DNA from: Eutreptiella sp. 'Long Island Sound 2002'
Taxonomy: Eukaryota; Euglenozoa; Euglenophyceae; Eutreptiales; Eutreptiaceae
Direction: 5' to 3'
Assembly (NCBI GenBank): GCA_964036045.1
Contig: OZ038378.1
Span: 37,635,228 to 37,699,227, forward strand
Length of the DNA: 64,000 nt
A program made the translations under genes and the position numbers. Shown one piece after another: positions 1 through 64,000 of the stretch. The notes under the pieces are model-generated. The model did no database searches and was not told where the DNA came from. It was given only the letters and a program-made list of their open reading frames with translations. How positions within the stretch are numbered: position 1 is the stretch's first letter; every line of letters starts with the position of its first letter.

Positions 1-3000
1 CACGAGCCTCTCTGACGTCACTTGCACCGTGGACTGGAACGGGAGGTTGTTCATGATCTCAAACTCGCCGATTACGGGGGTGGGCTCAGCGTCCTCCCCG
101 GCCTCGAGCTCGGAGGTCTGCACCACCTGCTGCCCATCCAGCACAATGTACAGGCGGTCCGTGCCCTTGGGCGCGGCACCCTTGGCCTGCTGGACGATGA
201 CGTCGCCGTAATGGAACGTCTCCTTCCTCATCAGGTTGACATAGAAGCACATTTGCTTGTACTGGTTCATGCTCAGCCCGAACACGCACTCATCTTGGAA
301 AACGTCAAGGAGCAGCCGGCGGTCCGTCTCCGGTTTGTCTATGATCTGCAGGTGCTGGGCCCACTGCCATTGAGCCCCGGCCACGGGTTTTCGCTGCCAT
401 GTTTGGGCTGCGGGGGCTCTCGAGGTGCCCGCAGATGCAGAGGCTTCGACAGCCATCAGGACTGCTGCGGGAGGCTCCTTAGGCGTGGAGACTTCTGCTG
501 CTGCAAAGACTGCTGCGGGGGGGGATGTAGACATAGAGGGGGCTGCGAATGCAGGGATGGGGTGCGCAGTGTCAGGTGTAAAGGCAGCCTCATCTGCTAG
601 GGCATTCTCAGAGGCTTCAGTGGCAGCATTCACTGCCTGGGAGTCAGCAGATGCAGCCCCACACTCAGGTGCGCGGTCAGTGTTCTTGGGCGTTCCAGCG
701 TGGGCCTCACTGTCAAGGCTGGCAGAGGTTGCAGCACTTGAGAGGTTGTGCTCAGGCGCAGAAGCGACCGGGGTATTTCTTCGGCTTGAGCCCTTTGCTG
801 ACACTGCCGCCATCCTCCCGAGCCGCAGAGCACGTGCAGTCAGCCCTGGCAACGCGCCTCGAGACCCGGTGGCCAAGGCATGGGACACCTCATTTGCGAG
901 CTCCTGCAATGCGCTTTGGATCTCGCAATCCGACACTCCGCTGGAGAATTCCAGAGCGCAGGACTCCTCAGAGGCCCAGCTCACATGTGTCAGTGTATCG
1001 TCGCATGGACTGGCCTTGGTCGAGTCGTCGGACAGGCGATTGGCTGGGGCTATAGAGCTCATGGAGCCATACTCCACCACGAGGGAATGGGGGACGGAGA
1101 CAGACTCTGGGAAACCAGGGATTGGGGACGTGGGGGTTGTTGGGAGGGAGGTGGTGGTGGCGAAGAATGAAACGGGGGTCACGGGCTCCGCTTGCAGTTC
1201 GAGAGCGGACGCCGCAAGGGCGGCGGTGGCCGCGGCGGCGACGGCCAACGAGGCTGGATGGCGGGCCGCGACTGAAAGCGGGGACTTGAGAGCAGCATCG
1301 TGCTTGGGGCCTCTGTGGCCCAACGAGCTGGCTTTCGGAGGAGGACCAACGTGGGCAGGCCCAACAGCGGCAACAGCCAAATGTGAGTTGGAGTTAGAGA
1401 GGGTCAAGTCCACACAATCAAGATTCAGGTCCTCAAGCGCCCCGCCCCCACCCCAGGCCTGGGGCACCCTCGACGGGAGCGTTTTGGGGGCCTCAGATAC
1501 ACCGAAGGGCACCAGTGCAGTGGCGCCTGCTGCCTTCACTTCCAGCATGCTGAGGCCCAGGTCGTCCAGCTCCAGCACCGGATTGCGGTTGGTCAATGCC
1601 GCGCTGGAAGCGACGTTGCTCAGTTGCTGGCTGGACGAGCTGTTCTCGCGCCAGCTGCTGCTGGAGCTCTGCTCGCTCTTGCTCGTGGTGGCGTCGCTCA
1701 TGCCACTGGCGAGGCTTTCAAAGTTCTTGCTGGGGCTGCGTGCCAGTCGGCCGTACTTGTGGATCTGGGAGTTAAGGAGAGGCGATGTAGGGCTGCCCTC
1801 CTCCTGCACAATGGTAGGGTCCCGACTCGGTTCCCCTGACACACCACCCCCCAGTGTCTCAGTGTCCACCACGGACTCGGACCCAGGCTCACTGCAGTCC
1901 TCCCCCGAGCGCGTGCTGCTCGGGGATGACACGCCGTACTTGTGGGAGTTGGGCGGCCGCTGCTTGTCTGCAGCCGGCGACCCCAAAGGCCCCCCCAACG
2001 CATCCTTCAGGCTTTTGCTCAGCATGCCCGCAATGTTCCGTCTGGGCGTCTGCGGATCGCCTCGAGCAGACTTCAGAGCACGCGTGCGCTGGCCGTTGAC
2101 GCGGGGCGAGGCCAGCCTGGGCGAGAGGCTCGCATCACTGATGTGGGGCGAGACCAGCCTCCTTGGCTGGGACTTGGGATCGGGTTGGGAGCTCTCACTG
2201 CTCAATGAGTTGGCTCTCAGAGATGCCGCAGAATGGCCGGCTTCAGCAGCAGTTGCGGCCGCCGCAGGGACGGCTGCTTCTGCTGCAGCTGTGGCGGCAG
2301 ATCGCGTTGCCGCTGCGGCAGGGGCGCCAGTTGCAGCCGGCGGTGCTGCAACAGGGCCAGCTTCCCCACAGACGTGATGAGCAGAGGGTGCGTGGGCACT
2401 GCTGGGACCAGTGGGTGACGTTGTGACCCGGCTGTCACTGCCCCTGGCTTGGACGTGCCCTTTAATTTCACCTATCTCCTTGCTGGCTGCTTCCTTGTCA
2501 CCCCCGCTGGGCCCCGCTGATGACGGCTGGCTCCCGTAGGTGGCGGCGTCCTTCACAGCACCTCCCTGGCAGGCATCCACGTCTCCCTTTGAGACCTGGC
2601 CTGCGACCTTATCCGCTGCTTGCATGACCGCGTGCAGCGTGCTCCCCTGCGAAGGGTCCCGTGCAAGCTGTGCCCCAGCCAGAATGGAGACTCTTTTCTG
2701 GTCATGCCCCGGTTTGTGCTCTACCCCTGACTTGACTGACCCTTGACTTACTCTCCTCTCTGCAGATCCCCTCCGCCAGCCAACCTCTTCCAAAGACCTC
2801 TGCTTCCGGCCGTCTTTCGGCTTTGGCTTCTTCACGGCGCCCATGGGCACCATGGAGTCAGTCTCCAACATCCAAAGATCCAAATACGCGTGGTTCTCAG
2901 TCGGAATCCCAGGAGCTGCCGCCTGCGACGATGATGCCCCGGAGGCAGGATGCACCATTGACAGCCCCCCTTTCGAACTTGCATCATCGCTGAACTGTGG

Positions 3001-3975
3001 GGCCAGGGCTGCTGTCATGGGCTTCCAGGTGTCATTCAGAGTCAGTTGGCTGTGCGAAGTGAGACCATCAAGAAATGACGCCGGCTTGTTGGAGTCTCCA
3101 CTGCATGCACCACTGAAGCTGGAGTGGCCACTGCGACTTGACAACTGCTGGGAGGGGCCATGGAAGCTCAGGTCTCCATGAGCACGTCCACATGTGGACA
3201 AATCAAACACCTGCTCAGTGGGTGAGCTCGCCCCTGTGGCTGAATCATAAGTGAACCATGAGAGCACCACTGTCTGCACATCTGTGCTTGCGACACATTC
3301 AGCCTGGCTGGTGGTCAGACCAAAGAAACTATCCTCCTCCAGACATTTACCTTCGGTGATATGGAAGGGGGCAAGGCCAAACTGCGACCTTTGCACCAGT
3401 CCGCAGGTCACAATGTATAGCTTTGGCACCAGATCCCCACAGCGGATGATGGTGTGGCCGGCACTGAAACGCTCGACACGCAGCCCCTCCTCCAAGATCA
3501 ACAGTTGACTTTCTGTCAAATCCTGGAAGCAGGACAGCCGACGCAAAATCTCCACGTAGGACGTGTGCTTGCCACTTCGTGCGTTCTTCTCGAGCTGTGT
3601 GCGAATGCAGTTGTTGATCAAGCGGTGGATGGATGTCCCCGTTAGAGTTAGCACACAAATGCTGCAGTTCTCCTTGACCAGCTCCAGCAAATCTTTGCCA
3701 CCAGCCGTAGTGATGGGGTTGTTGCTGAGGTCCACATCCTCCACAGAGGGATGGATCTTTAAGCATTGCACAAGAGCTTGCACTCCTGCATTCTCAATAT
3801 TGTTGTCACTCAGAATGAGCCTCTTTAGACGCTTCGACGCACTGATCAATGGCAATAGTGCTCTGACTCCTGCACAGCCCATGATTGCCCTGTGCATGTC
3901 CATGACTTCCACCGCGTCATTCTCTACCTCATCGGATCCCGATGATCCTTGGCCCAGTGGTTCGCTGCTTTGCAT
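1..3975 (-). CDS. LRR and cyclic-nucleotide-binding-like protein (partial, C-terminus outside window)
   Basis: Open on the minus strand without a stop from an ATG at 3975 to the window edge (1,325 codons); an in-frame TAG lies 11 codons upstream of that ATG. Leucine-rich repeats of the ribonuclease-inhibitor type occupy about residues 50-130 (LILSDNNIENAGVQALV, VDLSNNPITTAGGKDLLELV). A cyclic-nucleotide-binding-like fold follows at about 146-225 (LSCFQDLTESQLLILEE, FSAGHTIIRCGD, LYIVTCGLV). A Ser/Ala/Pro-rich, probably disordered linker covers about 230-1,200, and a second such domain starts near 1,224 (FHYGDVIVQQ, LYIVLDGQQVV, VIGEFEIMNNLPFQSTV). In the second domain the phosphate-binding cassette lacks the arginine that normally contacts the cyclic phosphate, so ligand binding is doubtful. 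A role as a signalling scaffold is inference. The large plus-strand ORF in this interval is a composition shadow. Confidence 0.8.
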   Translation of the reverse strand, partial: MQSSEPLGQGSSGSDEVENDAVEVMDMHRAIMGCAGVRALLPLISASKRLKRLILSDNNIENAGVQALVQCLKIHPSVEDVDLSNNPITTAGGKDLLELVKENCSICVLTLTGTSIHRLINNCIRTQLEKNARSGKHTSYVEILRRLSCFQDLTESQLLILEEGLRVERFSAGHTIIRCGDLVPKLYIVTCGLVQRSQFGLAPFHITEGKCLEEDSFFGLTTSQAECVASTDVQTVVLSWFTYDSATGASSPTEQVFDLSTCGRAHGDLSFHGPSQQLSSRSGHSSFSGACSGDSNKPASFLDGLTSHSQLTLNDTWKPMTAALAPQFSDDASSKGGLSMVHPASGASSSQAAAPGIPTENHAYLDLWMLETDSMVPMGAVKKPKPKDGRKQRSLEEVGWRRGSAERRVSQGSVKSGVEHKPGHDQKRVSILAGAQLARDPSQGSTLHAVMQAADKVAGQVSKGDVDACQGGAVKDAATYGSQPSSAGPSGGDKEAASKEIGEIKGHVQARGSDSRVTTSPTGPSSAHAPSAHHVCGEAGPVAAPPAATGAPAAAATRSAATAAAEAAVPAAAATAAEAGHSAASLRANSLSSESSQPDPKSQPRRLVSPHISDASLSPRLASPRVNGQRTRALKSARGDPQTPRRNIAGMLSKSLKDALGGPLGSPAADKQRPPNSHKYGVSSPSSTRSGEDCSEPGSESVVDTETLGGGVSGEPSRDPTIVQEEGSPTSPLLNSQIHKYGRLARSPSKNFESLASGMSDATTSKSEQSSSSSWRENSSSSQQLSNVASSAALTNRNPVLELDDLGLSMLEVKAAGATALVPFGVSEAPKTLPSRVPQAWGGGGALEDLNLDCVDLTLSNSNSHLAVAAVGPAHVGPPPKASSLGHRGPKHDAALKSPLSVAARHPASLAVAAAATAALAASALELQAEPVTPVSFFATTTSLPTTPTSPIPGFPESVSVPHSLVVEYGSMSSIAPANRLSDDSTKASPCDDTLTHVSWASEESCALEFSSGVSDCEIQSALQELANEVSHALATGSRGALPGLTARALRLGRMAAVSAKGSSRRNTPVASAPEHNLSSAATSASLDSEAHAGTPKNTDRAPECGAASADSQAVNAATEASENALADEAAFTPDTAHPIPAFAAPSMSTSPPAAVFAAAEVSTPKEPPAAVLMAVEASASAGTSRAPAAQTWQRKPVAGAQWQWAQHLQIIDKPETDRRLLLDVFQDECVFGLSMNQYKQMCFYVNLMRKETFHYGDVIVQQAKGAAPKGTDRLYIVLDGQQVVQTSELEAGEDAEPTPVIGEFEIMNNLPFQSTVQVTSERLV

Positions 3976-5500
3976 GTGAGTTTGAACCACAGACTAGTGG
4001 CAAGCAGCTGGGTCTAGGCAACTATGAGGGAGTGCAGACAATAATACCCACGATGGGCATTAGAGACCTTGACGAGCCACCTGCAAGCAAGTTTGTTGCC
4101 AATTGCTATTGTGAAGAGACATGTGACCATTCCTGGCACAAAAATAGAAATTTTTGAAGCACCATAGATCTACCTCAACCCTTCAGTACCACCGAGCACT
4201 AATTTTTCCCTTGAGCACCACCATGATCGTGCACTAAACAACCCCAAATGTACCTAACATGCCGCGTCAATCTCTGTTCTGGAAAGCACTTCCAAGGTCT
4301 CACCAGCATATTTGTTGTGCAAGCCAAAATGTCCAAATGGATCTTTGCATGGGCAAATAGCCGCTCAAGGCGCCTTATTTATTCATGGGTTATGGTAGTT
4401 TTTGTCCAACAATGGGGGCGGGTCAGTTCACGGTCCGTCATGGTAGTGATCATTGACGGATGGCCAACTCTCATGCTTGTGATTATATGAATGCACATGG
4501 TGCCTTTTCATTTGGACATTCCTATCTTTATTCATCATGCCAACAAAATGTAAGCCAGAACCACATGACGTTGTGCAATGTTTATGTGTTTCAGGAGTTG
4601 GGGAGGAAGGTTGAATGTTATAGTATGTGCACTTGTCCCTTAATAGAAATAAGTATGCTTCAAATCGCGGCATACGTAGAGCCAAATGTCCCTTGCCGTT
4701 GTCGACCTCCACTACTTTGCACTGTTGACAATTTCAATCCCAATAATAAGAATATGGGTGGCAGGTATGCTGTTCCGCTCCGTTCCGGGTGAAATCCGGG
4801 ATCCTAACCCCCCAGCCCCCGCCCCACCCCACGTGGAATGGTGGACACTGGACAGTTTTGGGCCAAAATAACTCCCCCCAGCCCCACTGTTCCGGGAACT
4901 GGTCGCCAAGGACCCAAGTTGAGGGACATGTTCCCAGACTACAGACGGGGGGTCCAGCCTCCCCCCCCCCTTGCCCATAGATATGTCCAGCCAATTTTTG
5001 TTCCTTCATTGCCAATCAACCTGCCAGAAATGCTACAGAAATAAGACATACATGTGTACAACACAATGCAAAGCAACAAACAAACAAAGGCTCTACTGTG
5101 CCATGCACATAATCTGAAAATGAAGCAGTAGCAAACAAGTTCAATTTTTGCCTTGATTCTAGCATTACATGCAAATGGATCGTGTGGTGACAAGTGCCTG
5201 CCCACTACCCACCCAGGGACTGTCCGTGTCGGTACCACAGCTGTGCTTTGTAAAAGGGCAGGTCCAGCTGGACGTTGTAGTCACATAGTTTCACCGTGCA
5301 CCGCATCCACCACCATCGCCACGGGTACCCTTTGTACCCACAGCCTTGCACAAAGGTTACGCTCTCTCGTGACTGCACTCGAGCACAACGTGATCAATTT
5401 CAGCACGAGGGTAGGAATAAGGGACTGCAGTACAACAGAGCACCCTGGGGACCAGCAATCAGGCCAAGTGGTCCACATAGGGCAGACCACAGGGCCATAG
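3976..5500. other. Intergenic stretch, no gene recognised
   Basis: Mixed-composition DNA upstream of the LRR gene. Only short ORFs without recognisable motifs are present on either strand. A C-rich patch lies near 4,800-4,980. The promoter of the LRR gene should lie at the left end, but I see no clear element. Confidence 0.5.
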
Positions 5501-5501
5501 G

Positions 5502-6573
5502 TCAGCCAGAAGTGGTACTCCTTTGAGGACAAGACCCCCCATGGGTAGAAAGGCAAGCTTCACACCAAGTGATGGCGGATCCGTCAGGTTCCCATTTCAT
5601 GGGAATGCCGTAGACAGTTGAATGGAACAAGCAGAAAAAGGTGCGCAACGTGTACTCCTCTGCTGGGGGTATGTTCAATAGGGCGATGTAATTATTGTCC
5701 ATGTACCATGTGAGTAACAGAGGGGTCAGTGCTCTCCGGGAACTGGACTGCAGTCTCCTGAACCATGCACTCCGTAGGACGAAAATAGAAAAAAATACTG
5801 AAGCAAAAACTTGCGCTGCGTACGCACAGAGTGATCCATGATTTTCCCCACCCGTCCCTCAGGGTGGGAATCCCAAAGGCTCATTGCAAAAACAGGTATG
5901 TGGACATTGTTAAGGCACAGAGTGAAGAGGAGTCGATCCTCAGGGCGGAGCCAGCCCTGCATACCTGCATACCGCGTGTTTCAAACAGATAGCGATCATG
6001 CACAACAAAAGCAACGTGGGGGAAAGTTAGCATGGGACTAGGCTTGATGTGCAAAGCAAGTAAATCCTTTGGCCACTTGGCAAACACAGGCTCCAGCAGC
6101 TTGAGTTTTTCAGGCAACTCAGCAAAACGGTGCTCAGTGGCCAGTGCCCAGATGCACATGAGCTGTGCACTTAAGAACCCGCCAATGGGCACACCTTTTT
6201 CTTGCTGCCTCATGACAATGCCCCACACCTGGAACCAGTTATTTTCATGGATATCCCAGTCAACAAAATCGGTGATCTCCTTGAGGGTGACTGTCCGAAA
6301 CGAATTTTCAGAAGCCTTCCCTATCCGGTCTAGGGATTTCAGCCCCCCTTTGGCTACGCTGAAGTAAAACTGCCCCCCTTTGGCTACGCTGAAGTAAAAC
6401 TGTCCACAAATGTGCCTAAATTTTTGAACCTCATCTGCCACGTACTTTACAGGCCAGAGGATTTTGGACATATCAAGCTCCCAATATGTGTTATCAATAT
6501 CCCTTTCCCACAGGCCCACACTGACAGGATTGCGGCGCTTGATGTGTGCGTGTGCATCCCTAACTCCCAGCAT
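5502..6573 (-). pseudogene. Reverse-transcriptase-like retroelement fragment
   Basis: Three minus-strand frames together resemble an RT palm. A motif A-like string (ERDIDNTYWELDM) lies near 6,500 and a motif B-like string (KGVPIGGFLSAQL) near 6,190. The frame then shifts, and a motif C-like MDNNYIALL appears near 5,700, followed by YGIPMKWE, which resembles the start of an RT thumb. The spacing between B and C is longer than usual, and at least two frame changes separate the parts, so this is a decayed copy. The second catalytic Asp of the usual DD pair is Asn. A 30-bp tandem duplication sits inside it. Known: RTs of retroelements have this A-B-C order. Inferred: membership of the same broad group as the 52-54 kb RT. 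Confidence 0.45.
6343..6402. repeat. Exact 30-bp tandem duplication, in frame
   Basis: Two identical 30-base units, 6343-6372 and 6373-6402, add ten residues (GQFYFSVAKG repeated) to the RT-like frame without breaking it. Perfect identity suggests a recent event. Confidence 0.9.
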
Positions 6574-6719
6574 ACTCGCTGTGCCCCATGCTAGCTGGAC
6601 AGGATTCCACTACCTCCAAACTCTCCATTGTGACATCAGCCATAAACAATGGGACTGCATCAAGGAAAACAAGTAGTGTAGACCCAACAAAATTGGTCAT
6701 GGAGTGTATCATTCCGTGT

Positions 6720-7375
6720 AAAATAGCTGAAATTCACCTCTTTCAACGGCTATTGGTATAGTCTAGCAGAAAATTCCGCTAGACCGCTACCAGGCACATA
6801 TTCATTACGAAAAACTGATTGGTCGAAGAGCTAGCCTCAATTCGCCCACAAAAGGCTATACATTGTAAACAGGCTTCTTTATAATCAAAAATCAATGTTT
6901 TGGGCGAAATTTCAGCCAACCTAAGGACTAAAGGTTGTGTAAGCACACCAAGTCACAGTAGCAATATGCAGCAGACCCCATACCACACATACAATAGTTA
7001 CTTCAAGACACACATCAATTCCAGTCCTATGTATCAACACCAATGTGCTCAGCCTCATCCAACGGCTATGAGGATGCAACACTCTCGGCATCACAATCAA
7101 TGTCTGGGTCACTATCACAAGAGTCAACATCGATGGGGGCACTGTCAGAAGGGGGGTGCAGCACGGGCAGGGCGGTTGGCAGCACGAATGGAAGCATGTG
7201 CATACTGCAACTCGCCGTTGGACTGCTGTGCGAGCTAGGACATTGGCCCCTAGAAAATCCTCAACACCCTCTGGCACCCTGGTAGAGGAGATAAGGTTTT
7301 TCATCGAGTTCAACAAAACCACTTTCACGCGGTCACTGGTGACTTTTATGTTGGACATAGTACTGAGGAGGAGGA
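6720..7375 (-). mobile_element. E-family remnant (copy 5): C-terminal end of gene A
   Basis: The minus strand from about 7,360 encodes the conserved gene A segment (VKVVLLNSMKNL, TRVPEGVEDFL) and then the acidic C-terminal tail (DVDSCDSDPDIDCDAESVAS, DEAEHIGVDT) with at least two nonsense codons. The same segment occurs in E1 and, in part, in E3. Beyond the tail are degenerate palindromes centred near 6,909, 6,838 and 6,772, spaced about 70 bp as in the better-preserved copies. The one at 6763-6782 (CTAGCAGAAAATTCCGCTAG) has changed arms that still pair with each other. The copy is broken at its 5' side near 7,375. Confidence 0.65.
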
Positions 7376-7900
7376 GGAGGAGATGCAGTCCCCCGGTAGG
7401 GTGCACCCGCGGCACATCCCCATGGTGCCCGCCGGCCCTCACCGGTCTGGTCGCGACCGAGAGGGGGGTTACGTCCCAACCTGTCCGGCTAAGCATCATG
7501 GCGGCGGCTCTCCTCTTCGTCTCCTTCCCTTGTCCCCTGGCCCTCACAACGCGCACGCGCCACCGCCTTACACGCTGCTGGATCCCCCCAGGGGCACGGA
7601 TTAGGGGGCGAGGCAGAGCGCCAGCTCCACTTCCGGCACGGTCCGCCACCCCCCCACGGGAAAGGGGACGCAGTCTCACGGGTGTGGGCCCTTAGCCCGC
7701 CAGGTACTACCGACTGGGCGGCGTTTGGCCGGCAGGTCTCGGGGGCTTGGTCCGTAGCCCGATCCCCCCCCCCTTACCGCACAGCACTCCTGCCGGAGAC
7801 GTCCGCGCGTGGACCTGGACCCTTGAACCCCCCTTGGCCTCACCCTGGGAGCGCACTTGGGGAGTGGCGTGGCGTGGGGCTCGGCGTGAGGGCCGTAGGG
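7376..7900. other. GC-rich spacer, no gene supported
   Basis: A very GC-rich stretch with open frames on several strands, as expected from composition alone. I see no conserved motif. Confidence 0.4.
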
Positions 7901-9646
7901 CTAGTCCCAGTAGTTGGTATGAAACCCGCGGCTGGTAACCGGCCATGCGTAGGGTGGCCAGCAGCATATCACGCAGCCGGCGCACCTAACGGCGGTCATG
8001 GGCCCCTCTCGTTTCGTACAATCCCATGTAGCGGGATGGCGGCCCGTAGGTGATGAGCCAGACCAACCGCGGCGGAAGGCCACCCGGCCCGTCGATGATG
8101 ACCACCTCAGCCCCGCGGACCTCTTGGGGCCAACGCCCCACGGCCCTGGGCAACGGTCGGTCCGAGTACCAAAAGACCCGTTGGGGCCCGCCCCAGTCCG
8201 GGGGCCTCTGCTGTCCCGGAGGCAAGACGGCGGATAGCCGCCCGCGCTCGCACACGGGCCACAGTAGGCTCGCCCCTGGCCAGGATCCGGCCATCGCCGG
8301 GCGACTCCCCCACTCATAGGAGGTCGGGTCAAATCCTCAGGGACCCGGACCGCCAGGTTTGATGTGTGCCCGTCGCCGTCACGATAGTAGACCTCACGGG
8401 CCGCCGGGATGATGGGCATCTCCCGCTTACGGTCCAAAGCGTCCCAAACGTTTATGATGGTGGCCAGCAACCGCTGTGCTGCACCCACCACCAGCCCCCG
8501 GTCGTACAGGCACTGCAGATCCTCGGGTTCACAATCCCCGGAAGGATCCAGGTACAAAGTGCGGACCCCCGGCCCTGGGTGGGGGTCGTCGTCGTCCGGC
8601 GAGCCCACACTGAGGGCAAAGGCATCCGGGCCATACAGAACTATGACCCCCCAAGGGGATACCGTGCGCCGCTTCCAACGTGCACACAACGTGTCCAAGC
8701 GCATGTGCAGTTGGGTATGAACGGCCAACCGAAATAAGTGCCACCATGGGCAGGTAGAGACCCAATGGCGTGTCCCCACCCCCTGGAGGCAAGCGGGGCA
8801 GGGGCGGTCGTCCCTGGCATGCCCCAATGCCTCACGGCGTGCCATCGTGCGGAGGTGGGCCCCCCACCGGACCAAGCCGCGCTCCGTGATGGCGTGATAA
8901 ACCGCCAGGGACTTGCACACCACGTGTTCCGGGGCCTCCATATGGAGACCCCAAAGGCGGCGCGCCCCGGTCTCGACTAGGCGGTCCACGTTATGCACCC
9001 GGGCGTCGCTGTGGGTGAAACAGACCCGGGGCGTCTGGAGCCCCCGGATCCAGCCCACCTCGGGTCGGGCCCTAGCGGCCTGCTTCTTTGCTTCCCTGTC
9101 GGCTGGAATCCAGAAAGGTGCCGACGCGGTGGGAGTACAGGTGCTGGGGGGCACAAAACCCCTCGGCCAGAAGCCCCCGGCAAGCCCGTGACAGGTCGTC
9201 CGAGAGCGGAGAGGACCCCGGGTTCCGAGACTGGACGGCGTCGATGTACCCCTTGCTATCATGGAAGGACCACTGCGGGCCCCGGGTGCCCCAAACCACG
9301 CACTGGGCCCCGCGTGCCCGCAGCACCTCCCAGGCCACGTAGAGCTCCGCCTAGTAGGATCCATCCACGTGGACCGGGGTGGGCACCCGGTACGTCTAGT
9401 GCCACCCGGTCACTGGATCCGCCACCACCAGACCGCCACCGGCTGTGTGGTTGGGGTACCAAGAGGCGTCCTGCACGAAGACCGCCTCAACCGGTATGTC
9501 CTGCAGGGTGATGCCTCAAGGTGCACCTCCCGGGCCCACCGCACGTGTCGGGGCCACGGGGGGAGAGATTCCGGCCCGCGAAAGCGCGATGGCCACCCCG
9601 CTTTGCGGGTGCTGGACCAGTCTCTGTAGCCGGCCGCCAGGGCCAC
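7901..9646 (-). pseudogene. RNase H-bearing retroelement C-terminal remnant
   Basis: Reading the minus strand through two frames gives an RNase H-like domain. It starts near 9,500 with DASWYPN and GGGLVVADP, continues with HVDGSY, a stop, then AELYVAWEVLRARG near 9,340 and DSKGYIDAV near 9,250, and ends near 9,110. The downstream frame carries a Cys/His cluster (CPACLQGVGTRH, STCPWW) near 8,790, as is common after RNase H in non-LTR elements, then an unrecognised tail ending around 8,300. The last part of the 487-codon frame (below about 8,300) is Arg/Pro/Ser-rich and unlikely to be true protein. Stops in the RNase H part and the frame change show it is dead. No RT domain survives upstream. 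Confidence 0.5.
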
Positions 9647-9946
9647 GTGGGCATCACCCGCCTCGCTGGCGGTGCTCGCCGCACCCAGGGGGTGCTTGCA
9701 TGGTCACCTCCACGGAGTGGCTCTCCGGGACAGCCCAAACCCGGATTTCCATGAGCCCGTGCGCATTTCATAAAATCCCAAGACACCCCAAGACAGCCCT
9801 TGTCTGCATAACAACCCCCTTGTCTTGGTTCAGCTGTCTTACGACACCCCCCCTGCTCTGACCCCTGTCGCAACCCACTATCCTACGATAGCCCCCTATC
9901 TCGGCACCTGTCCCACAAAGCAGCATGTTGCATTTCGTTTGTCTCC

Positions 9947-10483
9947 TTAGGCCTTTCGTCGTCCGGTGCGTCGCTTCTTGTCCTTTGTGCCATGCAACGC
10001 ATGCCAAATCTGCAAATCCACATCAAGAGCATCAAGGTCCAGTACGTGGGTGAATGCCCGTGCACTAAAATACAGGTGCAATATTTTACAACCTAGAAAC
10101 GCATGGCGAATGTCCATCTTGAACTCCACATTCCGCCTTTCGGTGGGGATGCTAGAAAAAATATAAAAGTTGCGGTACTTAGCCGCAAACCACCTAGAAT
10201 GGACACATGTCCAATGCACCCACACTATGGGTTGCCGCTGCAACGCACGCCAATCAATGGCAAAGTTTCCCATGGCCCACCTATACGACTCCACCTCCTT
10301 ATTGGTCAAACCAATCTTGTTTGACCAACACTTTTCCATATACCACAAACTAAGGAGCATGCGGTGGATGACAGCATGCAGGGGGATGCTTGTGCCGCCT
10401 ACAGCCACACGCTCTTGAGGCCCCACATGGTTCGAATAAGCTACACGACTTTTTTGTGCTTGGCTTGATCTCGGGCAAACCAC
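9947..10483 (-). pseudogene. Transposon-derived protein fragment ('WVHW...SSIPTE' type)
   Basis: A 178-codon minus-strand frame whose middle (WVHWTCVHSRWFAAKYRNFY, FSSIPTERRNVEFKMDIRHA, THVLDLDALDVDL) matches the fragment at 48.8-49.6 kb in order and spacing. Two diverged copies in one window imply a repeated element family. I do not recognise the family with certainty. A late catalytic-glutamate region of a DDE transposase is possible (the E of IPTE, followed by a conserved FK), but that is a guess. The copy lacks any intact neighbour. Confidence 0.4.
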
Positions 10484-10679
10484 CTTCCCCCCGCTATATC
10501 AAAATTACCGGTCCAAAAACTTGGAAATGAAAACTTTGCCTCCATTTTCTGGGGCATGGCTCCTAGGGGGCGCACTTAGCGCAGTGCAGCCGCACTGCAA
10601 CTATTTGGGCATGTGGCCGTACTAGAGACCCATACTTTGTGATACTAGGGAGGCATCATTGTTATTTGAGAGTAGGTCT

Positions 10680-11191
10680 TTAGTCCTTAGTGGGCCGCGG
10701 TGTGTCCCTGATTTCGCACGGGATGTGGGCAGCTAGTTGCATCACGGATTGCACTATACTCCGTAGCAAAGGTGGGAGGGCACGGGCGTGTGAAATCCGG
10801 CCATCTGAGCATAACATTTCGAAAACTGAATTTACTATTCTACAACAACAATGCACCGTTTTGGAGACATGTGTTGGGGGTTTGGAACGGAGGAAAACCC
10901 CCCATCGGATGGAAATCAAAAAATCACTGGGACGGAGGTTGTCACCTCCAAAAACCTCGAATGCGAGGTCACAATGCCAACAACGGCATTCAAGCTTGGT
11001 GTGCTCAACACACACAAAGGGTCGGCATCATCCAATCCATCAAACGTAAACCACATGGACCACAAACTGGGCCTCCCCATGCTGCGTGAACTACCTGCAA
11101 AGTCGATGTACACGTCCCCACGTGTGGCTGGCATAGAGTCGGATACTTGGCTAACCGGGTACCCCTGCTCACAAGATCCGGCTCCGCACAC
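10680..11191 (-). pseudogene. Unrecognised minus-strand coding remnant
   Basis: Two overlapping frames give protein-like text, with RGDVYIDFAGSS and WFTFDGLDDADPL in one frame and HTKLECRCWHCDLAFEVFGG in the other, joined by a frame change near 10,960. It lies just upstream (minus-strand sense) of the WVHW fragment and may be the N-terminal half of the same element. No function is proposed. Confidence 0.3.
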
Positions 11192-11405
11192 ATCAGTTCA
11201 ATGAAGGCTGTCACTAACAGCACTGCAGTTCAAACCCGAAATGTATGGTACAACCACTCTATGCCTGCACCTGATTGTGCACACTTGTTATCTTTTGGAT
11301 CGAAGCGCCGCGTGGGACGGTCGGCCAAGCACAGGCTCCTCACGCTCTTCACACACACTCTGGGAGGGGGTGGGTGGTACTATGGATGTAGTCGGAGCCG
11401 GCTCG

Positions 11406-11495
11406 AAAAAAAAATCCCAGCGCCGTGCCTCTGGGTCTCGAACCCACGATCTATGGCGCGGGAGTCACGCGCGTTTCCGGTATGCTATTGCCCGA
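11406..11495 (-). ncRNA. tRNA-like SINE unit with Pol III A and B boxes
   Basis: On the minus strand a perfect B box (GGTTCGAGACC, 11434-11444) lies 32 bases after an A-box-like TAGCATACCGG (11477-11487), the spacing of a tRNA-type internal promoter. A run of nine T (11406-11414) about 20 bases after the B box would stop Pol III. The acceptor stem does not pair and the anticodon arm is irregular, so this is a tRNA-derived repeat rather than a working tRNA gene. Confidence 0.6.
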
Positions 11496-11594
11496 TGTGG
11501 TTGTGTACGTGCACTCTGAAACCACCAGGAGTGCCTGTCAGCATGCGTTTCTTGGCCGCCCCCCCGGTTCTCTGCGGCCCACGACTCACATCGA

Positions 11595-11680
11595 CCGCGT
11601 GATAGGTCGATCGCGGCGCCGTGCCGTCCGCCTCCACCACCAAAAGACCTGTGGCGCTAGTGTCACGGGTGTTTCTGGTT
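11595..11680 (-). repeat. Diverged second tRNA-like unit
   Basis: Aligned with the unit at 11406-11495, the minus strand shares the A-box side (AGCAAACCAGAAAC, CGTGAC) and the tail GGCACGGCGC, but the B box is replaced by unrelated sequence. The two units lie in the same direction, about 165 bp apart, as in a dimeric SINE. Confidence 0.4.
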
Positions 11681-11879
11681 TGCTCCTCCCCCACACTCTG
11701 ACTCTCTCTGTGCTGCTCTCCTACACACCAGACTGAGCACACTTGTTATCTTGTGGATTGCGCCCAAGCGAAGCGCAGTTTGGCAAGGTTGGGCAAGCTC
11801 AGTTCCCTCACTCAGCAGTTGTGCAAAAATATATCCTACCAAACGATACCCGAGTATTCAACAATCACAAGACCTATAC

Positions 11880-11965
11880 AAGACATGTCGGGCCGCCCCA
11901 TCTCAGGCCGCCCCGGGTCTCAAACCACCGCCCCCCAGGCCATGGGTGCAGCACACTACGGATAA
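11880..11965 (-). repeat. Possible third tRNA-like unit
   Basis: A B-box-like GGTTTGAGACCC in a similar flanking context occurs on the minus strand. The rest is too diverged for a firm call. Confidence 0.3.
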
Positions 11966-12185
11966 GCTATGACGACTGTGACCGTCTCTGCCCCCCCCCC
12001 CCCCCCGCAAAGTGCAATTGTCGCCAGTTCATACAATGGATTCGGGATGGTCGGTGCATCCCACCCACAGTCGGGTTAGAACCCTCCCCTGGGGGGCGGA
12101 CGTGCCGTGCACCCCAACTATGCTACGAGGACAATGGGGGATAGGGGTGTGCCGTGTCATGCAGCGCCCTTGCGCCGCTTGGGAC

Positions 12186-12932
12186 TCAGAACCAAAAACC
12201 GCGACAAAAAAGCCTCATACACATCAACTGGGAAGTCTTATCAACTGGGAAGTCGCCCCCCGAGTCGGTCGTGCAGCTTTCCCCACTCCCCGACACAGCG
12301 TGCAGAGAGTGGTCGCTGGCCTCCTCCCCATCTGACACAGTCAAGACTGACAGTTCTCTGGTCAGATCTGCCTCAACCTCTAAAAAGACCCAGGAATTCT
12401 CTGCTGGCACTGGTGTGTGCCCCTTCTCCCCTCTGTGCACCCGCACTCTCTTCACACTAGGCCCAAAGTTGTGGGGTGGCTGCAACCTCCCATTCTCCGC
12501 CTCCCGATCGGCTCCATCATTACCCTCCAGCCCAACGTGTGAGGGCACCCAGAAAAAGGTGGCGTTCTACTGATGTGATCGGAGGAGGTCCAATACAAGC
12601 ATCCGCAGATCTACATGTTTGATTTTCCACCCTGCCCTCTCCCACCTCAACAACCGCTCTGTGAGTCCCAAAAAGACCTACTCACTATCCATGACAATCG
12701 CCACACGTCCCCCCTGGGGTAGGGTTTGCAACATATGGAGCACCGCCCTTAACTCACCGCAATTGTTGGACTGTAATTCACACTGCGGCACTGGCGCCGA
12801 ATAGTAGCGGAAATACCCCTCCCCATAGAAAACACCGAACCCTGCTTGGTCCCACACCCGGACTCGCTTGGACGAGCCATCTTTGAAGGCAATGGCCACT
12901 CCGTCCCCTTGCAGCCGCTGGAGCCGCTCCAT
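12186..12932 (-). pseudogene. RNase H domain of a retroelement, two nonsense codons
   Basis: One minus-strand frame gives a clear RNase H fold. It contains GDGVAIAFKDGSS with the first catalytic Asp, AGFGVFYGEG, NNCGELRAVLHML with the catalytic Glu, VAIVMDSE with the catalytic Asp, and WVPSHVGLEGNDGADREA with the His and the final Asp. TAG codons interrupt it right after MDSE (12678-12680) and after LLRSHQ, so it cannot be translated whole. The C-terminal tail is acidic and Ser-rich. The lead-in to the domain resembles that of the RNase H at 9.5 kb (LQRL then GVAIA), suggesting one retroelement family with two dead copies here. Confidence 0.7.
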
Positions 12933-12968
12933 GGTTGTCGCTACATGTGCCGCGTACTTCGCTTGTTT

Positions 12969-14115
12969 TCACTCGTGACGTGTCTGTGGTGGTAAGGACA
13001 CTACAGGCCTCGGCCCCTTTGGGTTGTGCCACCAATTACCTAAAATCCTATGCTCCATCCATTTGTTTAAAGAGTGCAACGGCTTAACATCAAATCGCGG
13101 CACCGTGGGACTCGGGTGCGAGAGCCACAACTCCAACTTGGCAATCCAAGCCGCCACCAAATCAAACTGTGTAACCGGCTGCTGTTAGAAGGCATACCGA
13201 CGGCACGGCAACCAAAAGGTCGATAGACCTGAGAGGGATATCAAGCACTAAGTGGTCGTCAATAAAAGGTGTGGGGACGTACGCCACAGACTCACAACCG
13301 GCACCAGTGATCCACTCGCATCTGACCCCTTGCCATATGTACGCTCCACCGCGGAGTGCACAAAGACGCTGTGTAAGCAGCCCATACAGAAGTGGTCGTG
13401 GTCTCTCAAACGGGCAGGCATCCAAGCGGGTAAGGGGCTGCATCCGTGCCGCATTGTAGCTTCTTCCACAGGAGTCTGTGCACAAACTCTCAATCCCATC
13501 TCGGGATACTCAGTTTGCGAAAAGCCCCCCACACTGGTTGTGACTGTACTGTCCGTAACCCTCAATCCCTTGCAACAGCTCTGAGCATGTGCTGCTTAGC
13601 CCAGGCACGGGCCAATGATCCCATGTTGCACGAGGCCCCCGTGGCCCACACCTCTGTCCCCGCATAGAAGCGCAGCAGTCAGTCAACACCGCCGGCATAT
13701 GCAGTTCGGAATGTCGGCGTCAGCGGGCTCAAGTCACCCGTTGAAATAATACCATAGCATACCAAACGGCCTCGGGTGCAGGTGCCGCCCTGCAGGTGCC
13801 ACGTGCATGCATTGGTGGCCCCGCGGGTATTGTGAAAGAGCACGTTATGCCACACCCCCATCTCCTGAATCCGGTTCTTGGGGGGGGGGGGGGGCACTTG
13901 CCTTCCCCAAAAGGGGTGGCATCCCCACAAATGACAATACGAAACTTTGGAGGTACACGGCCTTGGGGTTGTGCCTTGTAGTGCAACTTCACACGTTGCC
14001 CCAGCGGAGGTTCAAGAGGGCCCCGCAACGAGCCCGACCCCCACTGGGCTTGAACCCCACTGGTTTCGACCGGTAGGGGTTGAGGGCTTGGCGTACCCGT
14101 CGTAGGGTGGACCAC
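12969..14115 (-). pseudogene. Upstream part of the same retroelement, heavily decayed
   Basis: Protein-like stretches on the minus strand change frame repeatedly: WIAKLELWLSHPSPTVPRF near 13,140; YAGTEVWATGASCNMG near 13,660; LSPLTPTFRTAYAGG near 13,700; and WHNVLFHNTRGATNACTWHL near 13,840. They lie in the order expected ahead of the RNase H domain, but I find no RT motifs. A long G run at about 13,878-13,892 sits at one frame change. Confidence 0.35.
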
Positions 14116-14171
14116 CTACATGTCCTCGGGAGTTTGTGCAAATTGCGAACAGAAATTTTCATCCTTCGGAA

Positions 14172-14429
14172 CTAGCCCACCAACGAAACAGCCTCCTCCT
14201 CACTCTCATCGCAGTCCTCAAACTGCCCGTATAGCCGCAGGGTGTGGTGCGCCTTGTTGTGGGTGATGATCCGGGTGGGTTCCCGCAAAATCGCCGTAGC
14301 GGCTTTCTGTTGCATACGCGAGCGCTCATGGCGCCATCGGTTAGACAAAGTCCGACTAGGTGCCAAGTGGAGCTTGGCGACACTAGAGCGCAGGGTGTCA
14401 AGAATCTGGGACACGTTGCTAGAGGCCAT
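14172..14429 (-). CDS. Small basic/acidic ORF, possible ORF1 of the retroelement
   Basis: An intact 85-codon frame starts MASSNVSQILDTLRSS, has a basic helical middle (NRWRHERSRMQQKAATAIL) and ends in an acidic patch (DCDESEEEA). It lies at the 5' side of the retroelement remnants, where a small nucleic-acid-binding ORF1 would be expected. No motif proves this. Confidence 0.35.
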   Translation of the reverse strand: MASSNVSQILDTLRSSVAKLHLAPSRTLSNRWRHERSRMQQKAATAILREPTRIITHNKAHHTLRLYGQFEDCDESEEEAVSLVG

Positions 14430-14599
14430 TTCCTGTCAACAAACAATGCAACGCAATGCAGCCATCCACCACACCCAAAGCCATGCTCACAAACCAGGTT
14501 CAAGATAGGGCACGAAGACAAGGTTCGTAACAGGGAGCTATCCCATGACAGGTTAGCAAGACACGTCCAACGACACGGGGTCTGTCGCCGGACAACCAC

Positions 14600-15140
14600 C
14601 CTACCTCACTACCTGTTTTGGTAACTTGTCTTGAGACAAACCCCCTGTCGTGTACCCTGCCTCGGTATCTTGACGTGCCATCTCATTACTTGCCCCCCGT
14701 CCTTCGTTATCGGTTGTTGTAGCACAGCCAAACCTTCGCCCCCCCCCCCCCCCCCAACCGCCCTGCATTACTGTGGCAGACACCCCTCCTCCGTTCCATT
14801 GCATGGTGCATCCATTGTGGCATTATAATCCCGTTCCTCATTTGCAGATAGCAACTCACGACAAAGGTACAGTTCATATTGCTTCTGTGGTCTTTGAAAA
14901 AAATGAGCACCATGGCACAACGAATTTTCCCATGAACTGGCCATCAAGCTACGTCCGCGACAAAAGGAAATCAATGAATATCAAGCCCACACAATGGTGC
15001 CAAGTCATGTTGACCAAGTGATACAAATTAAAAGCGGGTCCACACATTGAAAGTGGCGCACACTTGGTGCGACTCATTTATACTTGGACCTGTGCATTGG
15101 CAGCCCCCCCCCCCTTCGGTTCAAGGAGAGGGTTGGTGCA
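14600..15140. other. Spacer with long C run, no gene recognised
   Basis: A run of about 17 C near 14,740 is the only distinctive element. No ORF with recognisable content is present. Confidence 0.4.
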
Positions 15141-15144
15141 CTCC

Positions 15145-15840
15145 CTATATTGTAAAGAGCCTGCTAGGACGCCCCAAAAGGAGGTGAAGGCAAGGAAATC
15201 CTGGGGGAAAGGGGACGGTGCCAATGATAAAAATACCCAAAAGGGACAACCTTGCGTCAGAGTGGATTGGCCTTATTGGGACTGTGATTGGGACTAGGCC
15301 GAACTGCTCTTCGCTGCCGTGGACTAGTAAAGCTCCCGCCACTGTGTTGTTATCTCCTCCTGTGCCTCGAGTTGCGTTTTCAGGCTGTCACCCTAGCTCT
15401 GTCCCTAGGCCAGCCGGCCTTCGAGCTCCACCCGCGGCGCCTTCTCTTGGTTGACTTGCACCTTGAGGTCCGAAACCTCCACCCCAGCTCTGCTCCAGCG
15501 CTTCCTACAAAGGGACAGTGGCCTCTGCTTGGCGCGCTCCCAAAAACTGCCTCCTTCAAGGCACTTCGTACTTCTTCTTGAGCGCATGGACCTCCGTGGC
15601 GCGTGTCTCCTTCAGCGCCTTGATCTCCGTGGACGCAGCCCCCTTCGAGGAGCGTGGTGATTGCTCTGCCCTTGCGTCGCTCCTCGCCGACGACACCAGC
15701 TCCTCCAAGAGGCCTCTGGTGGTTTTCCGAGCTTCCGGGCGGTGTACGTCTCATTCCGAATCACCTGTGTCTTGGGCCTCGGACTTCCCCGACTTGACTT
15801 GCACCGCCTCTCGTTCCCATGCCCAGAAGTCATTATCCAA
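15145..15840 (-). pseudogene. Coiled-coil coding remnant split by the E1 insertion
   Basis: The minus-strand frame entering from the E1 target site reads SLDNDFWAWEREAVQVKSGK and continues through a few stops into heptad-like, charged helical text (ARSDARAEQ, STEIKALKETRATEVHALKK). In the 5-base target duplication this frame stays open into the sequence on the far side of E1 (ADHVRM at 22,380), so one coding region was probably cut in two by the transposon. Function unknown. Confidence 0.4.
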
Positions 15841-15845
15841 AGACA
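15841..15845. repeat. E1 target site duplication, left (AGACA)
   Basis: AGACA immediately precedes the left inverted repeat and recurs immediately after the right one. Confidence 0.8.
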
Positions 15846-15864
15846 CTTAGGCGTCACAAGTTGC
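15846..15864. repeat. E1 terminal inverted repeat, left
   Basis: A 19-base perfect match to the reverse complement of 22353-22371. Confidence 0.88.
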
Positions 15865-16269
15865 CCACCCCCCACCTGGCGCCATGGCCCACGGAAGTCC
15901 ATGTTGTAATGAGGGGAAAAGTATGTGGAAAGGGGTGTTTTTTTTTGGGTATCCAAACCCCCCTGGTGGCAACATGCAAAAACAAGGTGTGTATTTCAAA
16001 TATATGCCATTATTTGCATTTGTGGAAACACACAGATTTTCAAAATAAAGACATTCAATCACCAAAATATAGTGTTGTTTTACATTTAGACCACTGCATT
16101 CCAGTGTGGGGGGGGTGGGGGGGCTGCCTATTTTTCTCTCCCCTTTGTTCGAGCTTGATCACAGAACCCCCCTATACACCACAGATGAGGGAACCCCAAA
16201 CATACCTTTCATTGAAGCACACAGAAAACTATCCCAAAGCATGTACTTGTATTTCCTATTTTAACCAAC

Positions 16270-16593
16270 CTGGCCGAAATTTCGGCCAGCTCTTCGAAAA
16301 ATGTCCAAACACATGGTCCTATTTGACAGACAGGCCTAAGCTGGCCGAAATTTCGGCCAAGTCCATCGAAACTCCGAATATGATCACTGAAATGGGTACC
16401 TAAGACAGTAGACATGAGCAAGGAACACAGGAGCAGTGACATTTGAACAGGGTGTGCAACATAATATACTCAATTACAAGCAAATACTTGCCACCTGACG
16501 AATCAAAGCAGACTTTTGCAGTGCCTAAGGGGAAACACAATAATAAAAGGCTGAAGAGGCTGAGGACTGCATGCTGGCCGAAATTTCGGCCAG
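16270..16593. repeat. E1 palindromes downstream of gene B
   Basis: CTGGCCGAAATTTCGGCCAG lies at 16270-16289 (perfect, 20 bp), an 18-bp perfect version at 16342-16359, and the full 20 bp again at 16574-16593. The first two are 72 bp apart. Each could form a hairpin in RNA or a cruciform in DNA. Confidence 0.9.
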
Positions 16594-16632
16594 ACTTCAT
16601 ACTGACAGGCAATATGAGCAGCAGGACTGGCG

Positions 16633-19215
16633 TTAGCGCTTGCGCTGACCAGATGCACGGGGCTTCTTAGCACCTGTGTTAGCAGGAGGCTTGGCAGGGG
16701 CTGCAGCACCAGGCTTGGCAGTGGCAGAGTTCTGTGACTGTGTGGTTCCACCCTGGGATGGTGAAAAATGATTCACAAAAGTATTCATACCTTTGCCAGT
16801 AGGGGCAATAGTGCCTAGGGAGGAAGCTGGGGTGGCCTGAGCGCACTGCGTGCCACTGGGTGAGGGGACAGGGGCAGTTTTGGGTTTCCTCTTTGGAGTG
16901 TGTGTCTCTGGTTGCGACTCTGCCTCCCCATCTTGCTCCTCAGGATCCTCATCTACATACCTAACCCCAGAACAATCCACAGGAAAACCTGCCCCCAAGT
17001 CGTGGTACACATCCTCCCATGACTTGGGGGGGCACGTGTCGGCGTTGGTGATAGCTGCTCTGATGGACTGAACAAACTCATCAGGCACAACAATCTCCTC
17101 ACCCAAAAGGGCACACACAACATTACAGTCCTTGGAAAACCTGGTAGACATCATGCTTGCAAAATACACAGACAGAGTCCCCAGCAAAAACCAGTTGCCT
17201 GCCTGTTCTGGGACCGGAACCAGGCTAAAAAGAAATGAGAATATCTCAACACGCATCACAGACGACATGGGTCCTTCAGTAAAAGCCACGTAACGGGGCA
17301 GCCTGTTATCAAAGGCAGTGGCAGAACAAATGGAAACCACATGGGACGTAGAAGTGTACAGCGGGGTCTTGCTTGACAAATTGTAAATTGCAACATCACA
17401 CTGATACATATCCTCAGCCACAGTGGCCTTCAAAGCAGCCACAGTGGCTTTCACATCAGCAGACTCACCCGCAATGAACACAGGCACACCGGACAAAAGC
17501 AGCTGCGCAACCAAGTTATGCAAACTAGCTGTATAGAGGCGGGGCACCTCAATGACACAAGCAGCAAAGGGCAGTGAACTAATGATACTGGGAACAGAGA
17601 CTCCACAACGCATTGCCATCAGTTCCACATGGCGTGACTCTGCAATGAGTTTGCCTGTGCTTGACTCAACCAGGGACTCCCTAGCACACTGGATACTGAC
17701 CAGACCAGTATCAGATTTTTTACAAACAGGCTTAGCAACAGGCTTCTGCAACAATCCCCGCAACCCCTCATATTTGGGTTCCTTCCAAAGAGGGGGCTTA
17801 ATTACTGCTGACCACGGGGGCCAGGGGTTTTCTTCAGTCCAGGTCCAACTGCCATAGGCTACCTTCAGGTGTGATGCAATAGCGCACTGCCTTTTGGCCA
17901 TCTCGATAGTACCAAGTGTAGCTGCAGACAGGTGGTGTCACAGGGTGGGCTCCTATTGTGCATTAATTGAACGACACACAAGCTGGCCGAAATTTCGGGC
18001 AAGTCGGTCGATTTATTCGAATACAAACCCCTGTTTGACCAAAAAATACCTCTGGTGTTGTTCACAAGCCCATTCGTAACCGCCTCGGGATGAAGAATGT
18101 GCCAGGACCACATCTGGGCCTTTTGAACATCTTTTATAATTTTTTTGAGACCAGGTAGGGTACTTTTTGTCCCATCCATGTAACTTACGATGTCGCGAAG
18201 TCGGTCAGGCGTGATGCCTTCCACTTCCTTGAACGTACCCAGTGCGGGATGTAGTCCACGCTTTTCCATGGCTGCCATGGCGTCTACTGAAGCAATACCC
18301 ACAAATTTCAGCAAACGCCCAACGCCACCCCACCGTTTGGCAACAGCACTCTGCACAGGAGAACATGTGGAACACAGACTCTGGCCGAAATTTCGGCCAC
18401 GTCGATCGACAAAACCGAATTAATAAACGAAACACACCACAGTGCCTTCCTCGGCAGTAACACCACACTCTTCAAGCATAACAGTAATGTGATGGTACAG
18501 GGTGTACTCATTGGCATCCTCATCCTCAAGCCTATCCAGGAGTAGGGACATTCGCTCCGATGTGGTGGATGCTGAGCCAGCAGTGGTCTGGATTTGATGT
18601 AAGCCTGCAAGCCGGCGCCTAGTCCGCCTAGTCCTGTTTGACTTCATAACCACCAAATACCAGGGTCCAATCCGGAGTCTCCATATTTTTCATCTCAAAT
18701 TCGGTCTTGTGTTTATGGTTAGCAGTGTAAACATGCTGACCCCCCAACAGAACCCAGCGCGTGGCTGTGCAACAGGAATATTCGTAACAGCAGGGTCGAA
18801 AAATCAGACGCGAAAACGATACTATCGAGAACAATACCACAACACACATACGAGTGACTTTATAAAAAAGAAGATCCTGGATGTAATCCACAGGCGGGGC
18901 TGCCTTCAGATCGTCGTAGCGGCGTTGCACGCGATCATCCGAAATCCTACGGACCTGCCCAAATTTTCGGTCGTGGTCGATAATAATCTGATCCCACCGA
19001 ACCTTTATTTTCGTCGTTGACGTAACCCAGTCGGATAACTTGATGGAGGATGATGAATTTTTCTTTGGTGCGGCCTTAGGCTTCTTTTGAAGTCCCTCTG
19101 TGCTCGCCTGGTCCTCTTGAGACTGGGATTGCACTTGAGATTGCCCATTGTCTGCTGCAGGCTCACCATTTGGCGAAACAGCCATGTCCTGTGATACCCC
19201 TCCAGGCTCAGTCAT
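16633..19215 (-). CDS. E1 gene B: four-exon protein of unknown function
   Basis: Exons 18852-19215, 18438-18764, 18050-18350 and 16633-17921, with introns 18765-18851, 18351-18437 and 17922-18049. All donors are GT (GTATGT, GTGTGT, GTATTT) and all acceptors are GCAG or ACAG. The splices join frames that align with E2 gene B (NNTR-ATLG here, ESR-ANLS there). Exon 1 has a charged, low-complexity N-terminus and a basic core (KVRWDQIIIDHDR). Exon 4 is the largest, with SIISSLPFAACVIEVPRLYT, HNLVAQLLLSGVPV and GFPVDCSGVRYV conserved in E2 and a basic tail ending RKR. Within exon 2, near 18,625, a stop (EVKQD then TAG) and a frame change separate two parts that are continuous in E2, so this copy may be broken. 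ATG at 19215 was chosen; 19185 is possible. No known domain is recognised; an accessory DNA-binding role is only a guess. Confidence 0.65.
17922..18049 (-). other. Intron 3 of E1 gene B, contains palindrome
   Basis: GTATTT donor, CTGTCTGCAG acceptor, phase 1. An imperfect copy of the palindrome lies at 17983-18002. Intron position and phase match the E2 intron 28829-29000. Confidence 0.7.
18351..18437 (-). other. Intron 2 of E1 gene B, contains palindrome
   Basis: GTGTGT donor and CTCCTGTGCAG acceptor. A perfect 18-bp TGGCCGAAATTTCGGCCA is at 18382-18399. The donor is conserved in E2 (GTGTGTTC near 29,375), where the palindrome has been lost. Confidence 0.7.
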
Positions 19216-19334
19216 AAAATAAAGGGCTGCAGGGCAACATTTCATGAAGGGGAGAGTTCCCAGATAGCAAATAACAAGCACGGATCAACCAAAAAAGGAC
19301 CAAAACGGACTGCCTGACAGGAAAATCGGATAAC

Positions 19335-19490
19335 CTGGCCGAAATTTCGGCCAGCACTGCTCTGCATGTCAAACCACTGTGTACAAATACCATTCTGAGA
19401 GGCTGGCCGAAATTTCGGCCAGAACCTTATGTCATTTGTGTTCTGGGGGTAGCCATATGACAAAACAACAAGTCTCGCCAAAATTTCGGC
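19335..19490. repeat. E1 palindromes between genes A and B
   Basis: CTGGCCGAAATTTCGGCCAG occurs at 19335-19354 and 19403-19422, with a degenerate copy at about 19472-19490. Spacing is 68 and 69 bp. Confidence 0.9.
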
Positions 19491-19585
19491 AAGAAAAACA
19501 TGAAACAGCAAATAGACACACCAAAATCACTGGCAATGCGTGGCAGAACCCATACCACAGTGACAAACACAGCTGCAAACAGAAA

Positions 19586-21795
19586 TCAGTCCCAGTCCTG
19601 GGTATCCACACCGATGTGTTCCGCCTCATCTAGGGCTTCAAAGGAGGCAACGCTGTCTGCATCACAATCAATATCCTGGTCACTATCACAAGAGTCGACA
19701 GCAATGGAATCATCAGGGGCGGGGGGGGGTTATGGGCGGGGGGGGGTCGGGGGGGGTACTGGGGGGCCTCTGGCTCGGGGCTTCGGGGGTGGCTTTGGGG
19801 GCAAGGCAATTCCACCAGGAGCAGCAGCAGCAGCAGCAGGCGGTGCACGGTTGGCAGCGCAAATAGAAGCATGTGCAGTACGCAACACCCCTTGCTCGGC
19901 AGCAGTGCGGGCAGGTGCATTTGTTCGTAAAAAATCCTCAACACCCTCAGGAACCCTGATACGCGCAACCAGATTTTGCGTTGCATGCAACAGAACCACT
20001 TTTAAACGGTCTGTGGTGATTCGTGTCCTAGACATGGTACCGGGGAACGTCAAATCTTCAACTGCATCCAGTCTTCTCACCTCAACTTTATAGTCCGGAA
20101 CGGGAACACAAATGGGCAGGCTCTGTGTATGGGCTGTAAAGATGAATTGTTTAAGATTGGCAGAGAACATTGCCACGGATCTCTTAGTCAGCACACCACG
20201 CAAAACTTTCTCTCCCGGTTGGACAAGGAAAGTTTCAGAAAGAAATCAGACGACTGTTGGACACTAGTACAGGCAGTGTTGCGGCGACAGTGGGCTGAGA
20301 ACCGACTCAGAAGTGCCTCACCCAGCTCCTCAAAGTGGATACACCCTAGGGAGGCGGAATGCCACTGACTCCAAAACAAAAGAGCAACAGCGGTGGTTTT
20401 CACATACTCCGTGGTTAACTGTTCCTCCGGCTTTAGGATGTTCAGCATGAGCAGTAGGGACATCTCAAGTGCCTGCTTAGCTACAATACCGGAACCTGCC
20501 CCCCGTCCCTCCCAGTTGCACTCACGAACCAAAGTCCCAATGCTGAAAGCAGCTGGACAGTATGTGTACAGCAAAGCCTTAAGGGCTAATAACATACGCA
20601 AACCCTTGCGCTGAATGGGTGTCAAGTCCCGCTGGCTATTGAGCAAGGAAGTGACGCGCTCATCTAGTCTGCCTCTATTGGACGATGTGGCTAGCATGAG
20701 TCCAAGCAACGTCTTCTCCATATGGATGACCTTGACCTTGCGAGGGAGGATAGACCCAACCTGAAGGGTGTTCGCCTGCTCCAAAAACTTAATGAACGGC
20801 AGGAACGCCCTGTAGATCAATTCAACGCAATACTTATAGCTATGCCATACTCCGTACACCAAAGGAAAACCCAACAGTAATTGTGGTACATTCCAGGGAA
20901 CATAAGCAGCACCATAACACAGCTTAAGTAGGGCAAAGTGTATTTTCATGTCCACAAGCAGCGGAACACAGTGTCTGGTGCGGTGTTCCACACATGACAA
21001 ATCAACCACGAGTAGCAAAAGCTCTTTGTGTGTGCCGGAGCGGAGCTCAGACAGGAAAAAGGGTCTCCAGTTGAGGGAACGGACATTTTTTCTGGCAATA
21101 TCCAAAGGAGCACGAGCCCAAACTCTCTGAATACCTTGGTTGGCAGCATCAATACGATCAAACATTGCTCTATGTGAGCGAAAGATGTCATCAACAACCT
21201 TTGGTACCCTGGCCTCAATTTCAGCCAGCTCTGGCAGACCCCGGTATGCAGGTAGGGCAGAAGTGTGCAAACCAGCAACAGCTGTACAGTTTAGGGTTAA
21301 GTCGGGTGAATGGGGATCAGCTCCCGACCTGTAACGCCTCAGGTTATCAAACCATATACAAACTTGCCTACGGTGCATGGTGTTCCACAAGTTGTGTGCT
21401 GCTGGTCCACCAAGATGGTGAATGGACTCCTGCTTAGTGTTACACTGACCAAGGACTCCTACCTTACGGCGTTGGCGGCGGGACATAATACCCCAGTTGT
21501 AACCAGACCCAGTGTTAGAGTATGGGAGGGCCATACGGCGCAGCAGGCAGTATAGAGCATGGAACTGTGACAAAAATGTCATGTACCATCGTGGGGGCTT
21601 CTTCTCAGTGGCGGCAGCCTTCAACTGTGTCACGCAGTGCCAGCTCCTGCGATTCTTTCGCAACAAGAGGCAGAATTGCAAAGGCTTTTGCAGAGTCCCA
21701 CCACGTAATGCATTTCGCAACAGCCTTCTGGCTGTAGTAGCAAAAGCACCAGTAACTGCACCATGTACAACATTGACAGTAATAGCAGAAGACAT
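19586..21795 (-). pseudogene. E1 gene A: candidate recombinase/transposase, near-intact with small lesions
   Basis: ATG at 21795 (MSSAITVNV) is conserved in E3. The frame runs 535 codons. By comparison with E3 and E2, one base is missing near 20,225, after which the frame continues (EKVLRGVLTKR) through VKVVLLHATQNL and VPEGVEDFL, an Ala/Pro-rich stretch with a TAA at 19730-19732, and an acidic tail (SCDSDQDIDCDADS) ending DTQDWD at 19586. Blocks conserved in E1-E3 are WFDNLRRYRSGADPHSPD (about residues 145-165), VPLLVDMKIHFALLKLCYG, VWHSYKYCVELIYRAFLPF and HMEKTLLGLML. Their invariant Asp and Glu residues could form a DDE-type site, but I cannot assign a family. The acidic tail is also present in E2 and copy 5, so it is probably coding. 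Confidence 0.65.
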
Positions 21796-21866
21796 TAATG
21801 CTGAGACAAGAAAACAGTTATGTAGGAGTGTATGGTGTAATACTCATGAACAACGACAATTGCAAG

Positions 21867-22167
21867 CTGGCCGAAATTTCGGCCAGGTGTGTTCAAAGGG
21901 GAAATCGTTGCTTAAATGTTCAAAAATAGGAAAAGCTGGCCGAAATTTCGGCCAGACCGCCCAAAAACCAGATTTTGAGTGCTTGAATAGTGAACAGACC
22001 AAAAAGCTGGCTGAAATTTCGGCCAGCCCTAAGAAAAACGAAAATAACTATGCCTATTCACCAGGAAACCAAAAAGCTGGCCCAAATTTCGGCCAGAAGG
22101 GTCAAAAACTGCATATACACATAGTTGTTTGCAATGTTACCCAAAACCTGGCCGAAATTTCGGCCAG
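21867..22167. repeat. Array of five phased palindromes upstream of E1 gene A
   Basis: Copies start at 21867, 21936, 22007, 22077 and 22148, with spacings of 69, 71, 70 and 71 bp. The first, second and fifth are perfect CTGGCCGAAATTTCGGCCAG; the third and fourth each have one changed base. The sequence between them is also similar between E1 and E3, so the array is an old part of the element. Confidence 0.92.
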
Positions 22168-22352
22168 CTTCGGAAAAACGTCAAATACAACACACTAGAA
22201 GACGGGGATACACAGACTAACACATCAACACGTATTTGAACGGGTGTCACACAGCTCTGCCAACAACTTTGGTCACATACGTCAAATAACATACTCAAAG
22301 TAGAAATGTAGAATGTTGTCAAATCGCGCGTATACGGGGTCCTAGAGGGTGT

Positions 22353-22371
22353 GCAACTTGTGACGCCTAAG
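22353..22371. repeat. E1 terminal inverted repeat, right
   Basis: The exact reverse complement of 15846-15864, followed directly by AGACA (22372-22376). Confidence 0.88.
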
Positions 22372-22376
22372 AGACA

Positions 22377-24213
22377 TGCGCACATGGTCCGCGACTTGCT
22401 GCCGCCCAATGGCCGTAAGATTTGCTCAGCTGGTGCAACAGTTGTGGTTTCATGTGTAGTTCAAAGGGGCCTACACGAGGAATCCCTCCTTGATCTGCGT
22501 CTTGCCCCCTCCGGGAGGCTAAGATGTGCATTGCACCACTGCTCCGAGTGTACCGGCTCCGTGCCAAGCAAGGTTGTTGATCGCAATGGGCATCTTCACG
22601 TCGCACGGCTTGAGATGCCCCTCGTTGTCGCACGATTTCATGACTGCTCTCCTGTTGCACACGGTAGCCCGCTTCGAGTGCCACGCAGCATCCGACGGTG
22701 TCTGGACCACTGTACTGGCGCACGGCACCGGGTCCGTGGTCTCCTTGCCTGACACGGGCGGGAAGTGCAGCGAGGGGGCGGGCCGCGGCGCCCCATCCTT
22801 GTGCACCACATCCTTCCGCCCCAGATTCTTCTGCCCTAGATCCGTCTTCCCCACGAACGGACCAAAGTGGCAAACTCTAGGGGCCACAGGGGTGGTCACG
22901 TCCATGGCCAGAAGAACATCCACCGAGGCCTGAAGTGGGAGAGCACGCAAGGACAGGGGGGCATGACACAAAATGAGACAGGCAGGTGTCGTAGGATGGG
23001 GGCGTAAGACACGGCACCAAACGGGGGGGTTGTCGTTGGACAAGGCATGAAGACAGGGCGCAAGACAATGTCTTTCATCGGACCAGGGGGGCGGTCGGCG
23101 GGGCTGTCCTGGGGGGCTTCCGTGGGACGGGGGACTGTCTTTAAGCCTATGATAGGCAACTGTCGCAACACACGGATCGCAAACGAAATTAGCAAATGTG
23201 TGTCGTGCGCAGCACGGGAGTTGTCTGGGTAGTGCACCTGTTGACAGGCACACGACCAGTGCATTGCATTGTCAGTGTCAGCGTCATCGCTCCTAGATTG
23301 GACCCAATTCCCCTTCTTTGATGTTGCCGCCTTGGAAACACTTGAGGATGCTTTCCCGTGAGGTGATCCAGCCGTAGTACTGCACCACACCATAATCGAA
23401 CAGGGGCATTTGCGAGGGGACAAGCGTGCACCACAAGATATGACCGTGCATGGCTGAGACCTGCAAATCCGGAGCACATCGAACAGCAAAGTCCCCAAAT
23501 TGTACATTGCGAAAAATGATACCCACACCGCGCGGGACGTGAATGGTGGCAAGCACCGTGTCGAAAGCGGTGGAAACGATGGAGTTGCCATGGCAAAATT
23601 GACGCAATGGACAATCCTTAGGGCTGGGTGCAGTGTCCCCCATGCTACGCAATTTTGTGACCGCTCGAGGCATGTCCAGCACCGTGCGGTACAAGTGGGT
23701 GTTCTCGTCGCACAACATAAAGAAGCTTGCCACACCTGGTAGACTAGGGATGTAAGTAACCGTCTTCGCCTTCAATTCCAAGCGCCAACTTGGGTTGGCG
23801 CGGCACACCGCACAACATATACCTACCTGGGAACAGCTCCGGCACACCAGCTCTTCTTCACACAAGGTACAAGGGGACCTTTTGCTGGCGCTTTGCTTCT
23901 TGCTGCAACCTGTGCATGGTCCCACTTTACCAAGATTGTGAGGTGGAAGGAACATGGTGCAATCAAGGGGCGGCAAACCCGGACACCCGGCACAATGGGT
24001 CGCACGATATGTTCCAAAGCCCATCACAATGAGGACCAACGGCATATACACCACTGCACTTACCACGAAAGCAGACAATGCAATCGGATGGGCAAACCAA
24101 CAACTCGTTGGGCTCCGTGGGGAATGGCAACGTGTTCCACTGCGGCGACAAACCTCCGGAACTGAATGGGATGAAGTACCTGTTGGTCGCATCAACCGCG
24201 TGCTACCCAACAA
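22377..24213 (-). pseudogene. Cysteine-rich protein remnant, host of the E1 insertion
   Basis: The minus strand holds protein-like text in several frames. A cysteine-rich segment (PCTGCSKK, SPCTLCEEELVCRSCSQVG, CCAVC) near 23,850 could bind zinc. A 306-codon frame continues to GWITSRESILKCFQGG near 23,350, and at 22.5-22.9 kb another frame gives KRATVCNRRAVMKSC and MPIAINNLAWHGAG. Another Cys-rich piece lies at 23963-24151. Frame changes and stops show decay. Removal of E1 brings this region next to the coiled-coil remnant at 15.2-15.84 kb. I do not recognise the family; an older transposon protein is likely, given the surroundings. Confidence 0.4.
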
Positions 24214-24534
24214 CTACAGCCTACGAGGTGGGGAAGATCCCATCGTCAGGAACAAGGCGTCTTTGAAGTGCACGATGAACAGGCCCCGGTGATTCACACG
24301 GAATGCGCACCACATTGGTGAACAAAAGGAGGAGCACCTTTTGGTCACCCGCAAAGGACGTTCGCACCTTGTCAAGGTGCTTGATGGCAAACCCTCGAAA
24401 TTGTGGTAAAGGAGCCGTGTAACCATGCGAAAGCGTTGTCACTTCCTCTGCCGAAAGACCGGGCACGTCCTGAACACATGTCGCCCAAACGCAAAGCGTA
24501 GAATTTTTATTTTGGGACCAAAAATCTTGGCATG

Positions 24535-24860
24535 ACTCCCAGCGTTGCTGACGATCGACCTGTAAATTTTCCAGCCGACTTGCCAGGCAATCGCTCCTGG
24601 AATCCCTAGGGATGAGAAAATATCGGAAGCATTTTGCCGACCAAAACCGCAACCGAAACCCCGACCGAAACCCCGGCCGAAGCCGGGAGGGAGCCTTCCG
24701 AAGCCCCTGGGGATGAAAAAATATCGGAAGCGTTTTCGGGGGCGATTTCCGACCAAAATGCCAAGGATGAACAAACAATCGACCCCGCCCCCCCAGACAC
24801 GTATTTGGGCATTTTTGGGCAATTTGACCCATATATAGTGACGACATGTACAATGCTCCG
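24535..24860. repeat. Repeat R1 with TATCGGAAGC units and a CCGACCGAAACC patch
   Basis: Shares blocks with 26,120-26,330: a CCCTAGGGA-type block followed by AAAATATCGGAAGC, and CAGCGTTGCTGACGATCGACC. The blocks come in a different order at the two places, as expected from a tandem unit sampled at different phase. A short C/G/A-rich microsatellite lies at about 24,650-24,690. Confidence 0.55.
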
Positions 24861-25024
24861 CCACTCCTCAAACAGAAGCTGGCCCGGCTACCATGGCGGG
24901 GCGTGGCCAATCACAAGCCCCCGATCCTGGGGCTGACCCACGGAGCGCCGGGTTCCCCCCCACCCCCAGCCCCAGCCCCGACCCCCCGATTAGCCCGGTT
25001 AGCCCCCCTTCGCGAACATCACAG

Positions 25025-25446
25025 TCAACGCTGTTCCTTGCCCTGTTGTTTAAGTGCCGCCTCCGTGTCTGTCGGAATAAAAACCCCCTCACTCAAGATA
25101 TAGGGTACTGGGGCAGAACTGGATTCTGCATCAACATCAATGGCGGGGGGAGGTAGTGCCCGAGTTGCGCATTGGCTTGGGCGCACTCCTGTCCGCCGAA
25201 ACTTTTTCTTAGCTGGTGGAGGAGCAGGGGCTGCCTCCACATCAAAACTGCTAACGGTGATGGCACTGCTTGTTGCATCACTGCCACTACTACTGCCACT
25301 GCCACTACGACTCCGACGGCTCCTGCCACCGCCACTGCCACTGGCACCGTCACTGCCACTACCACTGCATGACCCTGCATGTGACTCGGAATCAGGATCT
25401 GCTGAATCCTCAGCATCAACCAAAAACTGCAACCATATTCAACCAT
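25025..25446 (-). CDS. Low-complexity Ser/Gly-rich small ORF
   Basis: A 117-135 codon minus-strand frame with a Ser/Gly/Arg repeat made by a CAGTGG-like trinucleotide-rich tract (about 25,265-25,370) and an acidic N-terminal part (VDAEDSADPDSESHAG). No homology or motif is recognised; it may be only a repeat-driven open frame. Confidence 0.25.
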
Positions 25447-25449
25447 CAG

Positions 25450-26380
25450 AATTGTTCCTCCAAAAAAACAACGATTCCATCCCTTATCCCTAACACAACA
25501 AAAGAGTAAGGAGACCGTGTGATACCCATGTCTTGTTGTGTTTTTTAATTTTCAAAAAAAAGAGACTGTCGTCCATGCCCCCGGCAGGCCACCTGAATCC
25601 GTGCGTTGCTCATCCCCACTGGCTTCCTAAGGGTTAGTCGCGCCGCCAGGACAACACGGATTCCATTTTTCGAGGGGGCGGGGGTGCAGCGGTGAGCTGC
25701 CAAAACATAAAAAAACTTCCCTACTTTAAGCGCTACCACTTCAGGGGTTGGGGAAGGGGGTGGTCGTCAATTGTGTGTACATGAACAGTTTTTTGGCCCA
25801 GGCACGAGAGGGAAACACTCATGCGTGAACAGTGGTAGCGCAATCAGTTTCGAAACCGGGGCATGCCGGTCGGCAAAAAAGCAATCATGGTCCATCACAG
25901 TCATCGTCTCAAGGCCCTATGTGCCAGCCACATCAGCCCACCAGCCAAACAATCAAACCAGGGTCCTTTGGGGGGAAATGTTCAATGTGTATAGTTGGCC
26001 GGATGGTGACTTTTTTACAAAAACCCTTCGAATTTCCTTGGGATTTAGCAAGCAATTGGGGATGCAAAGCTCCTGACAATTCCAAGCAATGTGCGAGAGC
26101 ATTTTGGAAGCAATGCTCCTAGTATGTGCTTGGGTGAACTCCGAGAGATCGTCGGAAGCATTGCTTCCGACGTCGGAAGCGATCACCCCGACCAATTTTG
26201 GCAGCATGGCTTCCGAAATCCCTAGGGACGGAAAAATATCGGAAGCGTTTTTGGGAGGAACATTCCCAGCATCGCTGACAATTGACCTGTAAAGATCGGA
26301 GGGGACGTGCCAGGCAACGCTAACAAACATGCCCCGGTTCTCAGCATTCTATGTTGTGCCCGTAGCATACATGTGAGGTA
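25450..26380. other. Non-coding spacer with second R1 copy at 26,120-26,330
   Basis: No supported gene. The right part repeats the GGAAGC / CTAGGGAC / TATCGGAAGC blocks of 24.5-24.8 kb, with GCTTCCGA and TCGGAAGC pairs that can form short inverted repeats. Confidence 0.5.
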
Positions 26381-26386
26381 CATATC

Positions 26387-26749
26387 CTAATGAGCAAGCT
26401 TCCCCGCGATAGTCTCCCACTGAAACTTGTTGTGGGACACCCTCACATCTTTTCCTGGCTCATTGATGATGTCCAGTGATTGTGGCGCCAGAAGGTAGAG
26501 CCAGCGTCGATCCAAGTCCTCCCCATGCGCCTCCAGCGGAGTGGTACCGTCCGCCACCTTGATACGGCCGTCAGATGCCCCAATAAGCAGTGATGGTGGT
26601 AGAGAGGGAATGGTAATGGGGTCATTGTTTTGCGTCACCAATAGCCCAGCGGACGTTGTTCCCAGCCCGTAGTCACTCCATTGGTGAGGGGAGTAACTTG
26701 GGAGGGTGTACACGGGACTTGACAAACTTGGATCCTTTTCCATGGACAA
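26387..26749 (-). CDS. Hypothetical 120-residue protein
   Basis: An intact minus-strand frame with balanced composition (SDGRIKVADGTTPLEAHGED, RRWLYLLAPQSLDI). No transmembrane segment, signal or known motif was seen. It stands alone between repeats and could be a piece of a longer element protein. Confidence 0.35.
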   Translation of the reverse strand: MSMEKDPSLSSPVYTLPSYSPHQWSDYGLGTTSAGLLVTQNNDPITIPSLPPSLLIGASDGRIKVADGTTPLEAHGEDLDRRWLYLLAPQSLDIINEPGKDVRVSHNKFQWETIAGKLAH

Positions 26750-27502
26750 GCAAAGGCGGCGCTGTAAAGGTCCTTGCCATGATGTGTCTTTCCAACATGC
26801 TCCTTGGGCCTCTCACATCATTCAACCAATTCAATTCTGTGTATTGCTTAGGCCACGCTAACTGCCCACCCCCCTACCCACAGGCTGGGCTCCGCGGGGC
26901 CATACTGTACCCCCCCCCCCGCCCCCCCAAAACAGGGTATGAATTTTGCACCTAGGGGACCCCTTGCTCCTAGTAGGAAAAAATGAGTATCTCTATTTAC
27001 CTAAAATGCCATTCTCATGTAACCACATCCTAGTTGTCAAAACACAATAAGCATGTATGCACACTGGAAAAGCAGAGGAAGAATGCGGGTTTCTTCAATA
27101 CCACAAACCTTTTTGTGTTACACACAAATGCATCAACGTGCGAAGCGATGCGCTGCAAGAAGTAGGGTAGCACACACTTGGCAAGGGTTGCTGCACCCTG
27201 TGTGTGCCCAAAAATTGTCAATTGACAGTCACTCAAATTCATGCATCATAATCCAGGTCTCTATTTGCCATTAATGAGACCTCTAGGCGAAATTTAGTCT
27301 AGCTTTGCAAAAATGTAAAAACGAGCCCGTATTCCAAGAAATACCTGAACCTGGAAGAAATTTTTCCAGTTTTAGTAAAACACAAAAAAAAAACGGTGCG
27401 CAAAACGTCAATGGTATTTGCAAAGACAGCGCAGAACGCCATTTTGGCGTGTAACAGGGAAAACATACAACACAACAGTGAGAGCACACACCACTGTCAC
27501 TC

Positions 27503-30160
27503 TATCGCCGCTTCCTCAAGCCAGGTGCCTTTGGTTTGGCACCCTTACCAGTAAACTGCCCACCATTTGCTTGTGCTGCCTGGTCAGCAGGCCTCTCACT
27601 GTTAGCACTACCAGTGGCACCACGTCCATTCTTTGTCTGCTGGGAAGGTGTGAAGTGGGCTGCAAACGTGCCCAGCACCTTGTTGGTTGGAGGCTTTGCT
27701 CCAGGCTTGGGGCTCTGCTGTGAGGGGCTTGCTCCAGCCTTTGATTTTGTGGCCTTGGCGGGGGTGCCGTCCCCCTGCTTGCCGGTTGCCTTTAGGGGGG
27801 GGGGGGGGCGTTTCTGAATTCACCGTCGTCTTCCTCTGGTTGGGTGGCCTCCACTTCTTGCTCTACATACCTCGTTCCCATACAATCTACCGGAAACCCA
27901 TCTGCAAGGTCTTCACACACTCGGTCCCACTGGATTGGTGCCACAGTGTCGCAATTCGACACAGCAGCCCTCAAATCATTAACAAATGACTCAGGAATAG
28001 ACTTCTCCTCAGACAAGTATGCAACTGCAATGTTCACAGGAAACATGCTCTGAATGGACAAGGCTGCAAAAAAAAGTGGCTGTTGTGTGCATACCATTAC
28101 CCATGTACTATTCTGCTGAATCAAATCCAAAGCATACAGCAAATAACAGAACACTTCGACAGGAATGGAAGTCGTCACGGGGCCCTGAATATAAGAAACA
28201 TATCGAGGTAGGCGTGCAAAAAACTGGTGCAGACTACGCAGTGCAAAAGCAGTCTGTCCCATGTTGTACAGTGCTAATGGCTTGGACAAGCTGTACACAT
28301 GTACATCTGCATAGAAAAATTCCTCAACACAGGCAGCTTTTAGGTTGCTAACACAGGCCCGAACATCAGCAGTCTCACCAGTGACTGCCACCAAAATACC
28401 ATTCAATACAAATTGTGCCACAATATTGTGCAGGGCCAACGTCCACATACGTGGGACCTCAATGAGGATGCACACAAATGGCAGTGCACTAATGAAGCTG
28501 GGAACAGGGCAGCCTGCCCACAAAGGGAGTAGCTCAATTCTACCCTCCTCCTTCAGAACTTTCCCTGTGTTTGTCTCAATAATGGTGTCAGCCAACTCAA
28601 GACTCAGATGCCCACCATCAAGCTTTTCAATACTTGGTGTCACACGGGGCTGGTGAAGCCTGTCACGTAACCCTTGGTAAAGGTCGGAGGTCCAACAGAC
28701 TGCCTTAACAACAGAAGCCCACAGTGGCCAAGGTGACTCAGGACTCCACACCTAGCTGCCATACAGGACCCGGATGTGGGCCATAATACGACATTGTTCT
28801 TTGCACATGGTCACAGGACTTAGATTTGCTGCAGAGGGTATACACAAGAGACAAATGAGGCAGTTGAAAAGTGGTATGCTTATGAACGAAAATCGAGGGA
28901 CCTCGGCGAGTTTTCGCCCAGCTCAGCGTCAGTAACGAAATAAAGACCACGAAATCACTACCACTGAGAGTGCAAAATAATGCAGAATAAGTCCGCATAC
29001 CCCTGGACTCGTGCACAAACCCCTCTGTGACTGCATCCGGATGGAGCACATGCCAACTCCACAACTGCTCAACTCTGGCCAACTTTATTTCTCGTTTGAT
29101 ACCCAGTACTGAGCTTTTGGTACCCGACATGTAGAGGACAATGCTTGACACTCTATTTGGCATTAATCCTTCGCACTCTTTGAAAACACCAAGCGCCGGT
29201 TCAACATCTGGCTTCTCCATCCCATAGACTGCGTCAACAGCTGGCTGCCCAATGAATTTGACAAGCTTGCCCAACCCTGCCCAACGCTTGGCTACAATGC
29301 CTTAAGACAGCAAGAGACAGGTAAAAATACAGGCTTACAGTAATGCTTAACGGATGCAGTCGAAAGGTTGAACACACCACGTTGCCTTCATCAGCTATAA
29401 TACCAATTTTAGCCAACATGTTCTGAGTATGGGTGAGCAGGGTGGCATCTGGAACCTCCGCAATATGCTCCAGTAGCAGTGTCATCCGCTCATTGGTTGT
29501 TGACACACTACTGCTTGTGGTCTGCACTTGATGAAGCCCTGCGAGCTTTCTTCGTATGGGCATGGGAGTGTCTCTTCTAACCTCAAAGCCTTCAAACTCT
29601 CTACTCCATGTAGGCAGGGGGTGATTTTTGGATTCCTTGTCCTTGCCATGTTGCACAACAGCCGTGTAGATGTGCTGACCCCCTATGGCATACCAAGACC
29701 CAGTTGTACATGAGGTAACAAGCAATACAGAGTACAATCAAATGGCACGAAAGATCGAGAACAATCGAAACACGACACGGCAGAACATACGCACGCCAGG
29801 TACTAGCAGTAAATGGTCAATACAATCAGGTGGTGGTGCCCGTGATAAATCGTCATAGCGGGCTTGAACTCGGTCGGGGTTCAGCCCACGAACCTGGCCT
29901 TCAGAGTGGTCTCTATCAATCAGGAACTGATCCGATCGCACACGAATGTGTTTCGTGGAAGTGAGGTAATGTGCCAGCTTGATTTCTGCTTTTCCTTTGG
30001 GTTTGGGCTTTGGCTTCGGTTTGGCGGCTAGTTTGGGCTGTGGTTCTGGTGCGGGGGCTTCAGCAGCACGAGTTCCCTCACTTCCACTAAGATGATCTTC
30101 ATCATTGGCCAGGTTTTCGGGCGGTGTACCAACATTTTGAGAGATTTCCATAGAAGACAT
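27503..30160 (-). pseudogene. E2 gene B (spliced, frameshifted)
   Basis: Exon 1 begins at ATG 30160 (MSSMEISQNVG) and ends at 29791 before GTATGTTC. The next exon (GGQHIYTAVVQ, RRKLAGLHQVQTT) runs to about 29,380 before GTGTGTTC. Exon 3 ends at 29001 before GTATGC. The last exon starts at 28828 after CCTCTGCAG. Exon 4 keeps SFISALPFVCILIEVPRMWT and GFPVDCMGTRYVE, then loses frame in a G run at 27,791-27,806; the C-terminal part resumes in another frame (KSKAGASPS to GLRKRR, stop at 27503). The acceptor of intron 1 lacks an AG, an in-frame stop follows LYGS near 28,755, and the intron 2 acceptor is offset, so this copy is dead. Conserved positions with E1 support both gene models. Confidence 0.6.
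28829..29000 (-). other. Intron 3 of E2 gene B
   Basis: GTATGC donor and CTCTGCAG acceptor, with the same position and phase as E1 intron 17922-18049. It carries a degenerate palindrome near 28,900-28,921. Confidence 0.6.
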
Positions 30161-30409
30161 TGCTTGGAAGGTAACAAAACAGCAGGTGCAGAGTGCAGAC
30201 ATGGTGATATCCAGGTGCTCAGACAGAGACATTAGCCAAATTAGATCAAATTTGGAGAACCCTGGTTCAAAAACACAAAGTGTTGTTCAACAGGGATGAC
30301 ACAGTGCTGAGGGATGCCAAAATCACACTGACTGGAAAGCTGGGCGAAATTTCGCCTAGGTCTGGCAGTTTCAAATAATACGAGGCTCAAAATCATGAAA
30401 GTTGGGCGC

Positions 30410-30429
30410 CTGGGCGAAATTTCGCCCAG
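30410..30429. repeat. E2-type perfect palindrome
   Basis: CTGGGCGAAATTTCGCCCAG. Relative to the E1 form, one C in each arm becomes G and its partner changes to match, so the palindrome stays perfect. Confidence 0.92.
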
Positions 30430-30461
30430 TTGGAAGCACAATAGCATGTAACACAGTCAAA

Positions 30462-32648
30462 TCAGCCCCAACCATGTGTACTCCGTTCCAACTCCTCTTC
30501 ATCATCAAGCACTTCCAGGCTGGAGTCACTGCGCACCTCTTCTGGGCACTTACTGGCACTATCAACACAATTGAAATCATCCACCACCGGTACAGCACAA
30601 GGCATGGGGTGGAGGGCGGGGGGTTTGGGGGGGGTCTGGGGGGAGGGGGGGGGGGGGCTGGGGGGAGAACCACCGGCACACCGCGCGCTGGGGGTTTGGC
30701 GGCTTGTTTTGGACCGTTACCACCGGCTATGTTGATACTGTAGTAGTGTGCACTTCGTTGCCTCTGATCACCATTGGAGCGTTTCTAATTATATGCATTC
30801 AGAAAATCCTCAACACCATTGGGTATTTTAGTCTTGGCAATCAGACACCATAGGCTATGCCGAACAAGGCTCAAAAATTGCTGCTCTGTAACCCTTGTAC
30901 GCGAGAACACTCCCAGAAATTGCATGCGGGGGGCTTCATCAAGACGTTTCACCACATACTTATCCTCTTCTAGGACAGCAATGGGGAACCACGCACGTGA
31001 TGTGTTCTGAATGAACAAATGCACGTGCTTTGTGTACTTGTCCACAGACTTCTACGTCAGGACACCCTGGCATTTTTTCTCTCCTGGAAGTGTGGAGGGG
31101 AGAGTTAAAGAAATATCGGTCGTCTACTGCACCGACTGGGCATTACCAACCTCCCTTGACCTCATGAGTAGGCAACTAAGCATTGCTTCGCCATACTCCT
31201 CAGAAAGCAGCCAACCAAGTGCCCGGGTGTGCCACTGGGACCACAAAAGCAGTGCTACAGTATTGGTACGCAGGTGTTCAGTGCTCATCCACTTTTCAGA
31301 AGGTATGATATTCATCATCAAAACAGTACTCATTCCAATGCATTCTTTTGCAGCTGCACTGGAATTCAGAGAGCAACCGTTCCTGCTACATTCACGCACA
31401 AGAACCCCTAGTGCCAAGAGTGCTGGGCAGTACGAGTATAACAGGGCCTTCAGGAATAAGAGACATTTCAGACCCGGTCTTTGAGCATCACACAACTCAG
31501 CAAGATTACTCATAAGGACCTGGGTAGTACCATCAAGCCGTGCTTTGTTAGTAGTTGTAGCCAGGAACAAACCAACAATGGTTTTTTCCATGTGACGCAG
31601 TTTGAAATTCATGAGCACCACAGCTCCTGCCTTCAGGTCCCAACCCTTTAATAATAGGGGCAAATGCCTTATAGGATATTTCCATAGAATACTTATATGG
31701 GTGCCAGACACTGTAAAGCAACGGGTGTCCCAACACGAACTGGTCTACGTGCCAGCGGGCATAGCTTGCTCCGAACGACATTTTCAGGAGTGCGTAAAAG
31801 ATCTTCATGTCAACCATAAATGGCACAATCCGTCTCGTCTTCACCTGCAAGCATTCTAGCCCCCTGACAAACTCCAATAACTCAACATGACTTCCACATT
31901 TCAGGTGTGATAACAGAAAGGGCCTCCAATTGAGGGATACCACAGCATTGCGAGCATAGTCCAAAGGTGCACGAACCCAGGTCCGCAGAATGGGCCCATC
32001 AGGGATTGTACTTCTTTGCAACAACAACCCAACACAGCGAACAAGGTAGTCCACAACCCCGGGCATACATTGTGCAACAGCATCCAGACCGGGCAGAACG
32101 TGGTACTGGGGCAGCTCAGTACTGTGCAACACACCGACGGCAGTCACATTCGAAGTCTTATCAGGGCTATGGGGGTCCACCCCATTGATGTAGCGACGGT
32201 AATAGTCGAACCACAGTGTAACTTGATGTCTCTCAAATGAATCCCACAGGTGTGAAGCTTGAACGCAGGCCTCGGCCGAGATAGTAGGGGGATTGATAGT
32301 GCATTCCCCTGCCATTGCCAGCTTACGGCGGATGGACTCGGTCATTGTACCGCGATATGAAGCTCCAGTGGCTCTCTGAGCACGGGGATATGTCAGCACT
32401 CGCACAATGTTATGCAGTGAGGAAACTTGCTTCTGCAGTACCAACAACCATCTTGGCCGACGACTACAACCGAAGGCCGCCCGCACATGCCCAACATTAC
32501 GTCTAGTCTTTCTTTTGTGACGCAAATCCAGTGGTAGCTGCAGCAGCGGGAGTGCCCTCCCTTTGTTCAATGCCACCCGAATGACAGCCTTCGGGGTACA
32601 AACGCGAGTACCCCCCACGGCCGTTTGAAGAAAGCGCACATCAATCAT
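30462..32648 (-). pseudogene. E2 gene A
   Basis: The frame from 32648 (MIDVRFLQTAVGG) runs 366 codons with WFDYYRRYINGVDPHSPDK, VPFMVDMKIFYALLKMSFG and VWHPYKYSMEISYKAFAP, aligned block by block with E1 gene A. It shifts near 31,640 into HMEKTIVGLFLATT and on to about 31,130. A TAG interrupts the GEKKCQGVLT block at about 31,056. The C-terminal part (VPEGVED-like PNGVEDFL) ends near 30,785, and a separate acidic tail (RSDSSLEVLDDEEELERS) ends at 30462 across a G-rich tract. Several lesions make it a pseudogene, but the conserved blocks define the family. Confidence 0.65.
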
Positions 32649-32949
32649 GTCTCACACCCACATTGGCAGAAGCACCCCTAAGAGTCAGTGAACACAACCC
32701 AACAAACGTACCACCCTGTAGGTAAAGGGTGTCAAGGCAAGCGAGAAGAAATTTCGCCCAGGTTCAACTTTATCGACTGGTGGGCCCAAGTGACAAGCAG
32801 GCAAAGGGCAACATATCGTGCACAGGACAAAGAAAGAAACAACAGGGGGGGGGGGGGTTGGAAGAAATTTCGCCCGGGATCACTGATTGGTGTTTTTGAG
32901 CTATGTATTTTGCAGAACATGCGGAGCTGGGCGAAATTTCGCCCAGGGT

Positions 32950-34564
32950 CATCAAGACATCAAAATGTGTATTACTTTTTTGCTATCCGGGAGGAGATGC
33001 CACATCGTGGTCGGGCGCACCGGGGGGGCAACGCCCGACATGGCGAAGGAGATCTCCGACCCGCATCGACGTTGTCCCCCTTGCAGATCTCGATATGGTG
33101 CACGCTCCCCACAAAGAAGAGGATGCTCTGCTCGGCGATCTCCATGACGGCGAGATCGGACGTCGGGGCGGAGCGGGGGAGGAAGGTGCAGTGAAAGGGG
33201 CACGTGGGGGGCCGGCCGGGAGGGCAGGCATCCCATGGTGGCGGCTGGTAGCCACCATCAGCAGCATGTCCACCCTCTGCTGCTGAATGGTGTCCCATTG
33301 CGCCTCCCCCGCATCGCGCAGGGCCGTCCCCGCGTGCACCGCCACCTGGTAGTCCGCTGACAGGCAGAGGAAGCTACTCAGGTCACACCCCGAGATGTCC
33401 CTGCTGTCGGGGGGTAGCACCACAGGGTGGGTGGCGACATCGGTGTGGGGGAGCTGGGCCCCATTCCCCACACTTGCCACGATGCCGGCTGGCGTCGCTG
33501 GGTGGAGATTCCCAACCTGAGGGACACTTTCCATGACGGGGGGGTGGAACTTCTTGAAAAGAGGCCCCCCGCCCCCCGACCCCAGGGAGCTTTTGCTTTG
33601 CCAACGCCGCACGAGATCCGAATCCCGCGCGTGATCTGCACTCCGCCCGGCGTTGAAAAGCAGCTCAAAATTTTTTGCGACAACTTTTTCGTCGCCGCTG
33701 CCCCACGCCTTCATCACCTTGTTCCACCCCATCTCACAATCCCGTGCTTCCACAAGCCCCCGAAGCACAATGTAGCCGTTCCCATCAACAAAGTTGAGGG
33801 GCGGCTGGGAGGGACAAACCCTGTCCGGGGCGGGGTCCGGTTGCCCATCACCCGATGAGGGGGTTCAAGAGGGGGTTCGGTGCGGAGGGGGGGTTCGCTG
33901 AAACTGAAGGGGGGGGCGCATGAGGCATCACGGTACCATTGCAAAGAACCTGTGCTGTAGAAGGTGGGGTGGGTGATGTCGGCGATGTGCACCTATGGGG
34001 GGATGGTGGGATGGAAACGGGCGATGCCCAAATCCTCCCACCACCGGGGCCAGGCAAGGTGCCAGGACAAGGGGGAAATAGAGTGGTCGGATGCTGCCCC
34101 TACAACAAGATCGTGCAAGCACACCATCGCGCAATGGGGGGGGGGGGTATACGCAAGGTTAGTGGTGGGGTACACCCGGACGTGGGCGTCCTTGGGCTTC
34201 CCCACCGGGTTAGCATGGAATTGAGCAGTTGGTCAATGGTGGCGGGTTGAGGGGTCAGATGCAAAAAGTTAAGAGAGGCGAGTTGGGAGCGGAGTTCCTT
34301 CCAGAAATATGTGGACCAGGCCTTCCCCCCAAGATAAGAGTTGCGGGAGGGGCTCGGCACGTCAATGTGAATCACCTCGCGGGAGGGGTCGAGGGATGTT
34401 GCCGAGCCCACAACATCGTCCACCCCCAGTAACCCCGACTAGTAGGTCGCCTCCTCCAATTGGTGGTGGGCGACGGGGAGGGCTTGGTACTTCGCCAAGG
34501 TGTCGGCAGCATGATCGGGGGGGGGCTGCAAGGAGGCGAGCTGTGACAATGCTTGCTGGGACAT
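32950..34564 (-). pseudogene. Element III long protein with 2OG-Fe(II)-oxygenase-like part
   Basis: ATG at 34564 (MSQQALSQLASLQ) matches the homologous start at 57398. The N-terminal part (VIHIDVPSPSRNSYLGGKAW, FLHLTPQPATIDQLLNS, VRVYPTTNLAYTPPP) is unrecognised. After frame changes near 34,200 and 33,770, a second part reads GYIVLRGLVEARDCEMGW and QLPHTDVATHPVV with an HxD pair, followed by LSADYQVAVHAGT. In yet another frame near 33,130 it reads ILFFVGSVHH. This order of GY(I/V)VL, HxD and a late His in a hydrophobic strand suggests a 2-oxoglutarate/Fe(II) oxygenase fold. The assignment is by eye and moderate. Stops and shifts make the copy inactive. Confidence 0.45.
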
Positions 34565-34569
34565 GGTCA

Positions 34570-34946
34570 AAAGAAGATGCAAAGAAAGGCTTTGAGAGCT
34601 GTGAGAAAGCGAAACAGTGGAAATTCAGGCAAATTCGTACGAAATTCGTACGAATTTCGTACGAATTTTGTGCGAATTTCACAATCTTGTGAATCTGTGA
34701 ACCTAGCGTGAATTTTTGGGTGAATTTGGGTGCGTGAATTTCGGATTGGACCGAATCTCACCAAATGTGTTGAACCATGTGGCTACTTAAAACCTCTAAT
34801 TTGCACACATTTGTTGGTTCTCCCTTTGGGCGAAGATAGCACGAAAAACGCACCCGATGGCACCAATTTACGCGCAAAACACAGCAAAAAGTTGTGACAT
34901 TCACGGTACCGTGAATCTCCCATTCAAACAGCCGGTTCACGAAGGA
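34570..34946 (-). mobile_element. Element III leader and terminal repeat (copy at 34.9 kb)
   Basis: The end GTTCACGAAGGA (34935-34946) borders TA. A perfect 16-bp palindrome TTCACGGTACCGTGAA is at 34900-34915, and a cluster of TTCGTACGAA palindromes lies at about 34,630-34,670, just ahead of the ORF. The same layout recurs at 57.4-57.78 kb and, in the opposite direction, at 60.85 kb. Confidence 0.65.
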
Positions 34947-35324
34947 TACATATGTTGAGACTTGTATACACTACTTGTCTTGTATTAGCACCTGTGTTGG
35001 TTCCTCTCTTCCATTGCAATGTCAAAAGTGGACAACCATGCAAAGGGGTGGATTACAGTGTGGGGTCTAAGATGGGGGTAATGAGGGCTCATGCCACCAA
35101 AATGCCGACACAATACATCCTTGCGAGGGAGTGTATGCAAGTGCAATGGGATGGTACCATAGCGGATGTCAAAACGCTGCCCTCCTTCACCTCCAACCAA
35201 TCCGTAGCGTGCTTTAATGATGTGCTTCAGGATGTTTTGGAGGGGAACGTCAATTTGCAGGTGGTAGTGGTACGGCCCAATGAGGAGGACCTTGAGCACC
35301 TGTTTGTTCGCACACCCTTGCGCC

Positions 35325-36940
35325 GAATGGTAGTTAAATCGCGATGGTTAGCAAACAAAGAGGACACACCTTCATGCATCTTGGCTCTATTGAACGGTGT
35401 GGAAAGCAACAGACCAAATGTCTTTTCTATGTGGATACCCTCTGCCTTGCGAGGTAGGATAGAACCAAAACTGTAGGCTTGTCGCCTGTTCCAAAAAATT
35501 AATGCAGGGTAGGAAGGCCTGATAAATAAGCTCAACACCATACTTGTACCTGTGCCAAATGCCATATATCAGGGGAAACCCCAAGAGTAATTCGGTACGG
35601 TCTAGGGGACATAGGTTGCACTGCAACACAGCTTCAACAGTGCATTGTGTATTTTCATGTCTACAAGTAGCGGTATGTAGTAGCTAGTGCGGTCTTCAAC
35701 ACATGTCAGGTCAACTGCGAATTGCAAGTGCTCCTTGTGTGAGCCACATCGCAGGTCCAGAAAGAAAAAGGGTCTCCGGTTTAGGGAATGTACATTATAG
35801 CGTGCAATATCCAATAGGGCACAAACTCAGACTCTTTGAACACCTCCTTTCGCAACATCCATAAGATGAAAAAGTACAAAAATAGATTGAAAGACGTCAA
35901 TTGCGACCTTTGGTACCCCGCCCTCAAGTTGTGCCATCTCCCGAAGACGCAAGTAGCCGGGTAAAGCAGCATTGTGCAACACTACAGCTGCAGTGCCATT
36001 CAAGGCTAAGTCGGGTGTATGTGGATCAACACACAACCTACAATGCCTGGAATTGTCAAACTTAGTTGCAATGCCAGCACGCAGGCGAATACAACCATGC
36101 TTGGAGTTGCACTAGCCTAGGGCTCCTACTTTGCGTCGCAGCAGGCAGGACTTAATTCCCCAATTGTACCCTCAGCGGCAGCTAGACAAAGGGACGGCCA
36201 TACGGCGAAGATCACAATAAAGCATTGGAACCGCTCCAAAAAAAATTGGGTACCATCGTGAAGGGTTCTTTTTGACGGCTACTGCCTTTAGTTCGGCAAT
36301 TGACTGACACTATTTCTGTTTACGTCGTAGCATGCAGAATTGCAAAAGCTTCGGCATATTTCCACCACGCAGAGCAGTTCGAGCGACCCCTTTGGCTATG
36401 GAGAGAAAAGCACCATCGGCTGCACAATGGAAGACATTATGGTAAGAGGTGAAGACATTAAGAACTACACAGAAAAAGAAAGGAGCTTTGTGGAATAAGA
36501 CAGATAATGATCGAGATCCTTCAAACCAACTAACGCACCAAACCTCGGGAAAATTTCGGCTGAATGTGTTCGCCGGGCGACGAAAGAGCTATAAATAAGG
36601 AAGCCTATTTGATGTGAAACCAACAAAAGCGGACAGAAATTTCGGCCACACGCAAAAAAATTGAACATAGGTATGCCTATTTTCATGGGAGCTCAAAAGG
36701 TGGAAATTTTTCGGCCAGCTGCGAAATAACTTTCAATCATGGTACACCAAATGACATCGATAGCCAATGTGACCTGATTACACATTGTTTCAATGTGTGT
36801 CAAATAAGATTGGTAACAATCTTGCTAAGATATGTTAAATGGCATACACAAAACAGACAAATGACATAGTCTCAAGGTGTGGTTATAACGGGTTCCTAGA
36901 ACGTGGTGTCAGTGGGCCCTTTGTGACGCCGAAGGGATAC
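35325..36940 (-). mobile_element. E4: partial E-family copy (gene A only)
   Basis: Decayed gene A blocks are read in several frames: DPHTPDLALNGTAAVVLHN near 36,020; SLNRRPFFFLDLRCGSHKEH near 35,790; PLLVDMKIHNALLKL near 35,650; and IWHRYKYGVELIYQAFLP near 35,540. Upstream are three degenerate palindromes centred near 36,553, 36,640 and 36,707. The right end CTTTGTGACGCCGAAG near 36,918-36,933 resembles the E1 right TIR. The left part is missing, ending near 35,325. A plus-strand ORF (34952-35476) overlaps the junction; I regard it as a chance frame. Confidence 0.6.
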
Positions 36941-36949
36941 GGAGGGGAT

Positions 36950-38200
36950 GGTGGCTTTATTTTCAAAAAATCTGAAAAAAACTAAATACAAGTGCTTGCG
37001 AAAAGGAACGGGCCTTTTTGAACACTCTGGCGGGCCACAAGAGCCCACCAATTGCCCAATGTACTCACCTATGCATGCAGAAACTTTGCGCATGCGCATA
37101 GTCGCCATATGCGCGCGCACATTCACCTCGCGTCACCTCACCATACCACACCACACGCAACCACACCACACCACACCACAACAAAACACTGCGACATGGA
37201 ATGTGACAAGAGATATGCCACATCTTCGCACTAAAATCGCGAAAATCGCGCAAAAAGTGCGGTCATGTGCGCACAGGCAAGTAATGCATTTTTCAGAAAA
37301 TTCTCATGTAATTTTCGCACCAGTTTTGCAACTTTCGCGCGAACATCTCCGGCAGCTCTTACCACATTCCTTGTGCTAGTGTTTTGTTGTGGTGCTGCAC
37401 TTTTCTCGAATCGTTATGTCCCAAATAAACTTTCCCGTGTCACCCCCTCCAAAGCCCTCCGCCGCCCCAGCCCGACAAATTTATTGAATGGGGGGGGGGG
37501 GGACACACCCAAAACCACCCCACCCGCCTCAAACACACTCACACATAGGCATACAAAAATGTGCATACACACCCAGAGCCGCATACACACGCATTAGCGC
37601 ACAGATAAAAAATGCAAAAGCATACCTAAAAGATGGATAATGTATGCGGATGCTGCTCCATCCAACACACATGGAAAAAGAAAAGGAGGGAAAGGGCAAG
37701 ACAAAGGGAATGGACGGGCAAAAAGAAGGAAGTGGTGGGCCTGTCGGCTGGTGGGTGTGGCGTGGTGTAGTGTGTGGTGGGTTGGGGTCCCATGGTATGG
37801 TGAGAAGTGACATGGGGTGGGGTGGTGGGGTGAGGTGTAGTGTGGTGTGGTGTGGTGACGAGTAGTTGGGTGTGATGTGGTGTGGTGCAGCGTGGGGTGG
37901 AGTGGGGTGGGGTCCAGTTATGGGGTGTGGGGTGGCGTGGGGTGGTGTTTGGTGGTGTGAGTTGGGTGGTGTGGTATGCAGGGTGTGGTGTGGTGAGGTG
38001 AAGTGTATTGTGCAAAAAAAAAGCGACTATTGCACGCATATTCGCGCCATTACGAATGTGATTGCGAATGCGAACAACAGTGCACACAACATTGCAAATA
38101 TGAGTGCCAATTTAGCATTTGTTTCCACTTGAAAGCCGTGCTTTCAAATGATTTGAGTTACCTTTTATGGATGGAGAATTTTCCTTAATTTTTGGCAAAG
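36950..38200. repeat. Simple-sequence region (CACACCACACC / GGTGTGGTGTGG)
   Basis: CACCACACC repeats lie at 37,138-37,190 and a long degenerate GGTGTGGTG array at about 37,735-38,005, in opposite orientation. A run of about 12 G ends near 37,501. No supported gene. Confidence 0.7.
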
Positions 38201-38553
38201 AAAGCACATAAAACGGGGACAAGTATGCAGAACCATGCGGCAAATAGGCAAAGACTCAACGAAGTGAGCGAGTCCATTCAAAAGTGTTGTGCACAAAGGG
38301 TATAAATTAATATAACTTAACATACATATTATCCCAAAATGTTCACAACCCTCTGCACGTTCATAATTTTGGTCTCTAGATTACAATCCTTTAGTGCACA
38401 AATTTTGTAACTACAGACACCATCCAGGACGGTAACATACATTGGGCGTTTGGAGCTTTTGCCCCCAGCATTTTCTTCCATTCGGGTGACGACCAACCAC
38501 GCATAGGCTATTCAGCATACCAAGGCAAGGGTGGTGGATTTGGTATGGGGAAC

Positions 38554-41500
38554 TCAGTTCACGTTCCAAGGAAAGTGAGTTGTTGTCCTAGATATTCTAT
38601 AGTGATCGCCGTGCCTCTTGCAAAACTCTCCCGCTCTCCACTTGTCCATTGAAAAACCAGCCGTGCCCGGATCGTGCACAATGCGAAAGATGTCTGTATA
38701 GTGCAACCACAACAGGTTCGTAAATTCTTTAAGTAAGATCCCACGCAGCTCCCGGTTGATCACATCGCCTGGCGCCAACATTGATCCCTTGATGAGGGTT
38801 CCCGTGTTCTGTGACATTACGGAAGAGAGGGAAACAAACAAATTGGTGTTATGCAGCTCAAATAGCAAGCAATGTACAACATCATGAAAAGTAGAGTTGT
38901 AGAAGAAATATCGTGAACGGTGGGGGGTATGAGCTGGCCGTTGCTTACCGTTTTTTGCGATGTAAAACTCCACCAGATGTTGAGCCTTTTTTGTGCGTCT
39001 CAGCTAGTCCTAGACCCTGGACAACACCCATATGCTAAGGGAACGTTTCCTTCATGTCGATTTTTTTCCCAAACGGTGGTCTTGGTCCATATTTGCGGAC
39101 TCATTAAATGTCGAGAGGCTCCCCCTCATTGTGTGTAACATTTGGGGCATGGCAATGAGTTCTCGTGATTTGAGAACATCCACGGCAATTTTCCACGGAC
39201 GCAACATGGCCATGAGGTTACAGATGCGTTGAAACGGGTGCCAAACACACGTGAGAACCTCTCTCATTTCAATGACTAGAGGCAAGGCCTTTTCTTTCCT
39301 TTTGTACTTTAACACTAACAAACAATTAGGGGCCAGCAACATTCGAAGTCATGCTGCACGCCCATGAGGGTGCAGCGTCCGCTCGGAGAACTAGGGCATT
39401 ATAAAACCCGAGGGGGCCCTTAAGATCACGGGCCGGGAAACCAACACGCCCTCTTGTTGTGGCAGCTACACGCCGCGGCTGGCAAGCAGTGCAAGTGGTC
39501 AATAAGGGTGTAGAGAGAGGAGCAATGAGGGCGAGGCTCTCATTAGGAGGGCGGGGCGGGCACTTCCGTTTTACTCCTCTATTGTAGCATCGGTTTGATT
39601 TGTGGGTCGGCAGTTTATGGAGAGGGGTTGTGGACGTAGCATATCTATTGAGCTTTCGGTCACATGCATCTATGGCTTGTCGCCAGGTATCTCCTATGAC
39701 ATGGTGTACTTTGTCAGTATACCATCCCGGGCACTGTTAACACGTTCGTGTAGGCCTGTACCCGAGTTTGGGTGCAGCTATGCATCATACGAAGGGTATC
39801 GTTCCTCAGAAAGAAAAGATTTGGCTCCCAATACAACATACGGGAACACTTGTTTGGAGGTTGTGTCACGTGAGTGCGTGCCCAGCAAATGTGAACAAGG
39901 ATTCCCTTGCTGGAAAAAAGTTTTTGGAAGCATGAGTACCAAACGTTTTTGCACCTTGCCCAAAGAGGCGAATCGCTCGTGTCAAAGCATCTTGTGGCCT
40001 AAGAGCTAGGGACTTGCGTGAGTTGTCCCTACACGTCAATAAGATGGTGGGCCCGTGGTGTGGTCGTGAGCACGTTCATGCAAAAAAAACCCTACATTAC
40101 CGCCATCACGGAAAGTCAAAGATTATGCTTGTCCCCGGGGATTGCGATATCCCACAAAGCAGGGCGTACGTTGGATTGCACACCATCGCATATGCGGTGG
40201 CATTGGGATACCGAGGCATTTTTCGACTTCCAGGCCGGCGCATCAAGGTTGTTGCCTGCAGAGCATACCCGATCCCGTCCAAAGTATGTGGCCACGCGGT
40301 GGCCGTCGCATCGGCGCAACCGATATTTTCCCCCCAAGTGTGTGTACTCAAAGGGTGCAAGGACGTCACATATATTATGTACATCATTTTTGGGGGTAGG
40401 CCATTGGAAGAACGTCACATATCTCCCAACGTGGGACTTTTTGATGGAACTAACCTAATGCGTCTCGGGAAATACACTTTGAGGGCAATGGGGATTTTTC
40501 GATCAGTGTAAAAGCGCGTAAACACATCAAACATGATACGAAGGTTGCGATTGGACGTAAGTTCTTGGTGAAAATGCCCATGATGGATTCAATCCTCAAA
40601 CGAACCTTCGGCGGAATTATCTCTGCTCAAATTGACGGTCAAGCACTTGAGTGGCCACAGCAGGGTAACAGAACTTTTTGCAGCCATACACCAAGCCTAG
40701 TTTTTATACCACACAGAGGGACGGCTCCGCATGCAGCTCAGAAAATATTTCGCACTGGTAATGACATCGTCCTTTGCTGAGGTGCATCCATAACGGATCT
40801 TTCAATGGTATTTGCCAGCCATGGTTGGACTTGTTCGAGCGTGGTGTGTACCTCTTTTGCAAAACATGTTGGGGAATCCATCAATACAGCGGTGCAGCAG
40901 CACGCTTGCGGTGGTGCAACAGGGCCCAGTCACCAGCCTGGATAATGTGTTCCCTCCCTTTATCACAAAAACTCCTACATGTTTAGTGCGCCCCTATCAG
41001 GCCAATGAATACTTTGTCGTTTCATGGGATCCAAAATGCATACATCCACGACCCCAAAAGCATCCCAAGAACCCTTCCTCCGCAGATAGAGGCCTCGCTT
41101 TGTCTATGCCCTTTGCCGCATATCTAGCCTCTTGGACGCGGTGGAGGGGGTGTTGTTGCCGGTACGAAAAAGAAATTGGCGCATAGGGACTCCGTGCCAA
41201 ATGGAATTTTAAAACTCGTTGCACGAACAATGGTTTTGACTGAACAGCCATTCCGTGATCGTGGGACACGGTAAACGAGTCCATCCAATGGTGCAGTTCC
41301 AAACTTGGGGGGTTAATACACATGCGGCGTATGACATTGTTGCCAAAACATGACTCCGGTGTTTCTAATATGTTAGGGTGCCGCACCAATGAGAGGATGT
41401 GGGAATATATAGTGCACATGCAAATTGCACATCTAGAGCGGCGATTATTTTTGCTGCACAAGAAGCGAGAGAAGCACCCCTCTGGAATTGCAAGGGGGTA

Positions 41501-41566
41501 CTTTTCCGTGTATGGAAACCGCCGCAGGAGCAAGTCAACGTACCTTTGTTGTGCGACGCCGTTCAT
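38554..41566 (-). pseudogene. Decayed retroelement-like coding region
   Basis: Successive minus-strand frames give protein-like text in one direction: FPYTEKYPLAIPEGCFSRF near 41,520; SLELHHWMDSFTVSHDHGM near 41,290; HLGGKYRLRRCDGHRVATYF near 40,330; KTFFQQGNPCSHLLGTHSRD near 39,910; KALPLVIEMREVL near 39,280; and GTLIKGSMLAPGDVINREL near 38,800. The last resembles an RT motif B with Lys in place of a Gly. Short stretches between frames are untranslatable. RT assignment is tentative. Confidence 0.35.
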
Positions 41567-41759
41567 CTACAACGGCGTGTCACATCATGTCTTTATCTCC
41601 GCTCTGTCTATATTGGGAGCTATCCTTCCAGGAACTTCACGTCGCCACGCATTCTTGTGACCACGCCGCGATATGCAGCGTGAGAACGACCTCTGGTGTT
41701 GAGCGCGTGTGTGCGTTGAATGGATGTGAAGGGTGTGTTTTACAAGGTGGATGATCTGC

Positions 41760-41940
41760 GGTAAAAAGGGGGTTAGAGTGCCGCAAAAAACGTGTTAGCG
41801 CAGTGCAAAAGATTTCTTACCGTGCGTTAAGAATACTGCTCCCATGTGGTAAAAATTTAGTTACCGTACGGTAGAAGTAAAGATTCCTGTGCAGTAATTG
41901 ATATTTTACCGCGGTAAATAGGCAAAGGGCAAGGAAATTA
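41760..41940. repeat. Cluster of CGGTAA/TTACCG inverted iterons
   Basis: Several copies of TTACCG and CGGTAA in both directions form palindromes such as TTACCGTACGGTA and TTTACCGCGGTAAA. GTTAGAGTGC also occurs, resembling the iterons at 59.6 and 62.3 kb. This may be one end of an unidentified DNA element. Confidence 0.45.
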
Positions 41941-41959
41941 GGGAGAAAAAGCATCATGA

Positions 41960-42760
41960 ACAGGTGAAAGGGCAAAATGATCCGTGTGCACTACTGTCAA
42001 GAGGTAGCCCTTGAAGTTTGTAGTCTAAGGCACACAAGAGGTTGCATCAAAGCCCCGTGGACGAACTTTGGGAGCATATGCCAAGTAGTCAACAAAATAA
42101 GATGTGTCGACAAGGATGAGTCAGATGTAAGTGGGGCTCCGGCTTACTTGGGGCTCATCAGGTTCTTACCGGTTCGAACATACCAGCGTAGATGCTTTTC
42201 CATCCTTTACTGACGTATAACAACCGTTGCAACCAGTGGAGTATGCACGGCACGTGTCTGTAGGAACATGGGCACCGCTAATGGACGTATCACCTGGTCC
42301 ATCACCCTTGGGGCATCAAAGGTTCTAATACCTCATAAGGCTAGTTATGCACGTTGTCAAAAAATGGAAATCCTCCCCCCCCGAAACCCAAGAAAATGAT
42401 TGTGGTTCTCAACCCCCGTAGCTCGTAAAATTTTCTAGTGGGGCGTTGGACCAATGGCTTCGTCACTTTTCAAATATTTGCTTGGTGCAGACCGGTGAGC
42501 AAAGCACAAGACAAAAGAGAAAGCAAGGCATCGTGCTTTACGCGCGTACTAAGTGTGACTTTGTATGAGTTACCCCTTCCAAACGATGTCAAATGAGAGC
42601 GTACGAAGCATTCGTGCAGTAAATGGTGCTCACAAGCACATCCAAATTCAAACGAACCGGTTCCACACACATGCCCTTGATACTTGTATGAAAAATCTTG
42701 TTCATAATTTATTTTTCATAAATGAACGATTCATATATGAACCATGAATTATGAATAGCT
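41960..42760. other. Spacer, no gene recognised
   Basis: AT-richer sequence with only short, motif-free ORFs. Confidence 0.4.
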
Positions 42761-42763
42761 TTT

Positions 42764-43036
42764 ATGAACGCTTCTTTGTCCACAATTTTTGTTATGTCTG
42801 ACGCTTACTCTTTCTTCACGGAGCTAAACATTATGGTTGTTTGGCTCAGGGATGCCACCAGCCTTCAGGACAACAAGTGTTCCGACCTGTTGGCCCAATG
42901 GATGTCATCGCCCCCCCTCATCCGGGCCCGTTTCTCGGAGGCAATGGACCACGCTCCCCTCCCGGCGGTCCACAAAACCAAGGTGCAGGCCATCCGTACG
43001 TATGCGGAGGCCCTCTTTCCCGCACCCTATCTGATA
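42764..43036 (+). pseudogene. Truncated plus-strand coding fragment
   Basis: About 90 codons of balanced, helix-like protein text (WLRDATSLQDNKCSDLLAQW, HKTKVQAIRTYAEALFP). It stops being protein-like exactly where homology to the E family begins (43,039), so it was probably cut by that element. Family not recognised. It is one of the few plus-strand coding signals in the window. Confidence 0.35.
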
Positions 43037-43038
43037 GG

Positions 43039-45440
43039 GGATGCATTCGTTTGTAAAAAATCCTCAACACCCTCAGGAACCCTGGTACGTGCAACGAGAT
43101 TTTGCATTGCATGCAACAGAACTACTTTCAACGGGTCTGTGGTGATTCGTGTCCTAGACATGGTACCGGGGAAACACAGACCATCAACTGCATACAGTCT
43201 TCTCACCTCAACTTTATAGTCGTCAACGTGAACGCATATGGGCATGCTCTTTGTATGGGCTGTCAAGATGAATCGTTTCACATTGGCACAGAACATTGCC
43301 ACAAATCTCTTAGTCAGCACACCACGCAAAACCTTCTCCCCTGGTTGGAGTGGGGGAAGTATCAGAAACAATTCGGACGACTGCTGGACCCTGGTACAGG
43401 CAGTGTAGCGGCGACAGTGAGCTGAGAACCGACTGAGAAGTGCCTCGCCCAGTTCCTCAGAGTGGGTACACCCTAGGGAGGAGGAATGCCATTGACTCCA
43501 AAACAGAAGAGCAACGGCAGTGATGTTCACATACTCCGTGGCTAACTGCTCCTTAGGCTTTAGCATGTTCAGCATGAGCAGTAGGGACATCTCAAGTGCC
43601 TGCTTAGCAACAATCCCGGCACCTGCCCCCCGGCCCTCCCAGTTGCACTCACGCACCAAAGTCCCAATGCTGAGAGCAGCTGGATAGTATGTGTACAGCG
43701 AAGCCTTAGGTGCTAATAACATACGGAGACCCTTGCGCTAAATGGGTGTCAAATTCCGCTGCCTAGTCAGCAGGGCAGTTACACGCTCATCTAGTGTGCC
43801 TCTATTGGACGATGTGGCTAGCATGAGTCCAAGCAAGGTGTTCTCCATATGGATGACCTTGACCTCGCGAGGGAGGATAGACCCGGCTTCAAGGCTATTA
43901 CCCTGCTCCAAAAACTTAATGAACGGCATGAAGGCCCTATAGATCAAGTCAACGCAGTACTTATAGCTATGCCACACACCGAATACCAAAGAAAGACCCA
44001 ACAGTAGTTGCGGTACATTCCACAGAACATAAGTGGCGCCATAACACGGTTTAAGTAGTGCAAAGTGTATTTTCATGTCCACAAGCGGCGGAACCCCGTG
44101 CCTGGTGCGATGTTCCACACATCGGAGATCAACCACAAGTTGCAAAAGCTCTTTGTGTGTGCCGGAGCGGAGCTCACACGGGAAAAAGGGTCTCCAACTG
44201 AGAGAATGAACATTTTTTCTGGCAATATCTAAAGGAGGACGAACCCAAACTCTCTGAATACCTTGGTTGGCAATATCAATACGATCAAACAATGCTACAT
44301 GTGAGCGACAGATGTCATATGCAACCTTTGGTACCCTGGCTTCAATTTCGACCAGCTCCGGTAGACCCCGGTATGCAGGCAGGGCAGTAGTGTGCAAAAC
44401 AGCCACAGCTGTACAGCTGAGGGTTAAGACAGGTGAATGGGGATCGGCTCCCGACCTATAACGCCTCAGATTATGAGCCATATATAAATTTGCCTACGGT
44501 GCATCGTGTTCCACAAGTTGTGTGCTGCTAGTCCACCAAGATGGTGAATGGACTCCTGCTTAGTGTTACAATGACCAAGGAGTCCTACCGTGCGGCGTTG
44601 GCGGCAGGACATAATAGCCAAATTGTAACCAGACCCACGGTTAGAGTATGGGAGGGGCATACAACGCAAAAGGTAGTACAGGGCATGGAACTGTGACAAA
44701 AATGTCAAGTACCATCATGGGGGCTTGTGCTAGGTGGCGGCAGCCTTCAACTTTGCCATGGAATGCCAGCTCCTGCGATTCTTCCGCTACATGAGGCAGA
44801 ATTGCAAAAGCTTTTGCCCATTCCTACCACGTAATGCATTTCGCAACAGCCCTTTGGTTGTAGTAGCAAAAGCACCAGTAGTTGCAGCATGTATGACATG
44901 TATAGTAATAGCAGAAGACATTAATGCAGTGAAAGCAGCTATGTAGGAGTGTAAGATGTAATACTCATCAACAATGACGATTGCAAGGTGTGTTCGAAGG
45001 GGAAACAATTGCTTATATGTGCAAAAATAGGAAAAGCTGGCCGAAATTTCGGCCTTACGGACAAAAAACCTGAATATGAGTGCTTGAATGATGAATAGAC
45101 CTGAAACCTGGTCGAAATTTCGGCCAGCCCGAAGAAAAATGCAAAGAACTATGCATCTTCACTGAGAAACCAAAAATATGGCCGACATTTCGGCCAGAAG
45201 GGTCAAAAAATGCATATACACATAGTTGCTTGCAGTGTTACCCAAAAGCCGGCCTCAATTTCGGCCTGCTTCATAAAAACGTCAAATACAACACACTAGA
45301 AGAAGTGGATACATAAGGCTAACGCATCAACACCTATTTCAATGGGTTTCACACAGCGCTGGTAACAACATATTGGTCACATATGTCAAATAGCATACTC
45401 AAAATAGACATGTACAATATTGTAACATCGAGCATATTCC
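43039..45440 (-). mobile_element. E3: truncated E-family copy close to E1 (gene A only)
   Basis: Nucleotide sequence is similar to E1 from the middle of gene A's tail (VPEGVEDFLQTNA at 43,040) to the region upstream of gene A. Gene A is broken by a TAG in place of a Gln codon (LTPI then stop, 43741) and by a frame change in the WFDN block near 44,470. It nevertheless preserves the unbroken GEKVLRGVLTKR segment, which shows that E1 lost one base there. Four palindromes at 45037, 45108, 45178 and 45249 keep the 70-71 bp phase although each has 1-3 changes. Neither TIR is present. Confidence 0.75.
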
Positions 45441-45700
45441 TTTGGCTACCATCTGTACGTTTTTGGCCGGAGGCGCGCTTTTGTAGCCAACGGTGTTGCA
45501 CGTAAGGTTTTGAAAACGCGTAGAGCGCGCACAACGCTTACAATAGGCACAGACCAAGTAACACGCACAGAACGCCGAGCACGCCGAGCACGTGCCTCCA
45601 GAGGCACGTGAAGAATTGAAATACCGGAACGAGCAGAACCCGCACAACGCGCAGCACGTCGTTTTGCACGCGGGCGCACATCGGGGAGGGGCCGCGTCCT
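45440..45700. repeat. GCGTTCTGCGCGTT-type degenerate repeats, piggyBac copy 1 3' side
   Basis: The minus strand is rich in variants of GTTCTGCGYGTT. Similar stretches lie at 47,400-47,580, 49,640-49,750, 50,690-50,775 and 51,415-51,510, around both piggyBac copies. Confidence 0.55.
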
Positions 45701-45819
45701 CACAGTTGGGTATCAAGCCTACGCAGTTGTCCCCCAGGGTTCGCACTGGTCCCATGGGTAGGGATGGCAGAGCCCTCCGCCCCCATGACCGTCTCGTTCA
45801 AGCCCCCCACTCCACCACA

Positions 45820-47277
45820 CTACTCCGCATCCTCCCTATCGTCCTCATCCTCCACATCCGCCTCGTCCTCCTCGTCCTCCTCATCCTCCTCATCCTCCTC
45901 GCCCTCCTCACCATCCTCGTCCTCCTTGTCCTCCTCATCCTCTTCATCCTCCGCGTCCTCTTCATCCTCCTCATGGTCATCCTCCTCAACCTCCTCGTCC
46001 ACCTCCATGTCCCGTGTGCCTTCCACAACTCCATAGCCATGTCCCGGCGGAGAGCACAACACGTGCAACGCCTTTCCACAACCGGTACATTCATAACCGG
46101 TCCTTCCATTCATGCAAAAGTGGCACACACGCCGGCGTTCTGTCGCCACCGGGACGTGCACCTATTGTCGCACGGGGTGGGCAAAGTACCGCTGCCGCAA
46201 CACTTGCCATTGCCACTTCCACATACTAGTGGTCTCCTTGCAAAGTCCCAATTGCCAACAAGTTGCGAACGCATTCACAACCGCGTACAGGAGCAGGAAC
46301 GCACACACCGCGTGAGCCCATGTCATTTGGCGGCCAGGTTGGCTTGTCTGCAGGGCCCTCTGGTTCACACCATTGACACCGCGCGACAGTGTGCGGTACG
46401 CCGCCACCACGGGGTGCACTTCGCGACCGCTTCGCCGGTGACGTGGTACCTTTTCGACAAACCACACAATCATCAGCATGGGAACAACACGGGGGCGCTT
46501 GTGCCCTACGTTCGGATTCTTGTACACGCACAAACTGTACCTGAAATGGGCAACACTGCACACCGCCGTCTGCCCGTCCTTCACGTGCTCCCCGGGCCAT
46601 GTCACGCCGCACGTAGACCGCTTCGTCATCACAAGGAATGCGCGCTTGCTTGCGGCCCATTCCTTTGCAAGTCCGTGGGACCCGAAAAAGGAGTCAGCAC
46701 ATAGCACCGTCTCCTCGGGTAGCAATGATGCCCACAACTTCATGATGTTCTTGGCATCAAAGTTTCCCGCCGCGGTGCCGTAGCGGCGTCGCGTGCCCCG
46801 TGCACCGGTGTACAAGTACATGTCCACCACATACCCCCATGTTGTGTCCGCTAGGCACTACAACTTTAACCGGGTTGGGTGCGGTTTCGGGGAAATAAAC
46901 ATTTTCAAGGGGCCTGCTAGCAGCCCCTTGTGGGGTACCACGGACTCATCGCCGCAGGCCCCGCCCCCCATGCACCACGCCCCCGCCCATTGGCCATTGC
47001 AGTCTTCTAGTAGCGAGACCACATTGGTACGTAGCAACCGCTGCAACAAGTAATATTGGCGGCGCGTTAGCATGTAGGGATTGTATAATAGCCCCTTGCG
47101 GTCCCAAACCCCGTCCACCTGCATGGGCCGCACCATCCACAAGAGAATTCGAAATGCATTGTACCTAGGTACTAGGGGTACCAGGCGTGGCCTTCCGTGG
47201 TCCCGTAGGGCTTGGCATTGTAGATTCTCTATAGGGGCCATGATATAGTCCCACACCACGTCCTCACTATATCCCAT
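45820..47277 (-). pseudogene. piggyBac-like transposase, copy 1
   Basis: The N-terminal frame (47277 to 46858) contains NAFRILLW, CGDESVVPHKG with the first catalytic Asp, and FISPKPHP, typical of piggyBac. A TAG at 46858-46860 interrupts it, and the next frame continues in register: YVVDMYLYTG, NIMKLWASLLPEETVLCADS with the second Asp, FFGSHGLAKEW, then SRGVNGVNQRAL, where the third catalytic Asp position appears to be Asn. A C-terminal cross-brace zinc finger follows (RVCHFCMNGRTGYECTGCGK, LHVLC) and then an unusual acidic tail of EDEEDEED repeats coded by a TCC/TCA tract. It is a cut-and-paste transposase by family; this copy is dead by the stop and probably by the Asn. Confidence 0.75.
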
Positions 47278-47307
47278 GAGCCACGACTCCCCTGGTCGGA
47301 TACCGTA

Positions 47308-47780
47308 CTAGATATCCGCCGCACAGTCCTCCCGTGGGAGCCTATGGTCGTATAGCGGTGGTTGAAATTTTGATGGCATCACAAAATGAGATTGTTGAGA
47401 AATGAGACTGTGTAGAACACGCAAGACACCAGTAGCAATTCCACAGGCAACGGCAAAGGCGTTGAGCGGAACGCGCAGAACGCGCAACACACGCAGAACG
47501 CGTAACACGGCCTCCAAAGGCAGCAGCAGAAATTGCACACGCAAGGCGGGTACAACGCGAAACGCACACACGACACGTTTTGCGGGTGGGGGCGGGGGGA
47601 ACAGAAGGTGGGATGGGCAAAGCGCTATGCAAAGGGCCATCGGGATAGGTCAATGTGGGCGGCAGCACGAACAATTCCATAATTTTTTCTGGTGTCGGTG
47701 CACCTTGCACCATGGTCCACGCAACGCAGCGGTCGCAGCCACCACCATTCATCCGAACGTCGAAAAAGTATTCACAACGC
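47308..47780 (-). pseudogene. Possible N-terminal extension of piggyBac copy 1
   Basis: Text such as FFRRLYLLRCEYFFDVRMNG and PTPEKIMELFVLPP is protein-like and lies just upstream of the transposase on the same strand, separated by the GCGTTCTGCG-type repeat at 47.40-47.58 kb. Whether the repeat is an intron or an insertion cannot be decided here. Confidence 0.3.
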
Positions 47781-47949
47781 AATAAATAAAGGCGTCGAAA
47801 AAAACCGTGCTCGAGGATCCGGTTGTGCCTCTGGATGTAGCCCCGGGGGGGCCCGTGTTCTACGTGTTCCGCACGTGTTCCATTTGCTGCCTCCCCGCTT
47901 GCCGCTGGAGATGGGTTGCATGTCTCACGCGTTTTCCGTGTTCTGCACC

Positions 47950-48189
47950 ACCACATCAAAACGGAGCCGGAGGAGGAGTCAAAGGTGCCCCCGCCAAAGG
48001 AGCAACCGTAGGAGCCAAAGGTAGACGAGAAACCGGTAGAGGAGCCGCAGGAGAAGGAAGCTAGGCAGCTGCCGGACACAGAGAGCGATGAGGTGGCCAC
48101 CAGCGAGCCGGAGATGGGACAGCATCCCCCGGAGGAAGCCGCAACGGCAGGAGAGGAGATGGAGAAAGACGAGATAGTGCAGATTTAGG
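47950..48189 (+). pseudogene. Acidic, proline-rich plus-strand remnant
   Basis: One plus frame reads KTEPEEESKVPPPKEQP, a TAG, then EPKVDEKPVEEPQEKEARQL and on to MEKDEIVQI before a stop. The composition is strongly biased but differs from the surrounding G/C repeats. No function proposed. Confidence 0.3.
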
Positions 48190-48499
48190 AAATCGGTCCG
48201 ACCTAAGTTGGAGCAGCCCAGGCAGCTTATTTTCAAACACACAGTGTTCGGATGGGTATGGGGTTGGGGATGCGCATGGGGATCAGTGGCCCGACCCCGA
48301 TGAGGTACGTGGCCAACAAACCTCACAACCCCTCTTCTTTTCAAGGCCCGTGTCACTGGCCCAGCAAGCACACTCACAGCCGACCCCACAGTGGTGGCAT
48401 CGGCAGGCGGCGCTTGCATTGGGACAGCACTATGCAACGCGCACTTGTGCACCTTCCGTGTGCGTAGGTCCCATCTCCGGCTTGCCATGCGGCCGCACG

Positions 48500-48970
48500 G
48501 GCTTTGCCGGTGGCGGCGGGTGCCGCTCAAGTCCCGGCGGCGGCGGCGGTGGCGGCGGCGGCATCTGGTGCCGCGGTGGAGGATACGTGGGCGGCGGCGG
48601 GTACGCGGGGGGCAGGTTTATTGGACACACACACACACCTTCTAGCGCTCGTTTTGCATGTTTACCCAAGCCACACCACCTTGTGTGGTTCAAAAGTGGT
48701 TTGGGGCCAATCACCACATGTTTACGCCCCTTTTGGTGGCTGATTTTCATTTTGTCGGAAGCGGTCCTTTTTTCCGAATTTCCTACACCCCCGCCTTTTG
48801 CTGGAAAGGGGGTTCTAGCACCCTTTCTGCACCCTTTTTGCACCCTTTGGGCGCCCTTTGTGCAACCCCCTTTCTGCGCTAGAACACCCTTTTTGCACCT
48901 TTTCTGCACACCCTTTGTGCGCTGGAACCCCCTTTCTCCACCCTTTCTGCGGGGGGGTTTCTGCGCCAAG
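48500..48970. repeat. GGCGGC and CACCCTTTCTG simple repeats
   Basis: A GGCGGC-rich tract lies at 48,510-48,620 and a degenerate CACCCTTTNTG array at 48,815-48,960. No gene supported. Confidence 0.6.
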
Positions 48971-48999
48971 GATTTTTGCAAGAAGGGCACCAAATGCAT

Positions 49000-49600
49000 C
49001 CACCGGGTTCAAATTTGGCTTCTCAAGCGCACATGTAGTGCGTTTTTCTTCACTCCCTTGTGGCCTCTCCAAGGGCAAGCCTTTGCTTCGGTGTCGTAAC
49101 CCCACGTCAAGGGTCTCCATGTTCAATACATGGGTGAGACCACGTCGTGAAACACGTGGGCCCAGCAGGCACCACCCACGCATGCTGTTATTGACAGCAA
49201 GCTTGAAAGGCTTATGCTTGTGTTCCGCAGGTATAACGCTCAACACATAAAGGTTACGAGATTTTTGGAGGACCGCTGCACAATGGACCACTGTCCAATG
49301 GACCCATGGGGTTGACTTCCAACCCAATCGGAGCCATGCCTCACCGAATTTACAGCAGGGAGTCTTGGCCTCTTGCACCTGACCATTGGTCAATGGTGTC
49401 TTTTGCCTCCAAAAGGCATATAGGCCACGCATATTGCGTAGCAACACTTCAATTAGTGTCCACAAGAGGACACCACCAAACATGGTGTTAGGAAAATGGT
49501 TCCATCTTGACAGTGGGTGTTGTTGGAGTGCGGCGAATCGCGAGTGAGTTGGCTGATATGTTCCTTTGTCTACGGAGACATCATTTGTGACGAGAGACAC
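49000..49600 (-). pseudogene. Second 'WVHW...IPAE' transposon fragment
   Basis: The minus frame from 49600 has STPWVHWTVVHCAAVLQKSR, LYVLSVIPAEHKHKPFKLAV, SMRGWCLLGPRVSRRGLTHV and METLDVGL, parallel to the fragment at 9.95-10.48 kb. The frame continues into the CACCCTTT repeats below about 49,000, which is unlikely to be coding. Conservation of WVHW, IP(T/A)E, FK and LDV(D/G)L between copies defines the family better than either copy alone. Confidence 0.45.
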
Positions 49601-49639
49601 ATGAAATGTTCCAGGCGTTCTGGACGAATTTAAAAAAAG

Positions 49640-49760
49640 GTTCTACGACGCGCACAACGTCCGGAACGCGCAGAAGGAATTGGTTTGGCTACGGGGACAC
49701 ATGGAGAGCCACGCGTGGAATACGCGCCCAACGCGTACGACGCACAGGACGTGTTGGGGA
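49640..49760. repeat. GCGTTCTGCG-type repeat, piggyBac copy 2 3' side
   Basis: Starts shortly after the shared string VGWIPNCEDA of the piggyBac tail, as in copy 1 (VGLIPNCEDA). Confidence 0.5.
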
Positions 49761-49815
49761 GTACTACTGTTGAGGGGGGAGGGGGGGGGCGCGTCCTCAC
49801 AGTTGGGTATCCAGC

Positions 49816-50660
49816 CTACGTGGTTGTTCCACCAGGGTTCGCACTGGTCCCATGGGTACGGATGGCAGAGGCTCCGCCTCCATGACCGTCTCGATCTGCC
49901 CCACCACGCCCATGACAGACTACACGTCGTGGGCGTCCCTGAAGCACTTGATGTGCATGTGCTTCCCGCACGCTCCACACGCCCAACGCGTACTCCCGTT
50001 GCGGCGATGCGTGCACAAGAGGCGGCTCGCAAAGCGTAGGGACCGCAGCGGTTGGCGTTGTGCTGTTGAACTCCGCGCCGCTAAAGTACCGTTGCTTGAG
50101 CATGTCCCATTGGAATTCCCACATGGTGGTCTTGTCGTCCACCAATCCCGAGGCCTTGGCGGTGGCAAAGGCATTGCCGGCCGCGTACCGCACCATGAAC
50201 ACACGCACCGCGTGGCTCCAGGTCATTTGCCTCCCCAGTTGGCGCATTTGCAGCGCCATTTGTTTGGCCCCATCTACAGCACGGGAGAACTCCCGGTGGC
50301 ACGCTACGACCGGAGGGAGAGGGTTCCCTCTCCGGTCTTTGGGCACCTCCTCCCCATACCAACAATTGGTAAGGAAGGGGACCAAGCGTGGGGGTTTGTG
50401 CCCCACCTTCGGGTTCTTGTACACGGCAAGTTCATAGTTCTTGTTGGCCACAATTGCCCGTGCCATGTCGCCCTCCTGGGTAAGGGCGGCTGCCCTTGTA
50501 AGGCCGGCATCTTGCTTATCACGCTTTGAAAGCATGAGAAACGGCCGACGTTGGGCCGCGAATTCCTTGGCAAGCCCATGACTCCCGAAGAAGCTGTCCG
50601 CACAAAGGACGGTGGACTGAGGGATCATCCTCGCCCATAGACGCATGATACCCTTAGCGT
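49816..50660 (-). pseudogene. piggyBac-like transposase, copy 2 (N-terminus missing)
   Basis: Homologous to copy 1 from NDAKGIMRLWARM onward: VLCADSFFGSHGLAKEFAAQ with the second catalytic Asp, VYKNPKVGHKPPRLVPFL, and SRAVDGAKQMALQMRQLGRQ, which keeps Asp where copy 1 has Asn. The zinc-finger part (RWACGACGKHMHIKCF) is in another frame, so there is a frameshift near 50,060. The first catalytic region is absent; homology stops near 50,665, next to GCGTTCTGCG-type sequence. Copy 2 has no acidic tail. Confidence 0.7.
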
Positions 50661-50820
50661 CGTTAGGGAGAGTACGCCCGGGAAGCTCTGAACGCGCACA
50701 ATGACGGTACCTGATGCCAGGGACACGAGGAGAGACGGCATGCGCAACACGTAGAGCACGAAGAACGCAGGGTCAGAACTTTTTTTCAGAGCAACAGTCC
50801 ATGACAGTCATTGTTGACGA

Positions 50821-50830
50821 ATATATATAT

Positions 50831-50874
<44 letters not shown>

Positions 50875-50875
50875 T
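50821..50875. repeat. (AT)n microsatellite
   Basis: About 55 bases of near-pure AT dinucleotide with a small ACACAC interruption. Confidence 0.95.
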
Positions 50876-50879
50876 GTCC

Positions 50880-52090
50880 GACGGTCAGAACCTGGGTACC
50901 CCTCCACAGCCGCGAAGGCCAGAGGGACTCTCGGGATCCTTCCGTCCACCACCCGAAAGCCCAAAGCCAAAGCCACAGTAATGTACAAACACGGACGGGT
51001 GGTCAAACCTCACCACCATCGTTCGTCCCCACGGCGGATCCACCTGTCCCTGCGCTGAGGGGGTGGCAAAAAGCACTGTACAATAACGAACAAAATATCA
51101 GGCAGCGTCAGCGCCGCCACCACTGTGGCGTCTGCTGCTGGTGCGGTGTGGGTGTGCGGTAGCGGTATGTGAAAAAAAAAGAGGCTGGGAAATCTGCCGT
51201 CCACGAGCCTCATCGGGGTCTGGCCACCCCGACCCATCCCCCTACCCCTCCCCTCCCCCCCAGCCCTCCCCCCCTTCCCCTTCCCACTCTGCCTCCGAGA
51301 ACGGGGTGAACATGTCCACGTCGCTGGCAACCCACGCGTCAGGGTCGTCCTCAGCAGCTGTGGAGAACACGAAGGACATGCAGGCGGTCACCAGGGACAT
51401 GCGGGGTGACAGCGCGTAGAGCGTGCAAAACGTCTGGAACACGAAGCGATGGCGCCAGGGACACGACGAGAGACAACGTGCGGAACGAATACGACGCGCG
51501 GCACGCACCTGTGACCTGGTTCGCCACCGGGGGGGGGAGGGGCCAACATACATACCTCAAAATGATCCCCGTGACACGCTGTTCATTTTGAATATAGACA
51601 ACTGAAGAAAGTTTTTTTCAAAAAAAATTTGCCCATCAACTCAGGCTCCCATCTGCGAAGGTCCGACCTGGAGGTCGGGTCAGGGTCAATATCCTTTTTT
51701 GTGTCTTTCATCCCTTCTTGAATTCTCCACAAATTCTGAGTATTTTGAGCATAGACACATAGGGTCAAATAAAAAAATTTCCCCGTGGCGTCTCCCTAAA
51801 AAAAAAATTCTCTGGCGCCTCTGGCGCCCACAAAACCAATTGTTCCTCTCAACTAACTGACTACGAGACAATGCCACTAGAATGTCTCCTCTTGAACATT
51901 CTACTTTGGGACCTACCTAGAAAATGTGGAAAAAAATGCAGAAAATCCGGAAAAATCCGGACCGCATTCCCCCCCCCCCCCCCGGAGGAAGCCTGTGCTA
52001 TTGCACGTGCGCACAAGAGGCGATCAGCACAAAAAGCGCAGGAACAAAATGGCTCGTCAGTGGCTCAGAAGACGATAGGTACCTTTCGGT
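50880..52090. other. Spacer with repeat fragments, no gene recognised
   Basis: Contains a C-rich stretch at 51,240-51,290, a GCGTTCTGCG-type block at 51,415-51,510, which shares CCAGGGACACGA and GAGAGAC with 50,715-50,745, and a C run at about 51,970-51,983. Confidence 0.5.
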
Positions 52091-52499
52091 CACAAAGAGT
52101 GGAACGTGAAGAAAACCTGTGGGTGGGACACCGACAAGTAAGCAGGAACCATGCAGCGGTATGCACCTGATGCTCTCGCTAAGCAGCGGCCCCTGGATCT
52201 TCCATGTATCATCAAGAGTTCATGTATGGACCGACGGTATCGGAAATGCAGAGTCCCCCTCCCCCCGGGCCGGTGGCCCCACTGGAATGGGTTGTGAAGG
52301 ATCTCTGCGGGGCGTATGTGCCAATAGTATAGGAAAATCATAGCACCAATCGGCGCATGTCTCGCTGCAGGGTCCTGTGTGTGGTACGTGCCAAGATGCA
52401 TAGGCAGAATTAGACCATAGACTGTGACCTTGTAGCCGCTGACGTAGCCGATAAAAAATAGTATCACATGTGGACGGAAGAGAGTATAAAATATGTACA

Positions 52500-53460
52500 G
52501 TCTAGGCCTGCGTGGCTTCAACGTCCCATGGTGTACGGCTGACAATGCGGGGCACGGCGGAATGCAGCGCGCGCAGAACGGCCGACCGTGAGTAGCGATA
52601 TCTGGCACCACGCTGTGATGCTGATCAGAACTCCCAACCAGGAGTGCAAAAAGGGGTGGACGTTGAGCACAGCGCTGACGATGATGCTGGCAACATGTTT
52701 ATAGTCCCGGGCCCATGGGCTTTGCATTGTGACCGAGTACTTGAGGCACCAGGTGTTCGTGAGACCGGATGGAAGGTGTTTATGAGTGGCGGGTACGCTT
52801 GGTGTAAGTGGACAGTGATGCCCATGGCTGTGACGCTGGTGGTTATGCATTCTGTGGTGCAGGTGTGTACAGTGTCCGTGATGCATGGGCATAGGACTGG
52901 TAGGTCCCAGATTTTCTGTAAGTGTGTCCGTAACGCTTTTCATGGTGGATTTGGCTGTGGGTCCACATGCAACTACCATGACGTTGTCCCGGAGCTGTGA
53001 TAGTGATAGTGTATTATCTGTGGGAGTGAGCCATAACGGGTGTCCTCATTCCGTAAATTGGAGTCTTCCTAAGCGGCGCATGAGGTCGCCTAGCTGCTTG
53101 ACACCCCATACCGAGCGGAGGTCTGCGGCCTGCACGCTGAAAGGGGCGCCCATGGGTATCGCTCCCTGCCTGTCCCACACTCCACGAGACGCTTGTGTGA
53201 ACATGTTAGTCATGAGAGAGAAGTAGACCAGGTTTTCGAGGTCTCTGTGTGCCATGTGGAGAAATCGGTCGGACGTACCTTTGCTTGCCCAGTCCAAATT
53301 TTTGTTATCGCCGTGGATGCTCCATACCGTGTCCGCTGCGGACCAGCGGCGTCGTTTTTGAAGCCAAGTGACTGCCTCAGAGAGGGATGTCATGACGTCC
53401 TGCGGGTTTATATTGTTAAACTGGCCGGAGCAGTCTGCTTCAGCGATGAACTAGCAGTTC
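52500..53460 (-). pseudogene. Reverse transcriptase domain with 'RDN' motif C
   Basis: The minus strand gives a compact RT palm. FIAEADCSGQFNNINPQDVM (motif A; Asp then FNNI) lies near 53,440, AVTWLQKRRRWSAADTVWSI follows, GAIPMGAPFSVQAADL (motif B) lies near 53,150, and after a frame change QLRDNVMVVACG (motif C) lies near 52,985. The second Asp of the usual DD is Asn. Spacing A-B-C is normal for an RT. A stop after RLQFTE and the shift before motif C disable this copy. The FNNI and 'RDN' features place it outside the common LINE (YADD) and LTR (YxDD) groups; I believe I have seen such RTs in algal or dinoflagellate sequence, but this is memory, not a search. Confidence 0.6.
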
Positions 53461-55764
53461 TAGTCGGAGAGGCCATTAAACCAGTCTTTCATATCACTCA
53501 TACGGAGGACCAGGAAGCAGCCTGGTATTTCAGAAATAAGAGTTTTTAGTAGTAGGGTGAACGCGTGTGCTGCCATGCGTAAGTAAAAGTGCTGAATTTG
53601 TGGTTCAACAACGGCAGCTATGGGACGCCATAATATACTGCATTTTACGAGCGACTTCACCTTGCCTATGAGGTACAAAAGAGGCAGGACCGAGGATGGA
53701 TTTGCAGGCCAACTGTTTTTTCGTACAATGTGCTTCAGGGCCTTGTGGATGCATTGCACGTGTGTCAGTGGTTGGTGTGTGTATCCCTCACTGGATAAAA
53801 ATTCTATCCTGGAATCCCAGACCCATCGGTGACAGAAGCCAAACAGCATCGCAGAGCTTTTGTCTGCGATGCGGACATAGGCCACTGAGCTTAAGGACTG
53901 TGCAGCATCACATAGCCGCTGTGGGAGAAGCCCGTCCTCGTCCCATCCGTTGTGCGGCAGGAGGGCTCCTATGGACTCTTGTGTGTAGGCTTGGCTCGCA
54001 TGCACTGTTTGTGCAAGCTGCGCAAGTGCCTGTAAAGCAACGTGGCGAGAGCGTGTCCCGGCACAGGGGAGGGGGTCGGATGCACGGAGGGGGGCTGACT
54101 TGTGTTGGACATTGATGGGCAGCAATGCATAGTGCCTGTTAACGACACATACGTTTCCCCCTTGTTGCCATGTGTCTAAGTGTGTGGGGTTGCAGAAGCA
54201 TGGGGGGCGGTCGGTCATCTGGCCTGCCTTGTTGACGTGTCGCTCGAACGCTCGGCATTGAGGAGGCTGGAGGAGACGACTCGTATCTGGGTGCGCACTG
54301 TTTTCGTTTCGAGGGCCGAGAAGGTCGTGGAGCGCAAAATTTTGTTGATGACGTGTGCTATGAGCGCGCGATGTGATGGTGTGAGGTACGGGACGGTAAT
54401 GTTCACCGGTTTGCCAAGTGGTATGTTCATGCGTGCTGCGATGCGCTGGATGTCCCGATTCAGGACTGCGGAGCGTGCAAAATCGTTGTTAATGCGCGCG
54501 ATGTGTGCCTGGCGCAACGTGGTTTGTAGTTGCGTGGCGTGCTGTGTGCCAGGGGTGGCGTTGCCTGCTGTTGGCAAGGCTGGTGCTGTGTCATTAACGG
54601 TCCAGGCGTGCAATGTGTGCCACCATTCTCTCTCCCGGTAGCATCCTAGTGTAGTGTTGTCAACGAGTTCAACAGGGACCAGGGTCGACTCAGCTTCACT
54701 GGTTTGTTTTAGCAGATCATGAAAAGAGGAGTCCTTTGTCCCTGCTAGACTGGTGGTGACGTGTTTTCGTAGTCATTGCGTCGGTGCCAGTGTAGTTTTG
54801 CCGACGTAGCAACTGAGTAGGTACGTGTGAATAGCAACGTAAATCAGCATTGTGTCAGGGGAGACTGATGTGTGCCATGCGTGTGTACGGGAAAGTGCGC
54901 GTATCAGGCGGATAAGGGGATGTGTGTCATACAGAAGGTATGCCACACGTTTCTGAAGGAGGGATGCCCATCGGCCCAGGTCCTTGGCGCCAAATGCTGG
55001 GCGGATTCCTCGTGTGTATGCTTTATGAATGGCACAGCGTGATGGCTGGGGCTGCCATATATCGGAGTGGCTGTGGTGATGGGTTTTAATGAATGTGTGG
55101 GGACACAGACGATGGGTGTCGTCCAGTGTGTTTATGGTAGCTCCTGATGAGTACAGAAACCAGCGTGTGTTTTGGAATTTTGGTGCGGCAACAGGTGCAG
55201 CCAACGGTGGGCTTCGCGGTGCCGTGGTGAAGCTCCATCTGTTCGTGACGTGTTCGGGCAAGTGGTCGTGAAGCGTGTCCTGTTCGGAGTGTATGACGTG
55301 TGTGTGTGTGCCTGTAACTGCGTGTTCCACTGGGACCAGGGGTGCCGTGGTGTGTAGTAGCGTTCGGAAGCAAGGGCGCTCACATGCGTCCAGACGGAGA
55401 CGCCATTGAGCATAGCAGCAAAGAAACACAGGACGTGTGTAGGGGGGGACAGGGATGCCGCTAACGGGCGTTCCATGGCGTGTACCATTGTGTACAGCGG
55501 TGTGAGTGACGTGTGGTGTGTGTGCACAACGCGCTACAAGGCGGCAGGGTGGTGCAGGAGGGGGAGGACCGGTTCACTGAAATGTGCAACGATGGCAAAA
55601 AACTTCAGCTGCTGTGGTTGCAATTGAAATTTATTTTCGATAACAGATTTCGGGGCTGTTGGAAGATCAAGCGGGCTGTAGGTGTACTCGGATGAAAAGG
55701 GTGTGTGTGCTCTGGTATTGAGAATGTGCTCAGCGAGTGCTAAGCGTTGGTGGACACGAGACAT
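53460..55764 (-). pseudogene. N-terminal region of the RT element, decayed
   Basis: Upstream frames on the same strand include ILRDMSRVHQRLALAEHIL near 55,760, then KRVAYLLYDTHPLIRLIRAL near 54,960, HAWTVNDTAPALPTAGNA near 54,610, and NIPLGKPVNITVPYLTPSHR followed by IAHVINKILRSTTF near 54,420. Many stops lie between 54,215 and 53,460. The order suggests one long polyprotein. No integrase, protease or endonuclease motif was recognised. Confidence 0.4.
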
Positions 55765-55907
55765 ATCACGGAGGATGTCCTCAAGGCTTACGGTGTTGAC
55801 GTCCTCTACAGGTTTGAACGTGACGGTGGGCCGGAGGTGCGGGCTGGGGGTTGTGCCGAGAAAACCAATGGCGGTACTGCTGCGCCTCGCAGAACGGTTT
55901 TAAAGCT

Positions 55908-56635
55908 TTAGTGAAGGGACAGCGTGGTGGTATTGGATGTTGACAGGCTGTCGTCCGTGGCACGCATTACATCGGTACCGTGTATGGATGTCCACTGCTG
56001 TAGGCACATCATGTTCGCGTTGGTCCATTCAGAGAGTGGGGCGTCCAGGATATTGCAGTGCCATGCTGACACTTTCTTTTTTTTCGGTAACGGGTCCGGG
56101 TCCAGCCACCATTTGCGTGTTGCACTGCCACTCGAGACTCGCTTTTTGGCGGCTGTGCTTGGAGGTTCTGCTTGGCCTGCGCCTGAGCGTTTGCTCCGTG
56201 AAGCGCGTGCCGCATCCATCAGTAGGTCGTCGTCGTCGCGGTCTCTCTGGATGTCTGGACTGGTGTGACTTTCAACGACATACTCTGTTTTGCTGTCTCG
56301 AAGGAGGTCCTGGAAGCGGCTTTTCAGGGGTGTCCACTCTTTAGTGATGAAGGATTCGTATGATGCCCGGTGTTCTCAACAGTCTTTGTCCAGGAAACGT
56401 TGGAAGTCATGCTCCAGCTTTGTAATTTTCTCCGCGTGTGGCTCTGCATCATTTTTCCATGCCATCAGTGTGTCCACTTTTGAGTGTAGTGTGGTGAGGT
56501 CGGCTGGGCATTCGTTGATGATGTTCTGAGATGCCTGAAGTGCTCGTACATCCTTCTGCAGTTGCTGAATTGCTGTATTTTGAGATTCCTGCTCTGAGCT
56601 CAGCGTTTGTATCTTTGTGTCGTGCTCGCCTTAGA
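55908..56635 (-). pseudogene. Coiled-coil ORF at the 5' side of the RT element
   Basis: The frame reads QNTAIQQLQKDVRALQASQN, then EKITKLEHDFQRFLDKD, one TGA near 56,378, and continues through a basic stretch (RASRSKRSGAG, KKRVSSG) to WWLDPDPLPKKKKVSAWH and a stop at 55908. A coiled coil followed by a basic segment is typical of ORF1/Gag-like nucleic-acid-binding proteins; this is inference. Its upstream end meets element III sequence at about 56,640. Confidence 0.45.
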
Positions 56636-56639
56636 TGAT

Positions 56640-57398
56640 GGGAACTCGACGTAAGCATTGCGACATCTCGTGGCCGTGGAGGCCGCAATAAAGGCATCCC
56701 CTCTTTGTAGAGTCGTCCTCAGGTGGAAAATGCACTTGGGGGTCATTGGTATGGCACCTGGCTGTAGCATGGGTTGAAACTCCACATCTGAGACACCATA
56801 GATGGTTGGTCCGCCCCCCCCCCCCCTCTGTGGTGGGATGGAAAGGGGCAATGCCCGAATCCTCCCACTACCGGGGGCCAGCAAGGTGCCAGGAGAAGGG
56901 GAAAAAGGAGTGGTCAGCCGGTGCACCTGTAGCAAGATCATGCATGCACACCATGTCGGAGTTGGGGGGGGGGGGGGTATACACAAGGTTAGTGGTGGGG
57001 TACACCTGGACGTGGGCGTGCTTGGGCTTCCCCACCGGGTTAGTGCGCATGGAATTGAGGAGTTGGTCAAGGGTGGCGGGTTGAGGGGTCAAATGAAGAA
57101 ATTTAAGGGAGGGGAGTTGGCGGCGGAGTTCCCTCCACAAATTTGTGGCCCAGGCCTTCCCCCCAAGATAGGAGTTGCGGGTCGGGCTGCGCAGGTCGAT
57201 GTGAATCACACTGGGGGAGGGGTCCAGGGATGCTGCCCAGCCCACAACATCATCCACTCCCAGTGCCCCCGCCTGGTAGGTTGCCTCCTCCAATGGGTGG
57301 CGGGCGACGGGGAGGGCTTGGTAGTGGGCGAGGGTGTCGGTAGCGGGATCGGGGCGGGACTGCAGGCTGGCGAGCTGGGACAATGTTTGTTGGGACAT
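56640..57398 (-). pseudogene. Element III N-terminal ORF, second copy
   Basis: ATG at 57398 (MSQQTLSQLASLQSRPD). The frame is open for 208 codons or more, with VIHIDLRSPTRNSYLGGKAW, FLHLTPQPATLDQLLNSMRT and HVQVYPTTNLVYTPPP, all matching the copy at 34.5 kb. After a frame change at a G run (about 56,965-56,977), VSDVEFQPMLQPG and FHLRTTLQRGDAFIAAS follow to about 56,640, where the RT element begins. The oxygenase-like C-terminal half seen at 33 kb is absent here. Confidence 0.45.
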
Positions 57399-57780
57399 GG
57401 TCAAAAGAAGATGCAAAGAAAGGCTTTGAGAGCTGTGAGAAAGCAAAACAGTGCAAATTGGGGCAAATTCGCACGAGATTCGTACGAAATTCATACGAAT
57501 TTCGTGCGAATTTCACATTCTCGTGAATGTGTGAACCTAGCGTGAATTTTTGTTTGAATTTGGGTGCGTGAATTTCGGATTCGACCGAATCTCACCAAAT
57601 GTGTTGAACCATGTGGCTACTTAAAACCTCTATTTGCACACATTTGTTGGATCTCACTTTGGGCGAAGATAGCGCGAGAAAAGCACACGATGGCACCAAG
57701 TTAGGAGCAAAACGCAGCAAAAAGTTGTCAAATTCACGGTACCGTGAATCTCGGATTCAAACGGCTCGTTCACGGAGGGT
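57399..57780 (-). mobile_element. Element III leader and terminal repeat (copy at 57.8 kb)
   Basis: The end GTTCACGGAGGG (57769-57780) borders TA (57781-57782). The palindrome TTCACGGTACCGTGAA is at 57734-57749, and TTCGTACGAA-type palindromes lie at about 57,465-57,510. Confidence 0.65.
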
Positions 57781-58215
57781 ACATAGAGGAGCGCCAACGT
57801 GTGCGAGCTGGGTGGCCGCATGTAAAGGAACGGAACGGGGAACACTTTCTCCTCTTGCCCCTTCCTGTGTTTCACCCAAAACGGGCAAACCAACGTCAGC
57901 GCATCGCCTCCCGCCTCCCGTCCAATAGCGGTCTTGGCACCCAAGGGCCGCACCGAAATGCCCCCGAAGATCTTCCCGTGGAGGATCCCAGTACGATCCT
58001 CCATGCAAAAAAACCATTCCCGCCTCCACATTGGCAACCTTCCCGTACCCATGCACGAACCAGAGGTCGAAATCACCGACTTCCGGAAGCGTCACCAAAT
58101 CGGCGCCTTCACCAGCTGCGGAACTGTCTCCGCGTTGGGCTCCAACAGCAGCTGGGCGCGGAAACCAGCACTGCTGTTGGCGGGGCCGTGATCCACCAAT
58201 GCGAAGAGCAAGAAG
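57781..58215 (-). pseudogene. Unrecognised protein remnant cut by element III
   Basis: The minus frame LVTLPEVGDFDLWFVHGYGK, then VEAGMVFLHGGSYWDPPRE and DLRGHFGAALG, is preceded in another frame by ANSSAGFRAQLLLEPNAETV. It ends within the element III terminus. The FDLWFVHGYG and FLHGG strings recall late strands of 2OG oxygenases, but no HxD is visible. Confidence 0.3.
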
Positions 58216-58254
58216 GTCACGACAATCTAAAAGGCATGGAGGAAATGCATGAAT

Positions 58255-58480
58255 TTAATTGGATTTTGCGTGCGCAAATGACACGTTTTGCGTCCCGGGT
58301 TGAAATCAGGCAACGAAGTAAATACCCTACTAGGCATTCGTAAATGACCCATTTTGCGTCACAGGTTGAAATTAAGCAACAACGTAAATACCCCATTTTG
58401 CGTGCGTAAATAACCCCTTTTGCGTCCTCGTCATGCGTATAGCCGATGCTCAAACGATGCATTTTACGCGCGCAAAAACG
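58255..58480. repeat. Degenerate tandem repeat of ~65 bp (TTTTGCGT / GTAAATACCC)
   Basis: Repeated order of ATTTTGCGT, GGTTGAAAT, GCAAC, GTAAATACCC and CGTAAATGACC, about three units, ending with ATTTTACGCGCGCAAAA. Confidence 0.6.
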
Positions 58481-58542
58481 GGGTGATTACACACCTTCTC
58501 GTTACATCGGCACTTGCATTCCTTCGTCCTTGCTGTCCCACT

Positions 58543-59470
58543 TTACTTTGCTGTCAGACTCGGCTTGCATGCTGGGCATTGAGGCGGTATAGTGCATCGC
58601 CGTTGAAGCCCACTGCATCTCACGGGCGCTGGGTGCGCGGGTGAGGACGAGGCTGCTAGGACAGAACCAAACGTAGACGCAGCCGGGGGCGACGGGGACC
58701 CAAACCATGTCGTCCGCCATGGGAGGGAGGATCCACCAGCGATGGTACCAGGGCATCGAGCACTACTCGGCATGCTCGTCCTATGGCCCCAGTCCCTCCG
58801 TCGTGAATGGGCACACGCTAATGGCAACGGTCCCAACCACGTCCCATTGACCCACACGTCACCCATGTAGGGGATTTTCTTCTCCATCCCCGAGGGCGTT
58901 TTCAGGGGCGCCGACCAACTCAACCTTGGGGCAGGTAGTGCAGGGGGCTGCAAATCACTGCCCAATGAGGTTGCCGGGGGGTCCTCCTCCGCCTCTGCCA
59001 CCTCCGGTTCCTCCGGCTCAACAAACATCACGTCCGGGACATTCTCCGGTTCCACCACATTTGGGGGTGTGCGGAATCTTTCCGGCACGAAGGGGACAAA
59101 AATCGTCCTCCCCGGCCCGCCAGCTCGACGATGGATGAACGTTCCATCCATCAGCAAAACACTGCCCCGCTTTTGCTGGACCACATGCAGCGTGTTGGAC
59201 GTGTGGTAGCCATGGCTCGTCCCCAGTGCAATTTGCAGGGATTTTTCTGGGGGATCATCCTGCAAAGATATGAAAACCACCCTCGTGTCCGCCGCACCCC
59301 GCAACGTAAGCATGAAATCGCGGTGCGGCCACTGGTAGCCCGCCAGAAGGGGCGTCCATTCGTTCCACCAACTGGGGCTCCCAGTCCTCCAGGTCATCCA
59401 GCACCTGGGATGGACGTTCTAGGGCGTGGTGCGGAACCCCTTGGTAGAGCACAATTTCCGGAACACCCAA
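58543..59470 (-). pseudogene. 2OG-Fe(II) oxygenase-like protein
   Basis: The minus frame from 59397 contains GYQWPHRDFMLTLRGA with an HxD pair, VVFISLQDDP, then LQIALGTSHGYHTSNTLHVV, GSVLLMDGTFIHRRAGGPGR with the distal His and a following Arg, and FVPFVPERF. This is the order of metal-binding His/Asp/His and the 2OG-binding Arg in this fold. An acidic linker and a Pro/Ser-rich tail follow, the tail probably beyond the true protein. The N-terminal part (PEIVLYQGVPHHALERPSQV, LEDWEPQLVER) is in a different frame starting near 59470, so one frameshift near 59,365 disables the copy. The upstream sequence recurs at the window's right edge. Confidence 0.55.
59417..59470. repeat. Repeat also found at 63,950-64,000
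   Basis: GTTCTAGGGCGTGGTGCGGA and AGAGCACAATTTCCGGAA recur at the right edge in the same direction with few changes, so a second copy of this gene's 5' part probably begins beyond the window. Confidence 0.7.
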
Positions 59471-60043
59471 CTAGCCTCAATTTCGGGGCAATCCACCTAA
59501 AAAAACGGATTCCGCACCCTCAAAAACTCCCCATCCCCTTTCTTTCCCCACAGAAACCTCATCGTAGGGGTGGTTTTTTTTGGGGGGGGGTCAAAGAGTT
59601 AGAGCAGAGTTAGAACGCAGTTAGAACGCAGTTAGAGCACAGTGCTCTAACTGATTGGAGCACTAATTATCGCGCGAAAACTGAGTTATCGCGCAGTTAT
59701 CGCGGGTAGTTATCGCGCACCCGTCCTCCATCTGTCACTAGGACAAACAACACAAAACACTTGGCACAAAGAATTTATGGTCTTTCTTCGTACAAAGTGG
59801 TCAACGTCCGAGGCCTTGGCTGCCTCCAGTTCCAAAAGCCCTTGCTCCAGGGCGTTCATGGACATGCAATGGTGCATGTGGCGGAGGGACATACTTGGCC
59901 TCACCAAGGACCAACCCTTGAAACTATTTTTGAGCCTCCTCTTGTAAGGCCCATGCCGATACTCCGTTGGGATGGAGGAAAACTGAAAAGTGTTCCTCCA
60001 TTTCTCGGCAAAATAAAGTGCAATGTGCCGAGCAGCAATGGAT

Positions 60044-62208
60044 TCACCTGGTGGGGGACCAACCTGAGTCTCCCCAAGCTTTTGAAAAGTATGTGGTCAA
60101 CGCAACGTGGCGTTCCACTTGGGTTAGAGTGTACATCTCCCTCACCCTCCAATGCTCATACAAACTCTCAATGCATTTTACCATGACATCCACAACAACC
60201 CATAACGGAGGTCCACCAGGGGTCCTCATTGTGGGGACATGATCTTTGAGGCAATCCACAAATTGCCTTTGGAAGGGGGGGGAGGTTAGGAAAGCTTTGG
60301 TGCTTGTAAGATCAAAATCTTTTTCCTTGGCCCTTGAGGCCGAGGGGAGACGTTCCCTCAGAGGAATGCCTGAGGTCTCATCCTTCAGGGCTTGTTTGAA
60401 GGCATGCAAAGCTGCACGAGCTTGGGCCTTACCAAAGTGAACCACGGGGGAGGGCCTGAAGGGTGGTCTCAATGCGCTTTGCAATGCAATTTAGAATGCG
60501 GCGTGCTGCATGTTGGTAGTCCCCCGGCCGTCTATCAGGGGTCACACATCTCAAAAAATGCCCCCCATCTTGAGGTGGACTCCACCCCCATTTGCTCAAC
60601 AATACCATTGGGGTCTTTGCACAACCAACACTTAGACCCAGCACCCCCCATTGCTTGCATCCCCTTCCCATCCCCCGTCAAAATAACAATGCAAGTCAAA
60701 AATTGGTTTTGAAAGAGGACAACTTCCTCCTCCACATCCCTCACCTCTTGGTTGAGGTTGGCGGAGATGTCCAAGCTTCTCAAAAAAACTTGTTCATCCC
60801 CGCCATCCATGCAAAACCATGAGGCCCATAGCTGCACCTTTGTAGCCTTCGTGAACCGGCCGTTTGAATCCGAGATTCACGGTAGCGTGAATTTCACCAA
60901 TTTTTGCTTTGTTTTGCTCGTAACTTGGCGCCATCGTTAGCGTTTCTTGGGCCATCTTCGCCAAAACGTTGTCGTTAGAAACGTCTTGAAATTTGATGTT
61001 TAACCTTGTTGGCAGCTTGCGCATGATGGGCTCAATCACCGTGAACGCAACACGAATTTACCAAATTCACGCATGTGTGAATTTGCGTGAATTTCAGGTG
61101 AATTTGGGTGATTTTTTCGTGAGATTTGGAACTTTTGGAGATTCGTACGAAATTCGTACGAACTTCGTACCACATTCGTACGAAAATTCGCGCGAATTTC
61201 GTACGAATCTGGAGATTCTGGTGAAATTCGCAAATATCGCGCGCGACATTCGCACGACTTTCGTGCGAATGTGCTGAATTCGCACGAATTTCGTACGAAT
61301 TTCTTACGAATTCGTACGAAATTCGTACGAATTTCTCACATTCAGGCCCAAAGGTACCAGGACATAATTCGAGGATTTTTTTTTGGCGCCATTTGGGCCT
61401 GACGGGTCCGTTTGGGTTGGGACTTTCCCTGAATCATGGGGACTGAAAGTGGAACTTGAGGTTTGCCCCCTCTAATACGTCATACTGAAGCTAAAATGTA
61501 GTGTTTTCTCAAGAAAAAAAAACACCAAAACTGGGTCAAATTCGCGTGAAATAGACACGATTATTCAAGTGGCCACTTGAACCTCGTTCACGAAGGGTAC
61601 CTTCGAAGCATACTTTGCCCCCATTGACCCCCATTGACCCATACATCCGCACGGGTTGAGGATGCCTTCCGGAAAGAAGTCGCATCAACTGAAATGACAA
61701 CAATGGCAACGCCACTAGGGGGGGTTTTCCGAATGACCCGGGCCATAGACATCGCATTTTGTACAATTGACTGCAAAGGCACATGGGCAGCTGCCCTACT
61801 GCGGCTTGTGGTAGACTTTACAATGGTTGCTTGGGGAAAGTAGGGCATGACCTGTTGCCGAACGGTCCTTAGGTCCCGTTGGGTACAACGGCGGTGCATT
61901 CGCAAATGGGCCCGCTGGGAAAGATGCATGGCGCATGCCATGCGTAGCATGCTTAGGGCCTCATGCTCCGGAGCTGTGAATGCAAGATGGCCACCAAGTG
62001 GGCCACAGAGGGCAGTGCACGCCCCACCACTTAAACAAACTTCTCCTTTGGTGTTGGTGCCACACACAATGTTGGGATCCCCCAATGGAACTCGCACTAG
62101 CCGCTGAACAGCCTTCAACCGCCGCCGCCGACCTTGGGGCATTGCAAATCGGTGTACCGCCGCAGGTGAATTCAGAGCCCTCAGGGCCTCATTAACAGCA
62201 TTGTCCAT
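60044..62208 (-). pseudogene. Element IV transposase-like gene, interrupted
   Basis: The N-terminal frame (62208 to 61588, MDNAVNEALRALNSP) has a Cys-bearing segment (CGTNTKGEVCLSGGACTALC) and ends with GVAIVVISVDATSFRKASST, where VISVDAT looks like a first catalytic Asp strand. The frame then runs into an inserted element (60845-61597). Beyond it, the frame from 60837 reads LTCIVILTGDGKGMQAMGG then SKCWLCKDP, a second Asp region followed by CxxC, and the frame from 60484 (LWVVVDVMVKCIESLYEHWR) may be the last third. Frame changes on both sides of the insertion add to the damage. This is a DDE-type transposase by layout; the superfamily is not determined. Confidence 0.5.
60845..61597 (+). mobile_element. 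Element III non-autonomous copy inserted at TA
   Basis: 753 bp bounded by GCCTTCGTGAAC (60845-60856) and GTTCACGAAGGG (61586-61597), flanked by TA on both sides. The left 100 bp match the element III end at 57.8 kb in reverse complement, including a 1-mismatch form of the TTCACGGTACCGTGAA palindrome. The middle (61,140-61,340) is packed with TTCGTACGAA palindromes. It has no credible ORF and splits the element IV gene after codon LRRY. Confidence 0.75.
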
Positions 62209-62459
62209 GAAGAATAAGAGGGCCTAGGCAAGAAATGAGGGAGGGTTTTGAAGCAAGGGCCGAAAAAAAACGCGCGATAACCCCCCGCGATAACTAGTTA
62301 GAGTGCGATAACCCAGCGCGATAACTAGTTAGAGCACCTAGTTAGAGCGCGATAACTACCGCGATAACTAGTTAGAGCAGAGGTTAGTGCGCACCAACAG
62401 GAGGGCTTAGAGCAAGCATTGGGCACCCCAAACCCAGGTCCACAAGCTGCTGCCAGCAC

Positions 62460-63870
62460 GTAGGCGTGCAGTGCAGCACCCCCCCCCCACTGTGACAAAT
62501 CACGCTCTGACGTTCGCCCTCCCATGGCAATGGAGCGTGCTATGCCCAGGTGTTGAACAACACCGGGGCTTGGGGTGTGGCCTTGCATGCCCAACCCTCC
62601 ACCGCCGTACCCTTGCACACATGGTTGTGCCGCTTTTTGTCCCTCAGGGAGGGATTCAGCAGGCCACCACCCTCCACCCAGAAATCTCCCCCCGTGAAAG
62701 ACCCCACACACACAATCGGCGCCATGGGCGCCCCATCACGCAAATGGGCGTGAGGGCCCATGGTGTCCGTCCCTTGGGGGCGAACAATTTGGATGCTACA
62801 CTGTAACCATGTGAACCATGGTGGAGCATTCCAAGTGCAATACTCATTCAGCTCTACAACCAAGGGGGTGAGGGGAGGCCTCAGGGTAGCAGCAGCCATG
62901 TGGGTCGCCCTAAAAGTAGAGGGGTTGGGGTTTCCGCTTCCCACTAGGCCGAAGTGGCACATGTCCTCTTGGGCCCCATATCGCTCCTCCCCACGAAAAA
63001 TGCACTTAGGCAACCCCCTTAGCAAACCAAGGTATCATGGACTCCCACTCCTGCTCCCGCTACCCTGACTCTGCACCCGTGGCGGACCCAACCCTTGCCG
63101 GGCGGTGAAGGTGGCACTGAGGGTGGAGGTGAGGCTGCGCACCTGCGCCTCAGCCACCCCCAGGCGCTGGTGGAGGTCATCCCCCATCCTCCGGAGCGCC
63201 TCCACCTCCACCCTCAGCTTGGCCGCCTCCACCTCGGCCTTCTGCCTCCCCTCCTCGGCCTCCCTTAGGGCCCCCCTCACCGTCTCCAGCTACTCCCCCC
63301 TCTTGTTGGCCAGGTTGAGGGCCTGGTCCAGGGCACGTTGAGTGTTGCCTTGGACCTTTTCGGCCTTCGCCAAGGCCGACTTGTGGTCGGCCGCCCCACC
63401 CTTGGGGAGTGCGGCCTCGACCACCGTGGCGGCCGCTTGCTCGACCAAAGTCTGGCAAGCGTCCGTCACGTGGGTGGCCGCACTGGCCTCCAAGGCCTCC
63501 ACATCAAGGGCTTCAGGGGGGGGCTGGGCCGCCACCTTGGCCACTGGCGACGGCTGGGGGGAGGGGGTGGGTGCCTTACCCTTAGGGGAGGGGGGGATTC
63601 CGGCTCACCGACCACCACCTCAGCCCCCCCCTTCGTATGCTTGGTGGGCCTTCTCCCCTTGGGCGAATGCGACTGGACCCATGCGGCGGTTGCATCACAC
63701 ACAGATTGGGGGGCCTCGTACCCCCCAACCTGGTGGATGCCCCCCCCCCTTGTGCAGCTACTGCCACACTTCCCTCCCAGCGTACTCCCCCGATGCTTCA
63801 TCAATGAAGCACACCCTCAACGAAAAATGATTTTTCCTTTGGGGGGGGGGGTCACTCATCCCTAACAAAC
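62460..63870 (-). pseudogene. Coiled-coil plus FTGG-type oxygenase-like protein
   Basis: From the N-terminal side: a Pro/Lys-rich segment (SPKGRRPTKHTKGG) near 63,660; a coiled coil (ALAKAEKVQGNTQRALDQA, one TAG at 63290, then LREAEEGRQKAEVEAAKLRV and VEALRRMGDDLHQRL) to about 63,035; and a domain with CTWNAPPWFTWLQCSI, CVGSFTGGDFWVEGGG and, after a TAG at 62540, HAPLPWEGERQSVICHS. The GxFTGGxxWV and H-x-(P/V)-x-PW-x-G-x-R pattern is one I associate from memory with 2OG-oxygenase-like proteins in algal mobile DNA. At least two nonsense codons are present. Confidence 0.45.
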
Positions 63871-63949
63871 ACAAAAAAGCAGCAACCGTTTCCCCCTCAG
63901 CGGCATTCGGCCATTTGTTCGTTTCCCCCCCCAACCCATTGGATGCAGC

Positions 63950-64000
63950 GTTCTAGGGCGTTGTGCGGAACCCCTAGTTAGAGCACAATTTCCGGAAGAC
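63950..64000. repeat. Second copy of the 59,417-59,470 repeat, cut by window edge
   Basis: See the left copy. Here TAGTTAGAGCAC replaces TTGGTAGAGCAC, which makes the similarity to the element IV iterons stronger. Confidence 0.7.

Follow-up and report, generated by a model that had tools for sequence, protein, structure and literature searches.

The E1 Element and Its Two Genes

The window, a stretch of 64,000 nucleotides from Eutreptiella sp. 'Long Island Sound 2002', contains a copy of a two-gene DNA transposon, E1, whose borders are the points at which homology to other copies ends. The element and its predicted genes occupy the following positions:

22372..22376: 5-bp target duplication AGACA (plus strand), copy 1
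15846..22371, minus strand: E1 DNA transposon copy with two genes, 6526 bp
22347..22371, minus strand: 5' terminal inverted repeat, here CTTAGGCGTCACAAGTTGCACACCC
19586..21795, minus strand: gene A, candidate transposase, with a frame break in this copy
18852..19215, minus strand: gene B, exon 1
18438..18764, minus strand: gene B, exon 2, frame-broken in this copy
18050..18350, minus strand: gene B, exon 3
16633..17921, minus strand: gene B, exon 4
15846..15870, plus strand: 3' terminal inverted repeat
15841..15845: 5-bp target duplication AGACA (plus strand), copy 2

E1 is a class II terminal-inverted-repeat DNA transposon, with inverted ends (CTTAGGCG) and a target duplication of fixed 5-bp length. 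An exact 21-mer of the terminal repeat, CTTAGGCGTCACAAGTTGCCC, is found at 672 + 669 places genome-wide (control, 0), and the first 100 matches listed include 37 pairs that face each other at a distance of less than 15 kb. The 5-bp duplications are exact in 14 of the 16 copies read, a tally that leaves aside L007 and L008 (a single end each), and carry one mismatch in L011 and L031. The preliminary description of this DNA had not recognised E1 as a transposon of this kind. Euglena-directed searches of open-licence PMC papers listed no account of an E1-type element.

Several known groups disagree with these ends and duplications. Mutator and VANDAL elements make duplications of about 9 bp, VANDALs being Mutator-like with longer target duplications, and the duplication here is 5 bp. 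The piggyBac target is TTAA, which is absent from all 16 duplications. Transib elements combine CAC ends with a 5-bp duplication, so that the duplication length agrees and the ends do not.

Gene A was delimited from the sequence, a tblastn match of P0001 and homologues; its annotated relatives P0001 and P0002 have 722 and 747 aa. Its 3' end varies with the frame past a proline run, lying at 19586 as in P0002, while the match to P0001 stops at 19633. The exons of gene B are predicted from GT-AG boundaries and homology between copies. No Pfam family scores above cut-off in A or B, and Pfam reveals no recognisable DNA-binding domain in A; exon 3 of B has a sub-threshold HTH_47 match (E 0.061). 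The PDB holds no relevant sequence for either protein (four irrelevant matches to B, E 0.42-0.79), and a profile search with A was empty. The AlphaFold models, with mean pLDDT of 39.8 for A and 33.8 for B, are unusable. With regard to a DDE-type transposase, residues D150, D282, E360 and E425 of A are identical in 89-100% of the covering rows, which are mostly close relatives. Distant relatives of A lie on the short contigs of P0038 (2608 bases) and P0062 (1735 bases), and no viral relatives were found in viral_contigs. A is the putative transposase. The 'RWVLLGGQHVYTA' stretch of B looks ParB-like by eye, but a ParB N-terminal domain is not supported: B has no Pfam match at E up to 10, and when a shallow alignment of B was set against one of seven ParB sequences (from six plasmids, plus Spo0J), hhalign gave a probability of 0.1.

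Palindromic Sites at a Spacing of about 70 bp

The window has 20 matches to the 20-bp palindrome when up to 3 mismatches are allowed, whereas 60 sequences simulated with a first-order Markov model have 0.017 on average. Within E1 the sites are distributed as follows, all of them noncoding except the one in the gene A exon:

21867..22167: 5' array of five palindromes at 21867, 21936, 22007, 22077 and 22148 (spacing 69, 71, 70, 71 bp)
21209..21228: near-palindrome lying in the exon of gene A; four other copies read CTGGCCGAAATTGAGGCCAG here on the element strand
19335..19493: intergenic array at 19335, 19403 and 19474 (spacing 68, 71 bp)
18381..18400: palindrome in intron 2 of gene B
17983..18002: palindrome in intron 3 of gene B; E2 also has an intron-3 site
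16270..16593: 3' array at 16270, 16341 and 16574 (spacing 71, 233 bp)

The preliminary description had placed five palindromes upstream of A at intervals of 69, 71, 70 and 71 bp and single sites in two introns; both statements are borne out, the introns being those of B. It was also right in giving three sites between A and B and three after B, but the intervals need correction from 68 and 69 to 68 and 71 bp, and from 72 and 232 to 71 and 233 bp, respectively. Its statement that palindromes are not found inside exons does not hold: the near-copy in the gene A exon agrees at 17 of 20 letters in this copy and at 18 in the four further E1 copies examined, and a more decayed one lies in the gene A exon of the copy at 43-45 kb. 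The roughly 70-bp phase that it reported beyond E1 recurs as 70 and 69 bp in E2 and as 71, 70 and 71 bp in the copy at 43-45 kb.

The exact 20-mer occurs at 6168 places in the 2.28-Gb genome (reversed control, 0), which is Euglena-like by the 26-nt spliced leader of E. gracilis. The first 50 CTGGNNGAAATTTCNNCCAG sites listed, all on one contig, lie within five E copies (10 + 15 + 5 + 9 + 11) that are related by descent. Consecutive sites among these 50 are less than 300 bp apart in 32 cases, of which 20 measure 68-72 bp and 12 measure 122-273 bp, with none at 20-67 or 73-121 bp. The palindromes and their spacing of about 70 bp are real.

A regular spacing could be a mere relic of passive tandem duplication, set by the unit length of an ancient repeat array. 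Adjacent spacers of the 5' array do show a weak likeness, with z 2.4-3.7 for 7 of the 8 comparisons, and across different arrays 6 of 124 comparisons reach z of at least 3 (highest 4.1), all scores being from plain letter shuffles that leave T runs uncontrolled. In the intergenic and 3' arrays, however, adjacent spacers are not alike (z -1.6 to 2.0) although the spacing is the same, and E2 has this spacing too. Passive duplication is very improbable.

The subterminal arrays lie about 205-505 bp from the 5' end of E1 and 425-750 bp from its 3' end. In this they resemble the subterminal repeats of plant CACTA and hAT elements, which are bound by transposase, and transposase A might itself bind the palindromes as internal, subterminal loading sites, leaving B with another role. 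The presence of palindromes in mid-element and in introns, and the lack of a recognisable DNA-binding domain in A, speak against such loading, which we consider quite unlikely.

Related Copies and the E2 Family

The window contains four further copies or remnants:

43042..45437, minus strand: copy 5, 86.5% identical to E1, with part of gene A; sites at 44336 (exon), 45037, 45108, 45178 and 45249
35308..36934, minus strand: third, decayed family, with part of gene A and the end CTTCGGCGTCACAAAGGGCCC; weak sites near +217 and +286
26847..32994, minus strand: E2 copy, 5' truncated, palindrome arms CTGGGC; sites at 27283, 28902 (decayed), 30340, 30410, 32742, 32858 and 32927
6763..7361, minus strand: remnant with decayed sites at 6763 and 6900 and a C-terminal fragment of gene A

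Although protein A of E1 and that of E2 are only 40-46% identical, the layout is kept: both families share an intergenic pair, an intron-3 site and a 3' pair, with spacings mostly of 68-71 bp. The first site lies at +206 in E1 and at +207 in three of four full E2 copies, while additional DNA precedes it in L017, the remaining one. The palindrome arms of E2 differ from those of E1 (CTGGGC/GCCCAG), a difference overlooked previously. The sites can be described as an inverted pair of half-sites, CTGG-NN-GAAA, in which NN is CC in E1 and mostly GC, but also AA, in E2. Several E2 sites are asymmetric, and the asymmetric forms are common to E2 copies (GC/TT before A, AA/GC after B), with the half-sites kept and the pairing broken. 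From E1 to E2 the two halves of the palindrome have changed symmetrically, which, together with the asymmetric E2 sites, fits a reading of half-sites by a protein dimer.

These sites also bear on two other explanations. The palindromes could function as RNA hairpins in element transcripts, in processing, export or as a source of small RNAs, since a perfect 20-nt palindrome can fold in RNA and several sites are intronic or between genes. This suggestion of the preliminary description is disfavoured by the asymmetric sites common to E2 copies, in which the half-sites are retained and the pairs broken; moreover, loop-free palindromes are characteristic of DNA sites that bind dimers. It has the smallest likelihood of the explanations considered. 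Alternatively, a host chromatin or DNA-binding protein might read the sites in nucleosome phasing, replication or silencing, with the element exploiting the protein or being marked by it. Regular spacing across noncoding DNA would agree with such a protein, and the location of the first 50 sites listed within E copies would also be expected from a host mark on the element. The variation of the NN letters between element families of one genome is, however, unexpected for a single host protein, and the multiplied sites of the derivative described below are unexpected if sites only draw silencing. A host reader is improbable.

A Gene-less Derivative with Multiplied Arrays

N is a gene-less 3.9-kb derivative consisting mostly of multiplied palindrome arrays and ends, with 31 sites. 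It retains the E1 ends and three segments, namely the 5' region, the intergenic region into exon 1 of B, and the 3' region; the 5' and 3' arrays are each present in five blocks. At up to 3 mismatches, spacings of 62, 65, 73, 75 and 78 bp also occur. An N probe matches 198 places in the genome and a gene A probe 507. The five N-type copies read (L006, L028, L029, L031 and L032) have their own duplications, that of L031 being the one with a mismatch.

Between E1 and N, palindrome columns are 92.3% identical (591/640) and the remainder 76.0% (2439/3208), with shifted-column controls at 69-77%. Among duplicated blocks within N, palindromes are identical at 260/260 positions in the 3' blocks (1071/1171 elsewhere) and at 656/696 in the 5' blocks, barely higher than elsewhere (1726/1860). 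When N-type copies are compared pairwise, palindromes are no better conserved than the remainder in 6 of 6 pairs, and the constraint is therefore visible between lineages only. It may date from the gene-bearing ancestors of the lineages.

The main rival to a role in mobilisation is anti-silencing, in which B would bind the noncoding palindromes and remove silent chromatin, allowing A and B to be expressed, mobilisation of the ends being secondary. According to two papers (PMC5735166, PMC10398659), Arabidopsis VANC proteins bind short, often tandemly repeated motifs in VANDAL noncoding regions, and motif and VANC protein both vary across related families. The palindromes are likewise concentrated in noncoding DNA (for E1, L005 and L010, 13 of the 14 sites, the remaining one lying in the A exon), they spread over several noncoding segments including introns rather than only near the ends, and their NN letters differ between E1 and E2 as VANDAL motifs do between families. 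N, however, has neither A nor B to de-silence and yet has multiplied its arrays, unless open chromatin itself aids transposition, and B lacks a Pfam family match. Anti-silencing is unlikely, if less so than loading by A.

A Possible Role in Mobilisation

Among the functions proposed in the preliminary description, binding of a multimeric protein, or the loading of transposase, fits best, because the motif is two-fold symmetric with a recognisable half-site, because the same spacing returns in arrays in which adjacent spacers show no clear similarity, and because gene-less mobile derivatives are made mostly of palindrome arrays. The sites with their spacing, the like layout in two families, the transposon ends and duplications and the multi-copy gene-less derivative are observed; we infer that A is the transposase, that some protein binds the palindromes, that the binder is B and that binding promotes transposition. 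As a tentative explanation, to which we give somewhat less than an even chance, the palindromes would be dimer-binding sites for an element-encoded protein, likelier B than A, acting in cis for mobilisation. E1 and E2 would be families of one type of two-gene, terminal-inverted-repeat DNA transposon, and each palindrome would bind a dimer through two inverted half-sites (CTGGNNGAAA in E1) with family-specific NN letters. The accessory protein B, or less probably A, would coat the sites, spaced by about 70 bp, in introns, between the genes and in subterminal DNA. Once loaded, the arrays would act in cis, the element ends being brought together with transposase A, and more sites on the DNA would give better mobilisation. 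Several observations count against this explanation, among them the lack of a known family above cut-off in A or B and the equal conservation of palindromes and remainder between N-type copies. In L027 the whole 5' array is missing, yet ends and duplication are present, although the array may have been lost after insertion; and 70 bp does not correspond to a whole number of helical turns.

It is conceivable, but rather doubtful, that these elements represent a new eukaryotic superfamily of DNA transposons. Its transposase would belong to no known family, its accessory protein would assemble on the internal palindromes, about 70 bp apart, into a nucleoprotein array by which the element is marked and mobilised, site and protein would change together between families, and gene-less derivatives would gain mobility via multiplied arrays. 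If so, the transposon would carry its own regularly spaced recognition array along much of its length, and one genome would supply natural controls in the form of two site-letter families and a gene-less derivative with multiplied arrays. Both the effect of site number on mobility and the co-evolution of element-encoded DNA-binding proteins with their sites outside plants would become testable.

Comparison with Known Systems

En/Spm (CACTA) elements have CACTA/G ends, a 3-bp duplication and subterminal repeats bound by TnpA. Like E1, they encode two proteins per element and have many short sites near both ends, some of them inverted. E1, however, ends in CTTAGGC, with CTTAG in place of CACTA, and makes a 5-bp duplication, which speaks against membership; its sites also lie in mid-element and in introns, and A has no Pfam match. 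In the bacterial ParB-parS system, a dimer binds repeated palindromic sites. Repeated palindromic sites are shared by E1, where dimer binding is putative, but B has no similarity to ParB by Pfam or profile comparison.

For Sola1-1_Ec32 and other algal transposons, a ParB-like accessory gene was proposed to bind its own transposon (PMC12477816). The ParB-like look of B is unsupported, Pfam found no methyltransferase domain, and the main text of that paper does not use the word palindrome.

VANDAL21 and VANDAL6 of Arabidopsis with their VANC proteins are, like E1, multi-gene DNA transposons with a short, repeated and family-specific noncoding motif. B, a putative counterpart of VANC in role, matches no Pfam family. 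The VANDAL motifs given there (YAGTATTAY and AGTTGTCC) are non-palindromic, whereas those of E1 and E2 are palindromic, and the E1 family, in contrast to VANDALs, has a gene-less derivative with multiplied arrays.

Structure of the Transposon Families

E1, the transposon copy in the window, is a TIR DNA transposon with internal arrays of sites, i.e., exact or near matches to a 20-bp palindrome. The elements and their genes lie as follows:

15846-22371, minus strand: E1 element, 6526 bp, with inverted ends and a 5-bp target duplication
21795 to about 19586, minus strand: gene A of E1
19215 to 16633, minus strand: gene B, four exons and three introns (introns placed from GT-AG and homology)
26847-32994: window copy of E2, the second family
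35308-36934: decayed third family, weak sites near +217 and +286

The window copy of E1 is defective, with frame breaks in both genes, and its full-length relatives L005 and L010, about 97% identical, lie on the same contig. The inverted ends read CTTAGGCGTCACAAGTTGCCCACCC in the majority of element copies read. Among the 16 copies with both ends readable, the duplication is exact in 14 and carries one mismatch in two (L011 and L031). Full E2 copies (L017-L020) span 6325-6745 bp, end in CTTAGGCCACGCTAACT and have 5-bp duplications like E1 (exact in 4/4); allowing one mismatch, the E2 5' end is present at 221 + 198 places. None of the families tested fits in both its ends and the length of its target duplication, and the element may thus represent a new superfamily.

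Other features of the window are:

34500-34960, 57340-57790 and 60840-61340: another repeat, which carries different palindromes (CGAAATTCGTACGAATTTCG and AATTCACGGTACCGTGAATC; first two stretches about 90% identical)
46162-46830, minus strand: ORF with an above-cut-off match (E 2.5e-7) to the piggyBac-type Pfam family DDE_Tnp_1_7
49816-50646, minus strand: ORF matching the same family, E 0.0034, below cut-off

The 26-nt spliced leader of Euglena gracilis occurs at 4707 places (2292 + 2415) spread over the genome with at most one mismatch (control, 0). By this marker, the host is most likely a Euglena, either E. gracilis or a near relative. Most of the 100 matches listed on contig C1 stand alone, a pattern that reverse transcription and insertion of many trans-spliced mRNAs would leave.

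Distribution and Spacing of the Palindromes

The window holds 20 sites at up to three mismatches, whereas 60 simulated sequences average 0.017. Across the 2.28-Gb genome, the exact 20-mer occurs at 6168 places and CTGGNNGAAATTTCNNCCAG at 7980, while the control for each gives 0. In L005, the sites are positioned as follows (from the 5' end):

+206, 277, 347, 418, 487: 5' array
+1145: gene A exon, 18/20 letters
+2882, 2953, 3021: intergenic array
+3979 and +4377: gene B introns 2 and 3
+5786, 6019, 6090: 3' array

The preliminary description had the sites avoiding exons, which is true of nearly all of them in L005, the exception being +1145. E2 has a similar layout built on a different palindrome, CTGGGCGAAATTTCGCCCAG (127 exact places, control 0). 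Its first site is at +207 in three of four full copies (extra DNA precedes that of L017), the second follows 69 bp later where present (it is absent from L019), and the intergenic pair is 70 bp apart (81 in L020). Its remaining sites are one in intron 3 and two in the 3' region, separated by 69 bp.

The ~70-bp phase is seen among the first 50 CTGGNNGAAATTTCNNCCAG matches listed, all of them in five E copies sharing descent and so a sample rather than a genome histogram. Of the 32 spacings shorter than 300 bp, 20 measure 68-72 bp and the other 12 measure 122-273 bp, with nothing at 20-67 or 73-121 bp. Once mismatches are allowed, the gene-less derivative N also shows spacings of 62-65 and 73-78 bp. 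Passive duplication as the source of the arrays is very unlikely. Adjacent spacers are weakly alike in the 5' array (z 2.4-3.7 in 7/8 comparisons) but not in the intergenic and 3' arrays (z -1.6 to 2.0), and spacers of different arrays reach z of at least 3 in 6/124 comparisons (maximum 4.1), these scores coming from plain shuffles in which T runs may inflate likeness. Therefore, the spacing recurs without clear spacer homology, while an old common ~70-bp unit could conceivably still underlie the arrays. At 10.5 bp per turn of the DNA helix, 70 bp is about 6.7 turns, and adjacent sites thus face different sides of the DNA.

Within the sites, CTGG and GAAA are constant and the two letters between them vary; several E2 copies share asymmetric sites (GC/TT before A, AA/GC after B). 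This is the pattern expected from a dimer reading half-sites. The asymmetry breaks the pairing that RNA hairpins would need, and hairpins are the least credible explanation of the palindromes.

Candidate Binding Proteins

In our preferred reading, which has somewhat less than an even chance, the sites would be bound by dimers of a protein that the element itself encodes, probably B, and would promote mobilisation in cis. Protein B has no Pfam family above cut-off; its exon 3 gave a sub-threshold HTH_47 match (E 0.061, 13.3 bits versus a cut-off of 27.1) that was absent from a second Pfam search. A ParB-like resemblance seen by eye was not supported by Pfam or profile comparison.

It is improbable that protein A itself binds the palindromes, and more so that a host factor does. 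Protein A has no Pfam family above cut-off and no PDB match, its homologues are all proteins without a given name, and a DDE triad could be made up of D150, D282 and either E360 or E425. The AlphaFold models of A and B were both unusable. Between E1 and E2, protein A is 40-46% identical. At codon positions 1, 2 and 3, the differences are 0.40, 0.30 and 0.60 between L005 and L020, 0.10, 0.075 and 0.15 between L005 and copy 5 of the window (43042-45437), and 0.023, 0.017 and 0.017 between L005 and L010; gene A was under coding constraint between families, with none between recent E1 copies. L005 and L010 have long C runs of different length close to the end of A, which shifts the frame:

19700-19760, 30620-30680, 27790-27810: C runs, those near the end of A and a similar one in E2 gene B

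The Gene-Less Derivative N

Two N copies, L006 (3923 bp) and L032 (3931 bp), are 97% alike and have exact ends, their own target duplications and 31 sites each. N consists of E1 ends and three E1 segments at 74-81% identity to E1, some inverted: the 5' array region and the 3' region in five blocks each, and a single stretch of the intergenic region that continues into B exon 1. No stop-to-stop stretch in N exceeds 188 aa. The CTGGCCGAAATTGAGGCCAG variant is both N's first site and E1's A-exon site, with 22 nt identical between the two; its places, some inverted or with one further change, are L006 +206, +770, +1116, +2993 and +3327 and L005 +1145.

An N probe, at least nine mismatches from each of four E1 copies compared, matches 198 places genome-wide at up to two mismatches (gene A probe, 507). 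Among matches listed on contig C1 below 103 Mb, 7/12 N-probe places are flanked by exact ends that face each other (L031 and six pairs of 3.92-3.95 kb), and the 37 facing end pairs, most assigned from size only, include 11 of 6.4-6.7 kb and 12 of 3.85-4.06 kb. Shorter copies keep sites as well:

L028, L029, L031: N-type, 16, 26 and 18 sites
L030: E1 deletion copy, 10 sites
L027: E1 deletion copy, 3 sites, without the 5' array

Between N and E1, identity is 92.3% in palindrome columns, 94% (47/50) in end columns and 76.0% in the remainder (shifted-column controls, 69-77%). Among N-type copies themselves, palindromes are no better conserved than the remainder in 6/6 pairs, and of the blocks duplicated inside N, those of the 3' region alone clearly show such an excess. 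Therefore, the constraint acted between lineages, possibly dating from the time they still had genes. In 5/6 N-type pairs, the palindromes are slightly more diverged than the remainder (e.g., 0.949 versus 0.975 identical), which would fit CpG decay, so that cytosine methylation may act there.

In the mobilisation reading, a dimer of the element-encoded protein, probably B, would occupy the palindromes, which would then promote movement of the element in cis. A VANC-like anti-silencing model, a less likely though serious alternative, accounts equally well for the noncoding spread of the sites; N, which lacks genes, favours cis-mobilisation over it.
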